NCBI RefSeq assembly: GCF_016937515.1 | Contig: NZ_JAFHKM010000002.1 | Coordinates: 4,583,001 to 4,647,000 of the forward strand | Source of the DNA: Cohnella algarum | GTDB lineage: Bacteria > Bacillota > Bacilli > Paenibacillales > Paenibacillaceae | Reading direction: 5' to 3' | Length of the DNA stretch: 64,000 bases | Program-made: the position numbers and the translations under genes | Shown here: piece after piece, positions 1 through 64,000 of the stretch | How the letters are laid out: each line of letters opens with the position of its first letter | Numbering within the stretch: the first letter of the stretch is position 1 | The notes under the pieces: model-generated | Told to the model about the DNA's origin: nothing | Seen by the model: the letters and a program-made list of their open reading frames with translations, nothing else | The model's database searches: none

Positions 1-300
1 CCCAACTTCAAAATCGACGAGAAGCAAATCGCCCGCACCGAGGCGATCGTCAAGTCGATGACGAAGGCCGAAAAGCAAAAGCCGGATATCATCAACTACA
101 GCCGCCGCAAGCGGATCGCGGCCGGCAGCGGAACGACGCTTGCCGACGTCAACAAGCTCATCCGGCAGTTCGAGGACATGAAGAAGATGATGAAGCAGTT
201 TTCCGGCATGATGGGTCCCAAAGGCCCGAAGGGCGGAATGAAAGGCCTGAAAAACATGAAAAACATGCTCGGCGGCAAAAACATGAAGTTCCCGTTTTGA
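1..300 (+). CDS. ffh: Signal recognition particle protein Ffh, C-terminal end (partial)
   Basis: The window opens inside this gene; reading frame 1 is open from base 1 and ends with TGA at 298-300, giving the last 99 residues. This is the end of the methionine-rich M domain that binds SRP RNA and signal peptides during co-translational targeting to the membrane. The segment contains the conserved stretch [19 protein letters not shown], followed by MKKMMKQF and a Met/Gly/Lys-rich tail ([13 protein letters not shown]), typical of Firmicute Ffh. The GTPase domain lies upstream of the window. It is followed 40 bases later by rpsP, the standard ffh-rpsP order of Bacilli. Confidence 0.95.
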
Positions 301-340
301 CCGCAGCCTGCGGATTATATTAAGGAGGTGAAAGTTTACT

Positions 341-613
341 ATGGCAACTCGCATTCGTCTGAAACGCATCGGCGCCCACAAGGCTCCGTTCTACCGCGTA
401 GTCGTATCCGACTCCCGTTCCCCGCGCGACGGCCGCTTCATCGAAGAGATCGGGATCTACAACCCGGTCGCTCAACCGGCCGAAGTGAAGATCGACGAGG
501 AAAAAGCGCTGAAATGGCTGCAAAGCGGAGCGCAAGCTTCCGATACCGTTCGCAATCTTCTGAGCAACGCCGGCGTTCTGAAAAAATTCCACGAATCCAA
601 GCTCCAGAAGTAA
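341..613 (+). CDS. rpsP: 30S ribosomal protein S16
   Basis: Ninety residues, the usual size for S16, a small-subunit assembly protein. The N-terminus [20 protein letters not shown] and the following [18 protein letters not shown] are family hallmarks. The start is set by TAAGGAGGTG at 321-330, well spaced before the ATG. It lies between ffh and khpA, as in other Firmicutes, probably in one transcript with them. Confidence 0.97.
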
Positions 614-639
614 TGTCGGATTCCCGGAGGGCATAAACC

Positions 640-873
640 ATGGAACAATTAATTCGGGTTATCGCCCGAGCTTTGGTGGATCATCCGGAAGACGTGCAGA
701 TTCAGGTCAAGGAGGACGCGCGAGGCTTGGTGTACGAGCTTTCCGTTCACCCCGACGACGTCGGCAAAGTGATCGGGAAGCAGGGCCGCATCGCGAAAGC
801 GATGCGCACCGTCGTCACTTCCGCCGCGGTCAAGGAGCGGAAGCGTGTCATCGTGGACATTATATCGGAATAA
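640..873 (+). CDS. khpA: KH-domain RNA-binding protein KhpA (YlqC)
   Basis: A 77-residue single KH-domain protein. The GKQGRIAKAMRTV segment carries the GxxG-type RNA-contact loop (here GKQG). KhpA family proteins bind RNA, partner with KhpB/Jag, and affect cell elongation and division in Gram-positives. The ATG at 640 follows a GGAGGG-type site at about 625-630. The ylqD gene that follows in B. subtilis is absent here; instead a strong intrinsic terminator comes right after the stop codon, before rimM. Confidence 0.93.
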   Translation: MEQLIRVIARALVDHPEDVQIQVKEDARGLVYELSVHPDDVGKVIGKQGRIAKAMRTVVTSAAVKERKRVIVDIISE

Positions 874-886
874 AGGGAAGAAGCGG

Positions 887-914
887 GGTCCGGGCTGCAT
901 GCCCGGACCTTTTT
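887..914 (+). terminator. Rho-independent terminator/attenuator between khpA and rimM
   Basis: A perfect 9-bp stem (GGTCCGGGC at 887-895, GCCCGGACC at 901-909) with a 5-base loop is followed directly by five T residues. It would end or attenuate the rpsP-khpA transcript before rimM, so rimM-trmD needs read-through or another promoter; no clear promoter is visible in the 35 bases before rimM. Confidence 0.85.
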
Positions 915-949
915 AGACTCATCTTAAAGAAAAGAAGGGAGCTGTTTCC

Positions 950-1477
950 GTGACGGAAGAGCGTTTGCTCAATGTCGGCAAAATCGTCAACACTCACGGC
1001 ATCCGCGGCGAGCTTAAAGTGTGGCCGCAAACGGATTTTCCGGACGTGCGCTTCCGTAACGGAAGCCGCTTGCTGCTCTGTCCGCCGGAGGCGGCAGCCG
1101 GCGAGTCGATCGAAGTGGAAGTGCAGAGCGCCCGCGAGCAAAAAAAACTGTTCGTCCTCAAGCTCAGAGGCTACGACCACATCAACCTCGTCGAGAAGTA
1201 CAAAGGCTGGGAACTGAAGGTTTCTAACGAAGACCGGGTCGAGCTGGAAGAAGGCGAGTACTACTTGCGGGACATTATCGGCGCGGAGGCCGTGACGGAA
1301 GACGGAGAGAAGCTCGGGTTCATTTCCGACGTGCTGTCGCCGGGCGCGAACGACGTATGGGTCGTCAAACGCCCGAAAGGCGGCGACCTGCTGCTCCCGG
1401 TCATCGACGACGTCATTCTGGAGGTCGACGTGCCCGGCCGGCTCGTGAAGGTGCGTTTGATGGAAGGGCTGCTCTAA
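950..1477 (+). CDS. rimM: Ribosome maturation factor RimM
   Basis: 175 residues, the normal length. RimM binds S19 and helps mature the 30S head. The N-terminal domain shows [20 protein letters not shown], the conserved GKI..xHGIRGE opening, and the C-terminal PRC-barrel part shows the [14 protein letters not shown] stretch typical of the family. The start is GTG at 950, placed by AAGGGAG at about 934-940. It ends one base before trmD, so the two are translationally coupled. Confidence 0.96.
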
Positions 1478-1478
1478 C

Positions 1479-2246
1479 ATGCGAATCGACGTTTTGACCC
1501 TGTTTCCGGAAATGTTCGAAGGGGTGTTCGGCAGCAGCATTTTGGGGAAGGCGCGCGATCGGGGCAAGGTCAGCTTGGCCACGGTCAATTTTCGCGATTT
1601 CGCGACGAACAAGCACAATACGGTGGACGATACGCCCTATGGCGGCGGAGGAGGGATGGTGCTCAAGCCGGATCCGATCTTCGCGGCGGTGGAAGCCGTC
1701 GTCGAGTCCGCGCGGCAAGCCGCGAGCCCCGAAGCGAAGCCTCCCCGCGTCATTCTGATGTGTCCCCAGGGAGAACCGTTATCGCAGGCGAAAGCGCGGG
1801 AGCTCGCCCAAGAGGAGCATCTCGTTTTTATTTGCGGCCACTACGAGGGCTATGACGAACGGATCCGGGAGTTTCTCATTACGGACGAGCTGTCCATCGG
1901 GGATTACGTGCTGACCGGCGGCGAGCTGCCGGCGATGGTCGTCATCGATGCGGTCGTCCGGCTGCTCCCCGGCGTTCTCGGGAACGACCAATCGGCCCTT
2001 CACGACTCGTTCAGCGACGGTTTGCTCGAATATCCGCATTACACGCGTCCGCCCGAATTTCGGGGATGGAAGGTGCCGGACGTGCTGCTGTCGGGCAATC
2101 ATGCGGAAATCGACAAATGGCGGCGGCGGCAGTCGCTGCTGCGCACCGCCAAACGGCGCCCCGAGCTGCTGGAACGGGCGGAACTGTCGGACAAAGAACG
2201 GGATTGGCTGGAGCAGGCAAAAAATCGGCCGGATCTTGAAAGATAA
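1479..2246 (+). CDS. trmD: tRNA (guanine-37-N1)-methyltransferase TrmD
   Basis: 255 residues. TrmD methylates G37 next to the anticodon, using S-adenosylmethionine, and prevents +1 frameshifting. Visible family motifs are the N-terminal [20 protein letters not shown], the glycine-rich [27 protein letters not shown], and the knot segment [20 protein letters not shown]. The ATG at 1479 starts one base after the rimM stop. A new promoter for rplS lies just downstream. Confidence 0.97.
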
Positions 2247-2248
2247 GG

Positions 2249-2277
2249 TTGAGTTTGGCGGGCGCATGTGGTAAAAT
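2249..2277 (+). promoter_or_regulatory. SigA-type promoter for rplS
   Basis: TTGAGT at 2249-2254 and TAAAAT at 2272-2277 are separated by exactly 17 bases. The promoter overlaps the end of trmD's 3' flank and would start transcription near 2284, leaving an untranslated leader of about 130 bases before rplS. Confidence 0.75.
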
Positions 2278-2283
2278 TTCAAC

Positions 2284-2417
2284 TGTTGTGTAAGTCGGAC
2301 GCCTGGTTTTTTCGAATCCGGCGCCGGCGATAATCGGACGGTCCTCTGCACGCCGTGAAGCGATCGTAAGGATTCGTGGAGCGGGTACGAACGTCTATGG
2401 TGGAAGGAGTGGTATCC
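2284..2417 (+). promoter_or_regulatory. rplS 5' leader, candidate L19 autoregulatory RNA
   Basis: The leader between the promoter and the ATG is long for a 113-residue ribosomal protein and holds GC-rich self-complementary stretches, for example CCGGCGCCGG near 2315-2326. A leader RNA that responds to L19 is known in Firmicutes at this place. I could not verify the consensus by eye, so this is a positional inference only. Confidence 0.35.
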
Positions 2418-2759
2418 ATGAATCTTATTCAAGCGATCACGCAAGAACAATTGCGTAAGGACATTCCGAGCTTTCGTCCGGGCGACACGCTCAAAGTGTA
2501 CGTCAAAGTAGTCGAAGGTTCCCGCGAACGGGTTCAGCTGTTCGAAGGCGTTGTCATCAAACGCCGCGGCGGCGGCATCAGCGAAACGTTTACCGTGCGT
2601 AAAATTTCGTATGGCGTCGGCGTCGAGCGCGCTTTCCCGCTGCACTCGCCCCGCATCGACAAAATCGAAGTGGCGCGTCGCGGCAAAGTCCGTCGCGCGA
2701 AGCTGTACTACCTGCGCGGCCTGCGCGGCAAAGCAGCTCGCATCAAGGAAATTCGATAA
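2418..2759 (+). CDS. rplS: 50S ribosomal protein L19
   Basis: 113 residues. L19 sits at the 30S-50S interface. [39 protein letters not shown] and the C-terminal [17 protein letters not shown] are diagnostic. A longer open frame exists upstream, but the ATG at 2418 follows GGAAGGAGT and begins exactly where the family starts. It is its own transcription unit, bounded by a promoter and a terminator. Confidence 0.97.
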
Positions 2760-2767
2760 GGCTAATC

Positions 2768-2812
2768 AAAAGGGGGCTTGGCTTTTGTTCAAGTCCTCCT
2801 TTTTGCTTTTTC
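2768..2812 (+). terminator. Rho-independent terminator after rplS
   Basis: AAAAGGGGGCTTG (2768-2780) can pair with CAAGTCCTCCTTTT (2790-2803) with one bulge and one mismatch, and a T-rich tract follows. Confidence 0.7.
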
Positions 2813-2877
2813 GCAAAAAAACGGCCCGCCGGGCCTGACCATAGAAAGACGGACTCAGGAAAAGAGGCGAAATCGAC

Positions 2878-3627
2878 ATGGATCAGTCGCGTGACTTGAA
2901 CAATGAACAATCCAAACCAAAAGCGGGCGACCGTCCGGAAACGACGGGGGCGTCCTCTACATACGAAACTCCCGAAGCCGGCCGTTTGCACGGCGTACCC
3001 GGGGCCGCGGCCGACGGCAACCCGACCGTGCCGGGCAAGACGGCCGCGCCGCGCAAAAACAACGAGCTCGTGGAATGGATCAAGGCGCTGGCGATCGCGG
3101 CCGTGCTTGTTTTGATTATCCGCTGGCTGCTCGTTTCGCCGTTCATCGTCGACGGTTCCTCGATGGAACCGAATTTCTGGGACGGAGAACGGATTATCGT
3201 CAACAAGGTGCTGTACGACATCCGCGAGCCGAAAGCGGGCGAAGTGATCGTGTTTCACGTTCCCGAAGAAGGCCGGGATTATATCAAGCGGGTAATCGCC
3301 ACGCCAGGGGATACCGTCCAGGTGGACGGCGATACGGTGTACGTGAACGGGGAAGCGATCGAAGAGCCGTATCTTCAGGAAACTTACGAAGAAGCTCATG
3401 CGGCGGGCGCGTTGTACAACGAAAGAAGCTTCAGCAGCGATTATCCGAATTCGCAATTCCAGGAAACGACCGTTCCCGAAGGCGAATTGTTCGTGCTCGG
3501 GGACAACCGTCCGGACAGCAAGGACAGCCGGATGATCGGATTCGTCTCGCAGGACGAGGTCGTTGGCCGGGCCGAGCTGATTTTCTGGCCGCTTAACAAA
3601 ATTCAGTACATCGGACGCGGCTGGTGA
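2878..3627 (+). CDS. lepB: Type I signal peptidase
   Basis: 249 residues. This membrane serine protease removes signal peptides from exported proteins. There is one transmembrane segment at about residues 66-88, then the catalytic Ser95 in [12 protein letters not shown] and the general-base Lys137 in [13 protein letters not shown]; the C-terminal box [11 protein letters not shown] is also present. The first 60 residues form a hydrophilic Pro/Gly/Ala-rich cytoplasmic extension, longer than in B. subtilis SipS (184 residues). It lies between rplS and rbgA, the usual place of a sip gene in this cluster, and ends four bases before rbgA. Confidence 0.95.
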
Positions 3628-3631
3628 CGAC

Positions 3632-4515
3632 ATGACAATTCAATGGTTTCCCGGGCATATGACCCGGGCCAAACGGCAAATCGAAGAAAAGCTGAAGCTG
3701 ATCGACGTCGTATTCGAACTGCTTGACGCGCGCGTGCCGGAATCCAGCCGCAATCCGATGATCGACGAAATCGTCGGGAGCAAGCCGAGGCTTGTGCTCC
3801 TGAACAAAGCCGATCTCGCGGATGCCGAGGCGAACAAGGCCTGGAACGATCATTTTCGCTCTATGGGGCTTGAAGTGCTGGCGATAGACGCCAATACCGG
3901 AACCGGGGTGAAGGAAATTCCGGCGCGGATCAAAGTGCTGCTGAAGGAGAAAATCGAGCGGCAGATCGCCAAGGGGATGCGTCCGAGGCCCGCTCGCGCG
4001 CTTATCGTCGGAATTCCCAACGTAGGCAAATCGACGCTCATCAACCGGCTGGCGGGGCGAAACGCGGCGGTGACCGGCGACCGGCCCGGCGTGACGAAAG
4101 GACAGCAATGGATTCGGACCGGCGGAGATCTCGAATTGCTCGACACGCCGGGCATTTTGTGGCCGAAATTCGAGGATCCGGGGGTCGGGTTCCGCCTCGC
4201 GGCTACGGGCGCGATCAAGGAGGAAGTGCTGCCGATCGAGGAAGTGGCCTGCTTTTTGCTGCAATGGCTGGCGGCGTCGTACCGGGATGCGCTGAAGGAA
4301 CGGTACGGTCTCGCGGATTTGCCCGAAGAGCTGCCCGACATGGCCGCCGCCTCCGAAGTGCTGGAGGAAATCGGCCGGCGGCGCGGCTGCCTGGGGGCGG
4401 AGGGCGCATCGATTACGAAAAGGCGTCCGGCGTGCTTTTGCGGGATTTACGGTCCGGCAAGCTCGGGCGCATTACGCTGGAGGCTCCGGGGAACGAGCCG
4501 TCCGCAAGTTCTTGA
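3632..4515 (+). pseudogene. rbgA: Ribosome biogenesis GTPase RbgA (YlqF), frameshifted in this sequence
   Basis: RbgA is a circularly permuted GTPase needed for late 50S assembly. The N-terminus [20 protein letters not shown], the G4 box LLNKADL, the P-loop [14 protein letters not shown] and the switch DTPGILWPK are all present in order. At about 4393-4402 the frame breaks: the tail expected of the family ([20 protein letters not shown]) continues in the frame one base back and stops at TGA 4513-4515. A single missing base in the G-rich CTGGGGGCGGAGGG run explains it. The intrinsic terminator starts two bases after that shifted stop, which shows that this was the true end. Read without correction, the frame would run through the terminator to 4702. 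A sequencing error is likelier than true loss, since rbgA is essential in B. subtilis. Confidence 0.9.
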
Positions 4516-4516
4516 A

Positions 4517-4543
4517 GCCGGCTGTGGGCAGCCGGCCTTTTTA
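4517..4543 (+). terminator. Rho-independent terminator after rbgA
   Basis: GCCGGCT (4517-4523) pairs with AGCCGGC (4530-4536) around a 6-base loop and is followed by a CTTTTT tract. Confidence 0.85.
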
Positions 4544-4563
4544 TTTGCCGACAATTCCCTCCG

Positions 4564-4697
4564 TCGGATGTTCATCCGATTCCAATTGGAAGAAATCCAA
4601 CGCGACGGCGAGACGCCGCGAAGAGGCGGTTCGGATGGGGAAATCCCGGGTATCCGCAGAGGAGAATCCGGGTTTCGCCGTCCAGGCGTTTTTTTAA
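4564..4697 (+). ncRNA. Candidate structured RNA ending in a terminator, between rbgA and rnhB
   Basis: This non-coding stretch is dense in nested inverted repeats. TCGGATG/CATCCGA occupies 4564-4579 and TTGGA/TCCAA 4586-4600. A long-range stem pairs AACGCGACGGCGA (4599-4611) with TCGCCGTC plus GCGTT (4675-4690, 3-base bulge). Inside it lie CCGC/GCGG (4616-4629) and CGGAT/ATCCG with GGG/CCC (4632-4656). Seven T residues follow the outer stem. GACGGCGA could instead pair with CGCCG at 4614-4618, so two exclusive folds are possible, as in an attenuator. I recognise no known riboswitch core. It could be a leader acting on rnhB or a free-standing small RNA. Confidence 0.45.
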
Positions 4698-4760
4698 TCT
4701 AAAAAAGCTTGCCGTCGGCGGCGCGATGACGGACAATACAAGAAAGAAAAGAGCAATCGC

Positions 4761-5429
4761 TTGGGGAAGGCGGGTAAGAAGTTGCCGCAGGATCATGCAC
4801 GGGAAGAGCCGGATCGGCTGGAATTCGAACGAAAGCTGTGGGAAAGCGGTCTGGTCGCCGTTGCCGGCGTGGACGAGGTCGGGAGAGGCTGCCTGTTCGG
4901 CGACGTCGTCGCGGCGGCGGTCGTTTTTCGGCCGGGAACGAAGCTGGAAGAAATCGACGATTCCAAAAAATTAAGCGAGAAAAAACGAGAGCTTCTGTAC
5001 GACCGGATCGTGGCCGAAGCGGCGGCGTGGTCGGTCGCCCGGGTCGACGCGGAGACGATTGACCGGATCAACATCCGGCAAGCGTCCCGCCTTGCGATGA
5101 AGATGGCGGTCGAGGGCTTAGGCCAGGCGCCGCAGCATTTGCTCGTCGATGCCGAGACGGTGAGTCTCGACATCCCGCAAACGGCGATCGTCAAAGGCGA
5201 CGCGAGAAGCCAATCGATCGGGGCCGCTTCGATATTGGCCAAAGTGACCCGGGACCGGCTCTGCAAGGAAGTGTGGGACGTATTGTATCCGGGCTACGGC
5301 ATAGCCGGGCACAAGGGCTATGCGACGAAGGAGCACCGGGACGCGCTGCTGGCGCTCGGGTCGACGCCGCTGCACCGGAAATCGTTTTTGGGCGGGATTT
5401 TGTCGGTTCAGCAGGAGCTGTTTACTTGA
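4761..5429 (+). CDS. rnhB: Ribonuclease HII
   Basis: 222 residues. RNase HII cleaves RNA in RNA-DNA hybrids, including single ribonucleotides in DNA. The metal-binding core GVDEVGRGCLFG near residue 36, DSKKLSEKKRE, SIGAASILAKVTRD and YPGYGIAGHKGYATKEH are all visible. The start is uncertain: TTG at 4761 gives the longest form, while TTG at 4779 has a better-spaced GGAAGGCGG site. No ATG is available in frame. The N-terminal extension seen in B. subtilis RnhB is mostly missing. Confidence 0.93.
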   Translation: MGKAGKKLPQDHAREEPDRLEFERKLWESGLVAVAGVDEVGRGCLFGDVVAAAVVFRPGTKLEEIDDSKKLSEKKRELLYDRIVAEAAAWSVARVDAETIDRINIRQASRLAMKMAVEGLGQAPQHLLVDAETVSLDIPQTAIVKGDARSQSIGAASILAKVTRDRLCKEVWDVLYPGYGIAGHKGYATKEHRDALLALGSTPLHRKSFLGGILSVQQELFT

Positions 5430-5490
5430 ATTTGCGACGGACTTTGCCGATACATAGGGTAAGGATTTTCGGGGGAAGGAGGGGACGCGC

Positions 5491-7452
5491 ATGAACGCCA
5501 ATATCGGATCGATGCTTCGGGCGATGATGGGTGAGACGCAGCCGGCGGAAAGCGTCCGCGCGCTCGAGCTGAAAATCGGGCAAATCGTCAGGGGCGTCCT
5601 GCTGCAAATGCTGGACGAACGCGAAGCCGTCATCAACGTCAACGGGGTCAAGGTAAGGGCCACGCTCGATGCCGAAATGCCCGTCGGAAAAGGGACGCTG
5701 CTGCAGGTGATGCCGGATTCGCAAAACGGTTTTGTCGTGCTGAAGCCGCTTGCCGAAACGTCCGAATCCGTTCCGGACGAGACGGTGCGAAACGCGCTCA
5801 AATCGTTCGGCCTGCCGGAGAACGATTGGGCGAACGAGCTCGTGCGCGGATTGAAGCGGGACGGGTTCGCGCTCGACCGGGACGCCGCCCGATGGTTTCG
5901 CCAGGCGGCCGAAGCCAGACCCGCAAACGTCGGCGCGCAGGAATGGATGAACGCCGCGGGCGTGGCGTTCCGTCGCGGCCTCGAGCCGTCGGAAACGACG
6001 ATCGCCTCGCTGCGGCAAGCGCTGTTCGGCCAGCCGATGCACGCGCAGCTGGCGGAAATGCGAACGCTGGCCGGAGAATTCGCCGCCTCGGTCAAGCCCG
6101 GCAGCCCGGCCGCCGAGACGATCGGCCAGCTGCAGCGCTTGCTGGCGCAAGGAGCGGCGCTGCTGGACGAAGGCGCGGCCCCTTGGACGGGGGACGCGAG
6201 CGAGGCGCCGGCCGGCCGACGCGCCGACGGCGGAGCAAGCGGGGGCCCGAATCCGGCCGGGGCGAAGCCGGAACGGGCCGATGCCGCCGGTCCGAACGCA
6301 GCTTTCGCGGCGCTCCCGCAGGCGGAGAACGGCGCGGAGCGCGCCGGGCGGGCTGCAGGGAGCGGTCCTTTGCCGCAGCAGCCCGCAGCGCCGTCGGGGG
6401 CGGTTCCGCGCCCCGCCGGGGAAACGGCCGCCGGCCGGACGCCATTGGCGGCGGCGATGGGCGGCGCGGAAACTGCCGAAACGGACGCCGCCCGTCAGGC
6501 CGGCCCGGACGAACGAGCCGACGGATCGCCGCGGCGAGCGGTCTCCGACCAGGCGCAACGCCCTCCTGCGCCCGTGCCGGCACCCAATCAGGGGAACGCG
6601 GCGCCGGCCGCATCGCAGGAAACGGCGCGAACGGACGAAGCGCAGAGGGCGGCAGTCGGGCAGACGGGACGCGACGCCGGCTTCGAAACGGCCGCGCAGC
6701 GCCCGGCCGCCGAAAGCGCGGATCGCGCGGAGCCGTGGATCGGCCGCTTTTTGCAGTGGCTGGGCGTCGGTCACGAGCGTCAGGCGCTGATGACGGCCGA
6801 AGCGGCCAACGGCTGGCCGGCGCCGGGCGGCGGCGATCCGTCTCCGGCCCAGGACGCGGCCAAAGCCGGAGAGACGCTGAAGGGCGCGCTGCTGGCGCTG
6901 GCAAGCCAGGAAGACGTTCCCCAGGCGCTTCGCGAAGCCGCGGGCAATCTGGCGCAGCAAATCGCCGGCCAGCAGCTGCTGCTCTCTCCGGAACGCCAAA
7001 ACGCGACGCTGCTCAGCCACATGACGTTTTTCGTCCCGCTCAAAAACGCGGACGGAGAGACGACGGCGACGATTCACGTCCAAACGCGCCGCGGCCGAAA
7101 AGGCGAGTGGGATTCGGATAATTGCCGGCTTTTATTTGATTTGAAGATGTCGCACCTGGGGGATACGCTCGTCGATGTGGCCGTCGTGGACAAGGTCGTC
7201 TCGCTCAGGCTGCTCAACGACCGGCCCTGGGTGGCGGAGCTGGTGGAAACGGCCAAGGAAGAAGCGGCCGAAGGCCTGCGCTCGGCGGGCTATCAGCTGC
7301 TGTCGCTTAAGGCGGCGCCGTTTCCGAAGCCGATCGCGGAAGAGGGGGAGCCGTCCAAGCCGGACGTTGTCCGCCGGGATGGCTCGGCCGACAAGACCCT
7401 GCAGGAGCCTTATGCGTCCAAGCTCTACAAGGGGGTCGATTTTCGCGCATGA
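5491..7452 (+). CDS. YlqG-like protein (FliK-like organisation)
   Basis: 653 residues, recognised mainly by position: B. subtilis has ylqG between rnhB and ylqH. Residues 1-115 form a compact domain (KIGQIVRGVLLQMLDEREAV, then VRATLDAEMPVGKGTLLQVM). The middle, roughly residues 210-420, is extremely rich in Ala, Gly, Pro, Arg and Gln and looks disordered. The last 150 residues contain FVPLKNADGETTATIHVQTR and DLKMSHLGDTLVDVAVVDKV, which recall the C-terminal Flg_hook domain of hook-length protein FliK (compare LHPEHLGHVDVRIVMQDG in fliK of this window). It overlaps ylqH by four bases. The function is not established; a role with the export-gate paralogue YlqH is an inference. Confidence 0.65.
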   Translation: MNANIGSMLRAMMGETQPAESVRALELKIGQIVRGVLLQMLDEREAVINVNGVKVRATLDAEMPVGKGTLLQVMPDSQNGFVVLKPLAETSESVPDETVRNALKSFGLPENDWANELVRGLKRDGFALDRDAARWFRQAAEARPANVGAQEWMNAAGVAFRRGLEPSETTIASLRQALFGQPMHAQLAEMRTLAGEFAASVKPGSPAAETIGQLQRLLAQGAALLDEGAAPWTGDASEAPAGRRADGGASGGPNPAGAKPERADAAGPNAAFAALPQAENGAERAGRAAGSGPLPQQPAAPSGAVPRPAGETAAGRTPLAAAMGGAETAETDAARQAGPDERADGSPRRAVSDQAQRPPAPVPAPNQGNAAPAASQETARTDEAQRAAVGQTGRDAGFETAAQRPAAESADRAEPWIGRFLQWLGVGHERQALMTAEAANGWPAPGGGDPSPAQDAAKAGETLKGALLALASQEDVPQALREAAGNLAQQIAGQQLLLSPERQNATLLSHMTFFVPLKNADGETTATIHVQTRRGRKGEWDSDNCRLLFDLKMSHLGDTLVDVAVVDKVVSLRLLNDRPWVAELVETAKEEAAEGLRSAGYQLLSLKAAPFPKPIAEEGEPSKPDVVRRDGSADKTLQEPYASKLYKGVDFRA

Positions 7453-7796
7453 GCGCCCAGAACAGCTATCCCCGCAAAGAGCCGGAGCAGCGAACGCTCA
7501 CCAAAAAAGCCGTAGCCCTGAAATACAGCCCGGAGCGGGCGCAAGCGCCGATCGTCGTCGCCAAAGGGCAAGGCGCCATGGCCGAGGAAATTTTGCGCCG
7601 GGCCAAAGAAGGCGGGGTGCCGGTTCAGGAGGATGCCTCGCTTGTCGAAGTGCTTTCCAAGCTCGATCTCGAGCAGGAAATTCCGCCGGAGCTGTATCGG
7701 CTCGTGGCCGAGGTGCTCAGCTTCGTCTATCGCACGGACCGGAAAGCCGGACTCAAGTCCGCGGGCGAAGGGATCGCGGACCGGAGGGGGAGGTAG
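7449..7796 (+). CDS. FlhB C-terminal-domain paralogue (YlqH)
   Basis: 115 residues resembling only the cytosolic part of FlhB/EscU, the export switch of flagellar type III secretion. KAVALKYSPERAQAPIVVAK and PELYRLVAEVLSFVYR align by eye with the corresponding segments of flhB at 37192. There are no membrane segments, and the NPTH autocleavage motif of FlhB is missing (the place reads LTKKAVALKY). The ATG overlaps the YlqG-like stop codon, so the two genes are coupled. Such stand-alone FlhB-like proteins are known from Bacilli; their task is unclear. Confidence 0.85.
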   Translation: MSAQNSYPRKEPEQRTLTKKAVALKYSPERAQAPIVVAKGQGAMAEEILRRAKEGGVPVQEDASLVEVLSKLDLEQEIPPELYRLVAEVLSFVYRTDRKAGLKSAGEGIADRRGR

Positions 7797-7800
7797 AAGG

Positions 7801-8208
7801 ATGAACGACGGGTCGACGAACGGGCGTCCCCGCGCCGGGAAACGCGCCGATCGCCGAAAACAGGCGGGAAGGGAAGCGGAAGAGGCGGCCGCCGCCTATC
7901 TGGCCGACCAAGGATTCGTCATCCTGGAACGGAATTGGCGCTGCCGGACGGGGGAGATCGATCTGATCGCGAAGGACGGGGAGAGGCTCGTCTTCGTGGA
8001 GGTGCGTTCCAGACGCGAATCATCCCGCTTCGGGACCGCCGTCGAGGCGGTAAACGCCCGCAAATGCGCCCGGGTTCGCGCCGTTGCGGGCGTTTACTTG
8101 TCGATGTCCCGCGCGGGTTCCAAGCCGATTCGCTTCGATGTCGTAGCCGTCACGTTCGCGGGCGACGGAGGCGTCGGCGAGCTGCGGCACATTGCCGGAG
8201 CGTTTTGA
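7801..8208 (+). CDS. YraN/UPF0102 family nuclease-like protein
   Basis: 135 residues. The core GREAEEAAAAYLADQGFVIL, then CRTGEIDLIAKDGERLVFVEV, matches the UPF0102 fold, related to Holliday-junction resolvase/restriction-endonuclease type nucleases, with the E..D...E-x-K/R-like acidic residues in GEIDLIA and VFVEVR. The ATG at 7801 follows GGAGGGGGAGG. It starts four bases after ylqH, so it belongs to the same transcript. It often neighbours rnhB and comM-like genes in bacteria. The biochemical role is unproven. Confidence 0.9.
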   Translation: MNDGSTNGRPRAGKRADRRKQAGREAEEAAAAYLADQGFVILERNWRCRTGEIDLIAKDGERLVFVEVRSRRESSRFGTAVEAVNARKCARVRAVAGVYLSMSRAGSKPIRFDVVAVTFAGDGGVGELRHIAGAF

Positions 8209-8229
8209 GAAGGACGGCGAACGCTCGCC

Positions 8230-9774
<1,545 letters not shown>

Positions 9775-9796
9775 GCCAAAAAAGCCTCCTTCTTTT

Positions 9797-9813
9797 TTAA
9801 CGTCATTCGTTAA
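9797..9813. promoter_or_regulatory. Inverted repeat in the comM leader, possible operator
   Basis: TTAACG-TCATT-CGTTAA is a perfect 6+6 inverted repeat just upstream of the comM ribosome binding site and about 55 bases downstream of the predicted transcription start. Confidence 0.35.
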
Positions 9814-9871
9814 CAAAGAAAGGTGCTTCCTTTTCCTTGACGGACCTCGCGGCTCCGCTTCGTTTATCCTC

Positions 9872-9900
9872 AGTCTAGCGCGCCGGAACCGGGCTGTCAA
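9872..9900 (-). promoter_or_regulatory. SigA-type promoter for comM
   Basis: On the minus strand TTGACA (9900-9895) and TAGACT (9877-9872) are separated by 17 bases, with a perfect -35 box. The predicted start is near 9866, giving a leader of about 90 bases. Confidence 0.8.
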
Positions 9901-10015
9901 TCGCTCGGCGCGTTCGCGTCTTCGGGCTTCAGCGCCGCCTTCCCGTCTCGCCGGACGGGAGGGGCGCGAGCATGAATCCCTCCTTTTTGGAAAATCTATT
10001 ACCGGCTGCCTGCTA

Positions 10016-10038
10016 TTTCATCGAATCCCGAGATGAAA
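10016..10038. repeat. Inverted repeat upstream of the sucC promoter
   Basis: TTTCATC-N9-GATGAAA, with arms of seven bases, about 65-85 bases upstream of the sucC -10 box. It could be a protein-binding site; no known operator was recognised. Confidence 0.3.
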
Positions 10039-10096
10039 CCATTGCCAAACGGAGCTAAAAAATTGATGAAAAACAGAGGAACGATCGGACAAATAG

Positions 10097-10105
10097 TGAT
10101 ACAAT
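10097..10105 (+). promoter_or_regulatory. Extended -10 promoter for sucCD
   Basis: TGATACAAT contains a TGn element directly before a TACAAT -10 box. No good -35 box lies 16-18 bases upstream, as expected of an extended -10 promoter. The start would be near 10112. Confidence 0.6.
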
Positions 10106-10179
10106 AGGGAAGGTTTCGGTACGATTCGTAAGTGCCGACATGTTCTTCAGAAGCGTGTTAAACGGGAGGATGCAGGATC

Positions 10180-11340
10180 ATGAATATTCATGAGTATCAA
10201 GGCAAGGAAGTCTTGAGACAGTACGGCGTCACCGTCCCTCGCGGGAAAGTCGCGTTCTCGGTCGACGAAGCGGTCAAAGCCGCCGAAGAGCTGGGCACGC
10301 CGGTCACGGTCGTCAAAGCGCAAATCCATGCGGGCGGCCGCGGCAAAGCGGGCGGCGTCAAAGTGGCGAAAGGTCTTGACCAAGTGCGCGAGTACGCCGA
10401 GCAAATTCTCGGCAAAGTGCTCGTCACCCACCAAACCGGCCCCGAAGGCAAAGAAGTGAAGCGTCTTCTTATCGAAGAAGGCTGCGACATTAAGAAAGAA
10501 TATTACGTCGGCCTCGTCGTCGACCGCGGCACGGGGCGCATCGTCGTGATGGCGTCCGAAGAAGGCGGCACCGAAATCGAAGAAGTCGCCGCGCACTCGC
10601 CCGAGAAGATCATCAAGGAAGTCGTCGATCCGGCGGTCGGCCTGCAAACGTTCCAAGCTCGCCGTCTCGCTTACGCGATCAACATCCCGAACGAATTGGT
10701 CAACAAGGCGGCCAAGTTCATCATGGCTTTGTATACCGCTTTCGTGGACAAGGATTGTTCGATTGCCGAGATCAATCCGCTCGTCGTCACGGGCGCGGGC
10801 GACGTCATGGCGCTTGACGCGAAGCTGAACTTCGACTCCAACGCCCTGTTCCGCCACAAGGACATTCTGGAACTGCGCGATTTGGACGAAGAGGACGAAA
10901 AGGAAATCCAGGCGTCCAAGTTCGACCTGAGCTACATCGCCCTCGACGGCAACATCGGCTGCATGGTCAACGGCGCGGGACTCGCGATGGCGACGATGGA
11001 CATCATCAAATATTACGGCGGCGAACCGGCGAACTTCCTTGACGTCGGCGGCGGCGCGACGAAAGAGAAAGTAACCGAAGCGTTCAAAATCATTTTGTCC
11101 GACGCGAACGTCAAGGGTATTTTCGTCAACATTTTCGGCGGCATCATGAAGTGCGACGTCATCGCCGAAGGCGTCGTGGCGGCCGCGCGCGAGCTCGGTC
11201 TGGACAAACCGCTCGTCGTCCGCCTCGAAGGCACGAACGTCCAACTGGGCAAAGAAATTTTGAACAACTCCGGGCTCAATATCGTAGCTGCGGATTCGAT
11301 GGCCGACGGCGCGCAAAAAATCGTGTCGCTCGTGAAATGA
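10180..11340 (+). CDS. sucC: Succinyl-CoA synthetase (ADP-forming) beta subunit
   Basis: 386 residues, the standard length. With SucD it interconverts succinyl-CoA and succinate with substrate-level ATP (or GTP) formation in the TCA cycle. The N-terminus [17 protein letters not shown], the ATP-grasp segment [19 protein letters not shown], and the C-terminal [19 protein letters not shown] and [14 protein letters not shown] are diagnostic. The ATG at 10180 follows CGGGAGGATG. sucD begins 31 bases later. Confidence 0.98.
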
Positions 11341-11371
11341 CAAGGGAGAACGAACCGGGGAGTGTGAAGTC

Positions 11372-12298
<927 letters not shown>

Positions 12299-12336
12299 TC
12301 GTAAAATAACAGCATAATCCGATTTAGCGGACAGGC

Positions 12337-12383
12337 AAGCAGCCTTCGGCTCTCCCCAGGGAGAGCGCGGGGGCTGCTTTTTT
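12337..12383 (+). terminator. Rho-independent terminator after sucD
   Basis: AAGCAGCC (12337-12344) pairs with GGCTGCTT (12372-12379), with an inner CTCTCCC/GGGAGAG hairpin, and six T residues follow. Confidence 0.9.
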
Positions 12384-12427
12384 CATTCCGTGCGGCGCAG
12401 GCCGCGCATGTTAGGGGGATTTGCACG

Positions 12428-13569
12428 ATGTCCACATTTCATCCGGACCGCGAGGTCGTCATCGCCATGCACGAGACGGAAGGCATAACGCACGACAAAA
12501 TCGATCGGCTGTTCACGGAGGGCGCCATCGACGGCGCGCGGTCGAGGCGGCCCGCGGATTGGCGGGACCTGGGCCTGCGGGCGAAGGAGGCCAAAGCGCT
12601 GGCCGAACGCCTGCGGCCGGAAGCGATCGAGGCGGCGATCCGGCGGCGGGAGAAGGCCGGAATATCGATCGTCACCGCGCTCGACGCGGGCTATCCGATG
12701 CAGCTGCGCCATACGCACCGGTTTCCGTGGGTTTTGTACTACATCGGGAATCTTGCGCTTGCGAGAAAATCATCCGTGGCCATCGTCGGAACGCGGTCGG
12801 CGACATCCTACGGGCGCCGCGTTGCCGAGGAGCTCGCCCTTGCCTGCTCGATGGCCGGTTTGGTCGTCGTCAGCGGCATGGCCAAGGGCATCGACGCCTG
12901 CGCCCATGCCGGCGCCCTGCAGGGACCGGCGGGCACCGTGGCGGTGCTCGGCGGCCCCGTCGACTCGCCTTATCCGCGGGAGAACGCGGGCTATACCGGC
13001 AAATTGCGGAGAGTGGGCTTGTTTTATCGGAAATTCCGCCGGATATGCCGGTGTATCCTTACTACTTCCCGCTGCGCAATCGAATTATCGCCGGCATATC
13101 GCTTGGCGTCGTCGTGGTCGAGGCCGGCGAGAAAAGCGGGGCTCTCCATACGGCGGCCTATGCGAACGATGCGTCCCGGGACGTGTTCGTCGTGCCCGGC
13201 CCGATTACGTCTCCGCGGAGCAAGGGCGGCTTGAAGCTGCTTCGGGAATCGTGGGCGAAGCCGGTTATCGAAGCCAAGGATATATTGGAAGAATACAAGC
13301 GGCAGCTCGGCGAGGGAAGCAAGCACCGAACAAAGCGGGACAAAGCCGGAGCCGGGCAGGCGGGGGACGCGGCGGAACAAGCCGAGCGGGCGGAACTGCC
13401 GCCGGAGGAGGCGGTTTTGTACGATCTGCTGCTGGACGGCCCGAAATCGATCGACGAGCTGCTCGCCGCAAGCGCCTTGGGCGCCGGGCGGCTCCATCAG
13501 TTGCTTCTGTCCCTGCAGCTCAAACAAAAAATCGAAAGCCGGCCGGGCTCCGTTTTCGCCGCGATTTAA
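12428..13569 (+). pseudogene. dprA: DNA-processing protein DprA (Smf), frameshifted in this sequence
   Basis: DprA loads RecA on incoming single-stranded DNA during transformation. From ATG 12428 the frame encodes the N-terminal SAM-like part, then the Rossmann core: VAIVGTRSATSYGRRVAEEL, VVSGMAKGIDACAHAGAL, GTVAVLGGPVDSPYPREN. At about 12985-12992 it derails; the expected LYRQIAESGLVLSEIPPD and PLRNRIIAGISLGVVVVEAG continue in the frame one base back, ending with a winged-helix DprA_WH-like tail at 13569. One base is missing in or near CGCGGG. The reconstructed protein is about 380 residues, normal for the family. The GTG or ATG choice upstream is not critical; ATG 12428 follows GGGGGAT weakly. 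Confidence 0.88.
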
Positions 13570-13762
13570 AGGCGAAAGCGACTTTCCCGAAGGCTCGCCG
13601 GAAATCCTTTTTCGTCCGGAATTTGACCGCGGGCTACGGGATGATATACGATGTTTCCGAAGCACATGAATCGGAAGTCCTTGCCCGCGTTCGCCAGGCG
13701 CCGGTAATTGCGCTTTGTTGCGAACAGGGCGGCGAATGCATTATGCTACAGATTAAGAGTTT

Positions 13763-13791
13763 ATGACACCAGTTTTCAGGATCCGTATATA
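13763..13791 (+). promoter_or_regulatory. Probable SigA-type promoter for topA
   Basis: ATGACA (13763-13768) and TATATA (13786-13791) are 17 bases apart; TATACT at 13788-13793 is an alternative -10. The dprA-topA gap of 290 bases otherwise holds only a doubtful 41-residue open frame (13641-13766). Confidence 0.5.
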
Positions 13792-13859
13792 CTGTCCTTT
13801 GCGAGGCCGCCGAAACGGCGGACGAAAGGACCTGTCGACCGTTGAGAGGAGGAGTGGAC

Positions 13860-15956
13860 GTGGCAGACTCATTGGTCATCGTCGAGTCGCCGGCCAAAGC
13901 CAAGACCATTGGCAAATATCTGGGCAGCAAATATATCGTCAAAGCGTCCATGGGCCACATTCGGGATTTGCCGAAAAGTCAAATCGGCGTAGAAGTGCAG
14001 AACGATTTTCAACCCAAATATATAACGATCCGCGGCAAGGGGAACGTCCTGAAGGAATTGAAGGACGCAAGCAAGAAGGTAAAGCACGTCTTTCTGGCGG
14101 CCGACCCCGACCGGGAGGGCGAAGCGATCGCCTGGCACTTGGCCCACTATTTGGAATTGAACGAAAACGACGCCTGCCGCGTCGTATTTAATGAAATAAC
14201 GAAGCAAGCGGTCAAGGACGCGTTCAAGACGCCCCGCCCGATCAACATGGACCTGGTCAACGCCCAGCAGGCGCGGCGCGTGCTCGACCGGCTCGTCGGC
14301 TACAAAATCAGTCCGCTTTTGTGGAAAAAGGTGAAAAAAGGCTTGAGCGCGGGCCGGGTGCAGTCGGTAGCCGTCAAGCTCATCATCGACCGGGAAAACG
14401 AGATCAAGGCGTTCGTGCCGGAGGAGTATTGGAGCATAACGGCCGTCCTTTCCAAGAACGGCTCCGAATTCGAAGCGAAATTCCACGCTTTGAATCAGGA
14501 GAAGAAGGAGCTCGGCAGCGAAGCCGAGGTCAATGCCGTTTTGGAGCAGATCGAAGGCGGCGCGTTCGTCGTGGGCGAAGTGAAGGAGAAGGAGCGCCAG
14601 CGCAATCCCTCTCCGCCGTTCATCACCAGTTCGCTGCAGCAGGAAGCGGCGCGCAAGCTCAATTTCCGCGCGGCCAAAACGATGCAAATCGCCCAGCAGT
14701 TGTACGAGGGCGTCGATCTCGGCAAGGAGGGCACGGTCGGTCTCATTACCTATATGCGTACCGACTCCACCCGGATTTCCCCGGTTGCCCAGGAGGAAGC
14801 CAAAGAGTACATCCTGGGCAAATTCGGCGAAAAGTATTACCCGGAAACGCCCCGCGTCTATGCGAAGAAGAACGCCAACGCCCAGGACGCGCACGAAGCG
14901 ATCCGTCCGACGTCCGTGCTGCGCGAACCCGATCAGGTCAAGCCGTATGTGACGCGCGACCAGCTGCGGCTGTACAAGTTGATATGGGAACGTTTCGTTT
15001 CCAGCCAAATGGCGTCCGCCGTCCTGGACACGATGACCGTCGATCTGCGCAACGGTCCGGCCGTATTCCGGGCCAACGGCTCGAAAATGAAATTCCCGGG
15101 ATTCATGAAGGTATACGTCGAGGGCAACGACGACGGCACGACCGAGGAGGACCGGCTGCTGCCGCCGCTCGAACCGTCCGACGAAGTCGAGACGAAAGGG
15201 ATCGAGCCGAAGCAGCACTTCACCCAGCCGCCTCCGCGGTTTACGGAAGCCCGGCTCGTGCGGACGCTCGAGGAGCTCGGCATCGGCCGGCCCAGCACGT
15301 ACGCGCCGACGCTTGAAACGATTCAAAAGCGGAATTACGTCGCGATCGAAGAGAAGAAGTTCGTCCCGACGGAGCTCGGCGAACTGGTCATCCAATTGAT
15401 GGAAGAGTTTTTCCCGGAAATTCTCGATGCCGAGTTTACGGCGCATATGGAGGACGATCTCGACCACGTCGAGGAAGGGAAGGAAAATTGGGTCGACGTC
15501 ATCGGCGAATTTTACAAATCGTTCGAAAAGCGGCTGGAGGTCGCGGAGGACGAAATGAAGGAAGTTGAAATCCGCGACGAGCCGTCGGACGAAATTTGCG
15601 ATAAATGCGGAAGTCCCATGGTTTACAAAATGGGGCGCTTCGGCAAGTTTCTCGCGTGCTCCGGGTTCCCGGAGTGCCGCAATACGAAGCCGATCGTCAA
15701 GGCGACCGGGGTCGCCTGCCCCAAGTGCGGCAAAGGCCATATCGTCGAACGCCGCAGCAAGAAGGGACGAATGTTCTACGGATGCGACCAGTATCCGGAA
15801 TGCGACTTCGTATCGTGGGATAGGCCGGTGGCCAAGGCTTGTCCGGACTGCGGCGGCCTGATGGTCGAGAAGCGAACGAAGGGCAACGTCATGTGGCAGT
15901 GCACGCAATGCGCCCACAACGAAGCGGCGCCGGAAACGGATGAGGCCGCCGAATGA
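13860..15956 (+). CDS. topA: DNA topoisomerase I
   Basis: 698 residues. The type IA enzyme relaxes negative supercoils. The Toprim domain opens with [20 protein letters not shown] and carries the acidic [13 protein letters not shown] motif. The catalytic tyrosine lies in [15 protein letters not shown]. Three C-terminal four-cysteine zinc ribbons follow, beginning near [22 protein letters not shown] and [11 protein letters not shown]. The open frame extends upstream to a TTG, but GTG at 13860 is ideally placed after AGAGGAGGAG and fits the family start. The neighbours dprA and trmFO are as in Bacillus. Confidence 0.97.
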
Positions 15957-16027
15957 CGGAGGCCGGGTTTGCGGGCGCGGCGCCCGGGCGGCAGCGCGCC
16001 TTCGAACATTGCGGGAGGTAAAGGAAA

Positions 16028-17365
16028 TTGACGACGAAAACGACCGTGACGGTCGTCGGAGCGGGACTTGCGGGCAGCGAAGCGGCTTGGCAAATCGCCG
16101 CGCAAGGCGTTCCCGTCACGTTATACGAGATGCGGCCGCAGCGGCAGACGCCGGCGCATCATACGAGCCAATTCGCCGAGCTGGTGTGCAGCAACAGCTT
16201 GCGGGCGAACGGGCTGACCAATGCGGTAGGCGTGTTGAAGGAAGAAATGAGGCGGCTCGATTCGCTCATCCTGTCGGCGGCGGATCGCCACGCGGTGCCC
16301 GCGGGCGGAGCGCTTGCGGTGGACCGGGACGGGTTTTCCGGCGAGGTCACGGCAAGGCTGCGGGAGCACCCGCTCGTGACCGTCGTGCAGGACGAGGTGA
16401 CGCGAATCCCGCAGGACGGCATCGCGGTCATCGCCACGGGGCCGCTCACGTCGCCGGAGCTTTCGGAGCAAATCCGGGAGCTGCTCGGGGAAGAGTACTT
16501 TTATTTTTTCGACGCCGCCGCTCCGATCGTGGAGAAGGATTCTATCGACATGAGCAAGGTGTTCCTCGCGTCGCGGTATGACAAGGGCGAAGCGGCCTAC
16601 TTGAACTGCCCGATGAACGAGGAGGAGTTCGAGATTTTTTACGAGGCGCTCACGACGGCCGAAACGGCGGAAGTGAAGGACTTCGAGAAAAGCATGGTGT
16701 TCGAAGGCTGCATGCCGATCGAGGTGATGGCCGGGCGCGGCAAGCAGACGATGCTGTTCGGGCCGCTCAAGCCCGTGGGACTGATCGATCCGCGAACGGG
16801 CAAGCAGCCTTACGCGGTCATCCAGCTTCGCCAGGACAACGCGGCGGGCACGCTGTACAACCTGGTCGGGTTTCAGACGCATCTGAAATGGGGAGAGCAG
16901 AAACGGGTGTTCTCGCTTATCCCGGGGCTCGAGAACGCCGAATTCGTGCGCTACGGAGTCATGCACCGCAATACGTTTTTGAATTCGCCGAAGCTTCTCC
17001 GCCCGACGTACCAGTCCAACGTCCGCGAAACGCTGTTTTTCGCGGGGCAAATGACGGGCGTCGAAGGCTATGTCGAGTCCGCGGCTTCGGGACTTGTCGC
17101 GGGCATCAACGCGGGAAGGCTCGCCCGGGGGCTGGCGCCGGTCGTACCGCCCCAGGCGACGACGCTCGGCAGCATGTCGCATTACATTACGACCGCGGAT
17201 TTTCGCCATTTTCAACCGATGAACGCCAACTTTGGCTTGTTTCCACCGCTGGAGCGGCGAATTCGCGGCAAAAAGGAAAAGAACGAGGCCATTGCGGCCA
17301 GGGCGCTCGAACAAATCGAAAGCTTCAAGTCCGAATTGGCAAGCGGCGCCGGTTTCGCGACTTGA
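16028..17365 (+). CDS. trmFO: Folate/FAD-dependent tRNA (uracil-54-C5)-methyltransferase TrmFO
   Basis: 445 residues. TrmFO makes ribothymidine 54 in tRNA with methylenetetrahydrofolate and FADH2. The N-terminal dinucleotide fold [18 protein letters not shown], then [14 protein letters not shown] and [11 protein letters not shown], are typical, as is [20 protein letters not shown] near the C-terminus, which bears the family FAD contacts. The start is TTG at 16028, after GGGAGGTAAAGG. XerC/CodV, which follows trmFO in B. subtilis, is missing; hslV follows instead. Confidence 0.96.
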
Positions 17366-17375
17366 ACAAGGCAGA

Positions 17376-17402
17376 AGGCAGCGGAAGCGAACCCGCTGCT
17401 TT
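17376..17402 (+). other. Stem-loop between trmFO and hslV
   Basis: GCAGCGG and CCGCTGC face each other across an eight-base loop near 17379-17400, followed by only three T residues. It may be a weak terminator or a transcript-stabilising stem. Confidence 0.4.
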
Positions 17403-17483
17403 GCCGCGTTACTCGGACCGTTATCATTCGGGCGGCCACGGGCTCGAATGCCATGCCGCCATTCATGCAAAGGAGCGATAGGG

Positions 17484-18026
17484 ATGGATATGAGCTTTCA
17501 CGCCACGACGATTTGCGCGGTGAGGCATAACGGAAAAGGCGCGATCGCCGGCGACGGGCAAGTCACGTTCGGCAACAGCATGGTCATGAAGCACACCGCC
17601 AAGAAGGTGCGCCGGCTGTACCGGGGACAAGTGCTGGCCGGATTCGCGGGATCGGTCGCCGACGCGATTACGCTGTTCGAGAAATTCGAGGGAAAGCTCG
17701 AGGAGCATCACGGCAATCTGCAGCGGGCGGCGGTGGAGCTCGCGAAAGACTGGCGTTCCGACCGCGTGCTGCGCAAGCTCGAGGCGATGATGATCGTCGT
17801 GGACGCGACCGGAATGCTGCTCCTTTCCGGCAACGGGGAAGTGATCGAGCCGGACGACGGAATTCTCGCGATCGGTTCCGGCGGGAGCTTCGCGCTGGCG
17901 GCGGCTCGCGCCCTGCAGCGGTTCTCGCCCCAACTGGAAGCGAAAGAAATCGCGCGCAACGCGCTGCAAATCGCCTCGGAAATTTGCGTGTATACGAACG
18001 ACAACCTGATCGTCGAAGAAATTTGA
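17484..18026 (+). CDS. hslV: ATP-dependent protease peptidase subunit HslV (ClpQ/CodW)
   Basis: 180 residues from ATG 17484. It is the proteasome-like peptidase that forms a two-ring core with Hsl[59 protein letters not shown] and [19 protein letters not shown] are diagnostic. Two starts compete. ATG 17484 has the better spacing from AAAGGAG (17470-17476) but yields Met-Asp-Met. ATG 17490 yields Met-Ser-Phe-His, which after methionine removal would expose an N-terminal serine, the catalytic residue reported for B. subtilis CodW. It is 24 bases upstream of hslU. Confidence 0.95.
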
Positions 18027-18050
18027 TTTGCGAAAGCGAGGGAACAGGGG

Positions 18051-19444
18051 ATGAATGGACAATTTACGCCGCGCCAAATCGTCGCCGAACTGGATAAATA
18101 CATTGTCGGTCAAAAGCAGGCCAAGCGCTCCGTCGCGGTCGCGCTTCGCAACCGGTACCGGCGAAGCAAGCTCCCCGAAGCGCTTCGCGACGAGGTCGTG
18201 CCGAAAAACATATTGATGATCGGACCGACGGGCGTGGGCAAGACGGAAATCGCGCGCAGGCTCGCGAAGCTGGTGCAGGCCCCGTTCATCAAGGTCGAAG
18301 CGACGAAATTTACGGAAGTCGGCTATGTCGGACGGGATGTCGAATCGATGGTTCGCGATTTGGTCGAAACGGCCATTCGCATGGTCAAGGAAGAACGGAT
18401 GGAGAAAGTGAAGGACAAGGCGGAGCAGGCGGCGAACGACCGGCTGGTCGCGCTTCTCGTTCCTTCGAACGCGAAGCCGAAGCCGCAGCGCAACCCGTTC
18501 GAAATGCTGTTCGGGGCGGGCAGGCCGGGCAGCAGGAAGAAGCGGAGCCGCAGGATCCGTCGCTCGCGACCAAGCGTAGCGAAGCCAAGGCGAAGCTTGC
18601 CGCAGGCGAGCTGGAGAACGAGCTCGTGGAAATTGAAGTCGAGGACGCCGGCCCTTCGATGATGGATCTGTTCGCGGGAACGGGCCAGGAACAGATGGGA
18701 CAAAACATGCAGGAAATGTTCAGCCAGTTCATGCCGAAACGCCGCAAAAAACGCAAGCTCACGGTAAAGGAAGCAAGGAAGGTGCTTGCGGTCGAAGAAG
18801 CGGGCAAGCTGATCGACATGGACGACGTCATTTCGGAATCCGTCGGCAGGGCGGAACAGGCCGGCATAATCTTTATCGATGAAATCGATAAAATTGCAAG
18901 CGCAGGCCGCGGCCAAGGGCCGGACGTTTCGCGCGAAGGGGTGCAGCGGGATATTCTCCCGATCGTGGAAGGCTCAACGATCATGACCAAATACGGGCCC
19001 GTGAAGACGGATTACATTTTGTTCGTTGCCGCCGGCGCCTTTCATATCGCCAAGCCGTCCGACCTCATTCCCGAGCTTCAGGGCCGCTTTCCGATCCGGG
19101 TCGAGCTGTCGAGCCTGACCGACGAAGATTTCGTGCGCATTTTGACCGAACCGGAGAACGCGCTGACCAAGCAGTATGTCGCGTTGCTGTCGACCGAAGG
19201 AATCGAAGTCGAGTTTACGCCGGAAGCGATCGCGGAAATCGCAAAAATGGCGCAGGACGTGAATCGGAACACGGAAAACATCGGCGCGAGAAGGCTGCAC
19301 ACGCTGCTGGAGAAGCTGCTTGAAGATCTGTCTTTCGAGGCGCCGGAGCTCTCGCTCGGCCAATTTTCCATTACTCCTGAATATGTGAGGGAAAAATTGT
19401 CAACCATTGCAAGCAACCGGGACTTGAGCCAGTACATTCTTTAA
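18051..19444 (+). pseudogene. hslU: ATP-dependent protease ATPase subunit HslU (ClpY/CodX), frameshifted in this sequence
   Basis: This AAA+ unfoldase feeds HslV. The first half reads [20 protein letters not shown], then Walker [20 protein letters not shown] and [19 protein letters not shown]. At about 18520-18532, within the variable I-domain, the frame shifts back by one base. Beyond it the expected acidic linker ([20 protein letters not shown]), Walker [13 protein letters not shown], and the C-terminal sensor region [20 protein letters not shown] are intact to the stop at 19444. One base seems to be missing in a G-rich stretch (GGGGCGGGCAGGCCGGG). The corrected protein is about 464 residues, normal for HslU. 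Confidence 0.9.
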
Positions 19445-19480
19445 GGCGTTGCTTGTCGTTATGTAGGAGGATACAAAAAG

Positions 19481-20248
19481 ATGACGTTGCTCGGAAAAAC
19501 CCGTACGCTGAATACGCTGCTTCAAAAGGCGGCGGGAAAACCGCTTAACTTCCGCGAGATGGCGGAGGTGCTGGGCGAGACGCTGCAGGGCGGCGTTTTC
19601 GTCGTCAGCAGAAGGGGAAAAGTGCTCGGGGCCGCCCCGTCCCAGGACTTTCCCGAAGCGTGGCTTAGGCAGGAAGAATCAGACGAATTGCGGTTTCCGA
19701 ACGAGACGAACGATCGATTTTTGCGAATCGTCGAAACGGAATCCAACGCTTCCCCGTCTGAAATGCTCGTTCCGGTAGAGGCCGCGTTCAATGGTCAAAT
19801 CGTGACTATCGTCCCGATTATCGGCGGCGGAGACCGCCTGGGGACCCTTGTTCTCGCCCGGGAAAACCGGCAGTTCGGCGATGACGATCTCATCCTGGCG
19901 GAGTATGGCTCGACCATTATCGGGATGGAAATTTTGCGCGAGCGGGCCGAAGAGCGGGAGCTGGAGGCGCGCGGGAAAGCAGTCGTTACGATCGCGGTCA
20001 ATTCGCTTTCGTTCAGCGAGCTTGAGGCCGTGGAGCATATTTTGGAGGAATTGGAAGGCAAGGAAGGGCTTCTCGTCGCTTCCAAAATCGCCGACCGCGC
20101 CGGCATTACGCGATCCGTCATCGTCAATGCGCTGCGCAAGCTGGAGAGCGCCGGAGTCATCGACACGCGATCGCTGGGCATGAAAGGCACCTATATCCGC
20201 ATATTGAACTCCCGATTGCAAGATGAGCTGGCCTCGCGAAAACTTTAA
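19481..20248 (+). CDS. codY: GTP-sensing transcriptional pleiotropic repressor CodY
   Basis: 255 residues. CodY senses branched-chain amino acids through its N-terminal GAF domain (opening [20 protein letters not shown]) and GTP, and represses stationary-phase genes, motility among them in B. subtilis. The C-terminal winged helix-turn-helix is [20 protein letters not shown], with [20 protein letters not shown]. The ATG at 19481 follows TAGGAGGATAC. It ends the hslVU-codY unit; a strong terminator separates it from the flagellar genes. Confidence 0.97.
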
Positions 20249-20256
20249 ATCCTTAT

Positions 20257-20315
20257 AAAAAAAGTCCTAATTTTCGGAATTAGTCCAATCTTGTTCCTAA
20301 GATTAGGACTTTTTT
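20257..20315 (+). terminator. Rho-independent terminator after codY
   Basis: A 14-bp stem (AAAAAAGTCCTAAT at 20258-20271 with ATTAGGACTTTTTT at 20302-20315) ends in a T tract. Two smaller hairpins inside, CTAATT/AATTAG and CCTAA/TTAGG, compete with it. Being A-rich on the left and T-rich on the right, it could work in both directions. Confidence 0.9.
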
Positions 20316-20339
20316 CTTATTGTCACATTTCACTCTGTC

Positions 20340-20379
20340 GGAGATGATTGTTCTTAGAAAATTTTAATTTGTCATCTCC
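20340..20379. promoter_or_regulatory. Inverted repeat in the fla/che upstream region
   Basis: GGAGATGA (20340-20347) and TCATCTCC (20372-20379) form a perfect 8+8 inverted repeat around an AT-rich 24-base centre containing TTAGAAAATTTTAATTT. The centre resembles a degenerate CodY box (TGTTCTTAGAAAAT, four mismatches to AATTTTCWGAAAAT). Since a terminator precedes it, the promoter of the flagellar operon should lie in 20316-20489; I could not identify it with confidence. Confidence 0.4.
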
Positions 20380-20489
20380 TGGCGCTTGATTGGGACGAAT
20401 GACGAATTAATTGTCGAATCAAGCAGGAAAATGTTAGTCGATGTTGAATTAAAAAATTGGCCGATAAAATCGAGAAAGGTGGTGGCATT

Positions 20490-20900
20490 ATGGATTTATT
20501 GAGCGGCGCTTCGTTTCAAAGGCTCGAAGGAGCCGTCAAAGCCGCTACTCTCCGGCAGCAGGTGCTGGCCAACAACATCGCCAATGTCGATACGCCGAAT
20601 TTCAAGCGGTCCGACGTTGTGTTCGAGGAACTGTTGTCGCAGGCTATGGGAACCGGAGCGGAACAGGGCATTTCCGGCATCCGGACCGATCCGAGACATA
20701 TCCCAATCGGGGCATCGGGCGCCATTCCGGCCGCGCAGGTCGTAACGGACGGCACGACGGCCATCACCAATAGCTTGAACAACGTCGATATCGACAAGGA
20801 AATGTCCACGCTCGCAGCCAATCAGCTTCGCTACAACCTGATGATTCAGCAGATCAACCACGACATTTCGATGTACCGGATCGGCATCAAGGGGCAATGA
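20490..20900 (+). CDS. flgB: Flagellar basal-body rod protein FlgB
   Basis: 136 residues. FlgB forms the proximal rod. The conserved rod/hook N-terminal motif VLANNIANVDTPNFKRSDV is present, and the C-terminus LRYNLMIQQINHDISMYRIG is the paired heptad helix. A longer frame opens upstream with TTG, but ATG 20490 follows GAAAGGTGGTG and matches the family start. It is the first gene of the fla/che operon. Confidence 0.96.
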   Translation: MDLLSGASFQRLEGAVKAATLRQQVLANNIANVDTPNFKRSDVVFEELLSQAMGTGAEQGISGIRTDPRHIPIGASGAIPAAQVVTDGTTAITNSLNNVDIDKEMSTLAANQLRYNLMIQQINHDISMYRIGIKGQ

Positions 20901-20933
20901 TAGCGGTGCGAATCGAAGAAGGAGGCATGACAA

Positions 20934-21380
20934 TTGAAGCTTGCGGGATTTGATATCAGCGCGACCGCCCTCACGGCTCAGCGATTGAGAATGGATGTCA
21001 TATCGTCTAACATTGCCAATGCCGAAACGACGAGAGCCTCATATGTCAATGGGGAATTTGTCCCATATCGCCGTAAAATGGTCGTCGTCGAACCGAGCGA
21101 AACGAGCTTTAGCGATATGCTGAACAATCAACTCGGAACGCTCGCCAATCAAGGAGTCAAAGTGACGGCGATCACCGAAGACCAGACTCCGTTCAAGACG
21201 GTGTACAACCCTTCTCATCCGGACGCGAACGCGGACGGAATGGTGAGCATGCCGAACGTGGATATTTTGAAGGAAATGGTCGACATGATTTCGGCAACGC
21301 GTTCCTACGAAGCGAGCGTTACGGCGCTCAACGCTTCCAAAGCGATGTTTACGAAGTCGCTGGAAATAGGGCGCGGCTAA
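20934..21380 (+). CDS. flgC: Flagellar basal-body rod protein FlgC
   Basis: 148 residues, a distal/proximal rod component. RMDVISSNIANAETTRASYV is the rod-family N-terminal motif, and PNVDILKEMVDMISATRSYE is the C-terminal FlgC signature. The start is TTG at 20934, nine bases after GGAGG; no ATG fits. Confidence 0.96.
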   Translation: MKLAGFDISATALTAQRLRMDVISSNIANAETTRASYVNGEFVPYRRKMVVVEPSETSFSDMLNNQLGTLANQGVKVTAITEDQTPFKTVYNPSHPDANADGMVSMPNVDILKEMVDMISATRSYEASVTALNASKAMFTKSLEIGRG

Positions 21381-21432
21381 CGCCCGGAACGGCGGCGCTT
21401 GAACATCATCCGGAAGACAGGAGGGACGAACG

Positions 21433-21741
21433 ATGATTCAAAACCATTTGATCGGGGCAGTGGGGCAAGCGGCATCCGGCATTCCCTTCGCGAGCAAGCC
21501 GACGACGACGCCAGCGGAGGCGACGGAGAGCTTTGCCTCATTTTTGAAATCGGCGCTGGACGGCGTTGCCGCCCAGGAAGCCAACGTACATAAAGTAAAC
21601 GACGCTTTTATTATCGGCGAAGCCGACGTAAACGAAGTGATGATCGCTGCTTCCAAAGCCTCGCTTAGTTTGGAGCTGACTTCCCAAGTCCGCAACAAGG
21701 TGATAGAAGCCTACCAGGAAATTATGCGGATGTCGGTATAG
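21433..21741 (+). CDS. fliE: Flagellar hook-basal body protein FliE
   Basis: 102 residues. FliE joins the MS ring to the rod. [20 protein letters not shown] and the C-terminal [20 protein letters not shown] with EIMRMSV are typical. The start ATG at 21433 follows AGGAGGGACGAACG. Confidence 0.95.
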
Positions 21742-21784
21742 TCGCGCCATTTTGTTGCAGCAAAGCTAGCAGTGAGGTGAAATC

Positions 21785-23356
21785 GTGAGCGAGAGATGGG
21801 CCCGGATCCGGGAGAAGTGGTTAAGCTTTTGGAACCAGTACAGCAAGAAGCAGAAATGGATGCTGGCTTCATCGGCTGCTTTTTTGGTCATTACGATCAT
21901 TGTATTGACTTACGTATTTACGAGGACCGAATACGAGCTGGCGTTTCAGGATTTGGACAGCGCCGATGCGGCGGCCATTACCGAGTATTTGGACGGAAGC
22001 GGCATCCCGTACAAGCTTGGCAGCGGGGGCACGAGCATTTCCGTTCCGAGCGCCGACGCCTCCAAAGTCAAAATCGCCGTTGGCTCCCAAGGTCTCGTTC
22101 AAAACGGTTCGTTGGGTTTTGCGGAGATGAGCAACAACTCGTCGATGATCGGCACGACCGATCAAGAGTTCGAAGTCAAGTATCGCAACGCCCTGAACGG
22201 AGAGATTCAGCAGCTGCTGCTCGGCATGCAAGGCATTCAGAAGGCGAAAGTGCTTGTCAATCTCCCCGAAGAGAGCGTCTTTCTGAACGATTCGGAACGC
22301 GAACGCGCCACCGCGTCGGTCATGCTGACGTTCAAACCGAGCTTCCGCCCTTCCCAGGAGGAAATCGACAGCTACTTCAATCTGGTCAAGACTTCCGTCC
22401 CGAATTTAAGCGTGGAAGACATTACCATCACGAGCCAAAATTCGCAGCTCACCCCGTCCGCCGCGATCGGCGGAACCGGCGCGGTCAGCGGAACGCTTCT
22501 CGACCAGCAGTTCGAAGTGCAGCGCAAATTCGAGAACGGGATCAAAAACAATATCCAGCAATTCCTCTCCACGCTGGTCGGGATGGACAGCATGGTCGTC
22601 AGCGTCGTATCCTCGCTTAATTTCGACCAGAAGACGATGCAGGAGCAATTGGTTCAACCGTTGGAAAACAACGACAACCGCGGCATCATCATCAGCGAGT
22701 CCAACACGTCGGAAAGCTACGAAGGCACCGACGGCGCAGCTGGCGGCGTAGCCGGTACGGGAGAGACCGACATTACGAATTATCCGTCCGGAGGCGGTTC
22801 GACGGGAACGACGAGCGAACGGACGTCCACGACGACGAACTACGAGCCGAGCCGGGTCACGACTAACACGACGTTCGCCCCTTACCAGGTCAAGGACCTG
22901 TCCGTCAGCGTCGCGCTCGATTCTTCGAAGGTGACGCCGGAAACGCAGCAGGCGATCCAACAAAAGCTGGTCAACGACGTGCGCACGCTGTTGGCCGATT
23001 CCGGACAAGACTTGTCCGCGGAGGCGATGGCAAACCGGGTCTCCGTCATTACGCAGACGTTCGATGCGGCCGCAGACGAATCGTCCGGCATTTCGGCATC
23101 GACCTATTGGCTGGCGGGCTTGGGCGTTCTGGCGCTCGCGCTGCTCGCAGGCGGCGGATATTTCGTTTACCGCAGACGCAAAGCCGCTCGGGAAGCCGAA
23201 GCGGTGCCTGAAGATGTGCCGCGCGTCGAACTTCCGACGATCGACATCGACAGCGTTTCGAGCGAAAGCCAAGTTCGAAAGCAGCTGGAAGGATTGGCCA
23301 AGCGCAAGCCGGACGAATTCGTCAATTTGCTCCGGACGTGGCTTGTGGATGAATAG
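21785..23356 (+). CDS. fliF: Flagellar MS-ring protein FliF
   Basis: 523 residues. FliF forms the membrane-embedded MS ring. Two transmembrane segments frame a large external part: about residues 26-46 (WMLASSAAFLVITIIVLTYV) and about 443-462 (WLAGLGVLALALLAGGGYFV). The YscJ-like ring-building domain includes LLLGMQGIQKAKVLVNLPEE. The C-terminal cytoplasmic tail that binds FliG ends QVRKQLEGLAKRKPDEFVNL. The start is GTG at 21785 after AGTGAGGTG. The extracellular loop at about residues 310-355 is a Ser/Thr/Gly-rich low-complexity stretch. Confidence 0.96.
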   Translation: MSERWARIREKWLSFWNQYSKKQKWMLASSAAFLVITIIVLTYVFTRTEYELAFQDLDSADAAAITEYLDGSGIPYKLGSGGTSISVPSADASKVKIAVGSQGLVQNGSLGFAEMSNNSSMIGTTDQEFEVKYRNALNGEIQQLLLGMQGIQKAKVLVNLPEESVFLNDSERERATASVMLTFKPSFRPSQEEIDSYFNLVKTSVPNLSVEDITITSQNSQLTPSAAIGGTGAVSGTLLDQQFEVQRKFENGIKNNIQQFLSTLVGMDSMVVSVVSSLNFDQKTMQEQLVQPLENNDNRGIIISESNTSESYEGTDGAAGGVAGTGETDITNYPSGGGSTGTTSERTSTTTNYEPSRVTTNTTFAPYQVKDLSVSVALDSSKVTPETQQAIQQKLVNDVRTLLADSGQDLSAEAMANRVSVITQTFDAAADESSGISASTYWLAGLGVLALALLAGGGYFVYRRRKAAREAEAVPEDVPRVELPTIDIDSVSSESQVRKQLEGLAKRKPDEFVNLLRTWLVDE

Positions 23357-23368
23357 AGGTGGCGGGTT

Positions 23369-24385
23369 ATGGCTAAAACGGGTCAGTATCAATTAAGCGG
23401 AAGGCAGAAAGCGGCCATTCTGCTCATTACGCTCGGGCCGGAAGTATCCGCTCAAGTGTTCAAGCATTTGCGGGACGACGAGATCGAGCAGCTGACGCTC
23501 GAAATCGCCAACGTCCGCAAAGTCGATTCGATGGAGAAAGAGCAGATTTTGGCGGAGTTCCATCAGATCTGCATCGCGCAGGAATACATTTCGCAGGGCG
23601 GCATCGCGTATGCGAAGGAAATTCTGGAGAAGGCGCTCGGTTCGCAGAAAGCGAGCGACATTCTCAATCGTTTGACGGCTACGCTGCAGGTACGGCCTTT
23701 CGATTTTGCCCGCAAGGCGGAACCGACGCAAATTTTGAACTTTATTCAAAACGAAAACCCGCAAACGATCGCGCTTGTGCTTTCCTACTTGCAGCCCGAT
23801 CAATCCTCGGCCGTGCTCTCGTCGCTTCCGCAGGACAAGCAGGCGGACGTGGCGAGAAGGATCGCCCTGATGGACAGCACGTCACCGGAAGTGATCGCCC
23901 AGGTCGAACGGGTCCTGGAGCAAAAGCTGTCGGCGACGGTAACGCAGGATTACACGAACGCCGGCGGCATCGAATCGATCGTGCAAATTTTGAACGGCGT
24001 CGACCGGGGGACGGAGCGGACGATTTTGGACGCGCTGGAAATCCAGGACCCGGAGCTCGCCGAAGAAATCAAAAAGCGGATGTTCGTGTTCGAGGACATC
24101 GTCAATTTGGACAACCGCTCGATCCAGCGCATTATCCGGGACATCGAAAATGCCGATTTGCAGCTCGCGCTCAAGGTCGCCAGCGAGGAAGTGCGCGAAG
24201 CGATTTTCCGCAACATGTCCAAACGCATGTCGGAAACGTTCAAGGAAGAAATGGAATACATGGGGCCGGTTCGGCTTCGGGACGTCGAGGAAGCGCAGAC
24301 GCGCATCGTAGCGACGATCCGCAGACTGGAAGAAGCGGGCGAGATCATTATCGCTCGAGGCGGAGGCGACGATATCATTGTCTAA
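23369..24385 (+). CDS. fliG: Flagellar motor switch protein FliG
   Basis: 338 residues. FliG is the rotor protein on which MotA acts. SGRQKAAILLITLGPEVSAQ opens the family; the middle domain carries the EHPQTIA-like NPQTIALVLSYLQPDQSSAV; the C-terminal torque helix MFVFEDIVNLDNRSIQRIIR contains the charged residues expected there. It starts 12 bases after fliF and overlaps fliH by eight bases. Confidence 0.97.
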   Translation: MAKTGQYQLSGRQKAAILLITLGPEVSAQVFKHLRDDEIEQLTLEIANVRKVDSMEKEQILAEFHQICIAQEYISQGGIAYAKEILEKALGSQKASDILNRLTATLQVRPFDFARKAEPTQILNFIQNENPQTIALVLSYLQPDQSSAVLSSLPQDKQADVARRIALMDSTSPEVIAQVERVLEQKLSATVTQDYTNAGGIESIVQILNGVDRGTERTILDALEIQDPELAEEIKKRMFVFEDIVNLDNRSIQRIIRDIENADLQLALKVASEEVREAIFRNMSKRMSETFKEEMEYMGPVRLRDVEEAQTRIVATIRRLEEAGEIIIARGGGDDIIV

Positions 24386-25220
24386 TCTGATCAAATCCTC
24401 CCATGTCATACCGTTGGAAGATTTGAAACGAATCGAGCTGCTGCGAAAGGCAACAAGTCCCAAAAATATTTCAGATTCCGACAATGCGAACGAAGGAGAT
24501 TCGACGATTGATGTCGAAACAGTGTCGTTAAGGGATCAAATTTTGCGGGATGCCGAGCAAACCGCGGAACAAATCATTGCCGAAGCTCGCGAAACGGCCG
24601 ACCGGCTGCGATCGGAGGCTCAGGAGCAGGCGGATGTCTGGTGGCAGCAACGGCGTCAGGAAGACGAACAAGTCGTGGAACAATCGCGAGCGGCCGGTTA
24701 CGACGCGGGCTACGCGCAGGGCGCGGAGGATGCGGAGCGCGCGGTACGCGGCGAATGGGAGTCCAGACTCCAGGACGCGGGAACTATCGTTCGTCAGGCC
24801 TATGCGGCCAAAGACGATATCATCCGGGACGCAGAGCATTTCCTTGTCGAACTAAGCTGCAAAATCGCCGAGAAAGTGCTTGCCCGCCAGTTCGAGCAGC
24901 AGCCCGAGCTGACGATCGAGCTGATCAAGAAAGCTTTGACAAGGCGAAAGGAACAGGGCGTGATCACGCTGTGCGTCGCGCCGTCGCAATTCGCCTTTGT
25001 CCGGGCGTCGAAGGAAGAACTTGCGCTTTTGGTCGATTCCCAGGCGGAGCTGCAAATCGTCCCCGACGTTTCGGTCGCCGAAGGCGGCTGCGTCATTCGT
25101 TCCTCCTTCGGGAGCATCGACGCCCGAATCGACACGCAGATGGCTTCGATAAGACAAGAGCTGCTTCGGGTGGCGGCCCAATCTTCCGAGGAGAGGGAAA
25201 CCGATGAGCAGAACGCTTGA
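24378..25220 (+). CDS. fliH: Flagellar assembly protein FliH
   Basis: 280 residues. FliH is the negative regulator and stator-like partner of the export ATPase FliI. The central region (about residues 60-125) is a charged heptad-rich coiled coil with alanine/glutamate repeats (RDAEQTAEQIIAEARETADR), as in FliH/YscL and the V-ATPase E subunit; the C-terminus DVSVAEGGCVIRSSFGSIDA is the conserved end domain. The start TTG at 24378 lies inside the end of fliG, which implies translational coupling. The end overlaps fliI by 17 bases. Confidence 0.92.
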   Translation: MSNLIKSSHVIPLEDLKRIELLRKATSPKNISDSDNANEGDSTIDVETVSLRDQILRDAEQTAEQIIAEARETADRLRSEAQEQADVWWQQRRQEDEQVVEQSRAAGYDAGYAQGAEDAERAVRGEWESRLQDAGTIVRQAYAAKDDIIRDAEHFLVELSCKIAEKVLARQFEQQPELTIELIKKALTRRKEQGVITLCVAPSQFAFVRASKEELALLVDSQAELQIVPDVSVAEGGCVIRSSFGSIDARIDTQMASIRQELLRVAAQSSEERETDEQNA

Positions 25221-26526
25221 CGCTTCCAAGTATTCGGAGGCGCTGCAGCACTTGGACCCTGTCAAGGTCAACGGCAAGGTGACCCAGATCATAGGTCTTA
25301 CGGTGGAGTCCGAAGGGCCTGACGCAGGCATCGGCGACGTATGCACGATTCATCCGCTGAAGGGCGGAGAACCGATTTTGGCCGAAGTGGTCGGATTTCG
25401 CGACAATCGAGTGCTGTTGATGCCGTTGGGCGATCTGCATTCGGTCGGCCCGGGTTGCGAAGTCGTGACGACGGGCAGGCCGCTGACGGTGCAGGTCGGG
25501 TCCGAACTGCTCGGCAAAGTGCTGGACGGGCTCGGACGTCCCCTTGACGGAAGCCGGCTGCCCGGCCGAATGGCGCATTATTCGACCCATAACAGTCCCG
25601 GCAATCCGCTGCTCAGGCCGCGCGTCGTCGAACCTCTCGGAACCGGCGTCCGCTGCATCGACGGGTTGCTGACGGTCGGACAAGGCCAGCGCGTCGGGAT
25701 CTTCGCGGGATCCGGCGTCGGAAAAAGCACGCTCCTCGGCATGGTCGCCCGCAACACGTCGGCCGACGTCAATGTGATCGCGCTCGTCGGCGAACGCGGC
25801 CGCGAGGTGCTCGAATTCATCGAGCGGGACCTCGGCCCGGAAGGGCTCGCGCGTTCGGTCGTCGTCGTGGCGACGTCCGATCAGCCGGCGCTGATCCGGA
25901 TCAAGGGCGCGCTGATCGCCACCACGATCGCCGAATATTTTCGCGATCGCGGGCTGAACGTCATGCTGATGATGGATTCCGTCACCCGCTACGCGATGGC
26001 GATGCGCGAGGTCGGACTCGCCATCGGCGAGCCGCCGGCTACACGCGGCTACACGCCTTCGGTTTTCGCTTCGCTGCCGAAGCTGCTGGAACGGGCCGGC
26101 ACCGGCCCGAACGGATCGATTACCGCCTTCTATACGGTACTCGTCGACGGCGACGACATGAACGAACCGATCGCGGATGCGGTCCGCGGCATTTTGGACG
26201 GTCATATCGTGCTCAGCCGGCAGCTCGCGAACAAGGGACATTTTCCCGCGATCGACGTGCTGGCGAGCGTCAGCCGGGTCATGAAGGACATCGTTTCCGG
26301 CGAGCAGCAGGACGCGGCGGAACAGCTTAAGCGATTGCTCTCTATTTATAAAGATTCGGAAGACCTGATCAATATTGGGGCGTACCAGCGCGGATCGAAT
26401 CCGGAAATTGATAAATCGATCCAGTTTATCGACTCGATCAACCGGTTTACCCGGCAAAAGACGACCGAAAAAGTCACGCTATCGGAAGTTCAGGAGCGTT
26501 TGGTCATCGATTTTTACAAGAGATGA
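25204..26526 (+). CDS. fliI: Flagellum-specific export ATPase FliI
   Basis: 440 residues. The hexameric F1-beta-like ATPase energises unloading of export substrates. Walker A is GIFAGSGVGKSTLLGMVARN, Walker B is LNVMLMMDSVTRYAMAMREV, and the conserved LVDGDDMNEPIADAVRGILD and GHIVLSRQLANKGHFPAIDV follow. Start ATG 25204 lies in the end of fliH after GAGGAGAGGG. Confidence 0.98.
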   Translation: MSRTLDASKYSEALQHLDPVKVNGKVTQIIGLTVESEGPDAGIGDVCTIHPLKGGEPILAEVVGFRDNRVLLMPLGDLHSVGPGCEVVTTGRPLTVQVGSELLGKVLDGLGRPLDGSRLPGRMAHYSTHNSPGNPLLRPRVVEPLGTGVRCIDGLLTVGQGQRVGIFAGSGVGKSTLLGMVARNTSADVNVIALVGERGREVLEFIERDLGPEGLARSVVVVATSDQPALIRIKGALIATTIAEYFRDRGLNVMLMMDSVTRYAMAMREVGLAIGEPPATRGYTPSVFASLPKLLERAGTGPNGSITAFYTVLVDGDDMNEPIADAVRGILDGHIVLSRQLANKGHFPAIDVLASVSRVMKDIVSGEQQDAAEQLKRLLSIYKDSEDLINIGAYQRGSNPEIDKSIQFIDSINRFTRQKTTEKVTLSEVQERLVIDFYKR

Positions 26527-26537
26527 GGTCATGATGG

Positions 26538-26984
26538 GTGAAATTTCGTTATCCTTTGCAAAAGATCGTCGATCTGAAGGAAAGCGAGAAGTCGATGGCT
26601 GAATGGGAGTACGCTTCCGCAATCGGAAATCTTCGCAAGGAAGAGCACATGCTGGAAACGCTGCGAAGGGAGAGGGAGGAAGCCGAACGCAGGCTGTTCG
26701 AGCAAGCCCAACGACCGACGGCGCTGTCCGAATTGCAGCGCATGCAGCAGACGATCGAATGGCTCGACAAAGGGATCCGCAAGCAGATCGAAATTGTCCG
26801 CCAGGCCGAAAGGCAAACGGCCGAACGAAGAGACCGGCTAACCGACAAAATGGTGGACGAAAAAGTCTGGCACAATGCGAGAGACAAGGCGCTTCAGCGT
26901 TTTCGCCATGAAGCTTTGCAGCGCGAACAGAACGAATTGGACGAAATGGCGATTATGCGCTCGGCCGCGGCCGCCCGCGGTTGA
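26538..26984 (+). CDS. fliJ: Flagellar export chaperone FliJ
   Basis: 148 residues, almost entirely one charged antiparallel coiled coil (RYPLQKIVDLKESEKSMAEW then long Glu/Arg/Gln heptads). FliJ resembles the gamma stalk of F1 ATPase and links FliI to the FlhA gate. The start is GTG at 26538, with GAGGTCATGATGG in front. It follows fliI by 11 bases. Confidence 0.92.
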   Translation: MKFRYPLQKIVDLKESEKSMAEWEYASAIGNLRKEEHMLETLRREREEAERRLFEQAQRPTALSELQRMQQTIEWLDKGIRKQIEIVRQAERQTAERRDRLTDKMVDEKVWHNARDKALQRFRHEALQREQNELDEMAIMRSAAAARG

Positions 26985-27035
26985 TAGAGCCGGAGGCCGC
27001 AACCCGAGTCGAATGGTTGAAAGGAAGGGGATAAC

Positions 27036-27959
27036 GTGGCGAATGCAGACGTGGAAAAAAGCGGGTATTCCGGTTTCGAGCGGTTCCTCTTTTTTCTGAC
27101 CCCCATATTGTTTACGGCTGTATTATTAGGCATTTTGCTTATCGTGTTCAACCCGAACTGGCGCCAGGGGGCGCTTGAAGTCGGCAACAAAATCCCGCTT
27201 TTGAACGCGGTGCTCCCGGAACCTTCGGGTGCAGCGGAAGGCGGGGGAGAGGTCGATACCGACCAGCTCACAGTTGACAATGCAAAGGAGAAAGTTGACG
27301 AACTAAGGGCTCAGCTCGCCGAGCAGGAAGCGGCATTGCAGCAGACGACGGCGCAGGCGACCGCCCAGCAGCAGACAATCGCAAACCTGGAAGCCCAAAT
27401 CGCGGCGCTGACCGAACAAAACGAGCAGCAGGCGATCACGGCGGAGGAATACGAGGCGCGCATTCGATCGCTGGCGGATATGTACGGGAAGATGACGGCC
27501 AGCAAGGCGGCTCCGATTCTGGAAAGCATGACGCTCGAAGAAGCGGCGCTCGTTCTCGGAGCGATGAACGATAACGCCCGCGGCCGGATTCTGGAAAGGA
27601 TGACGCCCGCCGTCGCGGCCGAAGTGACGACCCGGCTGAAAGACGCCGATTCGGTGGCGGATCAGCAAATCGCGGCGCTGCAGGCGAGAATCCGGGAGCT
27701 TGAGCAGCAAAGCAATTCCGATACGTCGACGCTCGATACGGCGCAGCTGAAGCAGACGTTCACGTCGATGGATCCCGCCAGCGCGGCCAATCTGTTGCTG
27801 GAAATGGCGTCGACGGATCAAAGCAAGGCGCTGCGCATTCTGGGAGCGCTTGAAGATGCGACGCGCTCGAGCATTTTGTCGGCGATGTCCTCCTTGTCGA
27901 CCGAAGACAACAAAACGGCGGCAAGCTTGATTGCCAAGCTCATGCCCGCAAATCCATAA
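27036..27959 (+). CDS. YlxF/MotE-like protein with two MgtE-N-like repeats
   Basis: 307 residues. A hydrophobic segment at about residues 18-42 (FFLTPILFTAVLLGILLIVF) anchors it to the membrane, followed by a coiled coil (about 80-140, KEKVDELRAQLAEQEAALQQ). Two related helical repeats come next, MTLEEAALVLGAMNDNARGR and MDPASAANLLLEMASTDQSK, resembling the MgtE N-terminal domain as in MotE/YlxF proteins. It occupies the ylxF position between fliJ and fliK. In other bacteria MotE chaperones MotC or the motor; the role in Firmicutes is uncertain. Start GTG 27036 after AAGGAAGGGG. Confidence 0.85.
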   Translation: MANADVEKSGYSGFERFLFFLTPILFTAVLLGILLIVFNPNWRQGALEVGNKIPLLNAVLPEPSGAAEGGGEVDTDQLTVDNAKEKVDELRAQLAEQEAALQQTTAQATAQQQTIANLEAQIAALTEQNEQQAITAEEYEARIRSLADMYGKMTASKAAPILESMTLEEAALVLGAMNDNARGRILERMTPAVAAEVTTRLKDADSVADQQIAALQARIRELEQQSNSDTSTLDTAQLKQTFTSMDPASAANLLLEMASTDQSKALRILGALEDATRSSILSAMSSLSTEDNKTAASLIAKLMPANP

Positions 27960-28014
27960 TTGGTAGCTTCATCCCGCTGGATGCCTTCGATTTCTCGAGG
28001 AAGGAGGTGAGATT

Positions 28015-29568
28015 ATGGCTATGAACGTTAATTTATTTCCGACCGTGACCGGGACTGCGAATTCGGCAGGCGGAAGCGGGGCATCGCAAGGAAGCGGATC
28101 GGGCAAGGCGACGAACGCCGGCGGATTCGCGGGAGCGCTTGTCGAAGCGATCGGCGGCGAACCGGCGATCGAATCCGGAACTCAGGCGATGCCGATTAGC
28201 GCGGCTTTGCTGTTCGGGACGCTGACCGAAGCGGCCGATTCGTCCGATCCGTCGGGAGAGAAGGCGGAAGGCGAAGTCGATGCATCCGCTTTGCTTTCGC
28301 TTCTGGGAGAGCTTATCGCGAAATTGCAAGCGTCGCTTCAAGGCGATCAAGCGGAGAGCGATAGCGAGCAACATCAGGAAAACGCCGATTTGCTGGCGGC
28401 GATCCAGGCGTTTCTCGTACAGTTGCAGCCCGCGGCGACGGTCGATCCCGACGCTTCCGGAATTCCGCTGAACGGACAGGCTGGCGAAGCCGAAATTGCA
28501 GCGCTTCCGGATGACGTGCTGTCGGCATTGCTTGTCCGGTCGGAACAATTGTCGAAGCAGCTCGACGGAAAAAACGTTACGCCGGGGACGGCCGCGCAGT
28601 TTGCGGACCAAGTGATGAAGGCGGCGGCTATGTTGTCGCAAGCGGACGCCGCGAAGAACGCGGTTGTCGCGGGCCCTGCCCAGGATGTTTTGCCGGACGT
28701 TCCGGGTACGCCGGAAACGGCGCAGGAGCAACCGGGCAAAACGGCGCCTTCTTTATCGGACGCAAATTCGGCGAAAGCAGCGAGCGTCGCCGACGGCATC
28801 AAGTCCGCAGTCGAATCGCCGGAAACGGCATTGCAGCGGCAACCAGTCGCCGAGGCGGCGAATCCGCCGGAAACGGGGCGCAAAGTCGCGGCATTCCGCG
28901 AGCCGTTTGTGATGTGGAATTGGGCCGCCGAAGCGGACGCCGAATTGCCGGATTCGAACGCGGCGATCGTAAGCGGCGCGACCGAAGCCGGGCAAGCGGA
29001 CAATGAAGCGAATTCGTTTGCGTTGCCGCTGTTCAACGGGGCTTCCGGCGCGGTAAAAGAAGCCGCCGTGCAGCCAAGCGTTCCGACCCAGGTGCCCGTT
29101 CAGCAGTTTGCCCGCGAAATCGGAGGCTTCCTCGTCAAGCAATTCGTCCTGCTCAACGGCAACGGAATGACCGAAGCGAAAATTTCGCTGCATCCCGAGC
29201 ATTTGGGACATGTCGACGTCCGGATCGTCATGCAGGATGGGCAAATGACGGCGCAGTTCGTCGCTCAGAACGAGTCGGCCAAAGAGCTGATCGAAAATCA
29301 GCTGGGCTTGCTTCGCACCTCGTTGCTGAATCAGGATATTCGGGTCGAGCGCATCGAAGTCACGGTGCAGCACGCGGAATTGCAGGATCCGGCAGCGTAC
29401 CAGGAGCAAGAGCGCCGCGAATCGAACTCGGGCCGCGATAGCGGCGGTTCCGCCGGGACCGGCGGGGACGCTTCCCTTGAAGACGCAGGCGAATTCGAAG
29501 AGGAACTTAATCGTTCGAGCGGTTTAAGGGAGGCCGGCTACGGCAGCTCGCTGAACGTGACCGCATAA
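28015..29568 (+). CDS. fliK: Flagellar hook-length control protein FliK
   Basis: 517 residues. FliK is exported as a molecular ruler and makes FlhB switch substrate class. Its N-terminal 340 residues are low-complexity, rich in Ala, Gln, Glu and Gly. The C-terminal Flg_hook domain contains FAREIGGFLVKQFVLLNGNG, SLHPEHLGHVDVRIVMQDGQ and ESAKELIENQLGLLRTSLLN. A Gly/Ser/Glu-rich tail ends the protein. The ATG at 28015 follows AAGGAGGTGAG; ATG 28021 is a possible alternative. Confidence 0.92.
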   Translation: MAMNVNLFPTVTGTANSAGGSGASQGSGSGKATNAGGFAGALVEAIGGEPAIESGTQAMPISAALLFGTLTEAADSSDPSGEKAEGEVDASALLSLLGELIAKLQASLQGDQAESDSEQHQENADLLAAIQAFLVQLQPAATVDPDASGIPLNGQAGEAEIAALPDDVLSALLVRSEQLSKQLDGKNVTPGTAAQFADQVMKAAAMLSQADAAKNAVVAGPAQDVLPDVPGTPETAQEQPGKTAPSLSDANSAKAASVADGIKSAVESPETALQRQPVAEAANPPETGRKVAAFREPFVMWNWAAEADAELPDSNAAIVSGATEAGQADNEANSFALPLFNGASGAVKEAAVQPSVPTQVPVQQFAREIGGFLVKQFVLLNGNGMTEAKISLHPEHLGHVDVRIVMQDGQMTAQFVAQNESAKELIENQLGLLRTSLLNQDIRVERIEVTVQHAELQDPAAYQEQERRESNSGRDSGGSAGTGGDASLEDAGEFEEELNRSSGLREAGYGSSLNVTA

Positions 29569-29590
29569 ACGAACGAAGGGGGTGAAGCGA

Positions 29591-30070
29591 GTGGCTTCCA
29601 GCAGCGTCGGCACGACGAACGTTTGGCCGTACTATTCCTCGCAAAACGTGCAAAAGGCCGTTTCGCGAAACACTTCGTCGGAGCTGGGCAAGGACGAATT
29701 CCTTAAAATTTTGATCACGCAGCTGTCCAATCAGGATCCTTTGCAGCCGATGGACAACGCGCAATTCATCTCCCAAATGGCGCAATTTTCCTCCTTGGAG
29801 CAGATGATGAACGTCGCGACGCAAATGCAGGCTTTGCGCTATTCTCCCAGTCTTTCTTCCGGCGTAATCGGCATGCAGGCGGAGTGGTACTCCACGAACA
29901 GCGACGGTTCGACCGAAGTCAAATCGGGAATCGTGGAGTCGGTCGTCATGAGGGACGGCGTTCCGTACGCCAAGATCGGGACGGACGAAGTCGAAGTCGA
30001 GAAGCTGACTTCCATCGCGTTCCCGACGGCAAACGAGGACGACGGCGAAACGACGGAGAGCGCCTCATGA
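29591..30070 (+). CDS. flgD: Flagellar hook-capping protein FlgD
   Basis: 159 residues, the short Bacillus form. FlgD caps the growing hook. The family signature SSELGKDEFLKILITQLSNQ, then DPLQPMDNAQFISQMAQFSS and LEQMMNV, is complete. The first GTG (29582) is less likely than GTG 29591, which has AAGGGGGTG at the right distance. It overlaps the next gene by four bases (ATGA). Confidence 0.95.
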   Translation: MASSSVGTTNVWPYYSSQNVQKAVSRNTSSELGKDEFLKILITQLSNQDPLQPMDNAQFISQMAQFSSLEQMMNVATQMQALRYSPSLSSGVIGMQAEWYSTNSDGSTEVKSGIVESVVMRDGVPYAKIGTDEVEVEKLTSIAFPTANEDDGETTESAS

Positions 30071-30468
30071 CCGATCGGATGCTCATCGGCCATTTGACGC
30101 CGGGGCCGGCCGGATTGCTGAAAGGCAGCCGTCCTGAAGCCGCTTCGCCGGAGCGGAGCGATTTGACCGGCAACAAGGGGCGAACGAGCTTCAAGCAGCT
30201 GCTGGCGAGGGAACAACTGCATTTCAGCCAGCACGCGGAACAGCGGCTCCTGCAAAGAGGCATCGTTTTGCAGCCCGAGCAGCTTGACCGGATCGCAAGC
30301 GCGGTCGAGCAAGCCGCGGCAAAAGGCGCGAAAGATTCTCTCGTTCTTTACCGGGACATCGCCATGATCGTCAACGTGCCGAATCGCACGGTCGTCACGG
30401 CCATGGACGGCAGTTCCATGAAAGACCACATTTTCACGAAAATCGACAGCGCGGTCGTTGTCGCCTAA
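30067..30468 (+). CDS. Flagellar operon protein, TIGR02530-like
   Basis: 133 residues. The central part SFKQLLAREQLHFSQHAEQR with LLQRGIVLQPEQLDRIASAV, and the end KDHIFTKIDSAVVVA, match the conserved small protein found after flgD in many Firmicute flagellar operons. The function is unknown; it may help in hook assembly. The start overlaps the flgD stop (ATGA), and the true start is ATG 30067 although the frame opens further upstream. Confidence 0.85.
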   Translation: MTDRMLIGHLTPGPAGLLKGSRPEAASPERSDLTGNKGRTSFKQLLAREQLHFSQHAEQRLLQRGIVLQPEQLDRIASAVEQAAAKGAKDSLVLYRDIAMIVNVPNRTVVTAMDGSSMKDHIFTKIDSAVVVA

Positions 30469-30551
30469 GACGGGGCTGGACCTTCGATAGGAGGCCCCTG
30501 ACCGCAGAACGACGGAAGCGGTCATACACATTCGGGAGGTTGAAGGGACAA

Positions 30552-31376
30552 ATGATACGTTCCATGTATTCCGGAGTATCCGGGATGAGAGGCTTTCAAA
30601 CGAAGCTGGATGTCATCGGCAACAACATCGCGAACGTCAACACGACGGGATTCAAATCCGGCCGCGTCATGTTCCAGGACATTTTGAGCCAAACCGTTGC
30701 CGGAGGCACGACGCCCGACGCCGGTACGATCGGCGGGGTCAACCCGCGTCAAATCGGTCTTGGCGTGACCGTATCTTCCATCGATACCGTTCATACGCCG
30801 GGCAGCGCCCAGACGACGAACGTGCCGACCGACCTTCGAATCGACGGCGACGGCTTTTTCGTTGTCAGCGCGGACGGCACCGACGCCACCGCCTTCCTGA
30901 CGCGGGCGGGGAACTTCTCGGTCGATGCGGAAGGATACTTGGTGAACGCGGATGGCATGTTTGTCATGGACGCCGGCGTGGGCGGCCCCATTCAAATCGA
31001 TCCGGCCACTTACGTTGCGTTCACGATTGAGTCGGACGGAAGCATAACGGGGACGGACGTCGACGGCGAAACCGCGGATATCGGCGTGCAAATCGGGATT
31101 GCCAAAGTGAGAAACCCGAACGGTCTCGAGAAAGCCGGAGGCAACCTGTACCGGCTGACGCCTTACGCCGATCCGGATGACCTTGCTACGATCACGACCA
31201 CCGCCGGAGACGCCGGAAGAGGAACGCTCGTTCCCGGTCAGCTTGAAATGTCCAACGTCGACCTGACGAACGAATTTACCGACATGATCGTCGCCCAGCG
31301 GGGCTTCCAGGCGAACTCCCGGATCATCACCACTTCCGATTCCATTCTGGAAGAGGTCGTCAACCTGAAACGGTAA
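30552..31376 (+). CDS. flgE: Flagellar hook protein FlgE (FlgG-like, short Firmicute form)
   Basis: 274 residues, close to the short hook protein of B. subtilis. MIRSMYSGVSGMRGFQTKLD and VIGNNIANVNTTGFKSGRVM form the hook/rod N-terminus; DLRIDGDGFFVVS is the FlgE/F/G domain; the C-terminus is TDMIVAQRGFQANSRIITTS with DSILEEVVNLKR. By position (after flgD) this is the hook subunit, though by sequence it also resembles FlgG. ATG 30552 has GAAGGGAC at good distance; the upstream TTG 30540 is less likely. Confidence 0.9.
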   Translation: MIRSMYSGVSGMRGFQTKLDVIGNNIANVNTTGFKSGRVMFQDILSQTVAGGTTPDAGTIGGVNPRQIGLGVTVSSIDTVHTPGSAQTTNVPTDLRIDGDGFFVVSADGTDATAFLTRAGNFSVDAEGYLVNADGMFVMDAGVGGPIQIDPATYVAFTIESDGSITGTDVDGETADIGVQIGIAKVRNPNGLEKAGGNLYRLTPYADPDDLATITTTAGDAGRGTLVPGQLEMSNVDLTNEFTDMIVAQRGFQANSRIITTSDSILEEVVNLKR

Positions 31377-31383
31377 TTAAAGC

Positions 31384-31420
31384 ATCTCCGGGGAGGGCGC
31401 GATCCTCCCCCCCCGGAGAT
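31384..31420 (+). other. Strong stem-loop between flgE and flbD
   Basis: ATCTCCGGGG (31384-31393) pairs perfectly with CCCCGGAGAT (31411-31420), extended inwards by AGGG/CCTC. No T tract follows, so it is more likely an RNA processing or stability element than a terminator. Confidence 0.6.
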
Positions 31421-31434
31421 ACGGGAGGACCCTT

Positions 31435-31671
31435 ATGATCTCCGTCACCCGTTTGAACGGAACTTCATTTTACGTCAATGCTTTGCTGATCGAAACGATC
31501 GAACAAACGCCGGATACGCTCATTACCCTTACGACGGGAAAGAAGTACATCGTGATGGAAAATTCTTCGGATGTGATCCGGTCCATCCGGCAATATTTGC
31601 GCAGTATCGGCGCGCTTGCGGCGGTCGCGGGACCGGCTTCGGGCGCGCAAACGGAGGGAGCTACGTCATGA
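31435..31671 (+). CDS. swrD: FlbD/SwrD family flagellar protein
   Basis: 78 residues. The conserved block ISVTRLNGTSFYVNALLIET, then TLTTGKKYIVMENSSDVIRS, identifies the FlbD/SwrD (YlzI) family, which in B. subtilis raises motor power for swarming. The start ATG 31435 follows CGGGAGGACC. It overlaps fliL by four bases. Confidence 0.9.
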   Translation: MISVTRLNGTSFYVNALLIETIEQTPDTLITLTTGKKYIVMENSSDVIRSIRQYLRSIGALAAVAGPASGAQTEGATS

Positions 31672-32150
31672 GAAAAATGTTGCCTTGGCTCGTTTCGCTA
31701 TTGCTAGCGATTACGCTCATCGCCATCGTTGTTCTTTATTCTTGGTCCACTTTATTCGGAGGAACGGATTCGAGCGATCCGGAAAAGCAGGCTCAAGAGA
31801 GCGTGGAGAACGTCCAGGCTGAACCGATGTCCGCCGACGAGATTATCAAGGTCACATCCGAATTGAACGATATTAAGACGAACATTGCGGATACCAATTA
31901 CGTGGTGTCTTTCAGCTTCTCGTTCCAGCTGGACTCCGAAGCCGCAAAGGAAGAATTCGACAAAGTGAAAGAAACGAAGATCAAAGCGCTCGTCAATCGC
32001 GCCTTATGGCAGCTGGAGCCGGAAGAGCTGAGCGGAACGGCCGGCAAGGACCGTTTGACCGCCGATCTTCTTAACGATATCAATCCCGTTCTCACCAAGG
32101 GCAAGCTGACCCAGGTCGAGGTAACCAACTTTATTATGACGCCAATTTGA
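31668..32150 (+). CDS. fliL: Flagellar basal body-associated protein FliL
   Basis: 160 residues. There is one N-terminal transmembrane helix (about residues 5-25, WLVSLLLAITLIAIVVLYSW) and then the FliL domain, with TNYVVSFSFSFQLDSEAAKE and the end LTADLLNDINPVLTKGKLTQ. FliL associates with the stator and supports torque. The ATG overlaps the swrD stop. Confidence 0.94.
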   Translation: MRKMLPWLVSLLLAITLIAIVVLYSWSTLFGGTDSSDPEKQAQESVENVQAEPMSADEIIKVTSELNDIKTNIADTNYVVSFSFSFQLDSEAAKEEFDKVKETKIKALVNRALWQLEPEELSGTAGKDRLTADLLNDINPVLTKGKLTQVEVTNFIMTPI

Positions 32151-32192
32151 ACCTAGCCGTTTCGCACATTCCATCGGAAAGGGGTGAGAAGA

Positions 32193-33194
32193 TTGGTAGA
32201 CGTCCTTTCGCAAAACGAGATTGATGCGCTGCTAGCCGCGCTATCCTCCGGAGAAATGGATGCCGAAGAGCTCAAAAAGGAGGAAGCCCAGAAGCGGGTT
32301 CGCGCTTACGATTTCAAACGGGCCGTGCGGTTTTCCAAAGATCATATCCGCAGCCTCACGCGCATACACGAGAACTTTGCCCGGTATCTGACAACCTACT
32401 TTTCCGCGCAATTGAGGACATTCGTTCAAATCAATGTCGTGCAGGTGGAACAGCTTCCGTATGACGAATTCATCCGTTCCATCCCGAAAATGACGATCTT
32501 AAACATCTTCGAGGCGGAACCGCTTGAAGGTCGGATGGTTCTCGAGGTTCACCCCAATGTCGCGTTCGCCATGCTGGATCGCCTTTTGGGCGGGGCCGGT
32601 TCGGCTCCCAGCAAAATCGGCAGCCTGACGGAAATCGAGAACATCATCATGGAGAAAATATTCAGCCGGGCGCTGGAGACGCTGCAGGAAGCTTGGAAAA
32701 CCGTCGTGGACCTGGAGCCGCGGCTCGAAGCGCTCGAAACGAATCCGCAATTCATGCAAATCGTTTCTCCTAACGAGACGATCGCGCTCATTTCCCTCAG
32801 CACGAAAATCGGCGATACGACCGGGATGATCAATTTGTGTATCCCGCACGTCGTGATCGAGCCCATTATGTCGAAGCTGTCGGTTCATCATTGGTTCGTT
32901 TCGCAGAAAAAAACGAGAGCGCCGGAAGAAGTCCATATGCTGGAGCAACGGGTGCATAAAGCCAAGCTGCAAATTATCGCCGAATTGGGCAGCTCGCACA
33001 TATCCGTGAACGAGTTTCTGAATTTGGCCGTCGGCGATGTCATTACCCTGCAGAAGGGGACAGACGCCGGGCTGGAAATCAAGGTGGGCGGCAAGCTGAA
33101 GTTTGTCGGCAGCCCCGGAACCGTTCGCGACAAAATGGCCGTTCAAATCGACGAAATCGTCAGCGAAGGAGTGGAAGAAATCGATGACGAGTAA
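32193..33194 (+). CDS. fliM: Flagellar motor switch protein FliM
   Basis: 333 residues. FliM in the C ring binds phospho-CheY through its N-terminal peptide VLSQNEIDALLAALSSGE. It continues with DFKRAVRFSKDHIRSLTRIH and the C-terminal SpoA domain (ELGSSHISVNEFLNLAVGDV). The start is TTG 32193 after AAGGGGTG; GTG 32184 in frame overlaps that ribosome site and is unlikely. The stop overlaps the fliY start by 11 bases. Confidence 0.96.
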   Translation: MVDVLSQNEIDALLAALSSGEMDAEELKKEEAQKRVRAYDFKRAVRFSKDHIRSLTRIHENFARYLTTYFSAQLRTFVQINVVQVEQLPYDEFIRSIPKMTILNIFEAEPLEGRMVLEVHPNVAFAMLDRLLGGAGSAPSKIGSLTEIENIIMEKIFSRALETLQEAWKTVVDLEPRLEALETNPQFMQIVSPNETIALISLSTKIGDTTGMINLCIPHVVIEPIMSKLSVHHWFVSQKKTRAPEEVHMLEQRVHKAKLQIIAELGSSHISVNEFLNLAVGDVITLQKGTDAGLEIKVGGKLKFVGSPGTVRDKMAVQIDEIVSEGVEEIDDE

Positions 33195-34380
33195 AGATTA
33201 CTTGTCGCAAGAGGAAATCGACGCGTTGCTGCGCCAGTCTTCCGGAGGCGACGATAGCGCGCCCGCGTCCGGTGACAGCGCCGAGCTTAAAGTGGAGGAT
33301 TATTTATCGCCTTTGGAGCAGGATGCGCTGGGCGAAATCGGCAACATTACGTTCGGCAGCGCCGCGACCGCGCTGTCCACGCTGCTCGGCAAAAAGGTAG
33401 ACATCACGACGCCGACGGTGTCGATGATTCACCGCGCCCAGTTTATCGACGAATTCCCGCGGCCGCACGTTGCGGTCCACGTTCACTACGTCGACGGGTT
33501 TGAAGGCATCAATTCGCTCGTCATTCGTTCGCACGACGCGCAGGTCATCGCCGATTTGATGCTGGGCGGGGAAGGCAATGTGACCACGGAAGAGCTGAAC
33601 GAAATCCATATCAGCGCCGTGCAGGAAGCGATGAACCAAATGATGGGCTCTTCGGCGACGTCGATGTCGACGATCTTTAACCGTTTCGTCAACATTTCGC
33701 CGCCGGGCATCGACATTATGGATGTGAAAAGCGGAGAAGGCCTGAACAACATTCCTCCCGAAGAAGTGTTCGTCAAAGTGTCGTTCCGGCTCAAAATCGG
33801 CGACCTGATCGACTCCACGATCATGCAGCTGCTTACCGTCAAGTTTTCGAAAGAACTGGTAAGCTCGCTGATGGGCGCGTCTTCCGCGGAATCTTCTCCT
33901 CCGCCCAAGCCGCCGGCAGCCGCCGTGCCTCCGTCGCCTCCGCCGCAGCCGCAAGCGCCGCCGCAGCACTCGGCCCCGCAGCCGGCAAGCAGACCGAGCT
34001 TCGAGGAGCCCGTGCAGGCACACCCTCAATCGCTTGGGGGAAGCGTCGGGATGAATCGGAACGTGAACGTCCAGCCCGTACAGTTTGCCAACTTCCAAGG
34101 TCCGGGCGTTCATGGAGACGAGACCAACTTGAACTTGCTGTTGGACATCCCGCTTAAGGTAACGGTCGAACTCGGCAGAACGAAGAAAGAAATCAAGGAG
34201 ATTTTGGAATTGTCCCAAGGTTCGATCATCGAGCTGGACAAGCTCGCGGGCGAGCCGGTCGACATCCTCGTCAACAACAAGCTGATCGCCAAAGGCGAGG
34301 TCGTCGTCATCGACGAAAACTTCGGGGTCCGCGTAACGGACATCGTCAGTCAATGGGATCGCGTTCATAAAATTCAATGA
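33184..34380 (+). CDS. fliY: Flagellar motor switch phosphatase FliY
   Basis: 398 residues. FliY is the Gram-positive C-ring protein that dephosphorylates CheY-P. The N-terminus KDYLSQEEIDALLRQSSG repeats the CheY-binding motif of FliM. Two CheC-like active-site repeats follow, EQDALGEIGNITFGSAATAL and HISAVQEAMNQMMGSSATSM. Then comes a Pro/Ala/Gln-rich linker of about 60 residues and a C-terminal SpoA domain (NLLLDIPLKVTVELGRTKKE). Start ATG 33184 lies within the end of fliM. Confidence 0.96.
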   Translation: MTSKDYLSQEEIDALLRQSSGGDDSAPASGDSAELKVEDYLSPLEQDALGEIGNITFGSAATALSTLLGKKVDITTPTVSMIHRAQFIDEFPRPHVAVHVHYVDGFEGINSLVIRSHDAQVIADLMLGGEGNVTTEELNEIHISAVQEAMNQMMGSSATSMSTIFNRFVNISPPGIDIMDVKSGEGLNNIPPEEVFVKVSFRLKIGDLIDSTIMQLLTVKFSKELVSSLMGASSAESSPPPKPPAAAVPPSPPPQPQAPPQHSAPQPASRPSFEEPVQAHPQSLGGSVGMNRNVNVQPVQFANFQGPGVHGDETNLNLLLDIPLKVTVELGRTKKEIKEILELSQGSIIELDKLAGEPVDILVNNKLIAKGEVVVIDENFGVRVTDIVSQWDRVHKIQ

Positions 34381-34401
34381 CTCTAGTGGGAGGAACCTCA
34401 A

Positions 34402-34764
34402 ATGGCTAAACGGATTTTGATAGTTGACGACGCTGCGTTCATGCGGATGATGATTCGCGACATTTTGACGAAAAACGGGTACGAGGTCGTCGGGGAAGCG
34501 CAGGACGGCGCGCAGGCGATCGAAAAATATAAGGAGCTGCAGCCCGATTTGATCACGATGGACATTACGATGCCCGAAATGGACGGCATCGCCGCTTTGA
34601 AGGAAATCCGCAAAATCGATGCCAACGCCAAAGTGATCATGTGCTCGGCAATGGGCCAGCAGGCGATGGTTATCGATGCCATTCAGGCGGGGGCGAAAGA
34701 TTTTATCGTTAAGCCGTTCCAGGCGGATCGCGTTATCGAAGCCATTACGAAGACGCTCGGCTAA
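34402..34764 (+). CDS. cheY: Chemotaxis response regulator CheY
   Basis: 120 residues, a single receiver domain. The acidic pair is in RILIVDDAAFMRMMIRD, the phosphorylated Asp54 is in DLITMDITMPEMDGIAALKE, and the conserved Lys is in DFIVKPF. It carries the CheA signal to FliM and FliY. The ATG at 34402 follows GGGAGGAACC. Placing cheY right after fliY is the Bacillus arrangement. Confidence 0.97.
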   Translation: MAKRILIVDDAAFMRMMIRDILTKNGYEVVGEAQDGAQAIEKYKELQPDLITMDITMPEMDGIAALKEIRKIDANAKVIMCSAMGQQAMVIDAIQAGAKDFIVKPFQADRVIEAITKTLG

Positions 34765-34781
34765 CCCCGGGAGACATTCGC

Positions 34782-35315
34782 ATGTCAAACGGATGGATGG
34801 CCGCCGATATGCCCGGCAGCTCGCCCTGGGATTTGGTGCGCATCGTGGTCGTGCTGGTTCTCATCGTCGGCTTGATCATCGTGCTGCTCCGTTTTGTCGG
34901 CAAGCGCAATCGCGGCTGGTGGATGAATCGATCGCTGCGCTCGTTGGGCGGACTCGCGGTCGGGACGAACAAATCGATTCAAATCGTAGAATGGAACGGT
35001 CGGATTTACGTGCTTGGCGTAGGCGAGAACGTAACGCTGCTGGAAGGGATTACGGATCCGGAACTGGTCGCGGAGCTTCTCGACAAGCATGAGAGCGAAA
35101 ACGCAACCCCGGATATCGCCATGCCCGCGTTTCTGAAGCAATGGGTATCGCGGCGCAAAGCGGAGGAGCCGCCTGCGGCCGACGATCCGGGCGCGGCGAA
35201 GCGAATCTTCGAGCAGACGCTGGAAGAACGGATGCGCGAGCTTTCGCAGCGTCGCCAGAAGGTGGAGCAGCTGCTGGATGACGGCGACTCCGGAAATCGG
35301 ACGGATAAAACATGA
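34782..35315 (+). CDS. fliO: Flagellar biosynthesis protein FliO (FliZ)
   Basis: 177 residues. One transmembrane helix (about 19-38, IVVVLVLIVGLIIVLLRFVG) is followed by a cytoplasmic FliO-type domain (LRSLGGLAVGTNKSIQIVEW, NGRIYVLGVGENVTLLEGIT). FliO helps fold the FliP ring of the export gate. The C-terminus is a charged helix. The end overlaps fliP by four bases. Confidence 0.92.
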   Translation: MSNGWMAADMPGSSPWDLVRIVVVLVLIVGLIIVLLRFVGKRNRGWWMNRSLRSLGGLAVGTNKSIQIVEWNGRIYVLGVGENVTLLEGITDPELVAELLDKHESENATPDIAMPAFLKQWVSRRKAEEPPAADDPGAAKRIFEQTLEERMRELSQRRQKVEQLLDDGDSGNRTDKT

Positions 35316-36064
35316 CCAAAAAATTGATTTACAGCTTTCTGATGTTGCAAGCGGTTTGGCTAACGGCCGGCGTTCCGGCTTTCGCAACGGATTCATCGAT
35401 CGTCGACATCAACTTGAGCGGAGGCGAGGAAAGCGTCGGCGTTTCGGCGCTTTCGCTGCTGCTGCTCATTACCGTGCTAAGTCTGGCTCCGGCTATTCTG
35501 GTTCTGATGACCAGCTTTACGCGTATTGTCATCGTTCTCGGATTTGTCCGGACATCCCTCGGTACGGCGACGATGCCGCCGAACCAGGTGCTGATCGGTC
35601 TTGCGCTGTTTTTGACGCTTTTCATCATGTCTCCGACCTTGTCGCAGGTCAACGAACAGGCGCTGCAGCCTTACCTGGCCGGGGAAATGACGCAAACGGA
35701 GGCGCTGGAGCAGGCCGCCGTTCCGATGAAGGAATTCATGTACAAGCATACGCGGGAAAAAGACCTGCTGCTTTTCATGAATTACACGCAAACCGAAAGG
35801 CCGGAAACGTTTCAGGATATTCCGCTTACCGTGCTTGTGCCCGCCTATGCGATAAGCGAGCTGAAGACGGCGTTTCAGATGGGATTCATGATTTTCATCC
35901 CGTTTCTCGTCATCGACATGGTTGTCGCCAGCACCTTGATGGCCATGGGGATGATGATGCTGCCGCCGGTCATGATCTCGCTGCCGTTCAAGATTTTGCT
36001 GTTCGTCCTGGTAGATGGTTGGTATTTGGTCGTCCAGTCGCTGTTAACCAGCTTCCAGACGTAG
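35312..36064 (+). CDS. fliP: Flagellar export gate protein FliP
   Basis: 250 residues. FliP forms the core of the export gate. There is a cleavable signal-like N-terminus (up to AFA, about residue 25), then hydrophobic segments with TSFTRIVIVLGFVRTSLGTA and PPNQVLIGLALFLTLFIMSP, and the C-terminal FQMGFMIFIPFLVIDMVVAS and MMLPPVMISLPFKILLFVLV, all hallmark FliP. Confidence 0.97.
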   Translation: MTKKLIYSFLMLQAVWLTAGVPAFATDSSIVDINLSGGEESVGVSALSLLLLITVLSLAPAILVLMTSFTRIVIVLGFVRTSLGTATMPPNQVLIGLALFLTLFIMSPTLSQVNEQALQPYLAGEMTQTEALEQAAVPMKEFMYKHTREKDLLLFMNYTQTERPETFQDIPLTVLVPAYAISELKTAFQMGFMIFIPFLVIDMVVASTLMAMGMMMLPPVMISLPFKILLFVLVDGWYLVVQSLLTSFQT

Positions 36065-36096
36065 AGTAGCTTGACGCAAGTATTGGGGGAAAAGCA

Positions 36097-36366
36097 ATGA
36101 GTTCCAATTTCGTCATCGGCTTGGCAGGGCAGGCGCTGTTCGTCATATTGAAAGTCAGCGCGCCGATGCTCGGCCTGGGGTTGATCGTCGGGTTGATCAT
36201 CAGCATCTTTCAGGCGACGACCCAGATTCACGAGCAAACGCTGGCCTTCATTCCCAAAATCATCGCCGTTTTCGTTGCCGTGCTCGTGTTCGGACCGTGG
36301 ATCTTAAACACGCTGGTCGACTTTACCGAACAATTGCTTGGCAATCTGGCGAGCTATATCGGATGA
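36097..36366 (+). CDS. fliQ: Flagellar export gate protein FliQ
   Basis: 89 residues with two transmembrane helices. LIVGLIISIFQATTQIHEQT and LAFIPKIIAVFVAVLVFGPW are the conserved segments. The ATG at 36097 follows GGGGGAAAAGCA. It ends six bases before fliR. Confidence 0.96.
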   Translation: MSSNFVIGLAGQALFVILKVSAPMLGLGLIVGLIISIFQATTQIHEQTLAFIPKIIAVFVAVLVFGPWILNTLVDFTEQLLGNLASYIG

Positions 36367-36372
36367 TGTCGT

Positions 36373-37161
36373 ATGGAACAAGCGATGCAGTTGTTTCCGG
36401 CGTTTTTGCTTGTTTTATGCCGCATCAGTGCGTTTATGGTCGTCGCTCCGGTATTTTCGACCCGGACGATTCCGAATACGTTTAAAATCGGGCTCGCTTT
36501 TTTTATCTCGATTATCGTATTTTTAAACGTCGGCTTCGACGACCGGGTTACGGCCGATGCAAATTACATACTTGCAATTTTGAAAGAGGTTTTGGCGGGG
36601 CTCGTCATCGGCTTTGTCGCTTATTTGTTTTTTTCGATCGTTCATACTGCCGGTTCTTTCATGGACATGCAAATGGGACTTGGAGTGGCCAATATCGTCG
36701 ATCCGTTGACGGGAGTATCGGCGCCGATTCTCGGCAATCTGAAATTTATGCTTATGGTTTTGGTTTTTTTAAATATAAACGGCCATCATTATTTGCTTTC
36801 CGCCATAATGGAGAGCTACCGCTGGCTGCCGCTCGACAATCATTTTTTTCAAACGGTATACGGAGGCAGTTTGACGCAATTTTTGGCCCGGACGTTTGCG
36901 GATACGTTTTTGCTTGCATTGCAAGTAGCGGCTCCCCTTGTCGTGGCAATGTTTCTGACGGACGTAGGTCTCGCTTTGCTCACGAGAGCGGCGCCGCAGT
37001 TCCATATTTTCGTTATCGGGATTCCGATCAAAATATTGCTGGGACTTGGGGTTCTAATTTTGCTGATGCCCGGAATCGGCATCGTGTTTCAAATGTTGTT
37101 CGATCAGATGTATAACGCGCTGGAAAAGCTGTTCGTCATTTTGCAAAACGGCGAAACGTAA
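36373..37161 (+). CDS. fliR: Flagellar export gate protein FliR
   Basis: 262 residues with about six hydrophobic helices. RISAFMVVAPVFSTRTIPNT, the central GSFMDMQMGLGVANIVDPLT and PQFHIFVIGIPIKILLGLGV are typical. The gene and the next are noticeably richer in A/T than their neighbours (many TTT codons for membrane Phe and Leu). Confidence 0.95.
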   Translation: MEQAMQLFPAFLLVLCRISAFMVVAPVFSTRTIPNTFKIGLAFFISIIVFLNVGFDDRVTADANYILAILKEVLAGLVIGFVAYLFFSIVHTAGSFMDMQMGLGVANIVDPLTGVSAPILGNLKFMLMVLVFLNINGHHYLLSAIMESYRWLPLDNHFFQTVYGGSLTQFLARTFADTFLLALQVAAPLVVAMFLTDVGLALLTRAAPQFHIFVIGIPIKILLGLGVLILLMPGIGIVFQMLFDQMYNALEKLFVILQNGET

Positions 37162-37191
37162 ACGCAACGCTTTGAAGGAGGTGCTTTTCCG

Positions 37192-38286
37192 ATGGCCCGG
37201 TTTCATCTGTCGATGGATTTACAATTGTTCTCCGGGGAAAAAACGGAAAAGGCCACCCCTAAAAAGCGTAACGACGCCCGTAAAAAGGGACAAGTCGCGC
37301 ACAGTCAGGAAATGGTGTCATCCGTCGAACTGCTGGTAGCTGTCGCCTTGTTTCTGGCATTGGGGAATTATTTTTGGGATCGAATTATCGGAATGTTTAG
37401 CGACGTGTTCATGCATCGGTTGACGACGGATATTAGCGAGTTAAACGTTTATCAATTATTTGCCAGCTACACCTTTCAGATGTTAATGTTTCTTGCTCCT
37501 ATTTTTATCGGCGCTCTCGTCGTCGTATTCGCAGTCAGTTATATGCAATTCGGCTGGTTGTTTACGACGGAGCCGTTAAAATTCAAATTCAGTCCGTTGA
37601 ATCCGATACAAGGCTTCAAACGCATGTTCAGCGCGCGTTCGCTTTTCGAACTGGTAAAAAGTTCGCTAAAGCTCTTTGTCGTTGCCGTTGTCGTCATTAT
37701 TATATTATGGGCCGAACGCGACAGCGTGCTGGCCTTGTCTCATGTCCCGCTGCAGGATATTTATTCGTTTGCCGCGGACTTGACGATTTGGATGGGACTG
37801 ATCGTCGCCGTGCTGCTGTTCGTTCTGGCGATCGGAGATTTCTATTTTCAAAAATATCAGTTTGAGAAAAGCATTCGAATGAGCAAGCAGGACATCAAAG
37901 ACGAGTACAAAAATATGGAAGGCGATCCGAAAGTCAAGGCACGGATTCGAGAACGCCAACGCCGGATGGCGATTATGCGGATGATGCAGGAAGTTCCGAA
38001 AGCCGACGTCATCATCACCAACCCGACGCACTTCGCCGTGGCGCTGCAGTACGACGGCACGAAGATGGATGCGCCCAGGGTCGTTGCCAAAGGCCAGGAT
38101 TACTTGGCGCTGAGAATTCGCGAAATCGCCAAGGCGAACGACGTCATCACCATGGAAAACAAGCCGCTCGCCCGCGCCCTGTTCGAACGCACGGAAATTG
38201 GCGAAACGATTCCAGGCGATTTGTTCCAGGCCGTCGCGGAGGTGTTAGCTTACGTATATCGTCTCAAAGGGCGCCGCAATGCATAA
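37192..38286 (+). CDS. flhB: Flagellar export switch protein FlhB
   Basis: 364 residues. Four transmembrane segments follow the N-terminal GEKTEKATPKKRNDARKKGQ. The cytosolic domain holds the autocleavage motif NPTH at Asn277-Pro278 (in IITNPTHFAVAL), at which the protein cuts itself during the hook-to-filament switch. VAKGQDYLALRIREIAKAND and LARALFERTEIGETIPGDLF complete it. Start ATG 37192 after GAAGGAGGTGC. Compare the stand-alone paralogue at 7449. Confidence 0.97.
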   Translation: MARFHLSMDLQLFSGEKTEKATPKKRNDARKKGQVAHSQEMVSSVELLVAVALFLALGNYFWDRIIGMFSDVFMHRLTTDISELNVYQLFASYTFQMLMFLAPIFIGALVVVFAVSYMQFGWLFTTEPLKFKFSPLNPIQGFKRMFSARSLFELVKSSLKLFVVAVVVIIILWAERDSVLALSHVPLQDIYSFAADLTIWMGLIVAVLLFVLAIGDFYFQKYQFEKSIRMSKQDIKDEYKNMEGDPKVKARIRERQRRMAIMRMMQEVPKADVIITNPTHFAVALQYDGTKMDAPRVVAKGQDYLALRIREIAKANDVITMENKPLARALFERTEIGETIPGDLFQAVAEVLAYVYRLKGRRNA

Positions 38287-38349
38287 CGGCCTCGCTTTTT
38301 GTAACCGCGCGTCTTTCGCGCAAGCAATCCGCAGGAGGGAGGGAACGTC

Positions 38350-40383
38350 ATGAAAATCCGGGACATTTTCATTCTTGTCGGCATTATAGGCATCGTCCTG
38401 ATGATGGTCGTCCCTATTCCTCATCAGCTGCTCGACGTTTTGCTGATCATCAACATTTCCGTTGCGCTCATGATATTGCTGCTTTCGATGAACACGACCG
38501 ATGCGCTGCAATTTTCCATTTTCCCGACGCTGCTGCTCGTTACGACCGTGTTTCGATTGGCGCTCAACATTTCCACGACGCGGCTTATTTTGTCGGAGGG
38601 CGAAGCGGGCAAGGTCGTCGAGACGTTCGGGAGCTTCGTCGCCGGCGGCCAGCTGGCCATCGGGTTCGTCGTTTTCCTTATCCTGATCGTCGTGCAGTTT
38701 ATCGTCATTACGAAAGGCGCCGAACGGGTGTCGGAAGTCGGGGCGAGATTTACGCTCGACGCGATGCCCGGGAAGCAAATGAGCATCGACGCCGATTTGA
38801 ACGCAGGCTTGATCAATGAGCAGCAGGCCAAGGAACGGCGCGAAAAAATCGAGAAGGAAGCCGATTTCTACGGCTCTATGGACGGTGCGAGCAAGTTCGT
38901 CAAAGGGGATGCGATCGCCAGCATCATTATCGTCGTCATCAACCTTGTCGGCGGTTTTATTATCGGGATGGCGATGCACGGGATGAGCTTCGAGGAAGCG
39001 CTCAACACCTATTCGATCCTGAGCATCGGCGACGGTCTTGTCAGCCAAGTGCCGGCGCTGCTCATCAGCACGGCGACCGGCATTATCGTGACCCGCGCGA
39101 CTTCCGAAGGAAACATGGCGGACGACTTGTCGGAACAATTGCTGCGTTATCCGCGGCTGCTGTATATCGTAGCCGGCACGATCGCGCTGCTCGGCCTCGC
39201 GACGCCGATCGGTCCGATCGCCACGATACCGTTTGCGGCCATCCTCGCGATCGCGGCGTATCGGCTGCAGAAGAGCATGAACCGCAAGCAAAAAGCGGAG
39301 GATCTGCTCGTCGAGGAAAAGGAGATCGAAGAGGTGCGCAGCCCGGAAAGCGTCATCAGCCTGCTTCAAGTGGATCCGATCGAGTTCGAATTCGGTTACG
39401 GGCTTATCCCGCTAGCGGATACGCAGCAGGGCGGGGATTTGCTGGACCGGATCATCATGATCAGGCGACAGTGCGCCCTGGACATGGGGCTCATCGTCCC
39501 GGTCATCCGCATTCGCGACAATATTCAACTGAAGCCGAACGAATACGTCATCAAAATCAAAGGAAATCTGGTGGCGCGCGGCGAGCTGCTGCTTCATCAT
39601 TACCTGGCGATGAGTCCGGGATTCGAGGACGATTCGATCACGGGCATCGAGACGAAGGAGCCGGCGTTCGGACTCCCGGCGCTCTGGATCGACGAGCAGA
39701 TGAAGGAACGGGCCGAACTTGCCGGTTACACGGTCGTCGATCCGCCTTCCGTCGTCGCGACCCACCTGACGGAAATCGTCAAGAAATACGCGCACGAGCT
39801 GCTCGGCCGGCAAGAAACGAAATCGCTTCTCGACAGCGTCAAAGAAAATCATACCGCGCTTATCGAAGAGCTTGTTCCTTCGACGCTGTCGATCGGCGAC
39901 GTGCAGAAGGTGCTTTCCAAGCTGCTGAAAGAGAAAATTTCGATTCGCGACTTGGTCACCATATTCGAAACGTTGGCCGATTACGGCAAATTCACCAAAG
40001 ACCCGGATGTGCTGACGGAATACGTTCGCCAAGCGCTTTCGAGGCAAATCACGCTGCAATATACGAACCCGAACGAACCGCTCAAAGTCATCACGGTCAG
40101 CCCGGCCGTCGAGAAGAAGATCGCCGATTCCGTCCAGCAGTCCGATCAGGGAAGCTACTTGGCGATGGATCCGGCTTCTTCGCAATCGATTTATCATCGG
40201 CTTTCCGAGCAAGTGAACAAAGCCGTCCAAACCGGGCAGCAGCCGATCATTTTGACTTCGCCGAACATTCGGATGTATTTGCGCCAGATGATCGAACGCA
40301 GTCTTACGGACGTACCCGTCATATCGTACAGCGAACTAGAGCCGAGCATTGAAGTGCAGAGCATCGGGGTGGTGAGCGCATGA
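38350..40383 (+). CDS. flhA: Flagellar export gate protein FlhA
   Basis: 677 residues. Eight transmembrane segments in the first half include the FHIPEP signature region (LLVTTVFRLALNISTTRLIL, FVVFLILIVVQFIVITKGAE, RVSEVGARFTLDAMPGKQMS). The cytoplasmic second half docks chaperone-substrate complexes. The ATG at 38350 follows AGGAGGGAGG. The stop overlaps flhF by four bases. Confidence 0.97.
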   Translation: MKIRDIFILVGIIGIVLMMVVPIPHQLLDVLLIINISVALMILLLSMNTTDALQFSIFPTLLLVTTVFRLALNISTTRLILSEGEAGKVVETFGSFVAGGQLAIGFVVFLILIVVQFIVITKGAERVSEVGARFTLDAMPGKQMSIDADLNAGLINEQQAKERREKIEKEADFYGSMDGASKFVKGDAIASIIIVVINLVGGFIIGMAMHGMSFEEALNTYSILSIGDGLVSQVPALLISTATGIIVTRATSEGNMADDLSEQLLRYPRLLYIVAGTIALLGLATPIGPIATIPFAAILAIAAYRLQKSMNRKQKAEDLLVEEKEIEEVRSPESVISLLQVDPIEFEFGYGLIPLADTQQGGDLLDRIIMIRRQCALDMGLIVPVIRIRDNIQLKPNEYVIKIKGNLVARGELLLHHYLAMSPGFEDDSITGIETKEPAFGLPALWIDEQMKERAELAGYTVVDPPSVVATHLTEIVKKYAHELLGRQETKSLLDSVKENHTALIEELVPSTLSIGDVQKVLSKLLKEKISIRDLVTIFETLADYGKFTKDPDVLTEYVRQALSRQITLQYTNPNEPLKVITVSPAVEKKIADSVQQSDQGSYLAMDPASSQSIYHRLSEQVNKAVQTGQQPIILTSPNIRMYLRQMIERSLTDVPVISYSELEPSIEVQSIGVVSA

Positions 40384-41833
40384 AGGTAAAACGTTATGTT
40401 GCGGGCGATTTGCCCGAAGCGGTGCAAAAAATTCGCAGCGAGCTCGGAAAAGATGCCGTTATTTTGAACACGAAGGAAATCCGCGTCGGCGGATTTCTTG
40501 GCATGTTCCGAAAGAAACGTGTCGAGGTCATCGCCGCGGTGGACGAGGGGGCGGCAAAGCCCGCCCCCGGCCGCCGACCGCTTCGCCGAAATTCGTCCCA
40601 CCCTCTCCGGCAAAATTAGCGCCCGCGCTATCCGAAGAGCCGAGCGACGGCAAGCCGAAGGAGGTGCTTCCGCCGCAGGCGGTCCGGGAACGATACAGCA
40701 GGGGAACGGGAGATGCCGTCTCGCCGAAAGCTTCGGCGCCATCCGCCGCGGCGACGGCCGTCAAGGCGTTGCCCGAAGCGGAAGAGCAAAGACGCGAGGT
40801 TGCCGTCAGCTCGTTCGCGGCTGCGATGCAATCGGCTTTGAACGGGCAATCGGAGGCAGCCGAATCTCCTCCGGCGCGGAAATCCGAACCGCCCGTATTG
40901 GCGCAACGGGCCGAAAGCTCTTTCGAGACGATTGAAAAAGAGGAGAAGGAAGAGGACGAAGTTTCGGCCCTGCTCCAGGAGCTTCGTTCGATGAAAGAAA
41001 TGATGATCCGCATCAACCGGCAGCAAAATGCGCAAGCGATGCCGGCCGCGGTTTTGAAGCTCTCGAAGCGCTTGGCCTCCCAGGGCGTTGAACCCGTCTA
41101 TGTCGAGCAGTTCGCTCAAACGGTCATCGAACGGCTGGAGGAACATCCCGATCCCGACGACGAGGAGTTTCGGCAAACGGCTCGGGAGCTTTTGCGGGAA
41201 TGGTTATTGCCGTCTGTCGGTCAGGGGATCTCTCCGAATACGCGAATCGTCAACTTCGTCGGCCCGACGGGGGTCGGCAAGACGACGACGATCGCGAAAA
41301 TCGCCGCGGATCAGGCGTTCATCCACCGGCGCTCCGTCGGCTTCATCACGGCGGATACGTACCGGATCGCCGCCGTCGATCAACTCCGGACGTATGCGGA
41401 TATTTTGAACGTTCCGCTGGAAGTCGTATTTTCGCCATCGGAATTGACCCGCGCCTACAAAAAGCTGGAGGACCGGGATCTGCTACTGATGGACACGGCC
41501 GGCCGCAACTACCGGAACGAGCTGTTCGTTTCCGAGGTAAACAGCTTGCTGGCGCCCGGTCAGCAGGCGGAAAACTTGCTCGTGCTCAGCCTTACCCATA
41601 AATATTCCGACTTGAAGGAGGTTGCCTCCCAATTCGCGAAATACGGCGTCCGGCGCCTTCTGCTGACGAAGACGGACGAGACGGATTCCTACGGATCCGT
41701 GCTTAATCTGGCACGGGAATTCGATTTCGAGATTTCCTATATCACCTGCGGCCAGACCGTCCCGGACGATATTCGCGCCTTCGAACCGGACGAGTGGGTA
41801 AACCGGTTGCTGGGGGATGCGTCCGATGGCTGA
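40380..41833 (+). pseudogene. flhF: Flagellar SRP-like GTPase FlhF, frameshifted in this sequence
   Basis: FlhF is a signal-recognition-type GTPase that controls flagellar number and placement with FlhG. From ATG 40380 the frame reads MKVKRYVAGDLPEAVQKIRS and ILNTKEIRVGGFLGMFRKKR, then breaks near 40560-40570. The expected linker (RPPTASPKFVPPSPAKLAPA) and the NG domain continue in the frame one base back to the stop at 41833. P-loop [40 protein letters not shown] and LLMDTAGRNYRN are intact. A single base is probably missing from the C5 run in CCCGCCCCCGGCC. The corrected protein is about 484 residues. Confidence 0.9.
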
Positions 41834-42695
41834 TCAAGCGCAAGCGCTCAGGCATATGGTTTATTCCAAGGACAAGCAGTCCCCTCATTCCACCCGGATC
41901 CTTACTGTTACGAGCGGAAAGGGGGGCGTCGGGAAGTCGAATTTCAGCCTGAACTTCGCGATGGCTTTGCAAAAAAGAGGCTTCCGGGTGCTGCTGTTCG
42001 ATGCCGATATCGGCATGGCCAACATCGACGTGCTGCTGGGCATTCCGGCGACGTATAACCTGTTCCATTTGTTGAAGCGCGAGAAAACGATTTGGGAAAT
42101 CATTCAAACGGGACCGAGCGGCCTTCAATTTATCGCGGGGGGCTCGGGGTTTCAGGATCTGATTCGCTTGTCGGACAAGGATCTGGAGTATTTCGCCGGC
42201 GAGATCGGAAAGCTTCACGGACATGTCGATTTTCTTCTGTTCGATACGGGAGCAGGGTTGTCGAAGGAAACCGTGCGCTTCATCACCGCGGCGGACGAGA
42301 CGCTCATCGTCACGACGCCCGAGCCGACCTCGATAACCGATGCCTACGCCCTGATCAAAATGGTCAAATCGATGGGCCACGACGTGACGTTCAAGCTGAT
42401 CGTCAATCGCGTATCCGACGATCGCGAAGGCCGGCAAACGGCGGACAACATCCGGCAGGTCGCCAGCCGATTTTTGGGGCTCGACATCCCGCTGCTCGGT
42501 TTCGTTCCGGATGACGCAAGCGTGTCCAAAGCGGTGAAGCGCCAAACGGCGCTAGCCGTCGCTTTCCCGGAAAGCCCGGCATGCAGAGGCATCGACAACA
42601 TCGCCTCTCGCTATCTCGCGGAAAAGCCCGATGACGATCGCGGGGGGACGGCCGTGCGCTTCATGCAAAAAATTCGCCGGCTTTGGAGCAGGTAA
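41826..42695 (+). CDS. flhG: Flagellum site-determining MinD-like ATPase FlhG (YlxH)
   Basis: 289 residues. The deviant Walker A TVTSGKGGVGKSNFSLNFAM, then DADIGMANIDVLLGIPATYN and DFLLFDTGAGLSKETVRFIT, define the MinD/ParA family FlhG. It limits flagellar number and stimulates FlhF. ATG 41826 overlaps the flhF stop; ATG 41817 is also possible. Confidence 0.95.
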   Translation: MADQAQALRHMVYSKDKQSPHSTRILTVTSGKGGVGKSNFSLNFAMALQKRGFRVLLFDADIGMANIDVLLGIPATYNLFHLLKREKTIWEIIQTGPSGLQFIAGGSGFQDLIRLSDKDLEYFAGEIGKLHGHVDFLLFDTGAGLSKETVRFITAADETLIVTTPEPTSITDAYALIKMVKSMGHDVTFKLIVNRVSDDREGRQTADNIRQVASRFLGLDIPLLGFVPDDASVSKAVKRQTALAVAFPESPACRGIDNIASRYLAEKPDDDRGGTAVRFMQKIRRLWSR

Positions 42696-42739
42696 GCCGT
42701 TCGGGTTCACATCTTAGAGACTTGTAAAGGGGGAGCACC

Positions 42740-44206
42740 ATGTCGCTCTATAAAGTGCTTGTTGTTGACGATTCCCCTTTCATGCGCAAAGTTTTCAGCG
42801 ATTTCATCGCAGCCGATCCGGCTTTCGAGGTCGTCGGCATCGCGCGTGACGGCGTGGAGGCAGTCGAACGGACAACGCAGCTGCAGCCCGATATTATTAC
42901 GATGGATCTCGAAATGCCGCACATGAACGGGCTGCAGGCGCTGCGCAAAATCATGTCCGTGCGGCCGACTCCCGTCATCATGCTGTCGGCGGTGACGGAC
43001 AACGGAACCCGCGATACGATCAAGGCGTTGCAGTACGGCGCCCTCGATTTTATCCGCAAGCCCGACGGCGCGGTGAAGCTGGACATCCGGAAAGTCGGGG
43101 AACAGCTTCTGGAGAAGCTTCATATGGCGGCCGAAATGGCCGGCAGCGTCAATTTCCGCGCGTTGAAAGATATGGAGGAGCGGGAACCGGAGGAAACGGA
43201 AATATCCGCGCCGTCCGCGCGGGATCTTCCGCCGCCGGAAGGGAGAAAGCCGGAGACGGCCGCCCCCGCCGCGCCGGGCAAGCCCGCGCCCGAAGTCGGC
43301 GCCAAACCGCCGCTTTCAAGAAAAGCGCCCGTATCCCGCCCGCTTCCGGAACGGCCGGCTTCGCCGAAGACGACGAACCGGCTGGATTCAAGGCTCATGT
43401 CCAAAACGCCCAGGGACGGATTAGGGGAACAAGGGCGCGCGAAAAAGCCGGGAGAAGCGATGGCGTCTGCCAAGACGCCGCCAACGCCGCCGGCAGCGCC
43501 CGGGAAAACGGAGGCCAGGCCGGAATCGCCTTTGCGGAAGATCGGCGGGGCTTCCCCGTCACCCGTCCCGCCGGCGGAAAGCCGCGAGAGGGAAGGGCCG
43601 AAAGGACGCACCGATTTTACGGAAATCGTCGTGATCGGGACGTCGACGGGCGGCCCCCGAGCGCTGCATGAAGTGCTGTCGGGCATCCCGCAGTCGTTTC
43701 CGGCGCCGATTCTCGTCGTGCAGCATATGCCGCCCAAGTTCACGCACTCGCTGGCGCAGCGCCTCGATTCGTTCGCGGCGATCGACGTCCGCGAAGCGAA
43801 GGACGGCGAACCGCTGCTGACGGGGACGGCTTACATCGCGCCGGGAGGCCGGCATATGGCCGTAAAGCGGGAGGGCGCGGGCCGTTACCGGATCGAGTTG
43901 TCGGACGGGCCGCCCCAAAGCGGCCATCGGCCGTCGGTCGATTGGCTGTTTGAGTCCGTCGTCGGCATGAAAGAACTGAAAAGGCATGCCGTTCTCATGA
44001 CCGGCATGGGCAGCGACGGAGCCAAAGGCATGAAGGCCTTGCGCGACGACGGCGCGGCGACGACCATCGCCGAAGCGGAGCAAACGTGCGTCGTTTACGG
44101 TATGCCCCGTTCCGCGGTTGAGCTCGGAGCGACGACGCATGTGCTCGACTTGCAGCAGATCGCCCCGATTCTCGCGAAAGTGGTAAGCGGAAGCGGAAAA
44201 CGATAA
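42740..44206 (+). CDS. cheB: Chemotaxis protein-glutamate methylesterase CheB, with a long linker
   Basis: 488 residues, well above the usual 340-360. The receiver domain has VLVVDDSPFMRKVFSDFIAA and phospho-acceptor Asp56 (IITMDLEMPHMNGLQALRKI). The C-terminal esterase carries the catalytic triad in GTSTGGPRALHEVLSG (Ser), VVQHMPPKFTHSLAQR (His) and MTGMGSDGAKGMKAL (Asp). Between them lies a linker of about 150 residues rich in Pro, Ala, Arg and Lys (about 145-295), which is the extra length. It demethylates receptors and so tunes CheA feedback. It lies between flhG and cheA. Confidence 0.95.
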   Translation: MSLYKVLVVDDSPFMRKVFSDFIAADPAFEVVGIARDGVEAVERTTQLQPDIITMDLEMPHMNGLQALRKIMSVRPTPVIMLSAVTDNGTRDTIKALQYGALDFIRKPDGAVKLDIRKVGEQLLEKLHMAAEMAGSVNFRALKDMEEREPEETEISAPSARDLPPPEGRKPETAAPAAPGKPAPEVGAKPPLSRKAPVSRPLPERPASPKTTNRLDSRLMSKTPRDGLGEQGRAKKPGEAMASAKTPPTPPAAPGKTEARPESPLRKIGGASPSPVPPAESREREGPKGRTDFTEIVVIGTSTGGPRALHEVLSGIPQSFPAPILVVQHMPPKFTHSLAQRLDSFAAIDVREAKDGEPLLTGTAYIAPGGRHMAVKREGAGRYRIELSDGPPQSGHRPSVDWLFESVVGMKELKRHAVLMTGMGSDGAKGMKALRDDGAATTIAEAEQTCVVYGMPRSAVELGATTHVLDLQQIAPILAKVVSGSGKR

Positions 44207-44248
44207 TACGAGAGCGGCTGGTTCAGCCGACCAGGAGGTGTCCGGACA

Positions 44249-46363
44249 GTGGAAATGAATCAGTACTTGTCCATTTTTATCGACGAAGCGAACGACCATT
44301 TGCAGTCTCTTAACGAAAATATGCTTCGGCTCGAGCAGGAGCCGGAAGACATCAGCATCGTTCAAGTGATTTTCCGTTCCGCGCATACGCTCAAGGGAAT
44401 GTCCGCGACGATGGGGTTCGAGGACTTGGCGTCGCTGACTCATGAAATGGAAAACGTGCTCGACCTGGTTCGCAACAATCAATTGAAAATGAACGAAGTC
44501 ATTTTCGACGCGTTGTTCAAGTGCCTCGACTCGCTCGAAGGCATGGTTCAGGACGTCGTCGGCGGGGGAGACGGCAAAGCGGACGTCTCCGATTTGGTGG
44601 AACAGCTGAAGGCGATCGTAAGAGGAGACGTGGGCGGGTCCTCCGGCAAATCGTCCGCTTCTTCGCCGCCGAACGACGCGCCGCTGGTCGCGACGGAAAT
44701 GCTTCTCGACCAGTATCAGCTTTCGATATTGGAGCAGTCGGTCGACAACGGGCTGAGGGTGTTCCACATCGAGGTGATCGTCCGGGAAGATTGCGTGCTC
44801 AAGGCGGTTCGGGCCTACATGGTGTTCGAAGTGCTGGAGCGCAACGGCGAGGTGATCAAATCCCATCCTTCCGTCCAGGACATCGAACAGGACAAATTCG
44901 AACGCAGCTTCTCGGTGTACTATATTTCCCATATCGACAAGGACCAGCTGAAGAAAAGCATTTCGGGCGTATCCGAAATCGAAGAAGTCAAAATCATGGC
45001 GGTGGATCGCTCCTCGCTCGCCGAGCTCGATCAATCCAAGCAGCGGGAAAACGAAGCGACGGTTCAAGCGATTCAATCCGCCCGCGAAATCGCCGCGGCA
45101 GCGGCAGCGGCCCCGCAAGCCGCCGCCCAACCCGCGTCCCAGGCGGCTTCCGCCGAAACGGCCAAAAAAGCGCCGGCGGCTCCGGCCAAAGCTGCCGGCG
45201 CCGCAGCGGCCGGCGGCCGAACGATTCGCGTGGACATCGAGCGGCTGGACAAGCTGATGAATCTTTTCAGCGAACTGCTGATCGACCGCGTCCGGCTGGA
45301 ACAGCTCGCTTCGGAAGTGCGCCGCAACGATTTGACGGAAACGGTCGAACATATGGCGCGCGTCAGCAGCGACCTGCAAAATATCGTGCTGAAGCTGCGC
45401 ATGGTTCCGGTCGAAAGCGTCTTTAACCGGTTTCCCCGGATGGTGCGGGACCTGGCGAAATCGCTGGACAAAAAAGTCGATCTGGTCATTACGGGCGCGG
45501 AAACGGAACTGGATCGGACGGTGATCGACGAGATCGGCGACCCGCTCGTGCACCTGATCCGCAATTCGGTCGATCACGGGGTCGAATCGATCGCGGACCG
45601 GGCGGCCGCCGGCAAGCCTGAAACCGGCACCGTCCAGCTTCGCGCTTTTCACAGCGGCAACCACGTATTTATCGAAATCGAGGATGACGGCAAAGGCATC
45701 AACCGGGATAAGGTGCTGGACACCGCCGTCAAGCGCGGCGTCGTCACGCCGGAAGCGGGCAAGAAGCTGACGGACGAAGAGGTATACATGCTGCTGTTCG
45801 CGCCGGGCTTCAGCACCGCCGACAAAATTTCCGACATTTCCGGCCGGGGCGTCGGGTTGGACGTCGTCAAATCGAAAATCGAATCGCTCGGCGGCCAGGT
45901 TACCGTAACGTCGGCATTCGGCCACGGCTCCACCTTTTCCATCCAACTGCCGCTCACGCTGTCGATCATTTCGGCGATGCTCGTCAAGCTCGGCTCGGAA
46001 AAATACGCGTTTCCGCTGTCTTCGATCGTGGAGACGGCGGCGATCCGCCGCGAGCAAATCCGGGAGCTGCACGGCAATCGCGTCATCGAGTTCCGCAAAT
46101 CGATCATTCCGGTCGTATCGCTTGCCGAATTGCTGGAATGTCCCGATTACCGGGACGACGAAGAAGCGGAAACGGAAATGCTCGTCGTCCGGAAAGGGGA
46201 TAAGCTGGCCGCCGTCCTGGTGGAAGATTTCATTTCCCAAAGCGAAATCGTGCTGAAAACGCTCGGCAAATATTTGACCAACATTCCGTTCGTTTCCGGC
46301 GCGACGATTTTGGGCGACGGCCAGGTCGCGCTCATCGTCGATCCGAACTCGCTCATCAAATAA
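44249..46363 (+). CDS. cheA: Chemotaxis histidine kinase CheA
   Basis: 704 residues. The HPt domain holds the phospho-acceptor His46 in IFRSAHTLKGMSATMGFEDL. A CheY-binding P2 domain and an Ala/Pro-rich linker (AAAAAAPQAAAQPASQAASA) follow. The dimerisation and ATPase domains carry IRNSVDHGVESIADRAAAGK and ISGRGVGLDVVKSKIESLGG, and a CheW-like domain ends the protein. The start is GTG 44249, eight bases after CAGGAGGTG; ATG 44255 is in frame too. Confidence 0.97.
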   Translation: MEMNQYLSIFIDEANDHLQSLNENMLRLEQEPEDISIVQVIFRSAHTLKGMSATMGFEDLASLTHEMENVLDLVRNNQLKMNEVIFDALFKCLDSLEGMVQDVVGGGDGKADVSDLVEQLKAIVRGDVGGSSGKSSASSPPNDAPLVATEMLLDQYQLSILEQSVDNGLRVFHIEVIVREDCVLKAVRAYMVFEVLERNGEVIKSHPSVQDIEQDKFERSFSVYYISHIDKDQLKKSISGVSEIEEVKIMAVDRSSLAELDQSKQRENEATVQAIQSAREIAAAAAAAPQAAAQPASQAASAETAKKAPAAPAKAAGAAAAGGRTIRVDIERLDKLMNLFSELLIDRVRLEQLASEVRRNDLTETVEHMARVSSDLQNIVLKLRMVPVESVFNRFPRMVRDLAKSLDKKVDLVITGAETELDRTVIDEIGDPLVHLIRNSVDHGVESIADRAAAGKPETGTVQLRAFHSGNHVFIEIEDDGKGINRDKVLDTAVKRGVVTPEAGKKLTDEEVYMLLFAPGFSTADKISDISGRGVGLDVVKSKIESLGGQVTVTSAFGHGSTFSIQLPLTLSIISAMLVKLGSEKYAFPLSSIVETAAIRREQIRELHGNRVIEFRKSIIPVVSLAELLECPDYRDDEEAETEMLVVRKGDKLAAVLVEDFISQSEIVLKTLGKYLTNIPFVSGATILGDGQVALIVDPNSLIK

Positions 46364-46392
46364 TTTTCCGCATCCAAAAGGAGGAACGCCAC

Positions 46393-46854
46393 ATGGCAGA
46401 GGAATTGAAGGTCATCGTTTTCACGCTTGCGCATGAGGAATACGGCATCGAGGTAGACAAGGTTCGCACGATCGAGCGCATGGTTCCGATAACCCGCGTT
46501 CCGAAAACGCCTGCCTTCATCAAAGGCGTCATCAATTTGCGCGGTGTCGTCATCCCGGTCATCGATTTGCGGGGCCGGTTCGGGCTCCCCGAGTCGGAAA
46601 CGACGGAAAATTCCCGGATTATCATCGTCGCCGTGAACGATCTCGAAGTCGGCTTCATCGTCGACTCGGCCAACGACGTCATCGACATTATGAGCGATAC
46701 GATCGACGTGCCGCCGGAAGTCGTCGGCGGAATCAAGGCGAAATATTTGAGCGGCGTCGCCAAAATCGGCGAGGATCGCCTGCTGATTTTGCTTAACTTG
46801 TCGGAGGTGCTGAGCCGCTCCGAAATTATTCAGCTGGAACAAGCCGGGGAATAA
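46393..46854 (+). CDS. cheW: Chemotaxis coupling protein CheW
   Basis: 153 residues. CheW links receptors to CheA. EYGIEVDKVRTIERMVPITR and RVPKTPAFIKGVINLRGVVI are conserved, as is PVIDLRGRFGLPESET. The ATG at 46393 follows AAAGGAGGAACG. It ends two bases before cheC. Confidence 0.97.
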   Translation: MAEELKVIVFTLAHEEYGIEVDKVRTIERMVPITRVPKTPAFIKGVINLRGVVIPVIDLRGRFGLPESETTENSRIIIVAVNDLEVGFIVDSANDVIDIMSDTIDVPPEVVGGIKAKYLSGVAKIGEDRLLILLNLSEVLSRSEIIQLEQAGE

Positions 46855-46856
46855 CC

Positions 46857-47474
46857 GTGAACATGTTCAGTCAGGACGCCGATTTTAAAATGGACGTGCT
46901 GCGGGAAGTGGGCAACATCGGAGCCGGAAACGCCGCTACGGCTTTGTCCCGCTTGCTGGACAGGCCCGTCGACATGGCCGTCCCCAAAGTCAATTTGCTT
47001 CCCTTCGAGTCGATCGCCGAACAGGTCGGAGGTTCGGAAGAGGTGGTGGTGGCCATCTTCCTCCGGATGGAGGGAGACGTTCCCGGCAACATGTTTTTTC
47101 TGATGAGCCGCAAACAAGCGAAGCAGCTGCTCGTCGGCTTGCCGGGCTTCGATGCGACCGAAGAAGGCGGGTACAGCGAGCTTGAACTGTCGGCGCTATG
47201 CGAAATCGGCAATATTTTGGCCGGCTCTTATTTGTCTTCTCTCGCCGATTTGACGGGCCTTTACATGACGCCTACCGTGCCGTCCGTCGCGGTGGACATG
47301 GCCGGCGCGATTTTAAGCTACGGCTTGCTGCAATTCGGAATTATGGGGGACGACGCGCTGCTGATCGATACGACGTTCGTTCAGGACTCCCGGGAGGCGG
47401 AAGGTCATTTTTTCCTTATTCCCGATCCCGAATCGTTCGAGAAACTGTTCCGGGCATTAGGAGTGCCGATCTGA
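46857..47474 (+). CDS. cheC: CheY-P phosphatase CheC
   Basis: 205 residues with the two CheC active-site repeats: VLREVGNIGAGNAATALSRL and LSALCEIGNILAGSYLSSLA, each with the Glu and Asn used for dephosphorylation. CheC dephosphorylates CheY-P and binds CheD. The start is GTG 46857 or ATG 46863. It overlaps cheD by one base (TGATG). Confidence 0.95.
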   Translation: MNMFSQDADFKMDVLREVGNIGAGNAATALSRLLDRPVDMAVPKVNLLPFESIAEQVGGSEEVVVAIFLRMEGDVPGNMFFLMSRKQAKQLLVGLPGFDATEEGGYSELELSALCEIGNILAGSYLSSLADLTGLYMTPTVPSVAVDMAGAILSYGLLQFGIMGDDALLIDTTFVQDSREAEGHFFLIPDPESFEKLFRALGVPI

Positions 47475-47968
47475 TGGTCGAAGCGAATTTGATCAAAATC
47501 GGAATGGCGGATTTAAACGTCGCGACATCGGGAGGTTTGCTCCGGACGACGGGACTCGGCTCTTGCGTCGGCTTGACGCTGCACGATGCCGAGCTCCGGG
47601 TGGCCGGCATGGCCCATATCATGCTGCCCAGCTCGGATATTGCCCGAGAAGGAACGCTGAATATCGCCAAATACGCGGATACGGCCGTGCCGGAGTTGCT
47701 TGCGAGGCTGTTGAAGCTGGGGGCCGATCGCCGGAGGCTGGTGGCCAAGCTTGCCGGCGGCGCGCAAATGTTCGCGTTTGCGGGCGCGAGCGACAGCATG
47801 CGGATCGGGCCGCGCAACGTGGAGTCGGTCAAGCACGCGCTATCGTTGTTGTCGATTCCGGTCGTGGCGGAAGATACCGGCGGAAATTACGGCAGAACGA
47901 TCGAACTGGACAGCATTAGCGGCATTTTGAATATCCGAAGCGTGCAGTTCGGAATAAAGGAGATTTGA
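47474..47968 (+). CDS. cheD: Chemoreceptor glutamine deamidase CheD
   Basis: 164 residues. The catalytic Cys and His lie in TTGLGSCVGLTLHDAELRVA and GMAHIMLPSSD. CheD deamidates receptor glutamines and, bound to CheC, forms a feedback loop in Gram-positive chemotaxis. A longer open frame exists upstream in cheC; the ATG 47474 matches the family start. Confidence 0.95.
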   Translation: MVEANLIKIGMADLNVATSGGLLRTTGLGSCVGLTLHDAELRVAGMAHIMLPSSDIAREGTLNIAKYADTAVPELLARLLKLGADRRRLVAKLAGGAQMFAFAGASDSMRIGPRNVESVKHALSLLSIPVVAEDTGGNYGRTIELDSISGILNIRSVQFGIKEI

Positions 47969-47970
47969 GA

Positions 47971-48399
47971 ATGAGAGGCACATGGCGGTGGGTCGTCGTT
48001 TTTGCCGCTTTCGGCGCGGTTCTGACCTTTCTTTTCTCTTTGTCCAACAATCCGCTCGCGACGACGGCGCTTCGCAGCCTGTACGCCTTTTTGGCGTTCG
48101 GTCTGGTCGGCGCGGCCGTTCACGTGGCGGTCGGCCAACTGCTTCGGCCGGCGAACGCCGCGCCGCCGGAACGCGGGGACGCGGACGGCAGAGGTTCGGT
48201 GGTGGACCTTTCCACGCCGGACGACGACGGTTTGCTAAACGATATGTTGAAGGAGCAGAGGGAAGGGAGGGCGCCGGGAACGGCGGAGGCGGCGCCCGCG
48301 GGAGAGTTTCAGCCTCTCGCGCCAAAAAAATTGGTTTCGGTGGAATCTCCCGAGCCAGAGGCAGTTGTCCAGGCAATACGTCAAATGTCGGACGAATAA
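47971..48399 (+). CDS. Small membrane protein between cheD and sigD, unknown function
   Basis: 142 residues. Two hydrophobic helices occur near the N-terminus (about 7-25 and 37-55: WVVVFAAFGAVLTFLFSLSN, LYAFLAFGLVGAAVHVAVGQ); the rest is a charged soluble tail rich in Glu, Pro and Ala. The ATG at 47971 lies just after AAAGGAGATTTG and overlaps nothing. It has no counterpart between cheD and sigD in B. subtilis that I recognise. The operon position suggests a flagellar or chemotaxis link, but none is shown. Confidence 0.75.
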   Translation: MRGTWRWVVVFAAFGAVLTFLFSLSNNPLATTALRSLYAFLAFGLVGAAVHVAVGQLLRPANAAPPERGDADGRGSVVDLSTPDDDGLLNDMLKEQREGRAPGTAEAAPAGEFQPLAPKKLVSVESPEPEAVVQAIRQMSDE

Positions 48400-48414
48400 G
48401 GACGGTGAGCACGA

Positions 48415-49197
48415 ATGATCGATCATCATGCCCGGTTATCCCATCGCGAAGTCTGGAAGCGCTGGAAGGAAAACGGGGATCCCGATGCGAGAAAACAGCT
48501 GATCGAGCATTATTTGCCGTTGGTTGATTACGTGTCCAGCCGCATGGCCGTCGGACTGCCCAAAAACGTGACGAAAGACGATTTGGCTTCGAGCGGGGCC
48601 ATGGGACTTATCGATGCCATCGAAAAGTTCGATTACGAGCGGGGCCTTCAATTCGAAACGTACGCATCGTGGCGAATCCGAGGCTCCATTATTGACGGGC
48701 TGAGGCAAGGGGACTGGGTTCCACGCTCGGTGCGCGACAAAGCGAAAAAAATGGAAGACGCATATGCCGCGCTGGAGCAGCGCAACCTGCGAACCGCCAC
48801 CGACGAGGAAATATGCGCCTACTTGAACATAACGAACAAAGAATTTCAGCACATGCTGCAGGAGGTAGCCGTCGCGACGGTATGTTCGCTCGAGGATCCG
48901 ATTCGCGAGGAAGAATCGGAAACCCGAATGTCGCTGCTAATCGACGAGAAGGCGCTGAATCCCGAGTCGAAAGTTCATGAAACCTATTTAAAAGAAGCGC
49001 TGACGGCCGGCATCGAGAGGCTGACGCCGAAAGAACGGACGGTCGTCTCCTTGTTTTACTATGAGGATCTGTCGCTTAGCGAAATCGCGGAAGTGATGTC
49101 CTTGTCGCCTTCCCGCATTTCGCAGCTGCATTCGAAAGCGATTTTGAGGCTGAGGGCCGCCCTCGCCAAGCAAAAGGATCAGCTGCTGCAAAAATAA
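48415..49197 (+). CDS. sigD: Flagellar RNA polymerase sigma factor SigD (sigma-28)
   Basis: 260 residues. It directs transcription of late motility, flagellin and autolysin genes. Region 2 shows HYLPLVDYVSSRMAVGLPKN and KFDYERGLQFETYASWRIRG with GSIIDGLRQGDWVPRSVR; region 4 shows ERLTPKERTVVSLFYYEDLS and LSEIAEVMSLSPSRISQLHS. Its place at the end of the fla/che operon lets operon read-through set the fraction of motile cells, as in B. subtilis. Confidence 0.97.
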   Translation: MIDHHARLSHREVWKRWKENGDPDARKQLIEHYLPLVDYVSSRMAVGLPKNVTKDDLASSGAMGLIDAIEKFDYERGLQFETYASWRIRGSIIDGLRQGDWVPRSVRDKAKKMEDAYAALEQRNLRTATDEEICAYLNITNKEFQHMLQEVAVATVCSLEDPIREEESETRMSLLIDEKALNPESKVHETYLKEALTAGIERLTPKERTVVSLFYYEDLSLSEIAEVMSLSPSRISQLHSKAILRLRAALAKQKDQLLQK

Positions 49198-49221
49198 CCA
49201 CGGTTAAAGGAGGCGCTTTTG

Positions 49222-50628
49222 ATGGTCCAAGATGCCGATTTGACGGAAATGCTGCAAATTACCGTCTCCGACGATAAAATGCACGCGTTTTTGACGTTCA
49301 AACGGGTCGAAGGAGATATCAAGCTTACGGTGCCGGACTTGGAACTCATGTTGGCTTCGAAGGGGATCACGTACGGCATTCAAAAAGATTTGCTCGCCCA
49401 GATCGCCCACCGCCCCGCGAATTTTTTCCTGAGTCAAACCGAAGTCGCGACCGGCCTGTCTCCGCAAAAAGGAACCGACGGTTACATAACAGTGCTTTTT
49501 GAATCGGACAACCAGAATCGTACACCGACGGAACGCGAAGACGGAAGCGTAGATTATCGGGAAGTATCTCGCCTGGCCAACGTAAAGGCAGGCCAACTGA
49601 TCGCGGAGCGGCATCCGCCCGGCCCGGGAATTCCCGGAAAAACGGTCACGGGAGAAGAAGTTCCGCCGAAAGAGGGAAAGGAAGCCCATTTCAAACTGGG
49701 CAAAAACGTCGTCGTCAACCCGGAAAGAACCGGGATGTACGCGGCGATCGACGGGCTCGTGACGCGTACCGACAAAGACAAGCTGAACGTATTCCCCGTA
49801 TTCGAAGTGAACGGGGACGTGGATTACAATATCGGCAACATCGATTTCGTCGGAACCGTCGTCGTCAGGGGGAACGTGCTCACCGGCTTTCGGATCCGCG
49901 CATCCGGGGATATCCGCGTAACGGGCGGCATCGAAGGGGCGGACGTGGAGTCCGACGGCTCGATCGAGATCAACGGAGGCATTATCGGCAGCAACAAAGG
50001 TCTTGTCAAAGCCGGGGGCAGCGTTCGTTGTTCCTTCATTCAGGAAGGGAACGTCATGGCCGGAGAAGACGTGCTGGTGACGCAAAGCATCATGCATTCC
50101 AACGTCAGAGCCGGCCGCAACGTAATCTGCCTGGGGTCCAAAGGCCTTATCGTCGGCGGCCTGACGCAGGCGGGGGAGAAGGTCACCGCGAGAACGGTCG
50201 GCAACGCGATGTCCACCGCAACGGCGATCGAGGTCGGCGTCCGGCCGGAACTGCGGCAGGCGCTGAACGACCACCGGACCAGCATCCGGCAATTGACGGA
50301 CAGCCTGGACAAGACGGACAAGGCGCTCGCCATGCTCAATCAGATGGCGGCGGCCGGCAATTTGACTCCGGACCGGCTCGCTTTGCGCATCAAGCTGACG
50401 GCAACCCAGCGTCAGACTTCGCAGGAGCTGCAGGACGCGAAGGAGGCCGTGCTCGAAATCGAAAAGACGCTCGAAGACGCGGAATCATCGAAGGTGGACG
50501 TCGTCCATACGATATATGGCGGCACGAAAATCGTCATCGGAAGGTACACCCGATTTATCAAGGATACGATCATGCGCGTGTCGTTTCGCTTTATCGACGG
50601 AGAAATCGTTCCCGTGCCTTACGTTTAA
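49222..50628 (+). CDS. FapA family (DUF342) protein
   Basis: 468 residues. The middle is a parallel beta-helix-like repeat of Val/Gly/Asn/Ser turns (about 200-330, for example DYNIGNIDFVGTVVVRGNVL and ASGDIRVTGGIEGADVESDG) followed by a coiled coil (about 350-430, TATQRQTSQELQDAKEAVLE). This is the DUF342/FapA architecture; the biochemical function is unknown. The start ATG 49222 follows AAAGGAGGCGC; the TTG just upstream is less likely. It follows sigD by 24 bases. Confidence 0.9.
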   Translation: MVQDADLTEMLQITVSDDKMHAFLTFKRVEGDIKLTVPDLELMLASKGITYGIQKDLLAQIAHRPANFFLSQTEVATGLSPQKGTDGYITVLFESDNQNRTPTEREDGSVDYREVSRLANVKAGQLIAERHPPGPGIPGKTVTGEEVPPKEGKEAHFKLGKNVVVNPERTGMYAAIDGLVTRTDKDKLNVFPVFEVNGDVDYNIGNIDFVGTVVVRGNVLTGFRIRASGDIRVTGGIEGADVESDGSIEINGGIIGSNKGLVKAGGSVRCSFIQEGNVMAGEDVLVTQSIMHSNVRAGRNVICLGSKGLIVGGLTQAGEKVTARTVGNAMSTATAIEVGVRPELRQALNDHRTSIRQLTDSLDKTDKALAMLNQMAAAGNLTPDRLALRIKLTATQRQTSQELQDAKEAVLEIEKTLEDAESSKVDVVHTIYGGTKIVIGRYTRFIKDTIMRVSFRFIDGEIVPVPYV

Positions 50629-50661
50629 CCGACTAATTTGCGAAAAAGGCGGGTGTTTAAG

Positions 50662-50982
50662 GTGGGCTTCAAGCCGATCGATTTGCAAACGTCCATGCCG
50701 CGGGTTACGGAAGTATCGCCTCTCCAGCAAATTCAGCAGCAGCGGCCCGCGATGGAGCAGGAGATGCTGGGTCAGCAAGCGGAGAAGCTGAGGCAGAAGC
50801 AGGCGCAGAGCAATACCAAAACGGAGGCCTCGTCGCAGCGCACGATATCGGAGCGGGAGCCCAGGCAGCAAGGGAGCAAGGACCGTTCCCGAAAAAAGCG
50901 GTCGAACGGAGAAAAGACGGAGGAAAAGGGCGATGCGTCCGGACATCCGTATAAAGGCAAACACATCGATTTCACGCTGTAA
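50662..50982 (+). CDS. Small Gln/Lys/Arg-rich conserved hypothetical protein
   Basis: 106 residues from GTG 50662 (a TTG at 50638 would add eight residues). It opens GFKPIDLQTSMPRVTEVSPL and continues as a strongly charged helix (QQAEKLRQKQAQSNTKTEAS), ending PYKGKHIDFTL. No domain is recognised. It sits between the DUF342 gene and the swrB-like gene. It is a plausible small flagellar-operon protein; no function is claimed. Confidence 0.75.
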   Translation: MGFKPIDLQTSMPRVTEVSPLQQIQQQRPAMEQEMLGQQAEKLRQKQAQSNTKTEASSQRTISEREPRQQGSKDRSRKKRSNGEKTEEKGDASGHPYKGKHIDFTL

Positions 50983-51006
50983 CGGTTCAGGAAAGGTGGC
51001 CATTGT

Positions 51007-51576
51007 ATGCAGCCATGGGTAAGCATCGCGTTGACGGGCGCGGCGATCGCCGGATACGGCTTGCTGCTGTTGCCCAAACCCGATCGAAAAGAAAGCTCCC
51101 CTGGCTTTCAAGCCGAAGAAGCCTACGACCGGCTGCTCACCGATCTCGAGGCCGAAAACCGGGAATTGGTCGATGCCGTCGAAAAATATAAAGCGGAGCA
51201 AGACCGGACGGTCGAACGTCTGAGCCGCCGGATCCGCGAAATGGAAAAGCAGATGTCGGAGCTCGCGGAGCGGCCGGCTGCCGCAAGCGGCGGTTCGGAT
51301 TCCGGGCTTGCGGGCGTTCCGCAGGCCGGGCCGCCGGCTGCGCCGGCCGTCGAGACGTCCGCCCAGGCGGAGCCGCCGGTCACTGCGGCGGCAAGCGCGG
51401 ACGATGCGGCGATCGCGGCGGAGCCGCAGTCGATTCGGGAGCGCTACGCCGAGTTGCTGAACCTCGACGCAAAGGGACGCTCCGTCGAACAGATGGCAAA
51501 GGCGCTGAACATGAACAAGGGAGAAGTGCAATTGATTTTGCAACTGGCCAAACGGGAGGCGGAACGGCTTGCGTAA
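51007..51576 (+). CDS. swrB: SwrB/YlxL-like single-pass membrane protein
   Basis: 189 residues. An N-terminal transmembrane segment (about 4-24, WVSIALTGAAIAGYGLLLLP) leads into a coiled coil (AEEAYDRLLTDLEAENRELV and ERLSRRIREMEKQMSELAER), an Ala/Pro-rich linker, and a C-terminal helix-turn-helix-like segment (KGRSVEQMAKALNMNKGEVQ). This layout and the place after sigD match SwrB (YlxL), which in B. subtilis activates flagellar type III export. Similarity by sequence alone is moderate. Confidence 0.75.
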   Translation: MQPWVSIALTGAAIAGYGLLLLPKPDRKESSPGFQAEEAYDRLLTDLEAENRELVDAVEKYKAEQDRTVERLSRRIREMEKQMSELAERPAAASGGSDSGLAGVPQAGPPAAPAVETSAQAEPPVTAAASADDAAIAAEPQSIRERYAELLNLDAKGRSVEQMAKALNMNKGEVQLILQLAKREAERLA

Positions 51577-52105
51577 GTACCGGGGCTTGATCATCGGTCT
51601 GGGACTCGGGCTTATGCTGGGGGCCGCGATGCTGCAGCTGATTTTGACCGCGGAATCGATGAGCTTGCCGAGCGGCGGCATCGCATCGGAAACGCTGGAG
51701 GAAGAAGCGGAGGCCCAAGGCTTCGCGCTCGTTCCCGCCGGAGAGAAGACGTATTCGCAGCAAGAGCTGGATCGGGCCGTCGCGGAAGCCGTGAAGAATG
51801 CGGCGGCAGGCGGCGGCACGGAGACGGGAGGAACAAGCGAAGCCGACGCCTCGGCATCTCCGTCGCCGGAGGCGTCGCCCGCGCCCGCACCCGCACCCGA
51901 GAAATTGGTGTTTTACATCCGCGCGAACGCCACCTTGAAGGAAGTGGCGACGGCGCTCAAGGGGCTTGCGCTCATCGAGGACGAGGATGCGTTCATCCGG
52001 GAAGCAAGGTCCTACAGCGGCAAGCTTCGCGTCGGTCCGAGCGTGTTCGTCGGGAAGCCGTCGTTCGAGGAAATTATCGAAGAAATTACCCGGGCCAAGT
52101 ACTAG
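51569..52105 (+). CDS. Membrane protein with a YceG/MltG-like segment
   Basis: 178 residues from TTG 51569, which overlaps the swrB-like gene by eight bases. There is an N-terminal signal or anchor (about 4-24, GLIIGLGLGLMLGAAMLQLI), a low-complexity Ala/Ser/Pro/Glu stretch, and then a C-terminal module VFYIRANATLKEVATALKGL and ALIEDEDAFIREARSYSGKL. That module resembles the substrate-groove-proximal LysM-like part of endolytic transglycosylase MltG, but the catalytic region is absent. A cell-wall-associated role is an inference. It is the last gene of the fla/che operon. Confidence 0.7.
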   Translation: MRKYRGLIIGLGLGLMLGAAMLQLILTAESMSLPSGGIASETLEEEAEAQGFALVPAGEKTYSQQELDRAVAEAVKNAAAGGGTETGGTSEADASASPSPEASPAPAPAPEKLVFYIRANATLKEVATALKGLALIEDEDAFIREARSYSGKLRVGPSVFVGKPSFEEIIEEITRAKY

Positions 52106-52135
52106 CTCTCGCGGGAGTTGTGTTGTCCCATTTTC

Positions 52136-52186
52136 AAAATAAGAGCCGGCGGAACGCATTGCCAGTTGTCCGCCGGTTCTTATTTT
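52136..52186. terminator. Bidirectional terminator closing the fla/che operon
   Basis: AAAATAAGAGCCGGCGGA (52136-52153) pairs with TCCGCCGGTTCTTATTTT (52169-52186), an 18-bp stem with one G-T pair and A/T-rich ends on both sides. Confidence 0.92.
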
Positions 52187-52215
52187 GTGTAAAATACAAT
52201 TTGTAAGTGCTTACA
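52166..52215 (+). promoter_or_regulatory. Promoter and cre-like site of sugar operon I
   Basis: TTGTCC (52166-52171) and TAAAAT (52190-52195) are 18 bases apart, with the -35 inside the terminator stem. At the predicted start lies TGTAAGTGCTTACA (52202-52215), which fits the CcpA consensus TGWAANCGNTNWCA except for one position (T instead of C at position 7). A bound CcpA would block initiation, so repression by preferred sugars is inferred. Confidence 0.6.
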
Positions 52216-52281
52216 TTCGAGTTGGCGATATCGCGCTGCGATGCAAGGGGATGGCGGGCATCGCGGGAAGGGGCGAATCAG

Positions 52282-53889
52282 ATGTACGACATATTGATCG
52301 TGGACGACGAAGCGTCCGTCCGGGAGATGATCGTCGAGCTGGTGGACTGGAACGGCCGCGGCTTCAACTGCGTCGGCCATAGCGAAAACGGAATGGATGC
52401 TTTGGAAGCGGCGATCCGTCTTCGCCCCGACGTCGTGCTGACCGATATTTGCATGCCGTTCATGGACGGGCTCGAGCTTGCCCGCAGGCTCTCCGACGAG
52501 CTTCCCCGCTGCAGGGTCGTGTTCCTGACCGGGCATGACGATTTCGAATACGCCAGGCAGGCGGTAAGGCTCGGGGCCGAGGATTATTTGATGAAGCCGA
52601 TGACGGCGGCCGAACTTTGCGCGCTGCTTGACCGGCTGCGGCAGCAGCTGGACGAGGAACGTTACCGGCTCGAGGATATGGACCGTCTGCGCCGGCAATT
52701 GAACGAAAGCTTTCCGGTTTTGCGGGAGCGCTTTCTTGAACGGCTAGTCATTGCGGGCGTGCGCAAAGGGGAAGCGGAGGAACGGCTTGCCTATTTCGGG
52801 ATCGACCTGGGCGGACCGGATTACGTCGTGCTCGCGGTCGATCCGGACCGGTTCGACGACCGGCTCGGCGCCGAAGATCGGGAGCTGCTCCGGTTCGCCG
52901 TCTATAATATCGTGCAGGAGCTGACGGGAGCAGAGGCTGCGCCAGCCGTATTTCAAAGCCGCGAGGAGCGGGTGCTCGCGGTTTTGTCGGGCGACGCGTC
53001 GCGCGATCTGGAAGCGCGCGCGCAGCATCTCGCGGAGCAAATTCGCGACGCGGCCGAGCGGTATTTGCCGATTACGGTGACGTCCGGCATCGGGCGGCCG
53101 GCTTGCGGCCTGCGGGATTTGCCGCGCTCCTATGCGGAAGCCGCGACGGCGCTCGAATATCGTCTGCTGCTCGGCGGCAACCGGGTGATCGGCATTTCCG
53201 ACATGGAAGGGAGGGAGAGCGCCCTTTATTTCGAGTCGGCGCAAGAAGAGAAGAAGCTGGTCACGGCGATCCGGACGGGAAACGCGAGCGAAGCGGAAGC
53301 GGCGATCTCGGAAACGTTCGCCCGGCTGCGCGGCGCGTTTCCGACCGTCGAGCGCTGCCGGATCCAAATTCAGAAATGGATCATGGCAATCGTCCAAACC
53401 GTGGCGGAGCTCGGGGGAGACGAGTCGGAGGCGTTCGGCCATCAAGCCCATCCGTTCGACATCCTGTCCTCCTGCAAGACGCTGGACGAAATCGAACGCC
53501 GCCTGACCGAGGCGGCGCGGCGGGCGATCGCCGCCGTATCCGCGGCCCGGACCGATTTTTGCCGGCTGCAGATGCTGAACGCGGAAGCTTTTATCCGGGA
53601 GCGATACGGCGACCCGGAGCTTTCGCTCAAGACGATATGCCGGCATCTGCACATGAGCACGAGTTATTTCAGCGCCGAATTCAAACGCCATACCGGCAAG
53701 ACGTTCGTGGAGTACGTGACCGCCGAACGGATCGCCAAGGCGAAGGAGCTGCTCAAGCTTACCGATGCGAAGACATACGAAATCGCGGCGAAAGTCGGCT
53801 ATAAAGACCCGCATTACTTCAGCCTCATTTTCAAAAAAGCGACCGGAGAGACGCCGAAGGAGCATCGGCAGAAGGCGGCCATGCCATGA
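52282..53889 (+). CDS. YesN-type response regulator with AraC-family DNA-binding domain
   Basis: 535 residues. The receiver domain opens YDILIVDDEASVREMIVELV with phospho-acceptor Asp55 (DVVLTDICMPFMDGLELARR) and Lys in YLMKPM. A long middle region follows, and the C-terminal double helix-turn-helix of AraC type reads LSLKTICRHLHMSTSYFSAE and YEIAAKVGYKDPHYFSLIFK. The open frame extends upstream, but ATG 52282, after GGGAAGGGGCG, is the proper start. It is coupled to the sensor kinase by an ATGA overlap. It likely activates sugar operon II. Confidence 0.92.
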   Translation: MYDILIVDDEASVREMIVELVDWNGRGFNCVGHSENGMDALEAAIRLRPDVVLTDICMPFMDGLELARRLSDELPRCRVVFLTGHDDFEYARQAVRLGAEDYLMKPMTAAELCALLDRLRQQLDEERYRLEDMDRLRRQLNESFPVLRERFLERLVIAGVRKGEAEERLAYFGIDLGGPDYVVLAVDPDRFDDRLGAEDRELLRFAVYNIVQELTGAEAAPAVFQSREERVLAVLSGDASRDLEARAQHLAEQIRDAAERYLPITVTSGIGRPACGLRDLPRSYAEAATALEYRLLLGGNRVIGISDMEGRESALYFESAQEEKKLVTAIRTGNASEAEAAISETFARLRGAFPTVERCRIQIQKWIMAIVQTVAELGGDESEAFGHQAHPFDILSSCKTLDEIERRLTEAARRAIAAVSAARTDFCRLQMLNAEAFIRERYGDPELSLKTICRHLHMSTSYFSAEFKRHTGKTFVEYVTAERIAKAKELLKLTDAKTYEIAAKVGYKDPHYFSLIFKKATGETPKEHRQKAAMP

Positions 53890-55718
53890 TGGCGCCCATG
53901 AGGAGGCTTTCTTTCGGCAGCATTCAGACGAACATGGCGGCCGCGTTCGCGAGCCTGATTTTGCTGACGGTGCTGCTGCTCGGTTTTATCGCTTACCAGC
54001 TGTCGACGGCGGCCGTCCGGAGGTCCGCGGAAGATTACACGGCCGAGCTTGTCCGGCAGGTGAACGCGAACATCCGAACCTATGTCGACAACATGCGAAC
54101 GATATCGTCCCTCGCGCTGAACAACCGCGACGTCCGCTCGTTCGTCGCGGGCTTGGACGCGCTGCCGGAGGACGAGCGCCGGGCGACGGAGGAGCGAATC
54201 TCGGACTTTTTTCGCTCGATCCTCCTTTCCCGAAACGACATCGCCTCGATCCAGATCGCGGGCTATGACGGCTCGTTCGTCTCCGACCGGCGGGAAGCGA
54301 AGCTTAACCCATACGTCAGCATACCGGAGCAATCGTGGTACAAGCTGGCCCGTGCCGCGGAAGGCGGCATCGTCGTTTCTTCGTCGCACATTCAGCCTAT
54401 TTACAGGAACGAGTATCGCTGGGTCGTGTCGCTCAGCCGCGAATTGCGCCGGGACGATGGAACCGGGGTGGGCATCCTGCTCGTCGATCTCAACTTCAAC
54501 GTGATGAACGACATGCTGTCGCAAATCGATTTGGGACAACGCGGCTACGTATTTATCGTCAGCGATGACGGCAATCTCGTCTACCACCCGCAGCAGCAGC
54601 TCGTGTACAGCGGCTTGAAGACGGAGCGCATCGACGACGTTCTTCGCCGGGGCGGCGGCAGCTTCGAGACGGACGAAGGAAGCCAAAGCCGGATTTATAC
54701 GATCCAGGACAGCGGCTTCGGCTGGAAAATCGTCGGCGTCTCGTACGTGAGCGAGCTTGTCGGCAACAAGCGCCAGATGGACCTCTCGCTTCTGGCGTGG
54801 GGCGGGTTTTGCCTGCTCGTCGCGATCGCGCTGTCCGTGCTGCTCTCCCGCGGGCTTTCCCGTCCGATCAAGCGGCTGCAGGAACGAATGCGCGAGGTCG
54901 AGCGCGGCAATCTGGACATATACGTGCCGCCGGACGGACAGCGGGAAATCGGGCTGCTTGCGCGCACGTTCAATATGATGGTGGCCCAAATCAAGGAGCT
55001 GATGAGTCAGGTGGTGCGGGAGCAGGAGTTCAAGCGCCGAAGCGAGCTGAACGCGCTGCAGGCGCAGATCAATCCGCATTTTCTGTACAACACGCTCGAT
55101 TCGATCGTCTGGATGGCCGAAGCGAAAAAATCGGAGGAAGTCGTGCTTATGGCGTCCGCGTTGGCCCGCTTGTTCCGCAGCTCGATCAGCAAAGACCGGG
55201 AGCTTGTTCCCGTGCGAACGGAAATCGAACATATCGCGAACTATTTGACGATTCAGAAGATGCGCTACAAAAATAAAATCGATTACCGCATCGACGTCGA
55301 TTCGGCCATTCTCGACTGTTTGACGATCAAGGTGCTGCTGCAGCCGCTCGTCGAAAACGCGATTTACCACGGGCTGAAAAACAAATACGGTCCCGGATGC
55401 ATCGCGATCTCCGGCGAACGCGTTGCAGACCGCATCGTCTTTCGGATCGCGGACGACGGCGTCGGCATGGACGAGGACATGCTGGCGAAGCTGATGCGCC
55501 CGGACGCCCGGAAAGCCGACGGCCGAGGGATCGGCGTCGCGAACGTGCGCGAGCGGATCCGGCTTCACTTCGGTCCCGAGTTCGGACTGGTTTACGAGAG
55601 CGAGCCCGAGGAAGGGACGACGGTAACGGTGACGATTCCCGCCGTGGAGCCGCGCGAGGAAGAACGGTGCGACAAGGCCTCCGGCGAGCCGGAGGGGGGA
55701 AGGGAGGCCGCGCCATGA
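53886..55718 (+). CDS. Sensor histidine kinase, Cache-HAMP-HisKA_7-like (YesM family)
   Basis: 610 residues. There is a transmembrane helix at about 20-40 (FASLILLTVLLLGFIAYQLS), an extracellular Cache-like domain (about 45-290), and a second helix at about 300-320 (LLAWGGFCLLVAIALSVLLS). A HAMP domain and a kinase core follow, with phospho-acceptor His398 in QAQINPHFLYNTLDSIVWMA. The ATPase domain shows LLQPLVENAIYHGLK and RIADDGVGMDEDM. The kinase overlaps both neighbours (ATGA at each end), so RR, HK and binding protein are co-translated. The stimulus is inferred to be a sugar, possibly presented by the anchored binding protein. Confidence 0.92.
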   Translation: MMAPMRRLSFGSIQTNMAAAFASLILLTVLLLGFIAYQLSTAAVRRSAEDYTAELVRQVNANIRTYVDNMRTISSLALNNRDVRSFVAGLDALPEDERRATEERISDFFRSILLSRNDIASIQIAGYDGSFVSDRREAKLNPYVSIPEQSWYKLARAAEGGIVVSSSHIQPIYRNEYRWVVSLSRELRRDDGTGVGILLVDLNFNVMNDMLSQIDLGQRGYVFIVSDDGNLVYHPQQQLVYSGLKTERIDDVLRRGGGSFETDEGSQSRIYTIQDSGFGWKIVGVSYVSELVGNKRQMDLSLLAWGGFCLLVAIALSVLLSRGLSRPIKRLQERMREVERGNLDIYVPPDGQREIGLLARTFNMMVAQIKELMSQVVREQEFKRRSELNALQAQINPHFLYNTLDSIVWMAEAKKSEEVVLMASALARLFRSSISKDRELVPVRTEIEHIANYLTIQKMRYKNKIDYRIDVDSAILDCLTIKVLLQPLVENAIYHGLKNKYGPGCIAISGERVADRIVFRIADDGVGMDEDMLAKLMRPDARKADGRGIGVANVRERIRLHFGPEFGLVYESEPEEGTTVTVTIPAVEPREEERCDKASGEPEGGREAAP

Positions 55719-56719
55719 CGACCGGAGTCCGGGGATGGGGGCGGCTGCTGACGCTGCTGCTCGCGCTTGCGGCGGCCGGCGGGGCGGTTTATTGCGCGAC
55801 CGGCCGGCTCGCGGATATGGGAGGCGGGAGCGACAGGCCCCGCATCGTCGTCATTATCAAGGAATCGAAATCGATGGAGTTTTGGCAGGTGTTCGAAAGC
55901 GGGGCGGAAGCCGCGGCCAAGGAATTCGAAGCGGATATCGCGGTGATCGGGCCCGGCAAGGAAACCGACGTCGACGCGCAAATCGCGATGGCGGAGAAGG
56001 CGGCGGCCGAAAGGCCAGACGCGATCGTTCTCGCGGCGGCGGACTACAACCGTCTCGCGCCGGCCGCCGAAACGATCGGCAAGCTCGGCATCCCGCTGAT
56101 CATGGCCGATTCGGCGGTGAACAGCGATCGCCCGAAAAGCTTTATCGCGACGGACAACGTGGCGGCGGGCGAAAAGGTCGGCCGATTGATGGCGGAGCAG
56201 CTGTCGGCCACCGGAGGAAAAGTCGCCGTCATGAGCTTCGTTCAAGGATCGGCGTCGCAAATCGACCGGGAGCGGGGCGTGCGCAACGCGCTGGAGAAGG
56301 CGCCGGGCGTCGAGGTAGTCGGCACGTTTTACAGCGACGGCATCGAACGGAAAGCCTACGAGACGACGCTCGAGCTGCTGAAGGAGCACCCCGATCTGAA
56401 GGGCATCGTCGGTCTGAACGAGGCGTCGTCCGTCGGCCCGGGAAAGGCGCTTCGCGACGCCGGCGCGGCCGGGCGGGTCAAGCTGGTCGGCTTCGACAGC
56501 TCGGTCGAGGAGGTCAAGCTGCTCGAAGAGGGCGTCATGCAGGGGACGATCGTGCAGCGGCCGTTCAATATGGGCTACCTGGGCGTCAAAACGGCGGTTC
56601 AAGCGATCCGGGGCGAGAAGGTGCCGAAGACGATCGACACGGGTTCCGTGATCATTACGAAGGCGAACATGTACGAGGACGAAAATCAAAAGCTGCTCTT
56701 CCCGTTCGTGGGAGAGTAG
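55715..56719 (+). CDS. Membrane-anchored periplasmic-binding-protein-like sugar sensor
   Basis: 334 residues. It is a ribose/xylose-type (PBP1, Peripla_BP_4) fold: RIVVIIKESKSMEFWQVFES, RPDAIVLAAADYNRLAPAAE and VGRLMAEQLSATGGKVAVMS. The N-terminus is a hydrophobic anchor (LLTLLLALAAAGGAVYCATG) whose cysteine lacks a good lipobox, unlike the transporter's lipoprotein at 59540. It is a paralogue of that receptor (shared QIDxEMA-like, TDN-AAG motifs). Being encoded with the kinase rather than with the transporter suggests a sensing role, like XylFII in the XylFII-LytS-YesN systems; this is inference. Confidence 0.88.
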   Translation: MTTGVRGWGRLLTLLLALAAAGGAVYCATGRLADMGGGSDRPRIVVIIKESKSMEFWQVFESGAEAAAKEFEADIAVIGPGKETDVDAQIAMAEKAAAERPDAIVLAAADYNRLAPAAETIGKLGIPLIMADSAVNSDRPKSFIATDNVAAGEKVGRLMAEQLSATGGKVAVMSFVQGSASQIDRERGVRNALEKAPGVEVVGTFYSDGIERKAYETTLELLKEHPDLKGIVGLNEASSVGPGKALRDAGAAGRVKLVGFDSSVEEVKLLEEGVMQGTIVQRPFNMGYLGVKTAVQAIRGEKVPKTIDTGSVIITKANMYEDENQKLLFPFVGE

Positions 56720-56726
56720 CTTTTTT
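56691..56726 (+). terminator. Rho-independent terminator of sugar operon I
   Basis: AGCTGCTCTTCCC (56691-56703) pairs with GGGAGAGTAGCT (56710-56721) with one bulge, and six T residues follow. The stem overlaps the last codons and stop codon of the sensor gene. Confidence 0.85.
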
Positions 56727-56752
56727 CGCATTAGGCAAGCTGGGGGAGCGAT

Positions 56753-56775
56753 CGTAAAATATTCGACTTTTTACG
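56753..56775. promoter_or_regulatory. Inverted repeat upstream of the ABC transporter operon
   Basis: CGTAAAA (56753-56759) and TTTTACG (56769-56775) form a perfect 7+7 inverted repeat spaced by nine bases, centred about 59 bases before the predicted start of operon II. This is the distance of a class I activator site, so it is a candidate binding site for the response regulator. Confidence 0.45.
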
Positions 56776-56787
56776 GAAGTTTTTCTA

Positions 56788-56816
56788 TTCTTCTCGGAAT
56801 TGAATCCGCTTACAAT
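56788..56816 (+). promoter_or_regulatory. Promoter and cre-like site of sugar operon II
   Basis: A weak -35 TTCTTC (56788-56793) and -10 TACAAT (56811-56816) are 17 bases apart. TGAATCCGCTTACA (56801-56814) matches the CcpA consensus except for one base and overlaps the -10 box. The weak -35 agrees with a promoter that needs an activator. Confidence 0.55.
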
Positions 56817-56877
56817 CAAGGCGTTAAGTTGAAATACCATGCCGGTTTCGACGGCGGGAAGGGGAGTGGCTTTGGAG

Positions 56878-58377
56878 ATGAGCGAAATACGGGTCCGGAT
56901 GGAGGACATCAGCAAATCGTTCCCCGGCGTCAAGGCGCTCGACCGGTGCCGGTTCGAGCTCCGGGCCGGCGAAGTGCACGCGCTCGTGGGCGAGAACGGC
57001 GCCGGCAAGTCGACGATGATGAAGGTTCTCACCGGGGTTTATACGAAAGATTCCGGATCGATCCGGTACATGGGGCGGGAGTTCGAGCCTGTCGGGACGA
57101 AAGCGGCGCAGGACGCGGGCATTATCATGATTCACCAGGAGCTCAACCTGGCGCAGGATTTGACCGTCGCGCAAAACATTTTCATCGGCCGGGAACCGCG
57201 GATCGCCGGATTGTTCCTCGACGAGAAGCGGCAGGAGCGGATGGCCCGGGAACTGCTGGACCGGCTGCGTCTGAACGTGGATCCGCGGGCGCCGGTGTCG
57301 AAGCTCACGGTCGCCAAGCAGCAGATGGTGGAAATCGCCAAGGCGCTCTCCTTCGACGCCAAGGTGCTGATCATGGACGAACCGACAGCCGCGCTGAGCG
57401 ATTCGGAGATCGAGGACTTGTTCGCGATCGTCAACCGGCTTCGGCGGGAAGGCGTAGGGATCGTCTACATTTCCCACCGGATGGACGAACTGAAGACGAT
57501 CGCGGACCGCATCACGGTGATGAGGGACGGCGCCTACATCGATACCGTTCACGCGGCGGACGTGACGAGCGACCGGATCATTTCGATGATGGTCGGCCGG
57601 GAGTTCTATTACAGCAAACGCTCCGACATCGCCTCCGGCGGCGGGGAGGTCGTCCTCGAGGCGAAGGGGCTCAGTCGGGGGAAGACGCTGAAAAACGTCG
57701 ATTTCCGGCTGAAAAAAGGCGAAATTCTCGGTTTTGCCGGCCTGGTCGGGGCGGGGAGGACCGAAGTGGCGAGAGCGGTGTTCGGAGCGGACCCCGTGGA
57801 TTCGGGGGACATTTACGTCCGCGGCAAAAAGGTCAAGCTCAGAAGCCCGTACGACGCGGTGCGCCACGGCATCGGCTATTTGTCCGAAGACCGCAAGCGG
57901 TTCGGCTGCATCGTCGACATGGACGTCAAGACGAACGCGACGATCGCCGCTCTCCGCTCGTTTTGCGGGCCGCTCGGCGTCATGAAGGACAAAGCGATCG
58001 CCGGATCGTCCGAAAGAACCGTCGAGAAGCTTCGGGTGAAAACGCCCGGAATCGGGCAGAAAATGAAGCTTCTGTCCGGCGGCAACCAGCAAAAAGTCGT
58101 CATCGGCAAATGGCTGACCCGCGACTGCGACATCCTCATTTTCGACGAGCCGACGCGAGGCATCGACGTCGGGGCCAAAAGCGAAATTTACAAGCTGCTC
58201 GACGAGCTTGCGGCGCAGGGTAAATCGATCATTATGATTTCTTCGGAGCTGCCGGAAATATTGCGGCTGAGTCACCGGATCGTCGTCATGTGCGAAGGGC
58301 GCATTACGGGCGAGCTCTCGCACGACGAAGCGTCCCAGGAAGCCATCATGCGTCTTGCCACGAAGCATATGGCGTAG
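56878..58377 (+). CDS. Sugar ABC transporter ATP-binding protein (RbsA/XylG/MglA type)
   Basis: 499 residues. Two tandem ABC domains are present. The first has [20 protein letters not shown] (Walker A), [20 protein letters not shown] (signature region) and [19 protein letters not shown] (Walker B). The second has [20 protein letters not shown], a degenerate Walker [21 protein letters not shown] (signature) and [20 protein letters not shown] (Walker B). It powers import of a monosaccharide. ATG 56878 lies about ten bases after GGGAAGGGGAG; ATG 56839 would add 13 residues but lacks a site. Confidence 0.95.
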
Positions 58378-58421
58378 GCCGGAGGCTTCGGGCGACAGAA
58401 ACAACAAAGGGGGAAACGGAT

Positions 58422-59411
58422 ATGAATCCGTCCGTCGCAACGACCAAGGCGTCATCCCGCTTCCGCATTCCGCCGGGAGCGCTGCAGCAATTGCTGGCCT
58501 TTGCCAGCCTGATCGTTCTCGTTGTCGTGTTTTCGCTTTCCTCGGGCAATTTCCTGCAGTTTTCCAACATCGTCGGCATTTTGATGTCGACGGCGGTCAT
58601 CGGCGTTTTGGCGCTCGGGTCCACGTTCGTCATCATTACCGGCGGCATCGACCTTTCGGTCGGCACCGTCATGACGCTAAGCGCCGTCATGACCGGGGTG
58701 TTCATCACATTTTGGGGAATGCCGGTGGCAGTCGGCGTCGTCGGGGGCGTTTTGACCGGCGCGCTGTGCGGCTTTCTGTCCGGCGTCTTCGTCTCGAAGC
58801 TGAAAATTCCCCCGTTCATCGCGACGCTGGCGATGATGATGGTCGCCAAGGGACTTGCGCTTGTCATTTCCGGCGCCAAGCCGATTTATTTTACGGATCC
58901 GCACGCGACGAATTTCTCGCGAATTTCGCTCGGCAGCTTGCTCGGCATTCCATTCGCCGTGCTCGTCTTTTTCGGGGCGGCGATCGTCGGCGGTCTCGTG
59001 TTGTCCAAGACGATCGTCGGGAGGTACAATTTCGCGCTCGGCAGCAACGAGGAAGCGACCCGGCTTTCCGGCGTCAACGTCAACTTCTGGAAAATCGTCA
59101 TTTATACGATCACCGGGACGTTTACGGGTCTCGCCGGCGTTCTCATCGCCTCGCGCCTGAACTCGGCGAATCCGGCTCTTGGCCAGGGCTACGAGCTGGA
59201 GGCGATCGCGGCCGTCGTCATCGGCGGCACCTCGCTCAGCGGGGGCAAGGGGACGATCGTCGGCACGGTGATCGGCGCCCTCATCATGAGCGTGCTCACC
59301 AACGGTCTCCGCATTTTGTCGGTGCCCCAGGAATGGCAGACGGTCGTCGTTGGCCTGGTCATTTTACTGGCGGTATATACGGACATTTTGCGCCGCCGGA
59401 AATCGGCGTAA
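58422..59411 (+). CDS. Sugar ABC transporter permease (RbsC/XylH type)
   Basis: 329 residues with about eight to ten hydrophobic helices. The RbsC-family signature VIITGGIDLSVGTVMTLSAV and the coupling segment NEEATRLSGVNVNFWKIVIY with AAVVIGGTSLSGGKGTIVGT are clear. The ATG at 58422 follows AAAGGGGGAAACG. It lies 44 bases downstream of the ATPase gene. Confidence 0.95.
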   Translation: MNPSVATTKASSRFRIPPGALQQLLAFASLIVLVVVFSLSSGNFLQFSNIVGILMSTAVIGVLALGSTFVIITGGIDLSVGTVMTLSAVMTGVFITFWGMPVAVGVVGGVLTGALCGFLSGVFVSKLKIPPFIATLAMMMVAKGLALVISGAKPIYFTDPHATNFSRISLGSLLGIPFAVLVFFGAAIVGGLVLSKTIVGRYNFALGSNEEATRLSGVNVNFWKIVIYTITGTFTGLAGVLIASRLNSANPALGQGYELEAIAAVVIGGTSLSGGKGTIVGTVIGALIMSVLTNGLRILSVPQEWQTVVVGLVILLAVYTDILRRRKSA

Positions 59412-59460
59412 CGGTCCGGCGCGGCTTCCGCCGTCCGGCGAGCCGGGCGGGGAAGCGAAG

Positions 59461-59477
59461 GCCGCTTTTGAAGCGGC
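59461..59477 (+). other. Stem-loop between permease and receptor genes
   Basis: GCCGCTT (59461-59467) and AAGCGGC (59471-59477) form a tight 7-bp hairpin with a 3-base loop and no T tract. It may set the relative mRNA level of the receptor gene, as intercistronic stems do in other sugar operons. Confidence 0.5.
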
Positions 59478-59539
59478 TGCGGACCTTCATCAATCATATC
59501 TTGTTGCCTTGACAGGGACAAAAAGGGGAGAAAACGGGG

Positions 59540-60544
59540 ATGAGAAAAACATTCGGGAAATTCGTTGCCGGCGCGTCGGCTCTGGCGCTGTTGGGGTCGC
59601 TGCTCGCCGCCTGCGGGACGAACGCTTCGCAGAACGCCTCCGGGGGCGCCGGGGAAGCCGGAGGAGACGGCGGCAAAATGTATATTCCGATCGTATCCAA
59701 AGGCTTCCAGCACCAGTTTTGGCAGGCGGTCAAGCAGGGGGCCGAGAAGGCGGCCGCGGAGCTGAACGTCGAAATCACGTTCGAAGGGCCGGAGTCCGAA
59801 TCCCAGGTCGACAAGCAAATCGAAATGCTGCAGGTCGCGCTTGACAAAAAGCCGGACGCCATCGGCTTCGCGGCGCTTGACAGCAAAGCCTCGGCTCCGC
59901 TGCTGGAGCAGGCGAAGGCGAATGACATTCCGGTCGTCGCCTTCGATTCCGGCGTGGAAAGCGACATCCCGGTCGCGACCGCGGCGACCGACAATATCGC
60001 CGCCGCGGGACTTGCCGCGGACAAGATGGCCGAGCTGATCGGCGGCGAGGGCGAAATCGCGATGATCGTGCACGATCAGACGAGCCGTACCGGCGTCGAC
60101 CGCCGCGACGGCTTCAAAAACCGGATCGAGGAGAAATACCCGAACATCAAAATCGTCGACATTCAGTACGGCGGCGGCGATCATCTGAAGTCGACGGACC
60201 TGGCGAAGGCGATCATGCAGGCGCATCCGAATCTGAAAGGCTTCTTCGGGGCGAACGAAGGCTCGGCCATCGGCGTCCTGAACGCCGTCAAGGAAATGAA
60301 CATGCAAGGCAAAATCACGATTATCGGATACGATTCGGGCAAACAGCAGATCGACGCGATCAAAAACGGCGAAATGGCCGGCGCTATTACGCAAAATCCG
60401 ATCGGCATCGGCTATGAAACAGTCAAGGCGGCCGTCGCGGCGGCAAAGGGCGAAACCGTCGAACCGAACATCGACACCGGATTTTTCTACTACGACAAAT
60501 CGAACATCGACGACGAAGAGATCAAGGCCGTTTTGTACGAATAG
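59540..60544 (+). CDS. Sugar ABC transporter substrate-binding lipoprotein (RbsB type)
   Basis: 334 residues. The lipobox LLAACG (signal peptide MRKTFGKFVAGASALALLGS before it) puts a lipid anchor on Cys near residue 25. The mature part is Peripla_BP_4: PIVSKGFQHQFWQAVKQGAE, ATDNIAAAGLAADKMAELIG, AMIVHDQTSRTGVDRRDGF and IGYDSGKQQIDAIKNGEMAG. It captures the sugar for the permease. ATG 59540 follows AAAGGGGAGAAAACG. Confidence 0.95.
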   Translation: MRKTFGKFVAGASALALLGSLLAACGTNASQNASGGAGEAGGDGGKMYIPIVSKGFQHQFWQAVKQGAEKAAAELNVEITFEGPESESQVDKQIEMLQVALDKKPDAIGFAALDSKASAPLLEQAKANDIPVVAFDSGVESDIPVATAATDNIAAAGLAADKMAELIGGEGEIAMIVHDQTSRTGVDRRDGFKNRIEEKYPNIKIVDIQYGGGDHLKSTDLAKAIMQAHPNLKGFFGANEGSAIGVLNAVKEMNMQGKITIIGYDSGKQQIDAIKNGEMAGAITQNPIGIGYETVKAAVAAAKGETVEPNIDTGFFYYDKSNIDDEEIKAVLYE

Positions 60545-60608
60545 AAGCCTGAGGGATGCCATGCCAAAGTCCGGCGGGCATGAAAGCAAGAGAGGCGGCG
60601 AAGGGAAC

Positions 60609-61259
60609 ATGAACGTGGAATTTTACATCGATACGGCGGATCTCGCGCAAATTCGGGAGGCGATGTCGTGGGGCGTGCTCGACGGGGTGACGACCAACCC
60701 GTCGATCGTCGCCCGGGAAAAGCGCGGCTTCGAGGAGCTGATTCGGGATATCGGGCGCGCGACGACCGGCAAGGTGTGGTGCGAAGCCGTCGGCGCGAAT
60801 GCCGACGCCATGGTCGAGGAAGCGCGCGCCTTCCGGCAATGGGCCGACCGCGTCGTCGTCAAGCTGCCGATGGGCGCGGAGGGTGTCAAGGCGGCGAGCC
60901 GGCTGGCGAAAGAAGGCATCGAGACGAACATGACGCTCGTCTACTCGGTCGGCCAGGCGGTGCTGGCGGCCAAAGCAGGAGTTCAATACGTCAGTCCCTA
61001 CCTCGGGCGTGTCGACGACGTCGCCTGGTCGGGAGCCGAGCTGATCGGCGGCATCGCGAGAACGTTCTCGCGCCTTAGCCTTCCGACGAAGGTGATCGCG
61101 GCCAGCGTCCGCGGGCCGCAGCAGGTGCTGGATATGCTGAATATCGGCGTCCACGCGGTGACGACGTCCTACCCCGTTTGGGCGGCCATGATGAAGCATC
61201 CGATGACCGATATCGGGCTGGAGGGCTTTATGCGGGACTGGAAGGAAGCCGGATTATAG
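60609..61259 (+). CDS. FSA/TalC-type transaldolase family protein
   Basis: 216 residues, the short form of transaldolase (F6P aldolase type). The catalytic Schiff-base lysine is Lys85 in VVVKLPMGAEGVKAASRLAK, the same number as in E. coli FsaA. FYIDTADLAQIREAMSWGVL, GVTTNPSIVAREKRGF and SPYLGRVDDVAWSGAELIGG are conserved. It may split a ketose 6-phosphate to dihydroxyacetone (FSA-like) or act as a transaldolase; the substrate cannot be told from sequence. ATG 60609 follows AGAGAGGCGGCGAAGG. Confidence 0.9.
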   Translation: MNVEFYIDTADLAQIREAMSWGVLDGVTTNPSIVAREKRGFEELIRDIGRATTGKVWCEAVGANADAMVEEARAFRQWADRVVVKLPMGAEGVKAASRLAKEGIETNMTLVYSVGQAVLAAKAGVQYVSPYLGRVDDVAWSGAELIGGIARTFSRLSLPTKVIAASVRGPQQVLDMLNIGVHAVTTSYPVWAAMMKHPMTDIGLEGFMRDWKEAGL

Positions 61260-61284
61260 CCTGCCGGCGCGTTGTGGATCGCAT

Positions 61285-61332
61285 GGCCGGTTCGGGCCGC
61301 CTGGAGCTGGACGTTCCGCGGCCGAACCGGCC
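61285..61332 (+). other. Long stem-loop between transaldolase and kinase genes
   Basis: GGCCGGTTCGGGCCGC (61285-61300) pairs with GCGGCCGAACCGGCC (61318-61332) with a single bulged G. Only three T residues follow, so partial termination or mRNA stabilisation is more likely than full termination. Confidence 0.6.
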
Positions 61333-61384
61333 TTTCGCTTGCAATTAGGAGGTAGACGATTCGAATCTGGGGGTGAATTCGGCA

Positions 61385-62899
61385 ATGCCGCGCTATATTA
61401 TGGCTCATGATTTGGGAACGTCCGGTCACAAATGCTCGGTGTTCGACGAGACCGGGCATGCGGTCGCGTGGGCTTCCTTGGCCTATCCGACTTATTACGG
61501 GGAGGGCGGCGAAGCCGAGCAGCATCCCGACGACTGGTGGGATGCCGTCGTCCGCTCGACGCGCCTCGTGCTGGATCGCGTCCGGCCATCCGACATCGCC
61601 GCGGTCGGCTTCAGCGCTCACATGATGGCCGTCTGTCCGGCGGACCGCTGCGGCCGCCCGCTCGGCCGGGCCCTCATTCACGCGGATACGCGCAGCGCTC
61701 CTCTTGCGGGCGAAGCGTTCCGGCTGCTTGACGCCGACCGTTTGTACGAGCGGACGGGCAACCGGCTCGACAGCCGCTATCCGCTGCTCAAGCTGATGTG
61801 GCTCAAGCGCCGCCGTCCCGACGCATATCGCGAGGCGGCGTACTTTTTGCAGCCGAAAGATTATCTTGCGGGGCGCATGTCCGGGACGTTCGGCGTCACC
61901 GATTATTCGGACGCCTCGCTGACCGGGCTTTTCGACATTCACGGCTGCCGCTGGGACGACGGGATCGCGGAGGCGTTCGGCATCGACCGGGCGAAACTGC
62001 CGGACATCGTGCCGTCGGCGACGCTCGTCGGCGGCGTAACGGCGGAAGCGGCGGCGGAAACCGGGCTCGCGCCGGGCACGCCGGTCGCGCTCGGAGGCGG
62101 CGACGGCTCGTGCGCCGCGCTCGGCGCCGGCGCGATCGCGCCGGGGGAAGCGTACGTCTATATCGGGACGACCGCCTGGGTGTCTCGCGCGGCCGCGGCG
62201 CCGGCAGCGGACGAAAAAAAACGGATTTTCACGATGTGCGGACCGGAGGCCGGGCTATACTACGGAATCGGGACGATGCAGGCGGCCGGGGCCGCCCATC
62301 AATGGGCGGCGCGGGAGCTCGGCTCGCGCGGGGCGCCGCAGGAGGACCCGTATGTACGGTTGGAGGAAGAAATCGGGCGGCTGCCATGGGGCTCGAACGG
62401 CCTCGTGTTCCATCCGTATTTGCAAGGCGAGCGGTCTCCGGTCTGGAACGAGGAGGCGCGAGGCCTGTTTTTCGGCCTGGAATCGGGTCACACCCGGTTC
62501 CATATGGCGCGGGCGGTGATGGAGGGGGTCGGATACGGGCTGCGCTCGATCGCCGAGGCGCTTCGGGGAACCGAACCCGCGGCCTGCTACGCGGCGATCG
62601 GCGGCGGCATGAAAAGCCCGGCGTGGCGGGAAATCGTCGCATCCGCCCTTGACGCGCCGATCCGGGTGCCGGCCCAAACGGAGGCGGCGACGTCGCTCGG
62701 CGCCGCGATGGCGGCCGGGGTGGCCGTCGGCATGTTCGCGGATTATGCGGACGCCCGGCGCCGGTTCGCGCGGGAGACGGCCGAAATCGCGCCGAAGGCC
62801 GACCGCGGGCGGGTGCTGGAAGGATACCGGCTTTACGTCGAGCTTTACGAAAGGCTGCGCGATTTGTACCCGCGTCTGCGGACGCTTCGCGGCTATTGA
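61385..62899 (+). CDS. FGGY family carbohydrate kinase (xylulokinase-like)
   Basis: 504 residues. The FGGY fold opens YIMAHDLGTSGHKCSVFDET with the phosphate loop; the central GTPVALGGGDGSCAALGAGA and the C-terminal EGVGYGLRSIAEALRGTEPA, AAIGGGMKSPAWREIVASAL and TSLGAAMAAGVAVGMFADYA carry the ATP contacts. It phosphorylates a sugar or polyol, most likely a ketose, upstream of the transaldolase. GTG 61373 is in frame, but ATG 61385 follows GGGGGTG better. The promoter of rpsB begins within its stop codon. Confidence 0.88.
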   Translation: MPRYIMAHDLGTSGHKCSVFDETGHAVAWASLAYPTYYGEGGEAEQHPDDWWDAVVRSTRLVLDRVRPSDIAAVGFSAHMMAVCPADRCGRPLGRALIHADTRSAPLAGEAFRLLDADRLYERTGNRLDSRYPLLKLMWLKRRRPDAYREAAYFLQPKDYLAGRMSGTFGVTDYSDASLTGLFDIHGCRWDDGIAEAFGIDRAKLPDIVPSATLVGGVTAEAAAETGLAPGTPVALGGGDGSCAALGAGAIAPGEAYVYIGTTAWVSRAAAAPAADEKKRIFTMCGPEAGLYYGIGTMQAAGAAHQWAARELGSRGAPQEDPYVRLEEEIGRLPWGSNGLVFHPYLQGERSPVWNEEARGLFFGLESGHTRFHMARAVMEGVGYGLRSIAEALRGTEPAACYAAIGGGMKSPAWREIVASALDAPIRVPAQTEAATSLGAAMAAGVAVGMFADYADARRRFARETAEIAPKADRGRVLEGYRLYVELYERLRDLYPRLRTLRGY

Positions 62900-62924
62900 T
62901 TCTTCAGGCACGATATGGTATAGT
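62896..62924 (+). promoter_or_regulatory. Strong extended -10 promoter for rpsB-tsf
   Basis: TTGATT (62896-62901) and TATAGT (62919-62924) are 17 bases apart; TGG just before TATAGT gives an extended -10. The TGA of the kinase gene lies inside the -35 box. The start is near 62932. Confidence 0.8.
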
Positions 62925-62931
62925 ATCATGC

Positions 62932-63064
62932 AGTGTGAAAAAACGCACGCCGTTCAATTTCGCCGGCGGTGCTCTTCCTAGGTTCCTGCAAGGGGAGTTC
63001 CGGCGAAAGACGCGAAGCGGCGGAGGAGATTCACCTAAAACCATTTTACGGAGGTGCAGGAAAG
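62932..63064 (+). promoter_or_regulatory. rpsB 5' leader with a stable stem
   Basis: The leader is about 130 bases long. TTTCGCCGG (62958-62966) pairs perfectly with CCGGCGAAA (63000-63008), with further pairing of CTCTTCC and GGGGAG inside. A small GTGTG/CGCAC hairpin lies at the predicted 5' end. No T tract follows, so it is not a terminator; control by S2 or mRNA stabilisation is inferred. Confidence 0.45.
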
Positions 63065-63763
63065 ATGGCAGTTATTTCCATGAAACAGCTTTTGGAAGCA
63101 GGGGTACACTTCGGACACCAAACCCGTCGCTGGAACCCGAAAATGGCGAAGTTCATCTTTACCGAACGGAACGGCATTTACATTATTGACCTGCAAAAAA
63201 CGGTCAAAAAAGTCGACGAAGCTTACAATTTCGTACGCCAGCTCGCCGAGCAGGGCGGAACGATGCTGTTTGTCGGCACGAAGAAGCAAGCGCAAGATTC
63301 CGTTAAAGAAGAAGCGGAGCGCAGCGGTCAATTTTACATCAACCAACGCTGGCTGGGCGGCACCCTGACGAACTTCTCGACGATTCAAAAGCGGACCGAC
63401 CGTCTGCACCAGTTGGATAAATGGGAAGAAGACGGCACGTTCGAACGCCTTCCGAAGAAGGAAGTCATCATTCTCCGCAAGGAAAAAGAGCGTCTCGAAA
63501 AGTTCCTCGGCGGCATCAAGAACATGCGCAAGCTGCCTGACGCGCTGTTCATCATCGATCCGCGCAAAGAACGCATCGCCGTGGCCGAAGCCCGCAAGCT
63601 CGGCATTCCGATCGTCGGCATCGTCGATACGAACTGCGATCCGGACGAGATCGATTACATCATCCCGGGCAACGACGACGCGATCCGCGCTGTGAAGCTG
63701 TTGACGTCCAAAATGGCCGACGCCATCGTCGAAGCGCATCAAGGCGAAGAGACGACGGCTTAA
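63065..63763 (+). CDS. rpsB: 30S ribosomal protein S2
   Basis: 232 residues, the usual length. [60 protein letters not shown] and [20 protein letters not shown] are diagnostic. ATG 63065 follows GGAGGTGCAGGAAAG. In B. subtilis it directly follows the swarming gene swrB; here the sugar module lies between. Confidence 0.98.
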
Positions 63764-63777
63764 GCGAAGCGATCACA

Positions 63778-63815
63778 GGGCGGTCAGAAGAGAACCTTCT
63801 TGCCGCCCTTTTTTT
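63778..63815 (+). terminator. Rho-independent terminator/attenuator between rpsB and tsf
   Basis: GGGCGG (63778-63783) pairs with CCGCCC (63803-63808), with an inner AGAAG/CTTCT stem, and is followed by seven T residues. It should lower tsf expression relative to rpsB. Confidence 0.9.
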
Positions 63816-63868
63816 ACGAAACATAAGCATCTTTAAAAACGAAACATACGATCAGGAGGTTGTTGGGC

Positions 63869-64000
63869 GTGGCAGTGAATGCAGCAGACGTAAAAACGCT
63901 CCGCGAAAGAACCGGAGCCGGCATGTTGGATTGCAAAAAAGCGTTGGAAGAAGCGGGCGGTGACCTGACCAAGGCGGCGGAGCTTCTGCGCGAAAAGGGT
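63869..64000 (+). CDS. tsf: Translation elongation factor Ts, N-terminal part (partial)
   Basis: The gene starts at GTG 63869 after CAGGAGGTTG and runs off the window after 44 codons. The N-terminus [20 protein letters not shown], then [20 protein letters not shown], is the conserved UBA-like EF-Ts domain, which recycles EF-Tu. The partner gene rpsB lies just upstream, as in nearly all bacteria. Confidence 0.96.

Follow-up and report, generated by a model that had tools for sequence, protein, structure and literature searches.

Three adjacent genes of Cohnella algarum encode a YesN-type regulator, a Cache-type kinase and a sugar-binding protein (SBP), and the locus raises the question of whether these form one sensor, in which the SBP reports extracellular sugar to the kinase, or whether the kinase senses for itself and the SBP has some lesser role. 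We addressed this in a stretch of 64,000 nucleotides (the window) from a genome of 6.2 Mb, starting from a sequence-only reading that had proposed a three-part sensor unit. ORFs, Pfam matches and conserved linkage all agree with that proposal.

Gene layout

The features of the locus are the following.
52282-53889, + strand: YesN-type response regulator, 535 aa, with receiver, GGDEF-like middle domain and AraC-type HTH (Pfam Response_reg, GGDEF_2, HTH_18/HTH_AraC)
53886-55718, + strand: sensor kinase, 610 aa, with TM segment, dCache ectodomain (about residues 36-303), TM segment, HAMP, His_kinase and HATPase_c (Pfam dCache_1, HAMP, His_kinase, HATPase_c; AF2; motif)
55715-56719, + strand: sensor SBP, 334 aa, with N-terminal helix, PF13407 ribose-binding-protein-like fold and C-terminal NQKLLFPF tail (Pfam Peripla_BP_4; AF2)
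56762-56790, + strand: predicted YesN operator, direct repeat TTCGAC-N15-TTCTAT with 21-bp spacing (from conservation upstream of rbsA)
56811-56816, + strand: predicted −10 element TACAAT of the transporter promoter, 3' of the operator, with no good −35 seen (by eye)
56872-58377, + strand: CUT2-type sugar ABC transporter ATPase (RbsA-like), gene 1 of operon II, start TTG 56872 or ATG 56878 (profile matches)
58422-59411, + strand: permease, RbsC-like (profile matches)
59540-60544, + strand: transport SBP, a lipoprotein with a LAAC lipobox and without the QxLLFP tail (sequence reading, Pfam, tail and lipobox comparison)
60609-61259, + strand: transaldolase/fructose-6-phosphate aldolase family protein, TalC-like (PF00923; TIGR00875 at 242.7 bits, cut-off 245.95)
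61373-62899, + strand: FGGY-family sugar kinase, xylulokinase-like (PF00370/PF02782; TIGR01312 at 341 bits, cut-off 380)

By Pfam, a PF13407 SBP, a PF06580 kinase and a YesN regulator are thus encoded together. The unit had been taken to end at 56726, 7 nt beyond the SBP stop at 56719. The ORF calls place an ATGA overlap at both joints, YesN/kinase and kinase/SBP. These overlaps are compatible with the translational coupling of kinase and SBP that had been asserted, which they fit and do not by themselves prove. Some 150 nt separate the SBP gene from the RbsA-like ATPase gene, and at its end the SBP gene contains a weak terminator-like hairpin (56699-56714) with six pairs, of which three are G-C. 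The separate lipoprotein SBP that had been assigned to the transporter was recovered at 59540-60544.

Conservation of the three-gene unit

By searching 295 genomes for the SBP family, of which 113 matched at E 1e-60 or better, we selected the 80 best relatives beyond the window's own and scanned stretches of about 10-12.6 kb around them for the window's proteins. All 80 of these loci carried YesN, kinase and SBP in the same order, in one of them (L092) with the kinase broken into two frames. Kinase and SBP genes overlapped in 52/80 and lay no more than 20 nt apart in 75/80, where start codons were chosen by a script rule with a preference for nearness. The adjacency of kinase and SBP is not due to chance.

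We also inspected 80 named loci from Paenibacillus, Cohnella and clostridial and spirochaete MAGs, many of which coincide with the SBP-selected set. Paenibacillus and Cohnella supply most of the named relatives with the SBP, the closest being P. cisolokensis at 82%. The triad was found in 75 of these loci, and three of the five misses are contig ends (L174, L178, L183). L182 is a genuine exception, not a contig end, with kinase and SBP and no YesN on a 5.4-kb contig, and in L160 the SBP was present and neither kinase nor YesN was found within 9 kb upstream.

Selecting by the kinase gave the same picture. In a search of 392 genomes of the order, 263 matched at E 1e-110 or better, and 80 loci were taken as part of the matches listed, all at places outside the earlier sets. 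An SBP adjoined the pair in 80/80; in 77 of them it lay downstream, and in the other 3, which were checked on longer stretches, it lay upstream of YesN. In further kinase matches, partly at places already counted, it was downstream in 29/29. The Cohnella genome itself holds 58 PF06580 kinase matches, among which the triad kinase scores 1345 bits versus 256 for its next paralogue. For 29 of the 55 further matches the loci were fetched, and none of these 29 non-triad kinases had a sensor-type SBP within 1.5 kb (in a search limited to that SBP family). The gene order is kept across Paenibacillus, Cohnella, Clostridia and Spirochaetes, and the locus holds a dedicated sensing SBP which is distinct from the transport SBP and genetically linked with the kinase and the regulator. 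The three genes form a real unit.

Sensor and transport binding proteins

The AF2 model of the sensor SBP (67 sequences, pLDDT 92.8) has a single N-terminal helix at residues 8-35 and a short tail helix at 322-328. No lipobox was matched in the N-terminus, in keeping with the membrane helix without lipobox that had been read there. An AXA-type signal peptidase I pattern was positive in 106/185 sensor SBPs including the window's, a pattern too loose to be informative; the helix may be kept as an uncleaved anchor. The nearest solved folds are Agrobacterium SBPs, 3brs from Clostridium phytofermentans (39% identity), and GanP and AraP (by the PDB titles of 6gq0 and 6sw4); XylFII stands at rank 50 of the matches listed.

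From the examined loci, 185 sensor SBPs were compared with the 78 transport SBPs that scored above 350 bits. F56, W57, D132, R185, N235, D261 and Q281 are conserved in both groups alike, at positions that correspond to the ligand residues of ribose-binding protein. Since these ligand-type residues are common to both, sensor and transport SBPs should bind a similar kind of sugar. Nine of 22 flagged sensor-specific positions (one of which, 39, is a gap column) fall in residues 311-331. A QxLLFP-type tail ends 174/185 sensor SBPs versus 0/78 transport SBPs, with a pattern slightly looser for the sensors; residue 329 is a phenylalanine in 99% of the sensors and a tyrosine in all of the transport SBPs (100%). 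By a rule-based test, 76/78 transport SBPs have a lipobox versus 11/185 sensors; in two of the latter (L056, L071) this is apparently a cysteine within the helix, and the others are L101, L104, L106, L109-L113 and L175. When a tree of 268 SBPs was given a transport SBP as its root, the sensors formed one clade of 185 leaves with no others within it (support 0.949).

The matches do not name the sugar itself. NCBIfam matches of the sensor SBP to D-allose, rhamnose, ribose and other families all fall far under cut-off. Among hand-picked neighbouring ORFs of relatives (ten searched with NCBIfam, ten with Pfam), a rhamnulokinase lies next to two clostridial relatives (L175, L180), and beyond these two loci no clear sugar-catabolic enzyme was seen in the same ORFs.

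The kinase ectodomain

Pfam, AF2 (pLDDT 87) and Foldseek all describe the ectodomain as a tandem Cache domain, with dCache domains as the nearest solved folds (Foldseek, VIA). LuxQ, HptS and LytS chains were absent among the best 50 matches listed for the ectodomain query, which excludes nothing. The kinase has an HPxQ signature, YHPQQQ in the window, in its second Cache module. The signature is present in 184/185 triad kinase ORFs, in 179 inside a fixed ectodomain slice, the exception being a split ORF, and in 0/19 parsed kinase paralogues. Two residues ahead of WY in the distal module, amino-acid-binding dCache domains have an arginine; the window kinase and the consensus have Gln at this place. 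A dCache domain could bind a ligand directly.

Coevolution was scored by mean-field DCA on the 172 unique triads that were left of 185 after 13 had been removed because of gaps (Neff 95). The ectodomain-SBP pair gave a top z of 9.2 with 201 inter-protein pairs in the top 556. Pairs that do not touch gave similar values (ectodomain-YesN receiver, top z 9.5, 159/391; YesN receiver-SBP, top z 8.2, 144/415), and the positive control of known contact, DHp-receiver, also had no excess over them (top z 7.0, 121/238). The analysis therefore had no power to detect contacts and does not count as evidence for or against docking.

A predicted operator upstream of the transporter genes

AraC-type activators bind direct repeats next to the −10 element. 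Among 53 unique rbsA-upstream intergenics, drawn from 74 loci with the transporter downstream, we find a repeat with the consensus TTCnAC-N15-TTCnAT before a TACAAT/TAAAGT-like −10 (the −10 by eye). It is exact in 19/53 versus 0.0 in shuffles, for which no more than the final 330 bases were used, and occurs in 23/53 versus 0.2 with up to one mismatch and in 45/53 versus 5.0 with up to two; the pattern was drawn with the sequences in view, and intergenics that are related do not count as independent cases. The repeat is less frequent upstream of yesN (3/74 with up to one mismatch, 18/74 with up to two). Within the 6.2 Mb of the genome, a slightly longer pattern is exact once, at the predicted operator, and occurs at 11 places with one mismatch; the reversed-pattern control gave 2 in all. 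A consensus promoter scan did not list TACAAT and listed a different promoter-like site at 56732-56760.

In loci where the transporter precedes yesN, the repeat was found in 7/26 with up to two mismatches, which is not clearly above chance, and the site or its spacing may therefore be different in such loci. On the grounds of linkage, signatures and this putative operator, operon II is the likely target of the sensor, as the sequence-only reading had suggested.

Proposed mechanism and alternatives

We consider it probable that the trio is a three-component sugar sensor, in which the loaded SBP docks on the Cache kinase, YesN is phosphorylated and the transporter operon is activated. The gene architecture, the conserved linkage, the predicted dCache fold, the shared ligand-type residues, the signatures and a conserved repeat in the expected place argue for it. 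The anchored SBP would be made together with the kinase, probably via the overlapping stop and start codons, and would bind extracellular sugar of the kind imported by the neighbouring CUT2 transporter. The sugar-loaded SBP may then sit on the kinase dimer, at the dCache ectodomain, and change its state via HAMP. The kinase would phosphorylate YesN, which may bind the 21-bp direct repeat and recruit RNA polymerase to the transporter/TalC/FGGY-kinase operon. Precedents support such a sensor, since CuaD binds CuaS in a two-hybrid assay (PMC10384115) and complexes of HptSA and LuxPQ have been solved (PMC8534201).

An unlikely alternative is direct sensing of a small ligand by the dCache kinase, the SBP being an accessory which only raises sensitivity, or a second import SBP. 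The membrane-distal module of dCache domains does have ligands of its own, amines and other small molecules (PMC6321045), and the two-component pair of CuaDSR can perceive cellobiose by itself, though less well than the complete system (PMC10384115). Against this stand the SBP adjoining the kinase-regulator pair in all 80 kinase-selected loci, the tail of the sensor SBPs, found in none of the 78 transport SBPs, and the scarcity of a lipobox among the sensors (11/185) compared with the transport SBPs (76/78). The Gln in place of the arginine before WY also speaks against it.

Alternatively, the SBP could inhibit, free SBP keeping the kinase inactive, or acting as a phosphatase, until sugar frees it. 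There is a published SBP-kinase system in which ligand dissociates the complex, but a ligand-bound SBP usually activates its sensor (both from the discussion of PMC10384115), and we regard inhibition as distinctly improbable. That the genes are unrelated neighbours which overlap by accident is contradicted by the linkage counts and by an order kept from Paenibacillus to the spirochaetes, and can be practically dismissed.

Relation to known sensors

The sequence-only reading had held that a Cache-type kinase could make this sensor undescribed. The Cache domain by itself does not support this, for in LuxQ-LuxP and HptS-HptA, whose structures are solved, a double-PDC kinase has an SBP as its partner (PMC8534201), and in CuaDSR an SBP and a YesN regulator go with a kinase whose ectodomain was modelled as two alpha/beta modules, a further SBP serving transport (PMC10384115). 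With this cellobiose system of Ruminiclostridium cellulolyticum the locus shares the SBP, a class-I kinase that has HAMP and an ectodomain of two alpha/beta modules, YesN and the second SBP for transport. In the model of the CuaS ectodomain a long helix is joined by two five-stranded alpha/beta modules; of three sugars assayed, none was bound by this ectodomain (PMC10384115). CuaD is a predicted Family 1 lipoprotein (PMC10384115), unlike the sensor here, which is a PF13407 protein with a helix and without a lipobox. The gene order here, regulator-kinase-SBP, also differs.

The HptRSA and LuxPQ systems differ from the present sensor in their ligands and SBP families, and LuxQ is a hybrid kinase. 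Their likeness, in Staphylococcus aureus and Vibrio, is a double-PDC (dCache-like) ectodomain with a separate SBP (PMC8534201). In Parageobacillus, a non-lipoprotein PF13407 SBP adjoins YesM-YesN and an interaction was suggested (PMC13068155). AraPST and GanP of Geobacillus stearothermophilus likewise combine a sensing SBP of this fold with YesM/YesN and use another SBP for transport (PMC13068155, PMC10384115); they differ in sugar and, judged by name, in gene order.

Because of the LuxPQ, HptSA, CuaDSR and Parageobacillus precedents, the general kind of SBP-kinase sensor is already known. The locus is a variant by virtue of a lipobox-less PF13407 SBP paired with a dCache YesM kinase, the regulator-kinase-SBP order and the signatures, and it looks like a widespread subtype of a known sort. 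More tentatively, and with somewhat more doubt than belief, it may represent a distinct widespread class (Paenibacillales, Clostridia, Spirochaetes) whose CUT2-type SBPs lost the lipobox and gained a membrane helix and a QKLLFPF docking tail. In such a class the dCache YesM kinase would be wedded to the SBP via the HPxQ loop of the membrane-proximal module, the Cache domain would read a protein rather than a small ligand, and one chassis with a 21-bp direct-repeat operator would be re-targeted to many sugars via the SBP pocket. Titles and abstract openings yielded no description of the Paenibacillus triad, a weak result as subscription papers were mostly outside the search, and the accessible parts of PMC4428132 and PMC4194401 held nothing bearing on the triad. 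Most of the 58 PF06580 kinases lack assigned inputs; the signature marks the SBP-paired ones and, with the predicted operator, turns an 'orphan Cache kinase' into testable pairs. It may explain how a single Cache fold serves as both direct and protein-mediated sensor, and such units are a possible source of modular sugar-responsive switches.

The XylFII-LytS-YesN arrangement also includes a separate transport SBP. This D-xylose system of Clostridium beijerinckii resembles the locus in its same-fold sensing SBP, LytS/YesM-type kinase and YesN (PMC10384115). As the sequence-only reading had pointed out, it differs in the kinase: the periplasmic domain of LytS is a four-helix bundle (PMC9769921), whereas a dCache domain was found here. 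XylFII is also a more distant relative of the sensor SBP (5xsj, 92 bits) than 3brs (214 bits). The Cohnella genome has an apparent XylFII/GanP-type set elsewhere (L342), in the order SBP-kinase-YesN. Its PF13407 SBP has an N-terminal hydrophobic stretch and best PDB matches to GanP and XylFII, its kinase has a short ectodomain and no Cache match, and a YesN and an MFS sugar transporter are also encoded.

Distribution and variants of the sensor triad

Close relatives of the kinase (E 1e-110) occur in 28 genomes of a 250-genome sample of the class, confined to its own family and one other. The triad itself is also present in spirochaete and clostridial MAGs (loci L169-L194), the spirochaetes being distant from Bacilli, and it may have spread by horizontal transfer. 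Rhamnulokinase-like genes lie 5' of the triad in two clostridial relatives (L175 and L180), which hints at deoxyhexose sensing by some members.

In three loci (L334, L335 and L336) the sugar-binding protein gene is 5' of YesN, giving the order SBP-YesN-kinase; their kinases belong to the triad kinase family (~610 bits) and carry the motif YHPEQQ. The L336 binding protein looks like a lipoprotein. By eye, GH32-like and fructokinase-like ORFs adjoin its gene. In three further loci (L092, L120 and L176) YesN and SBP are both found and the kinase gene is split over several frames, reflecting either decay or sequencing error.

Second three-component set and surroundings

The genome that contains the window (G000) holds a second three-component set, apparently of the XylFII/GanP type, comprising a PF13407 SBP, a kinase without Cache, YesN and an MFS sugar transporter:

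G000:C2:4034500-4044500 (L342), locus positions 1475-7066: SBP-kinase-YesN-type set with MFS sugar transporter

Within the window, judging by eye from the ORF list, the sensor is preceded by a chemotaxis/flagellar cluster and followed by an rpsB-like ORF:

44249-49197: CheA-, CheW-, CheC- and CheD-like ORFs with a SigD-like sigma factor
~62969: rpsB-like ORF
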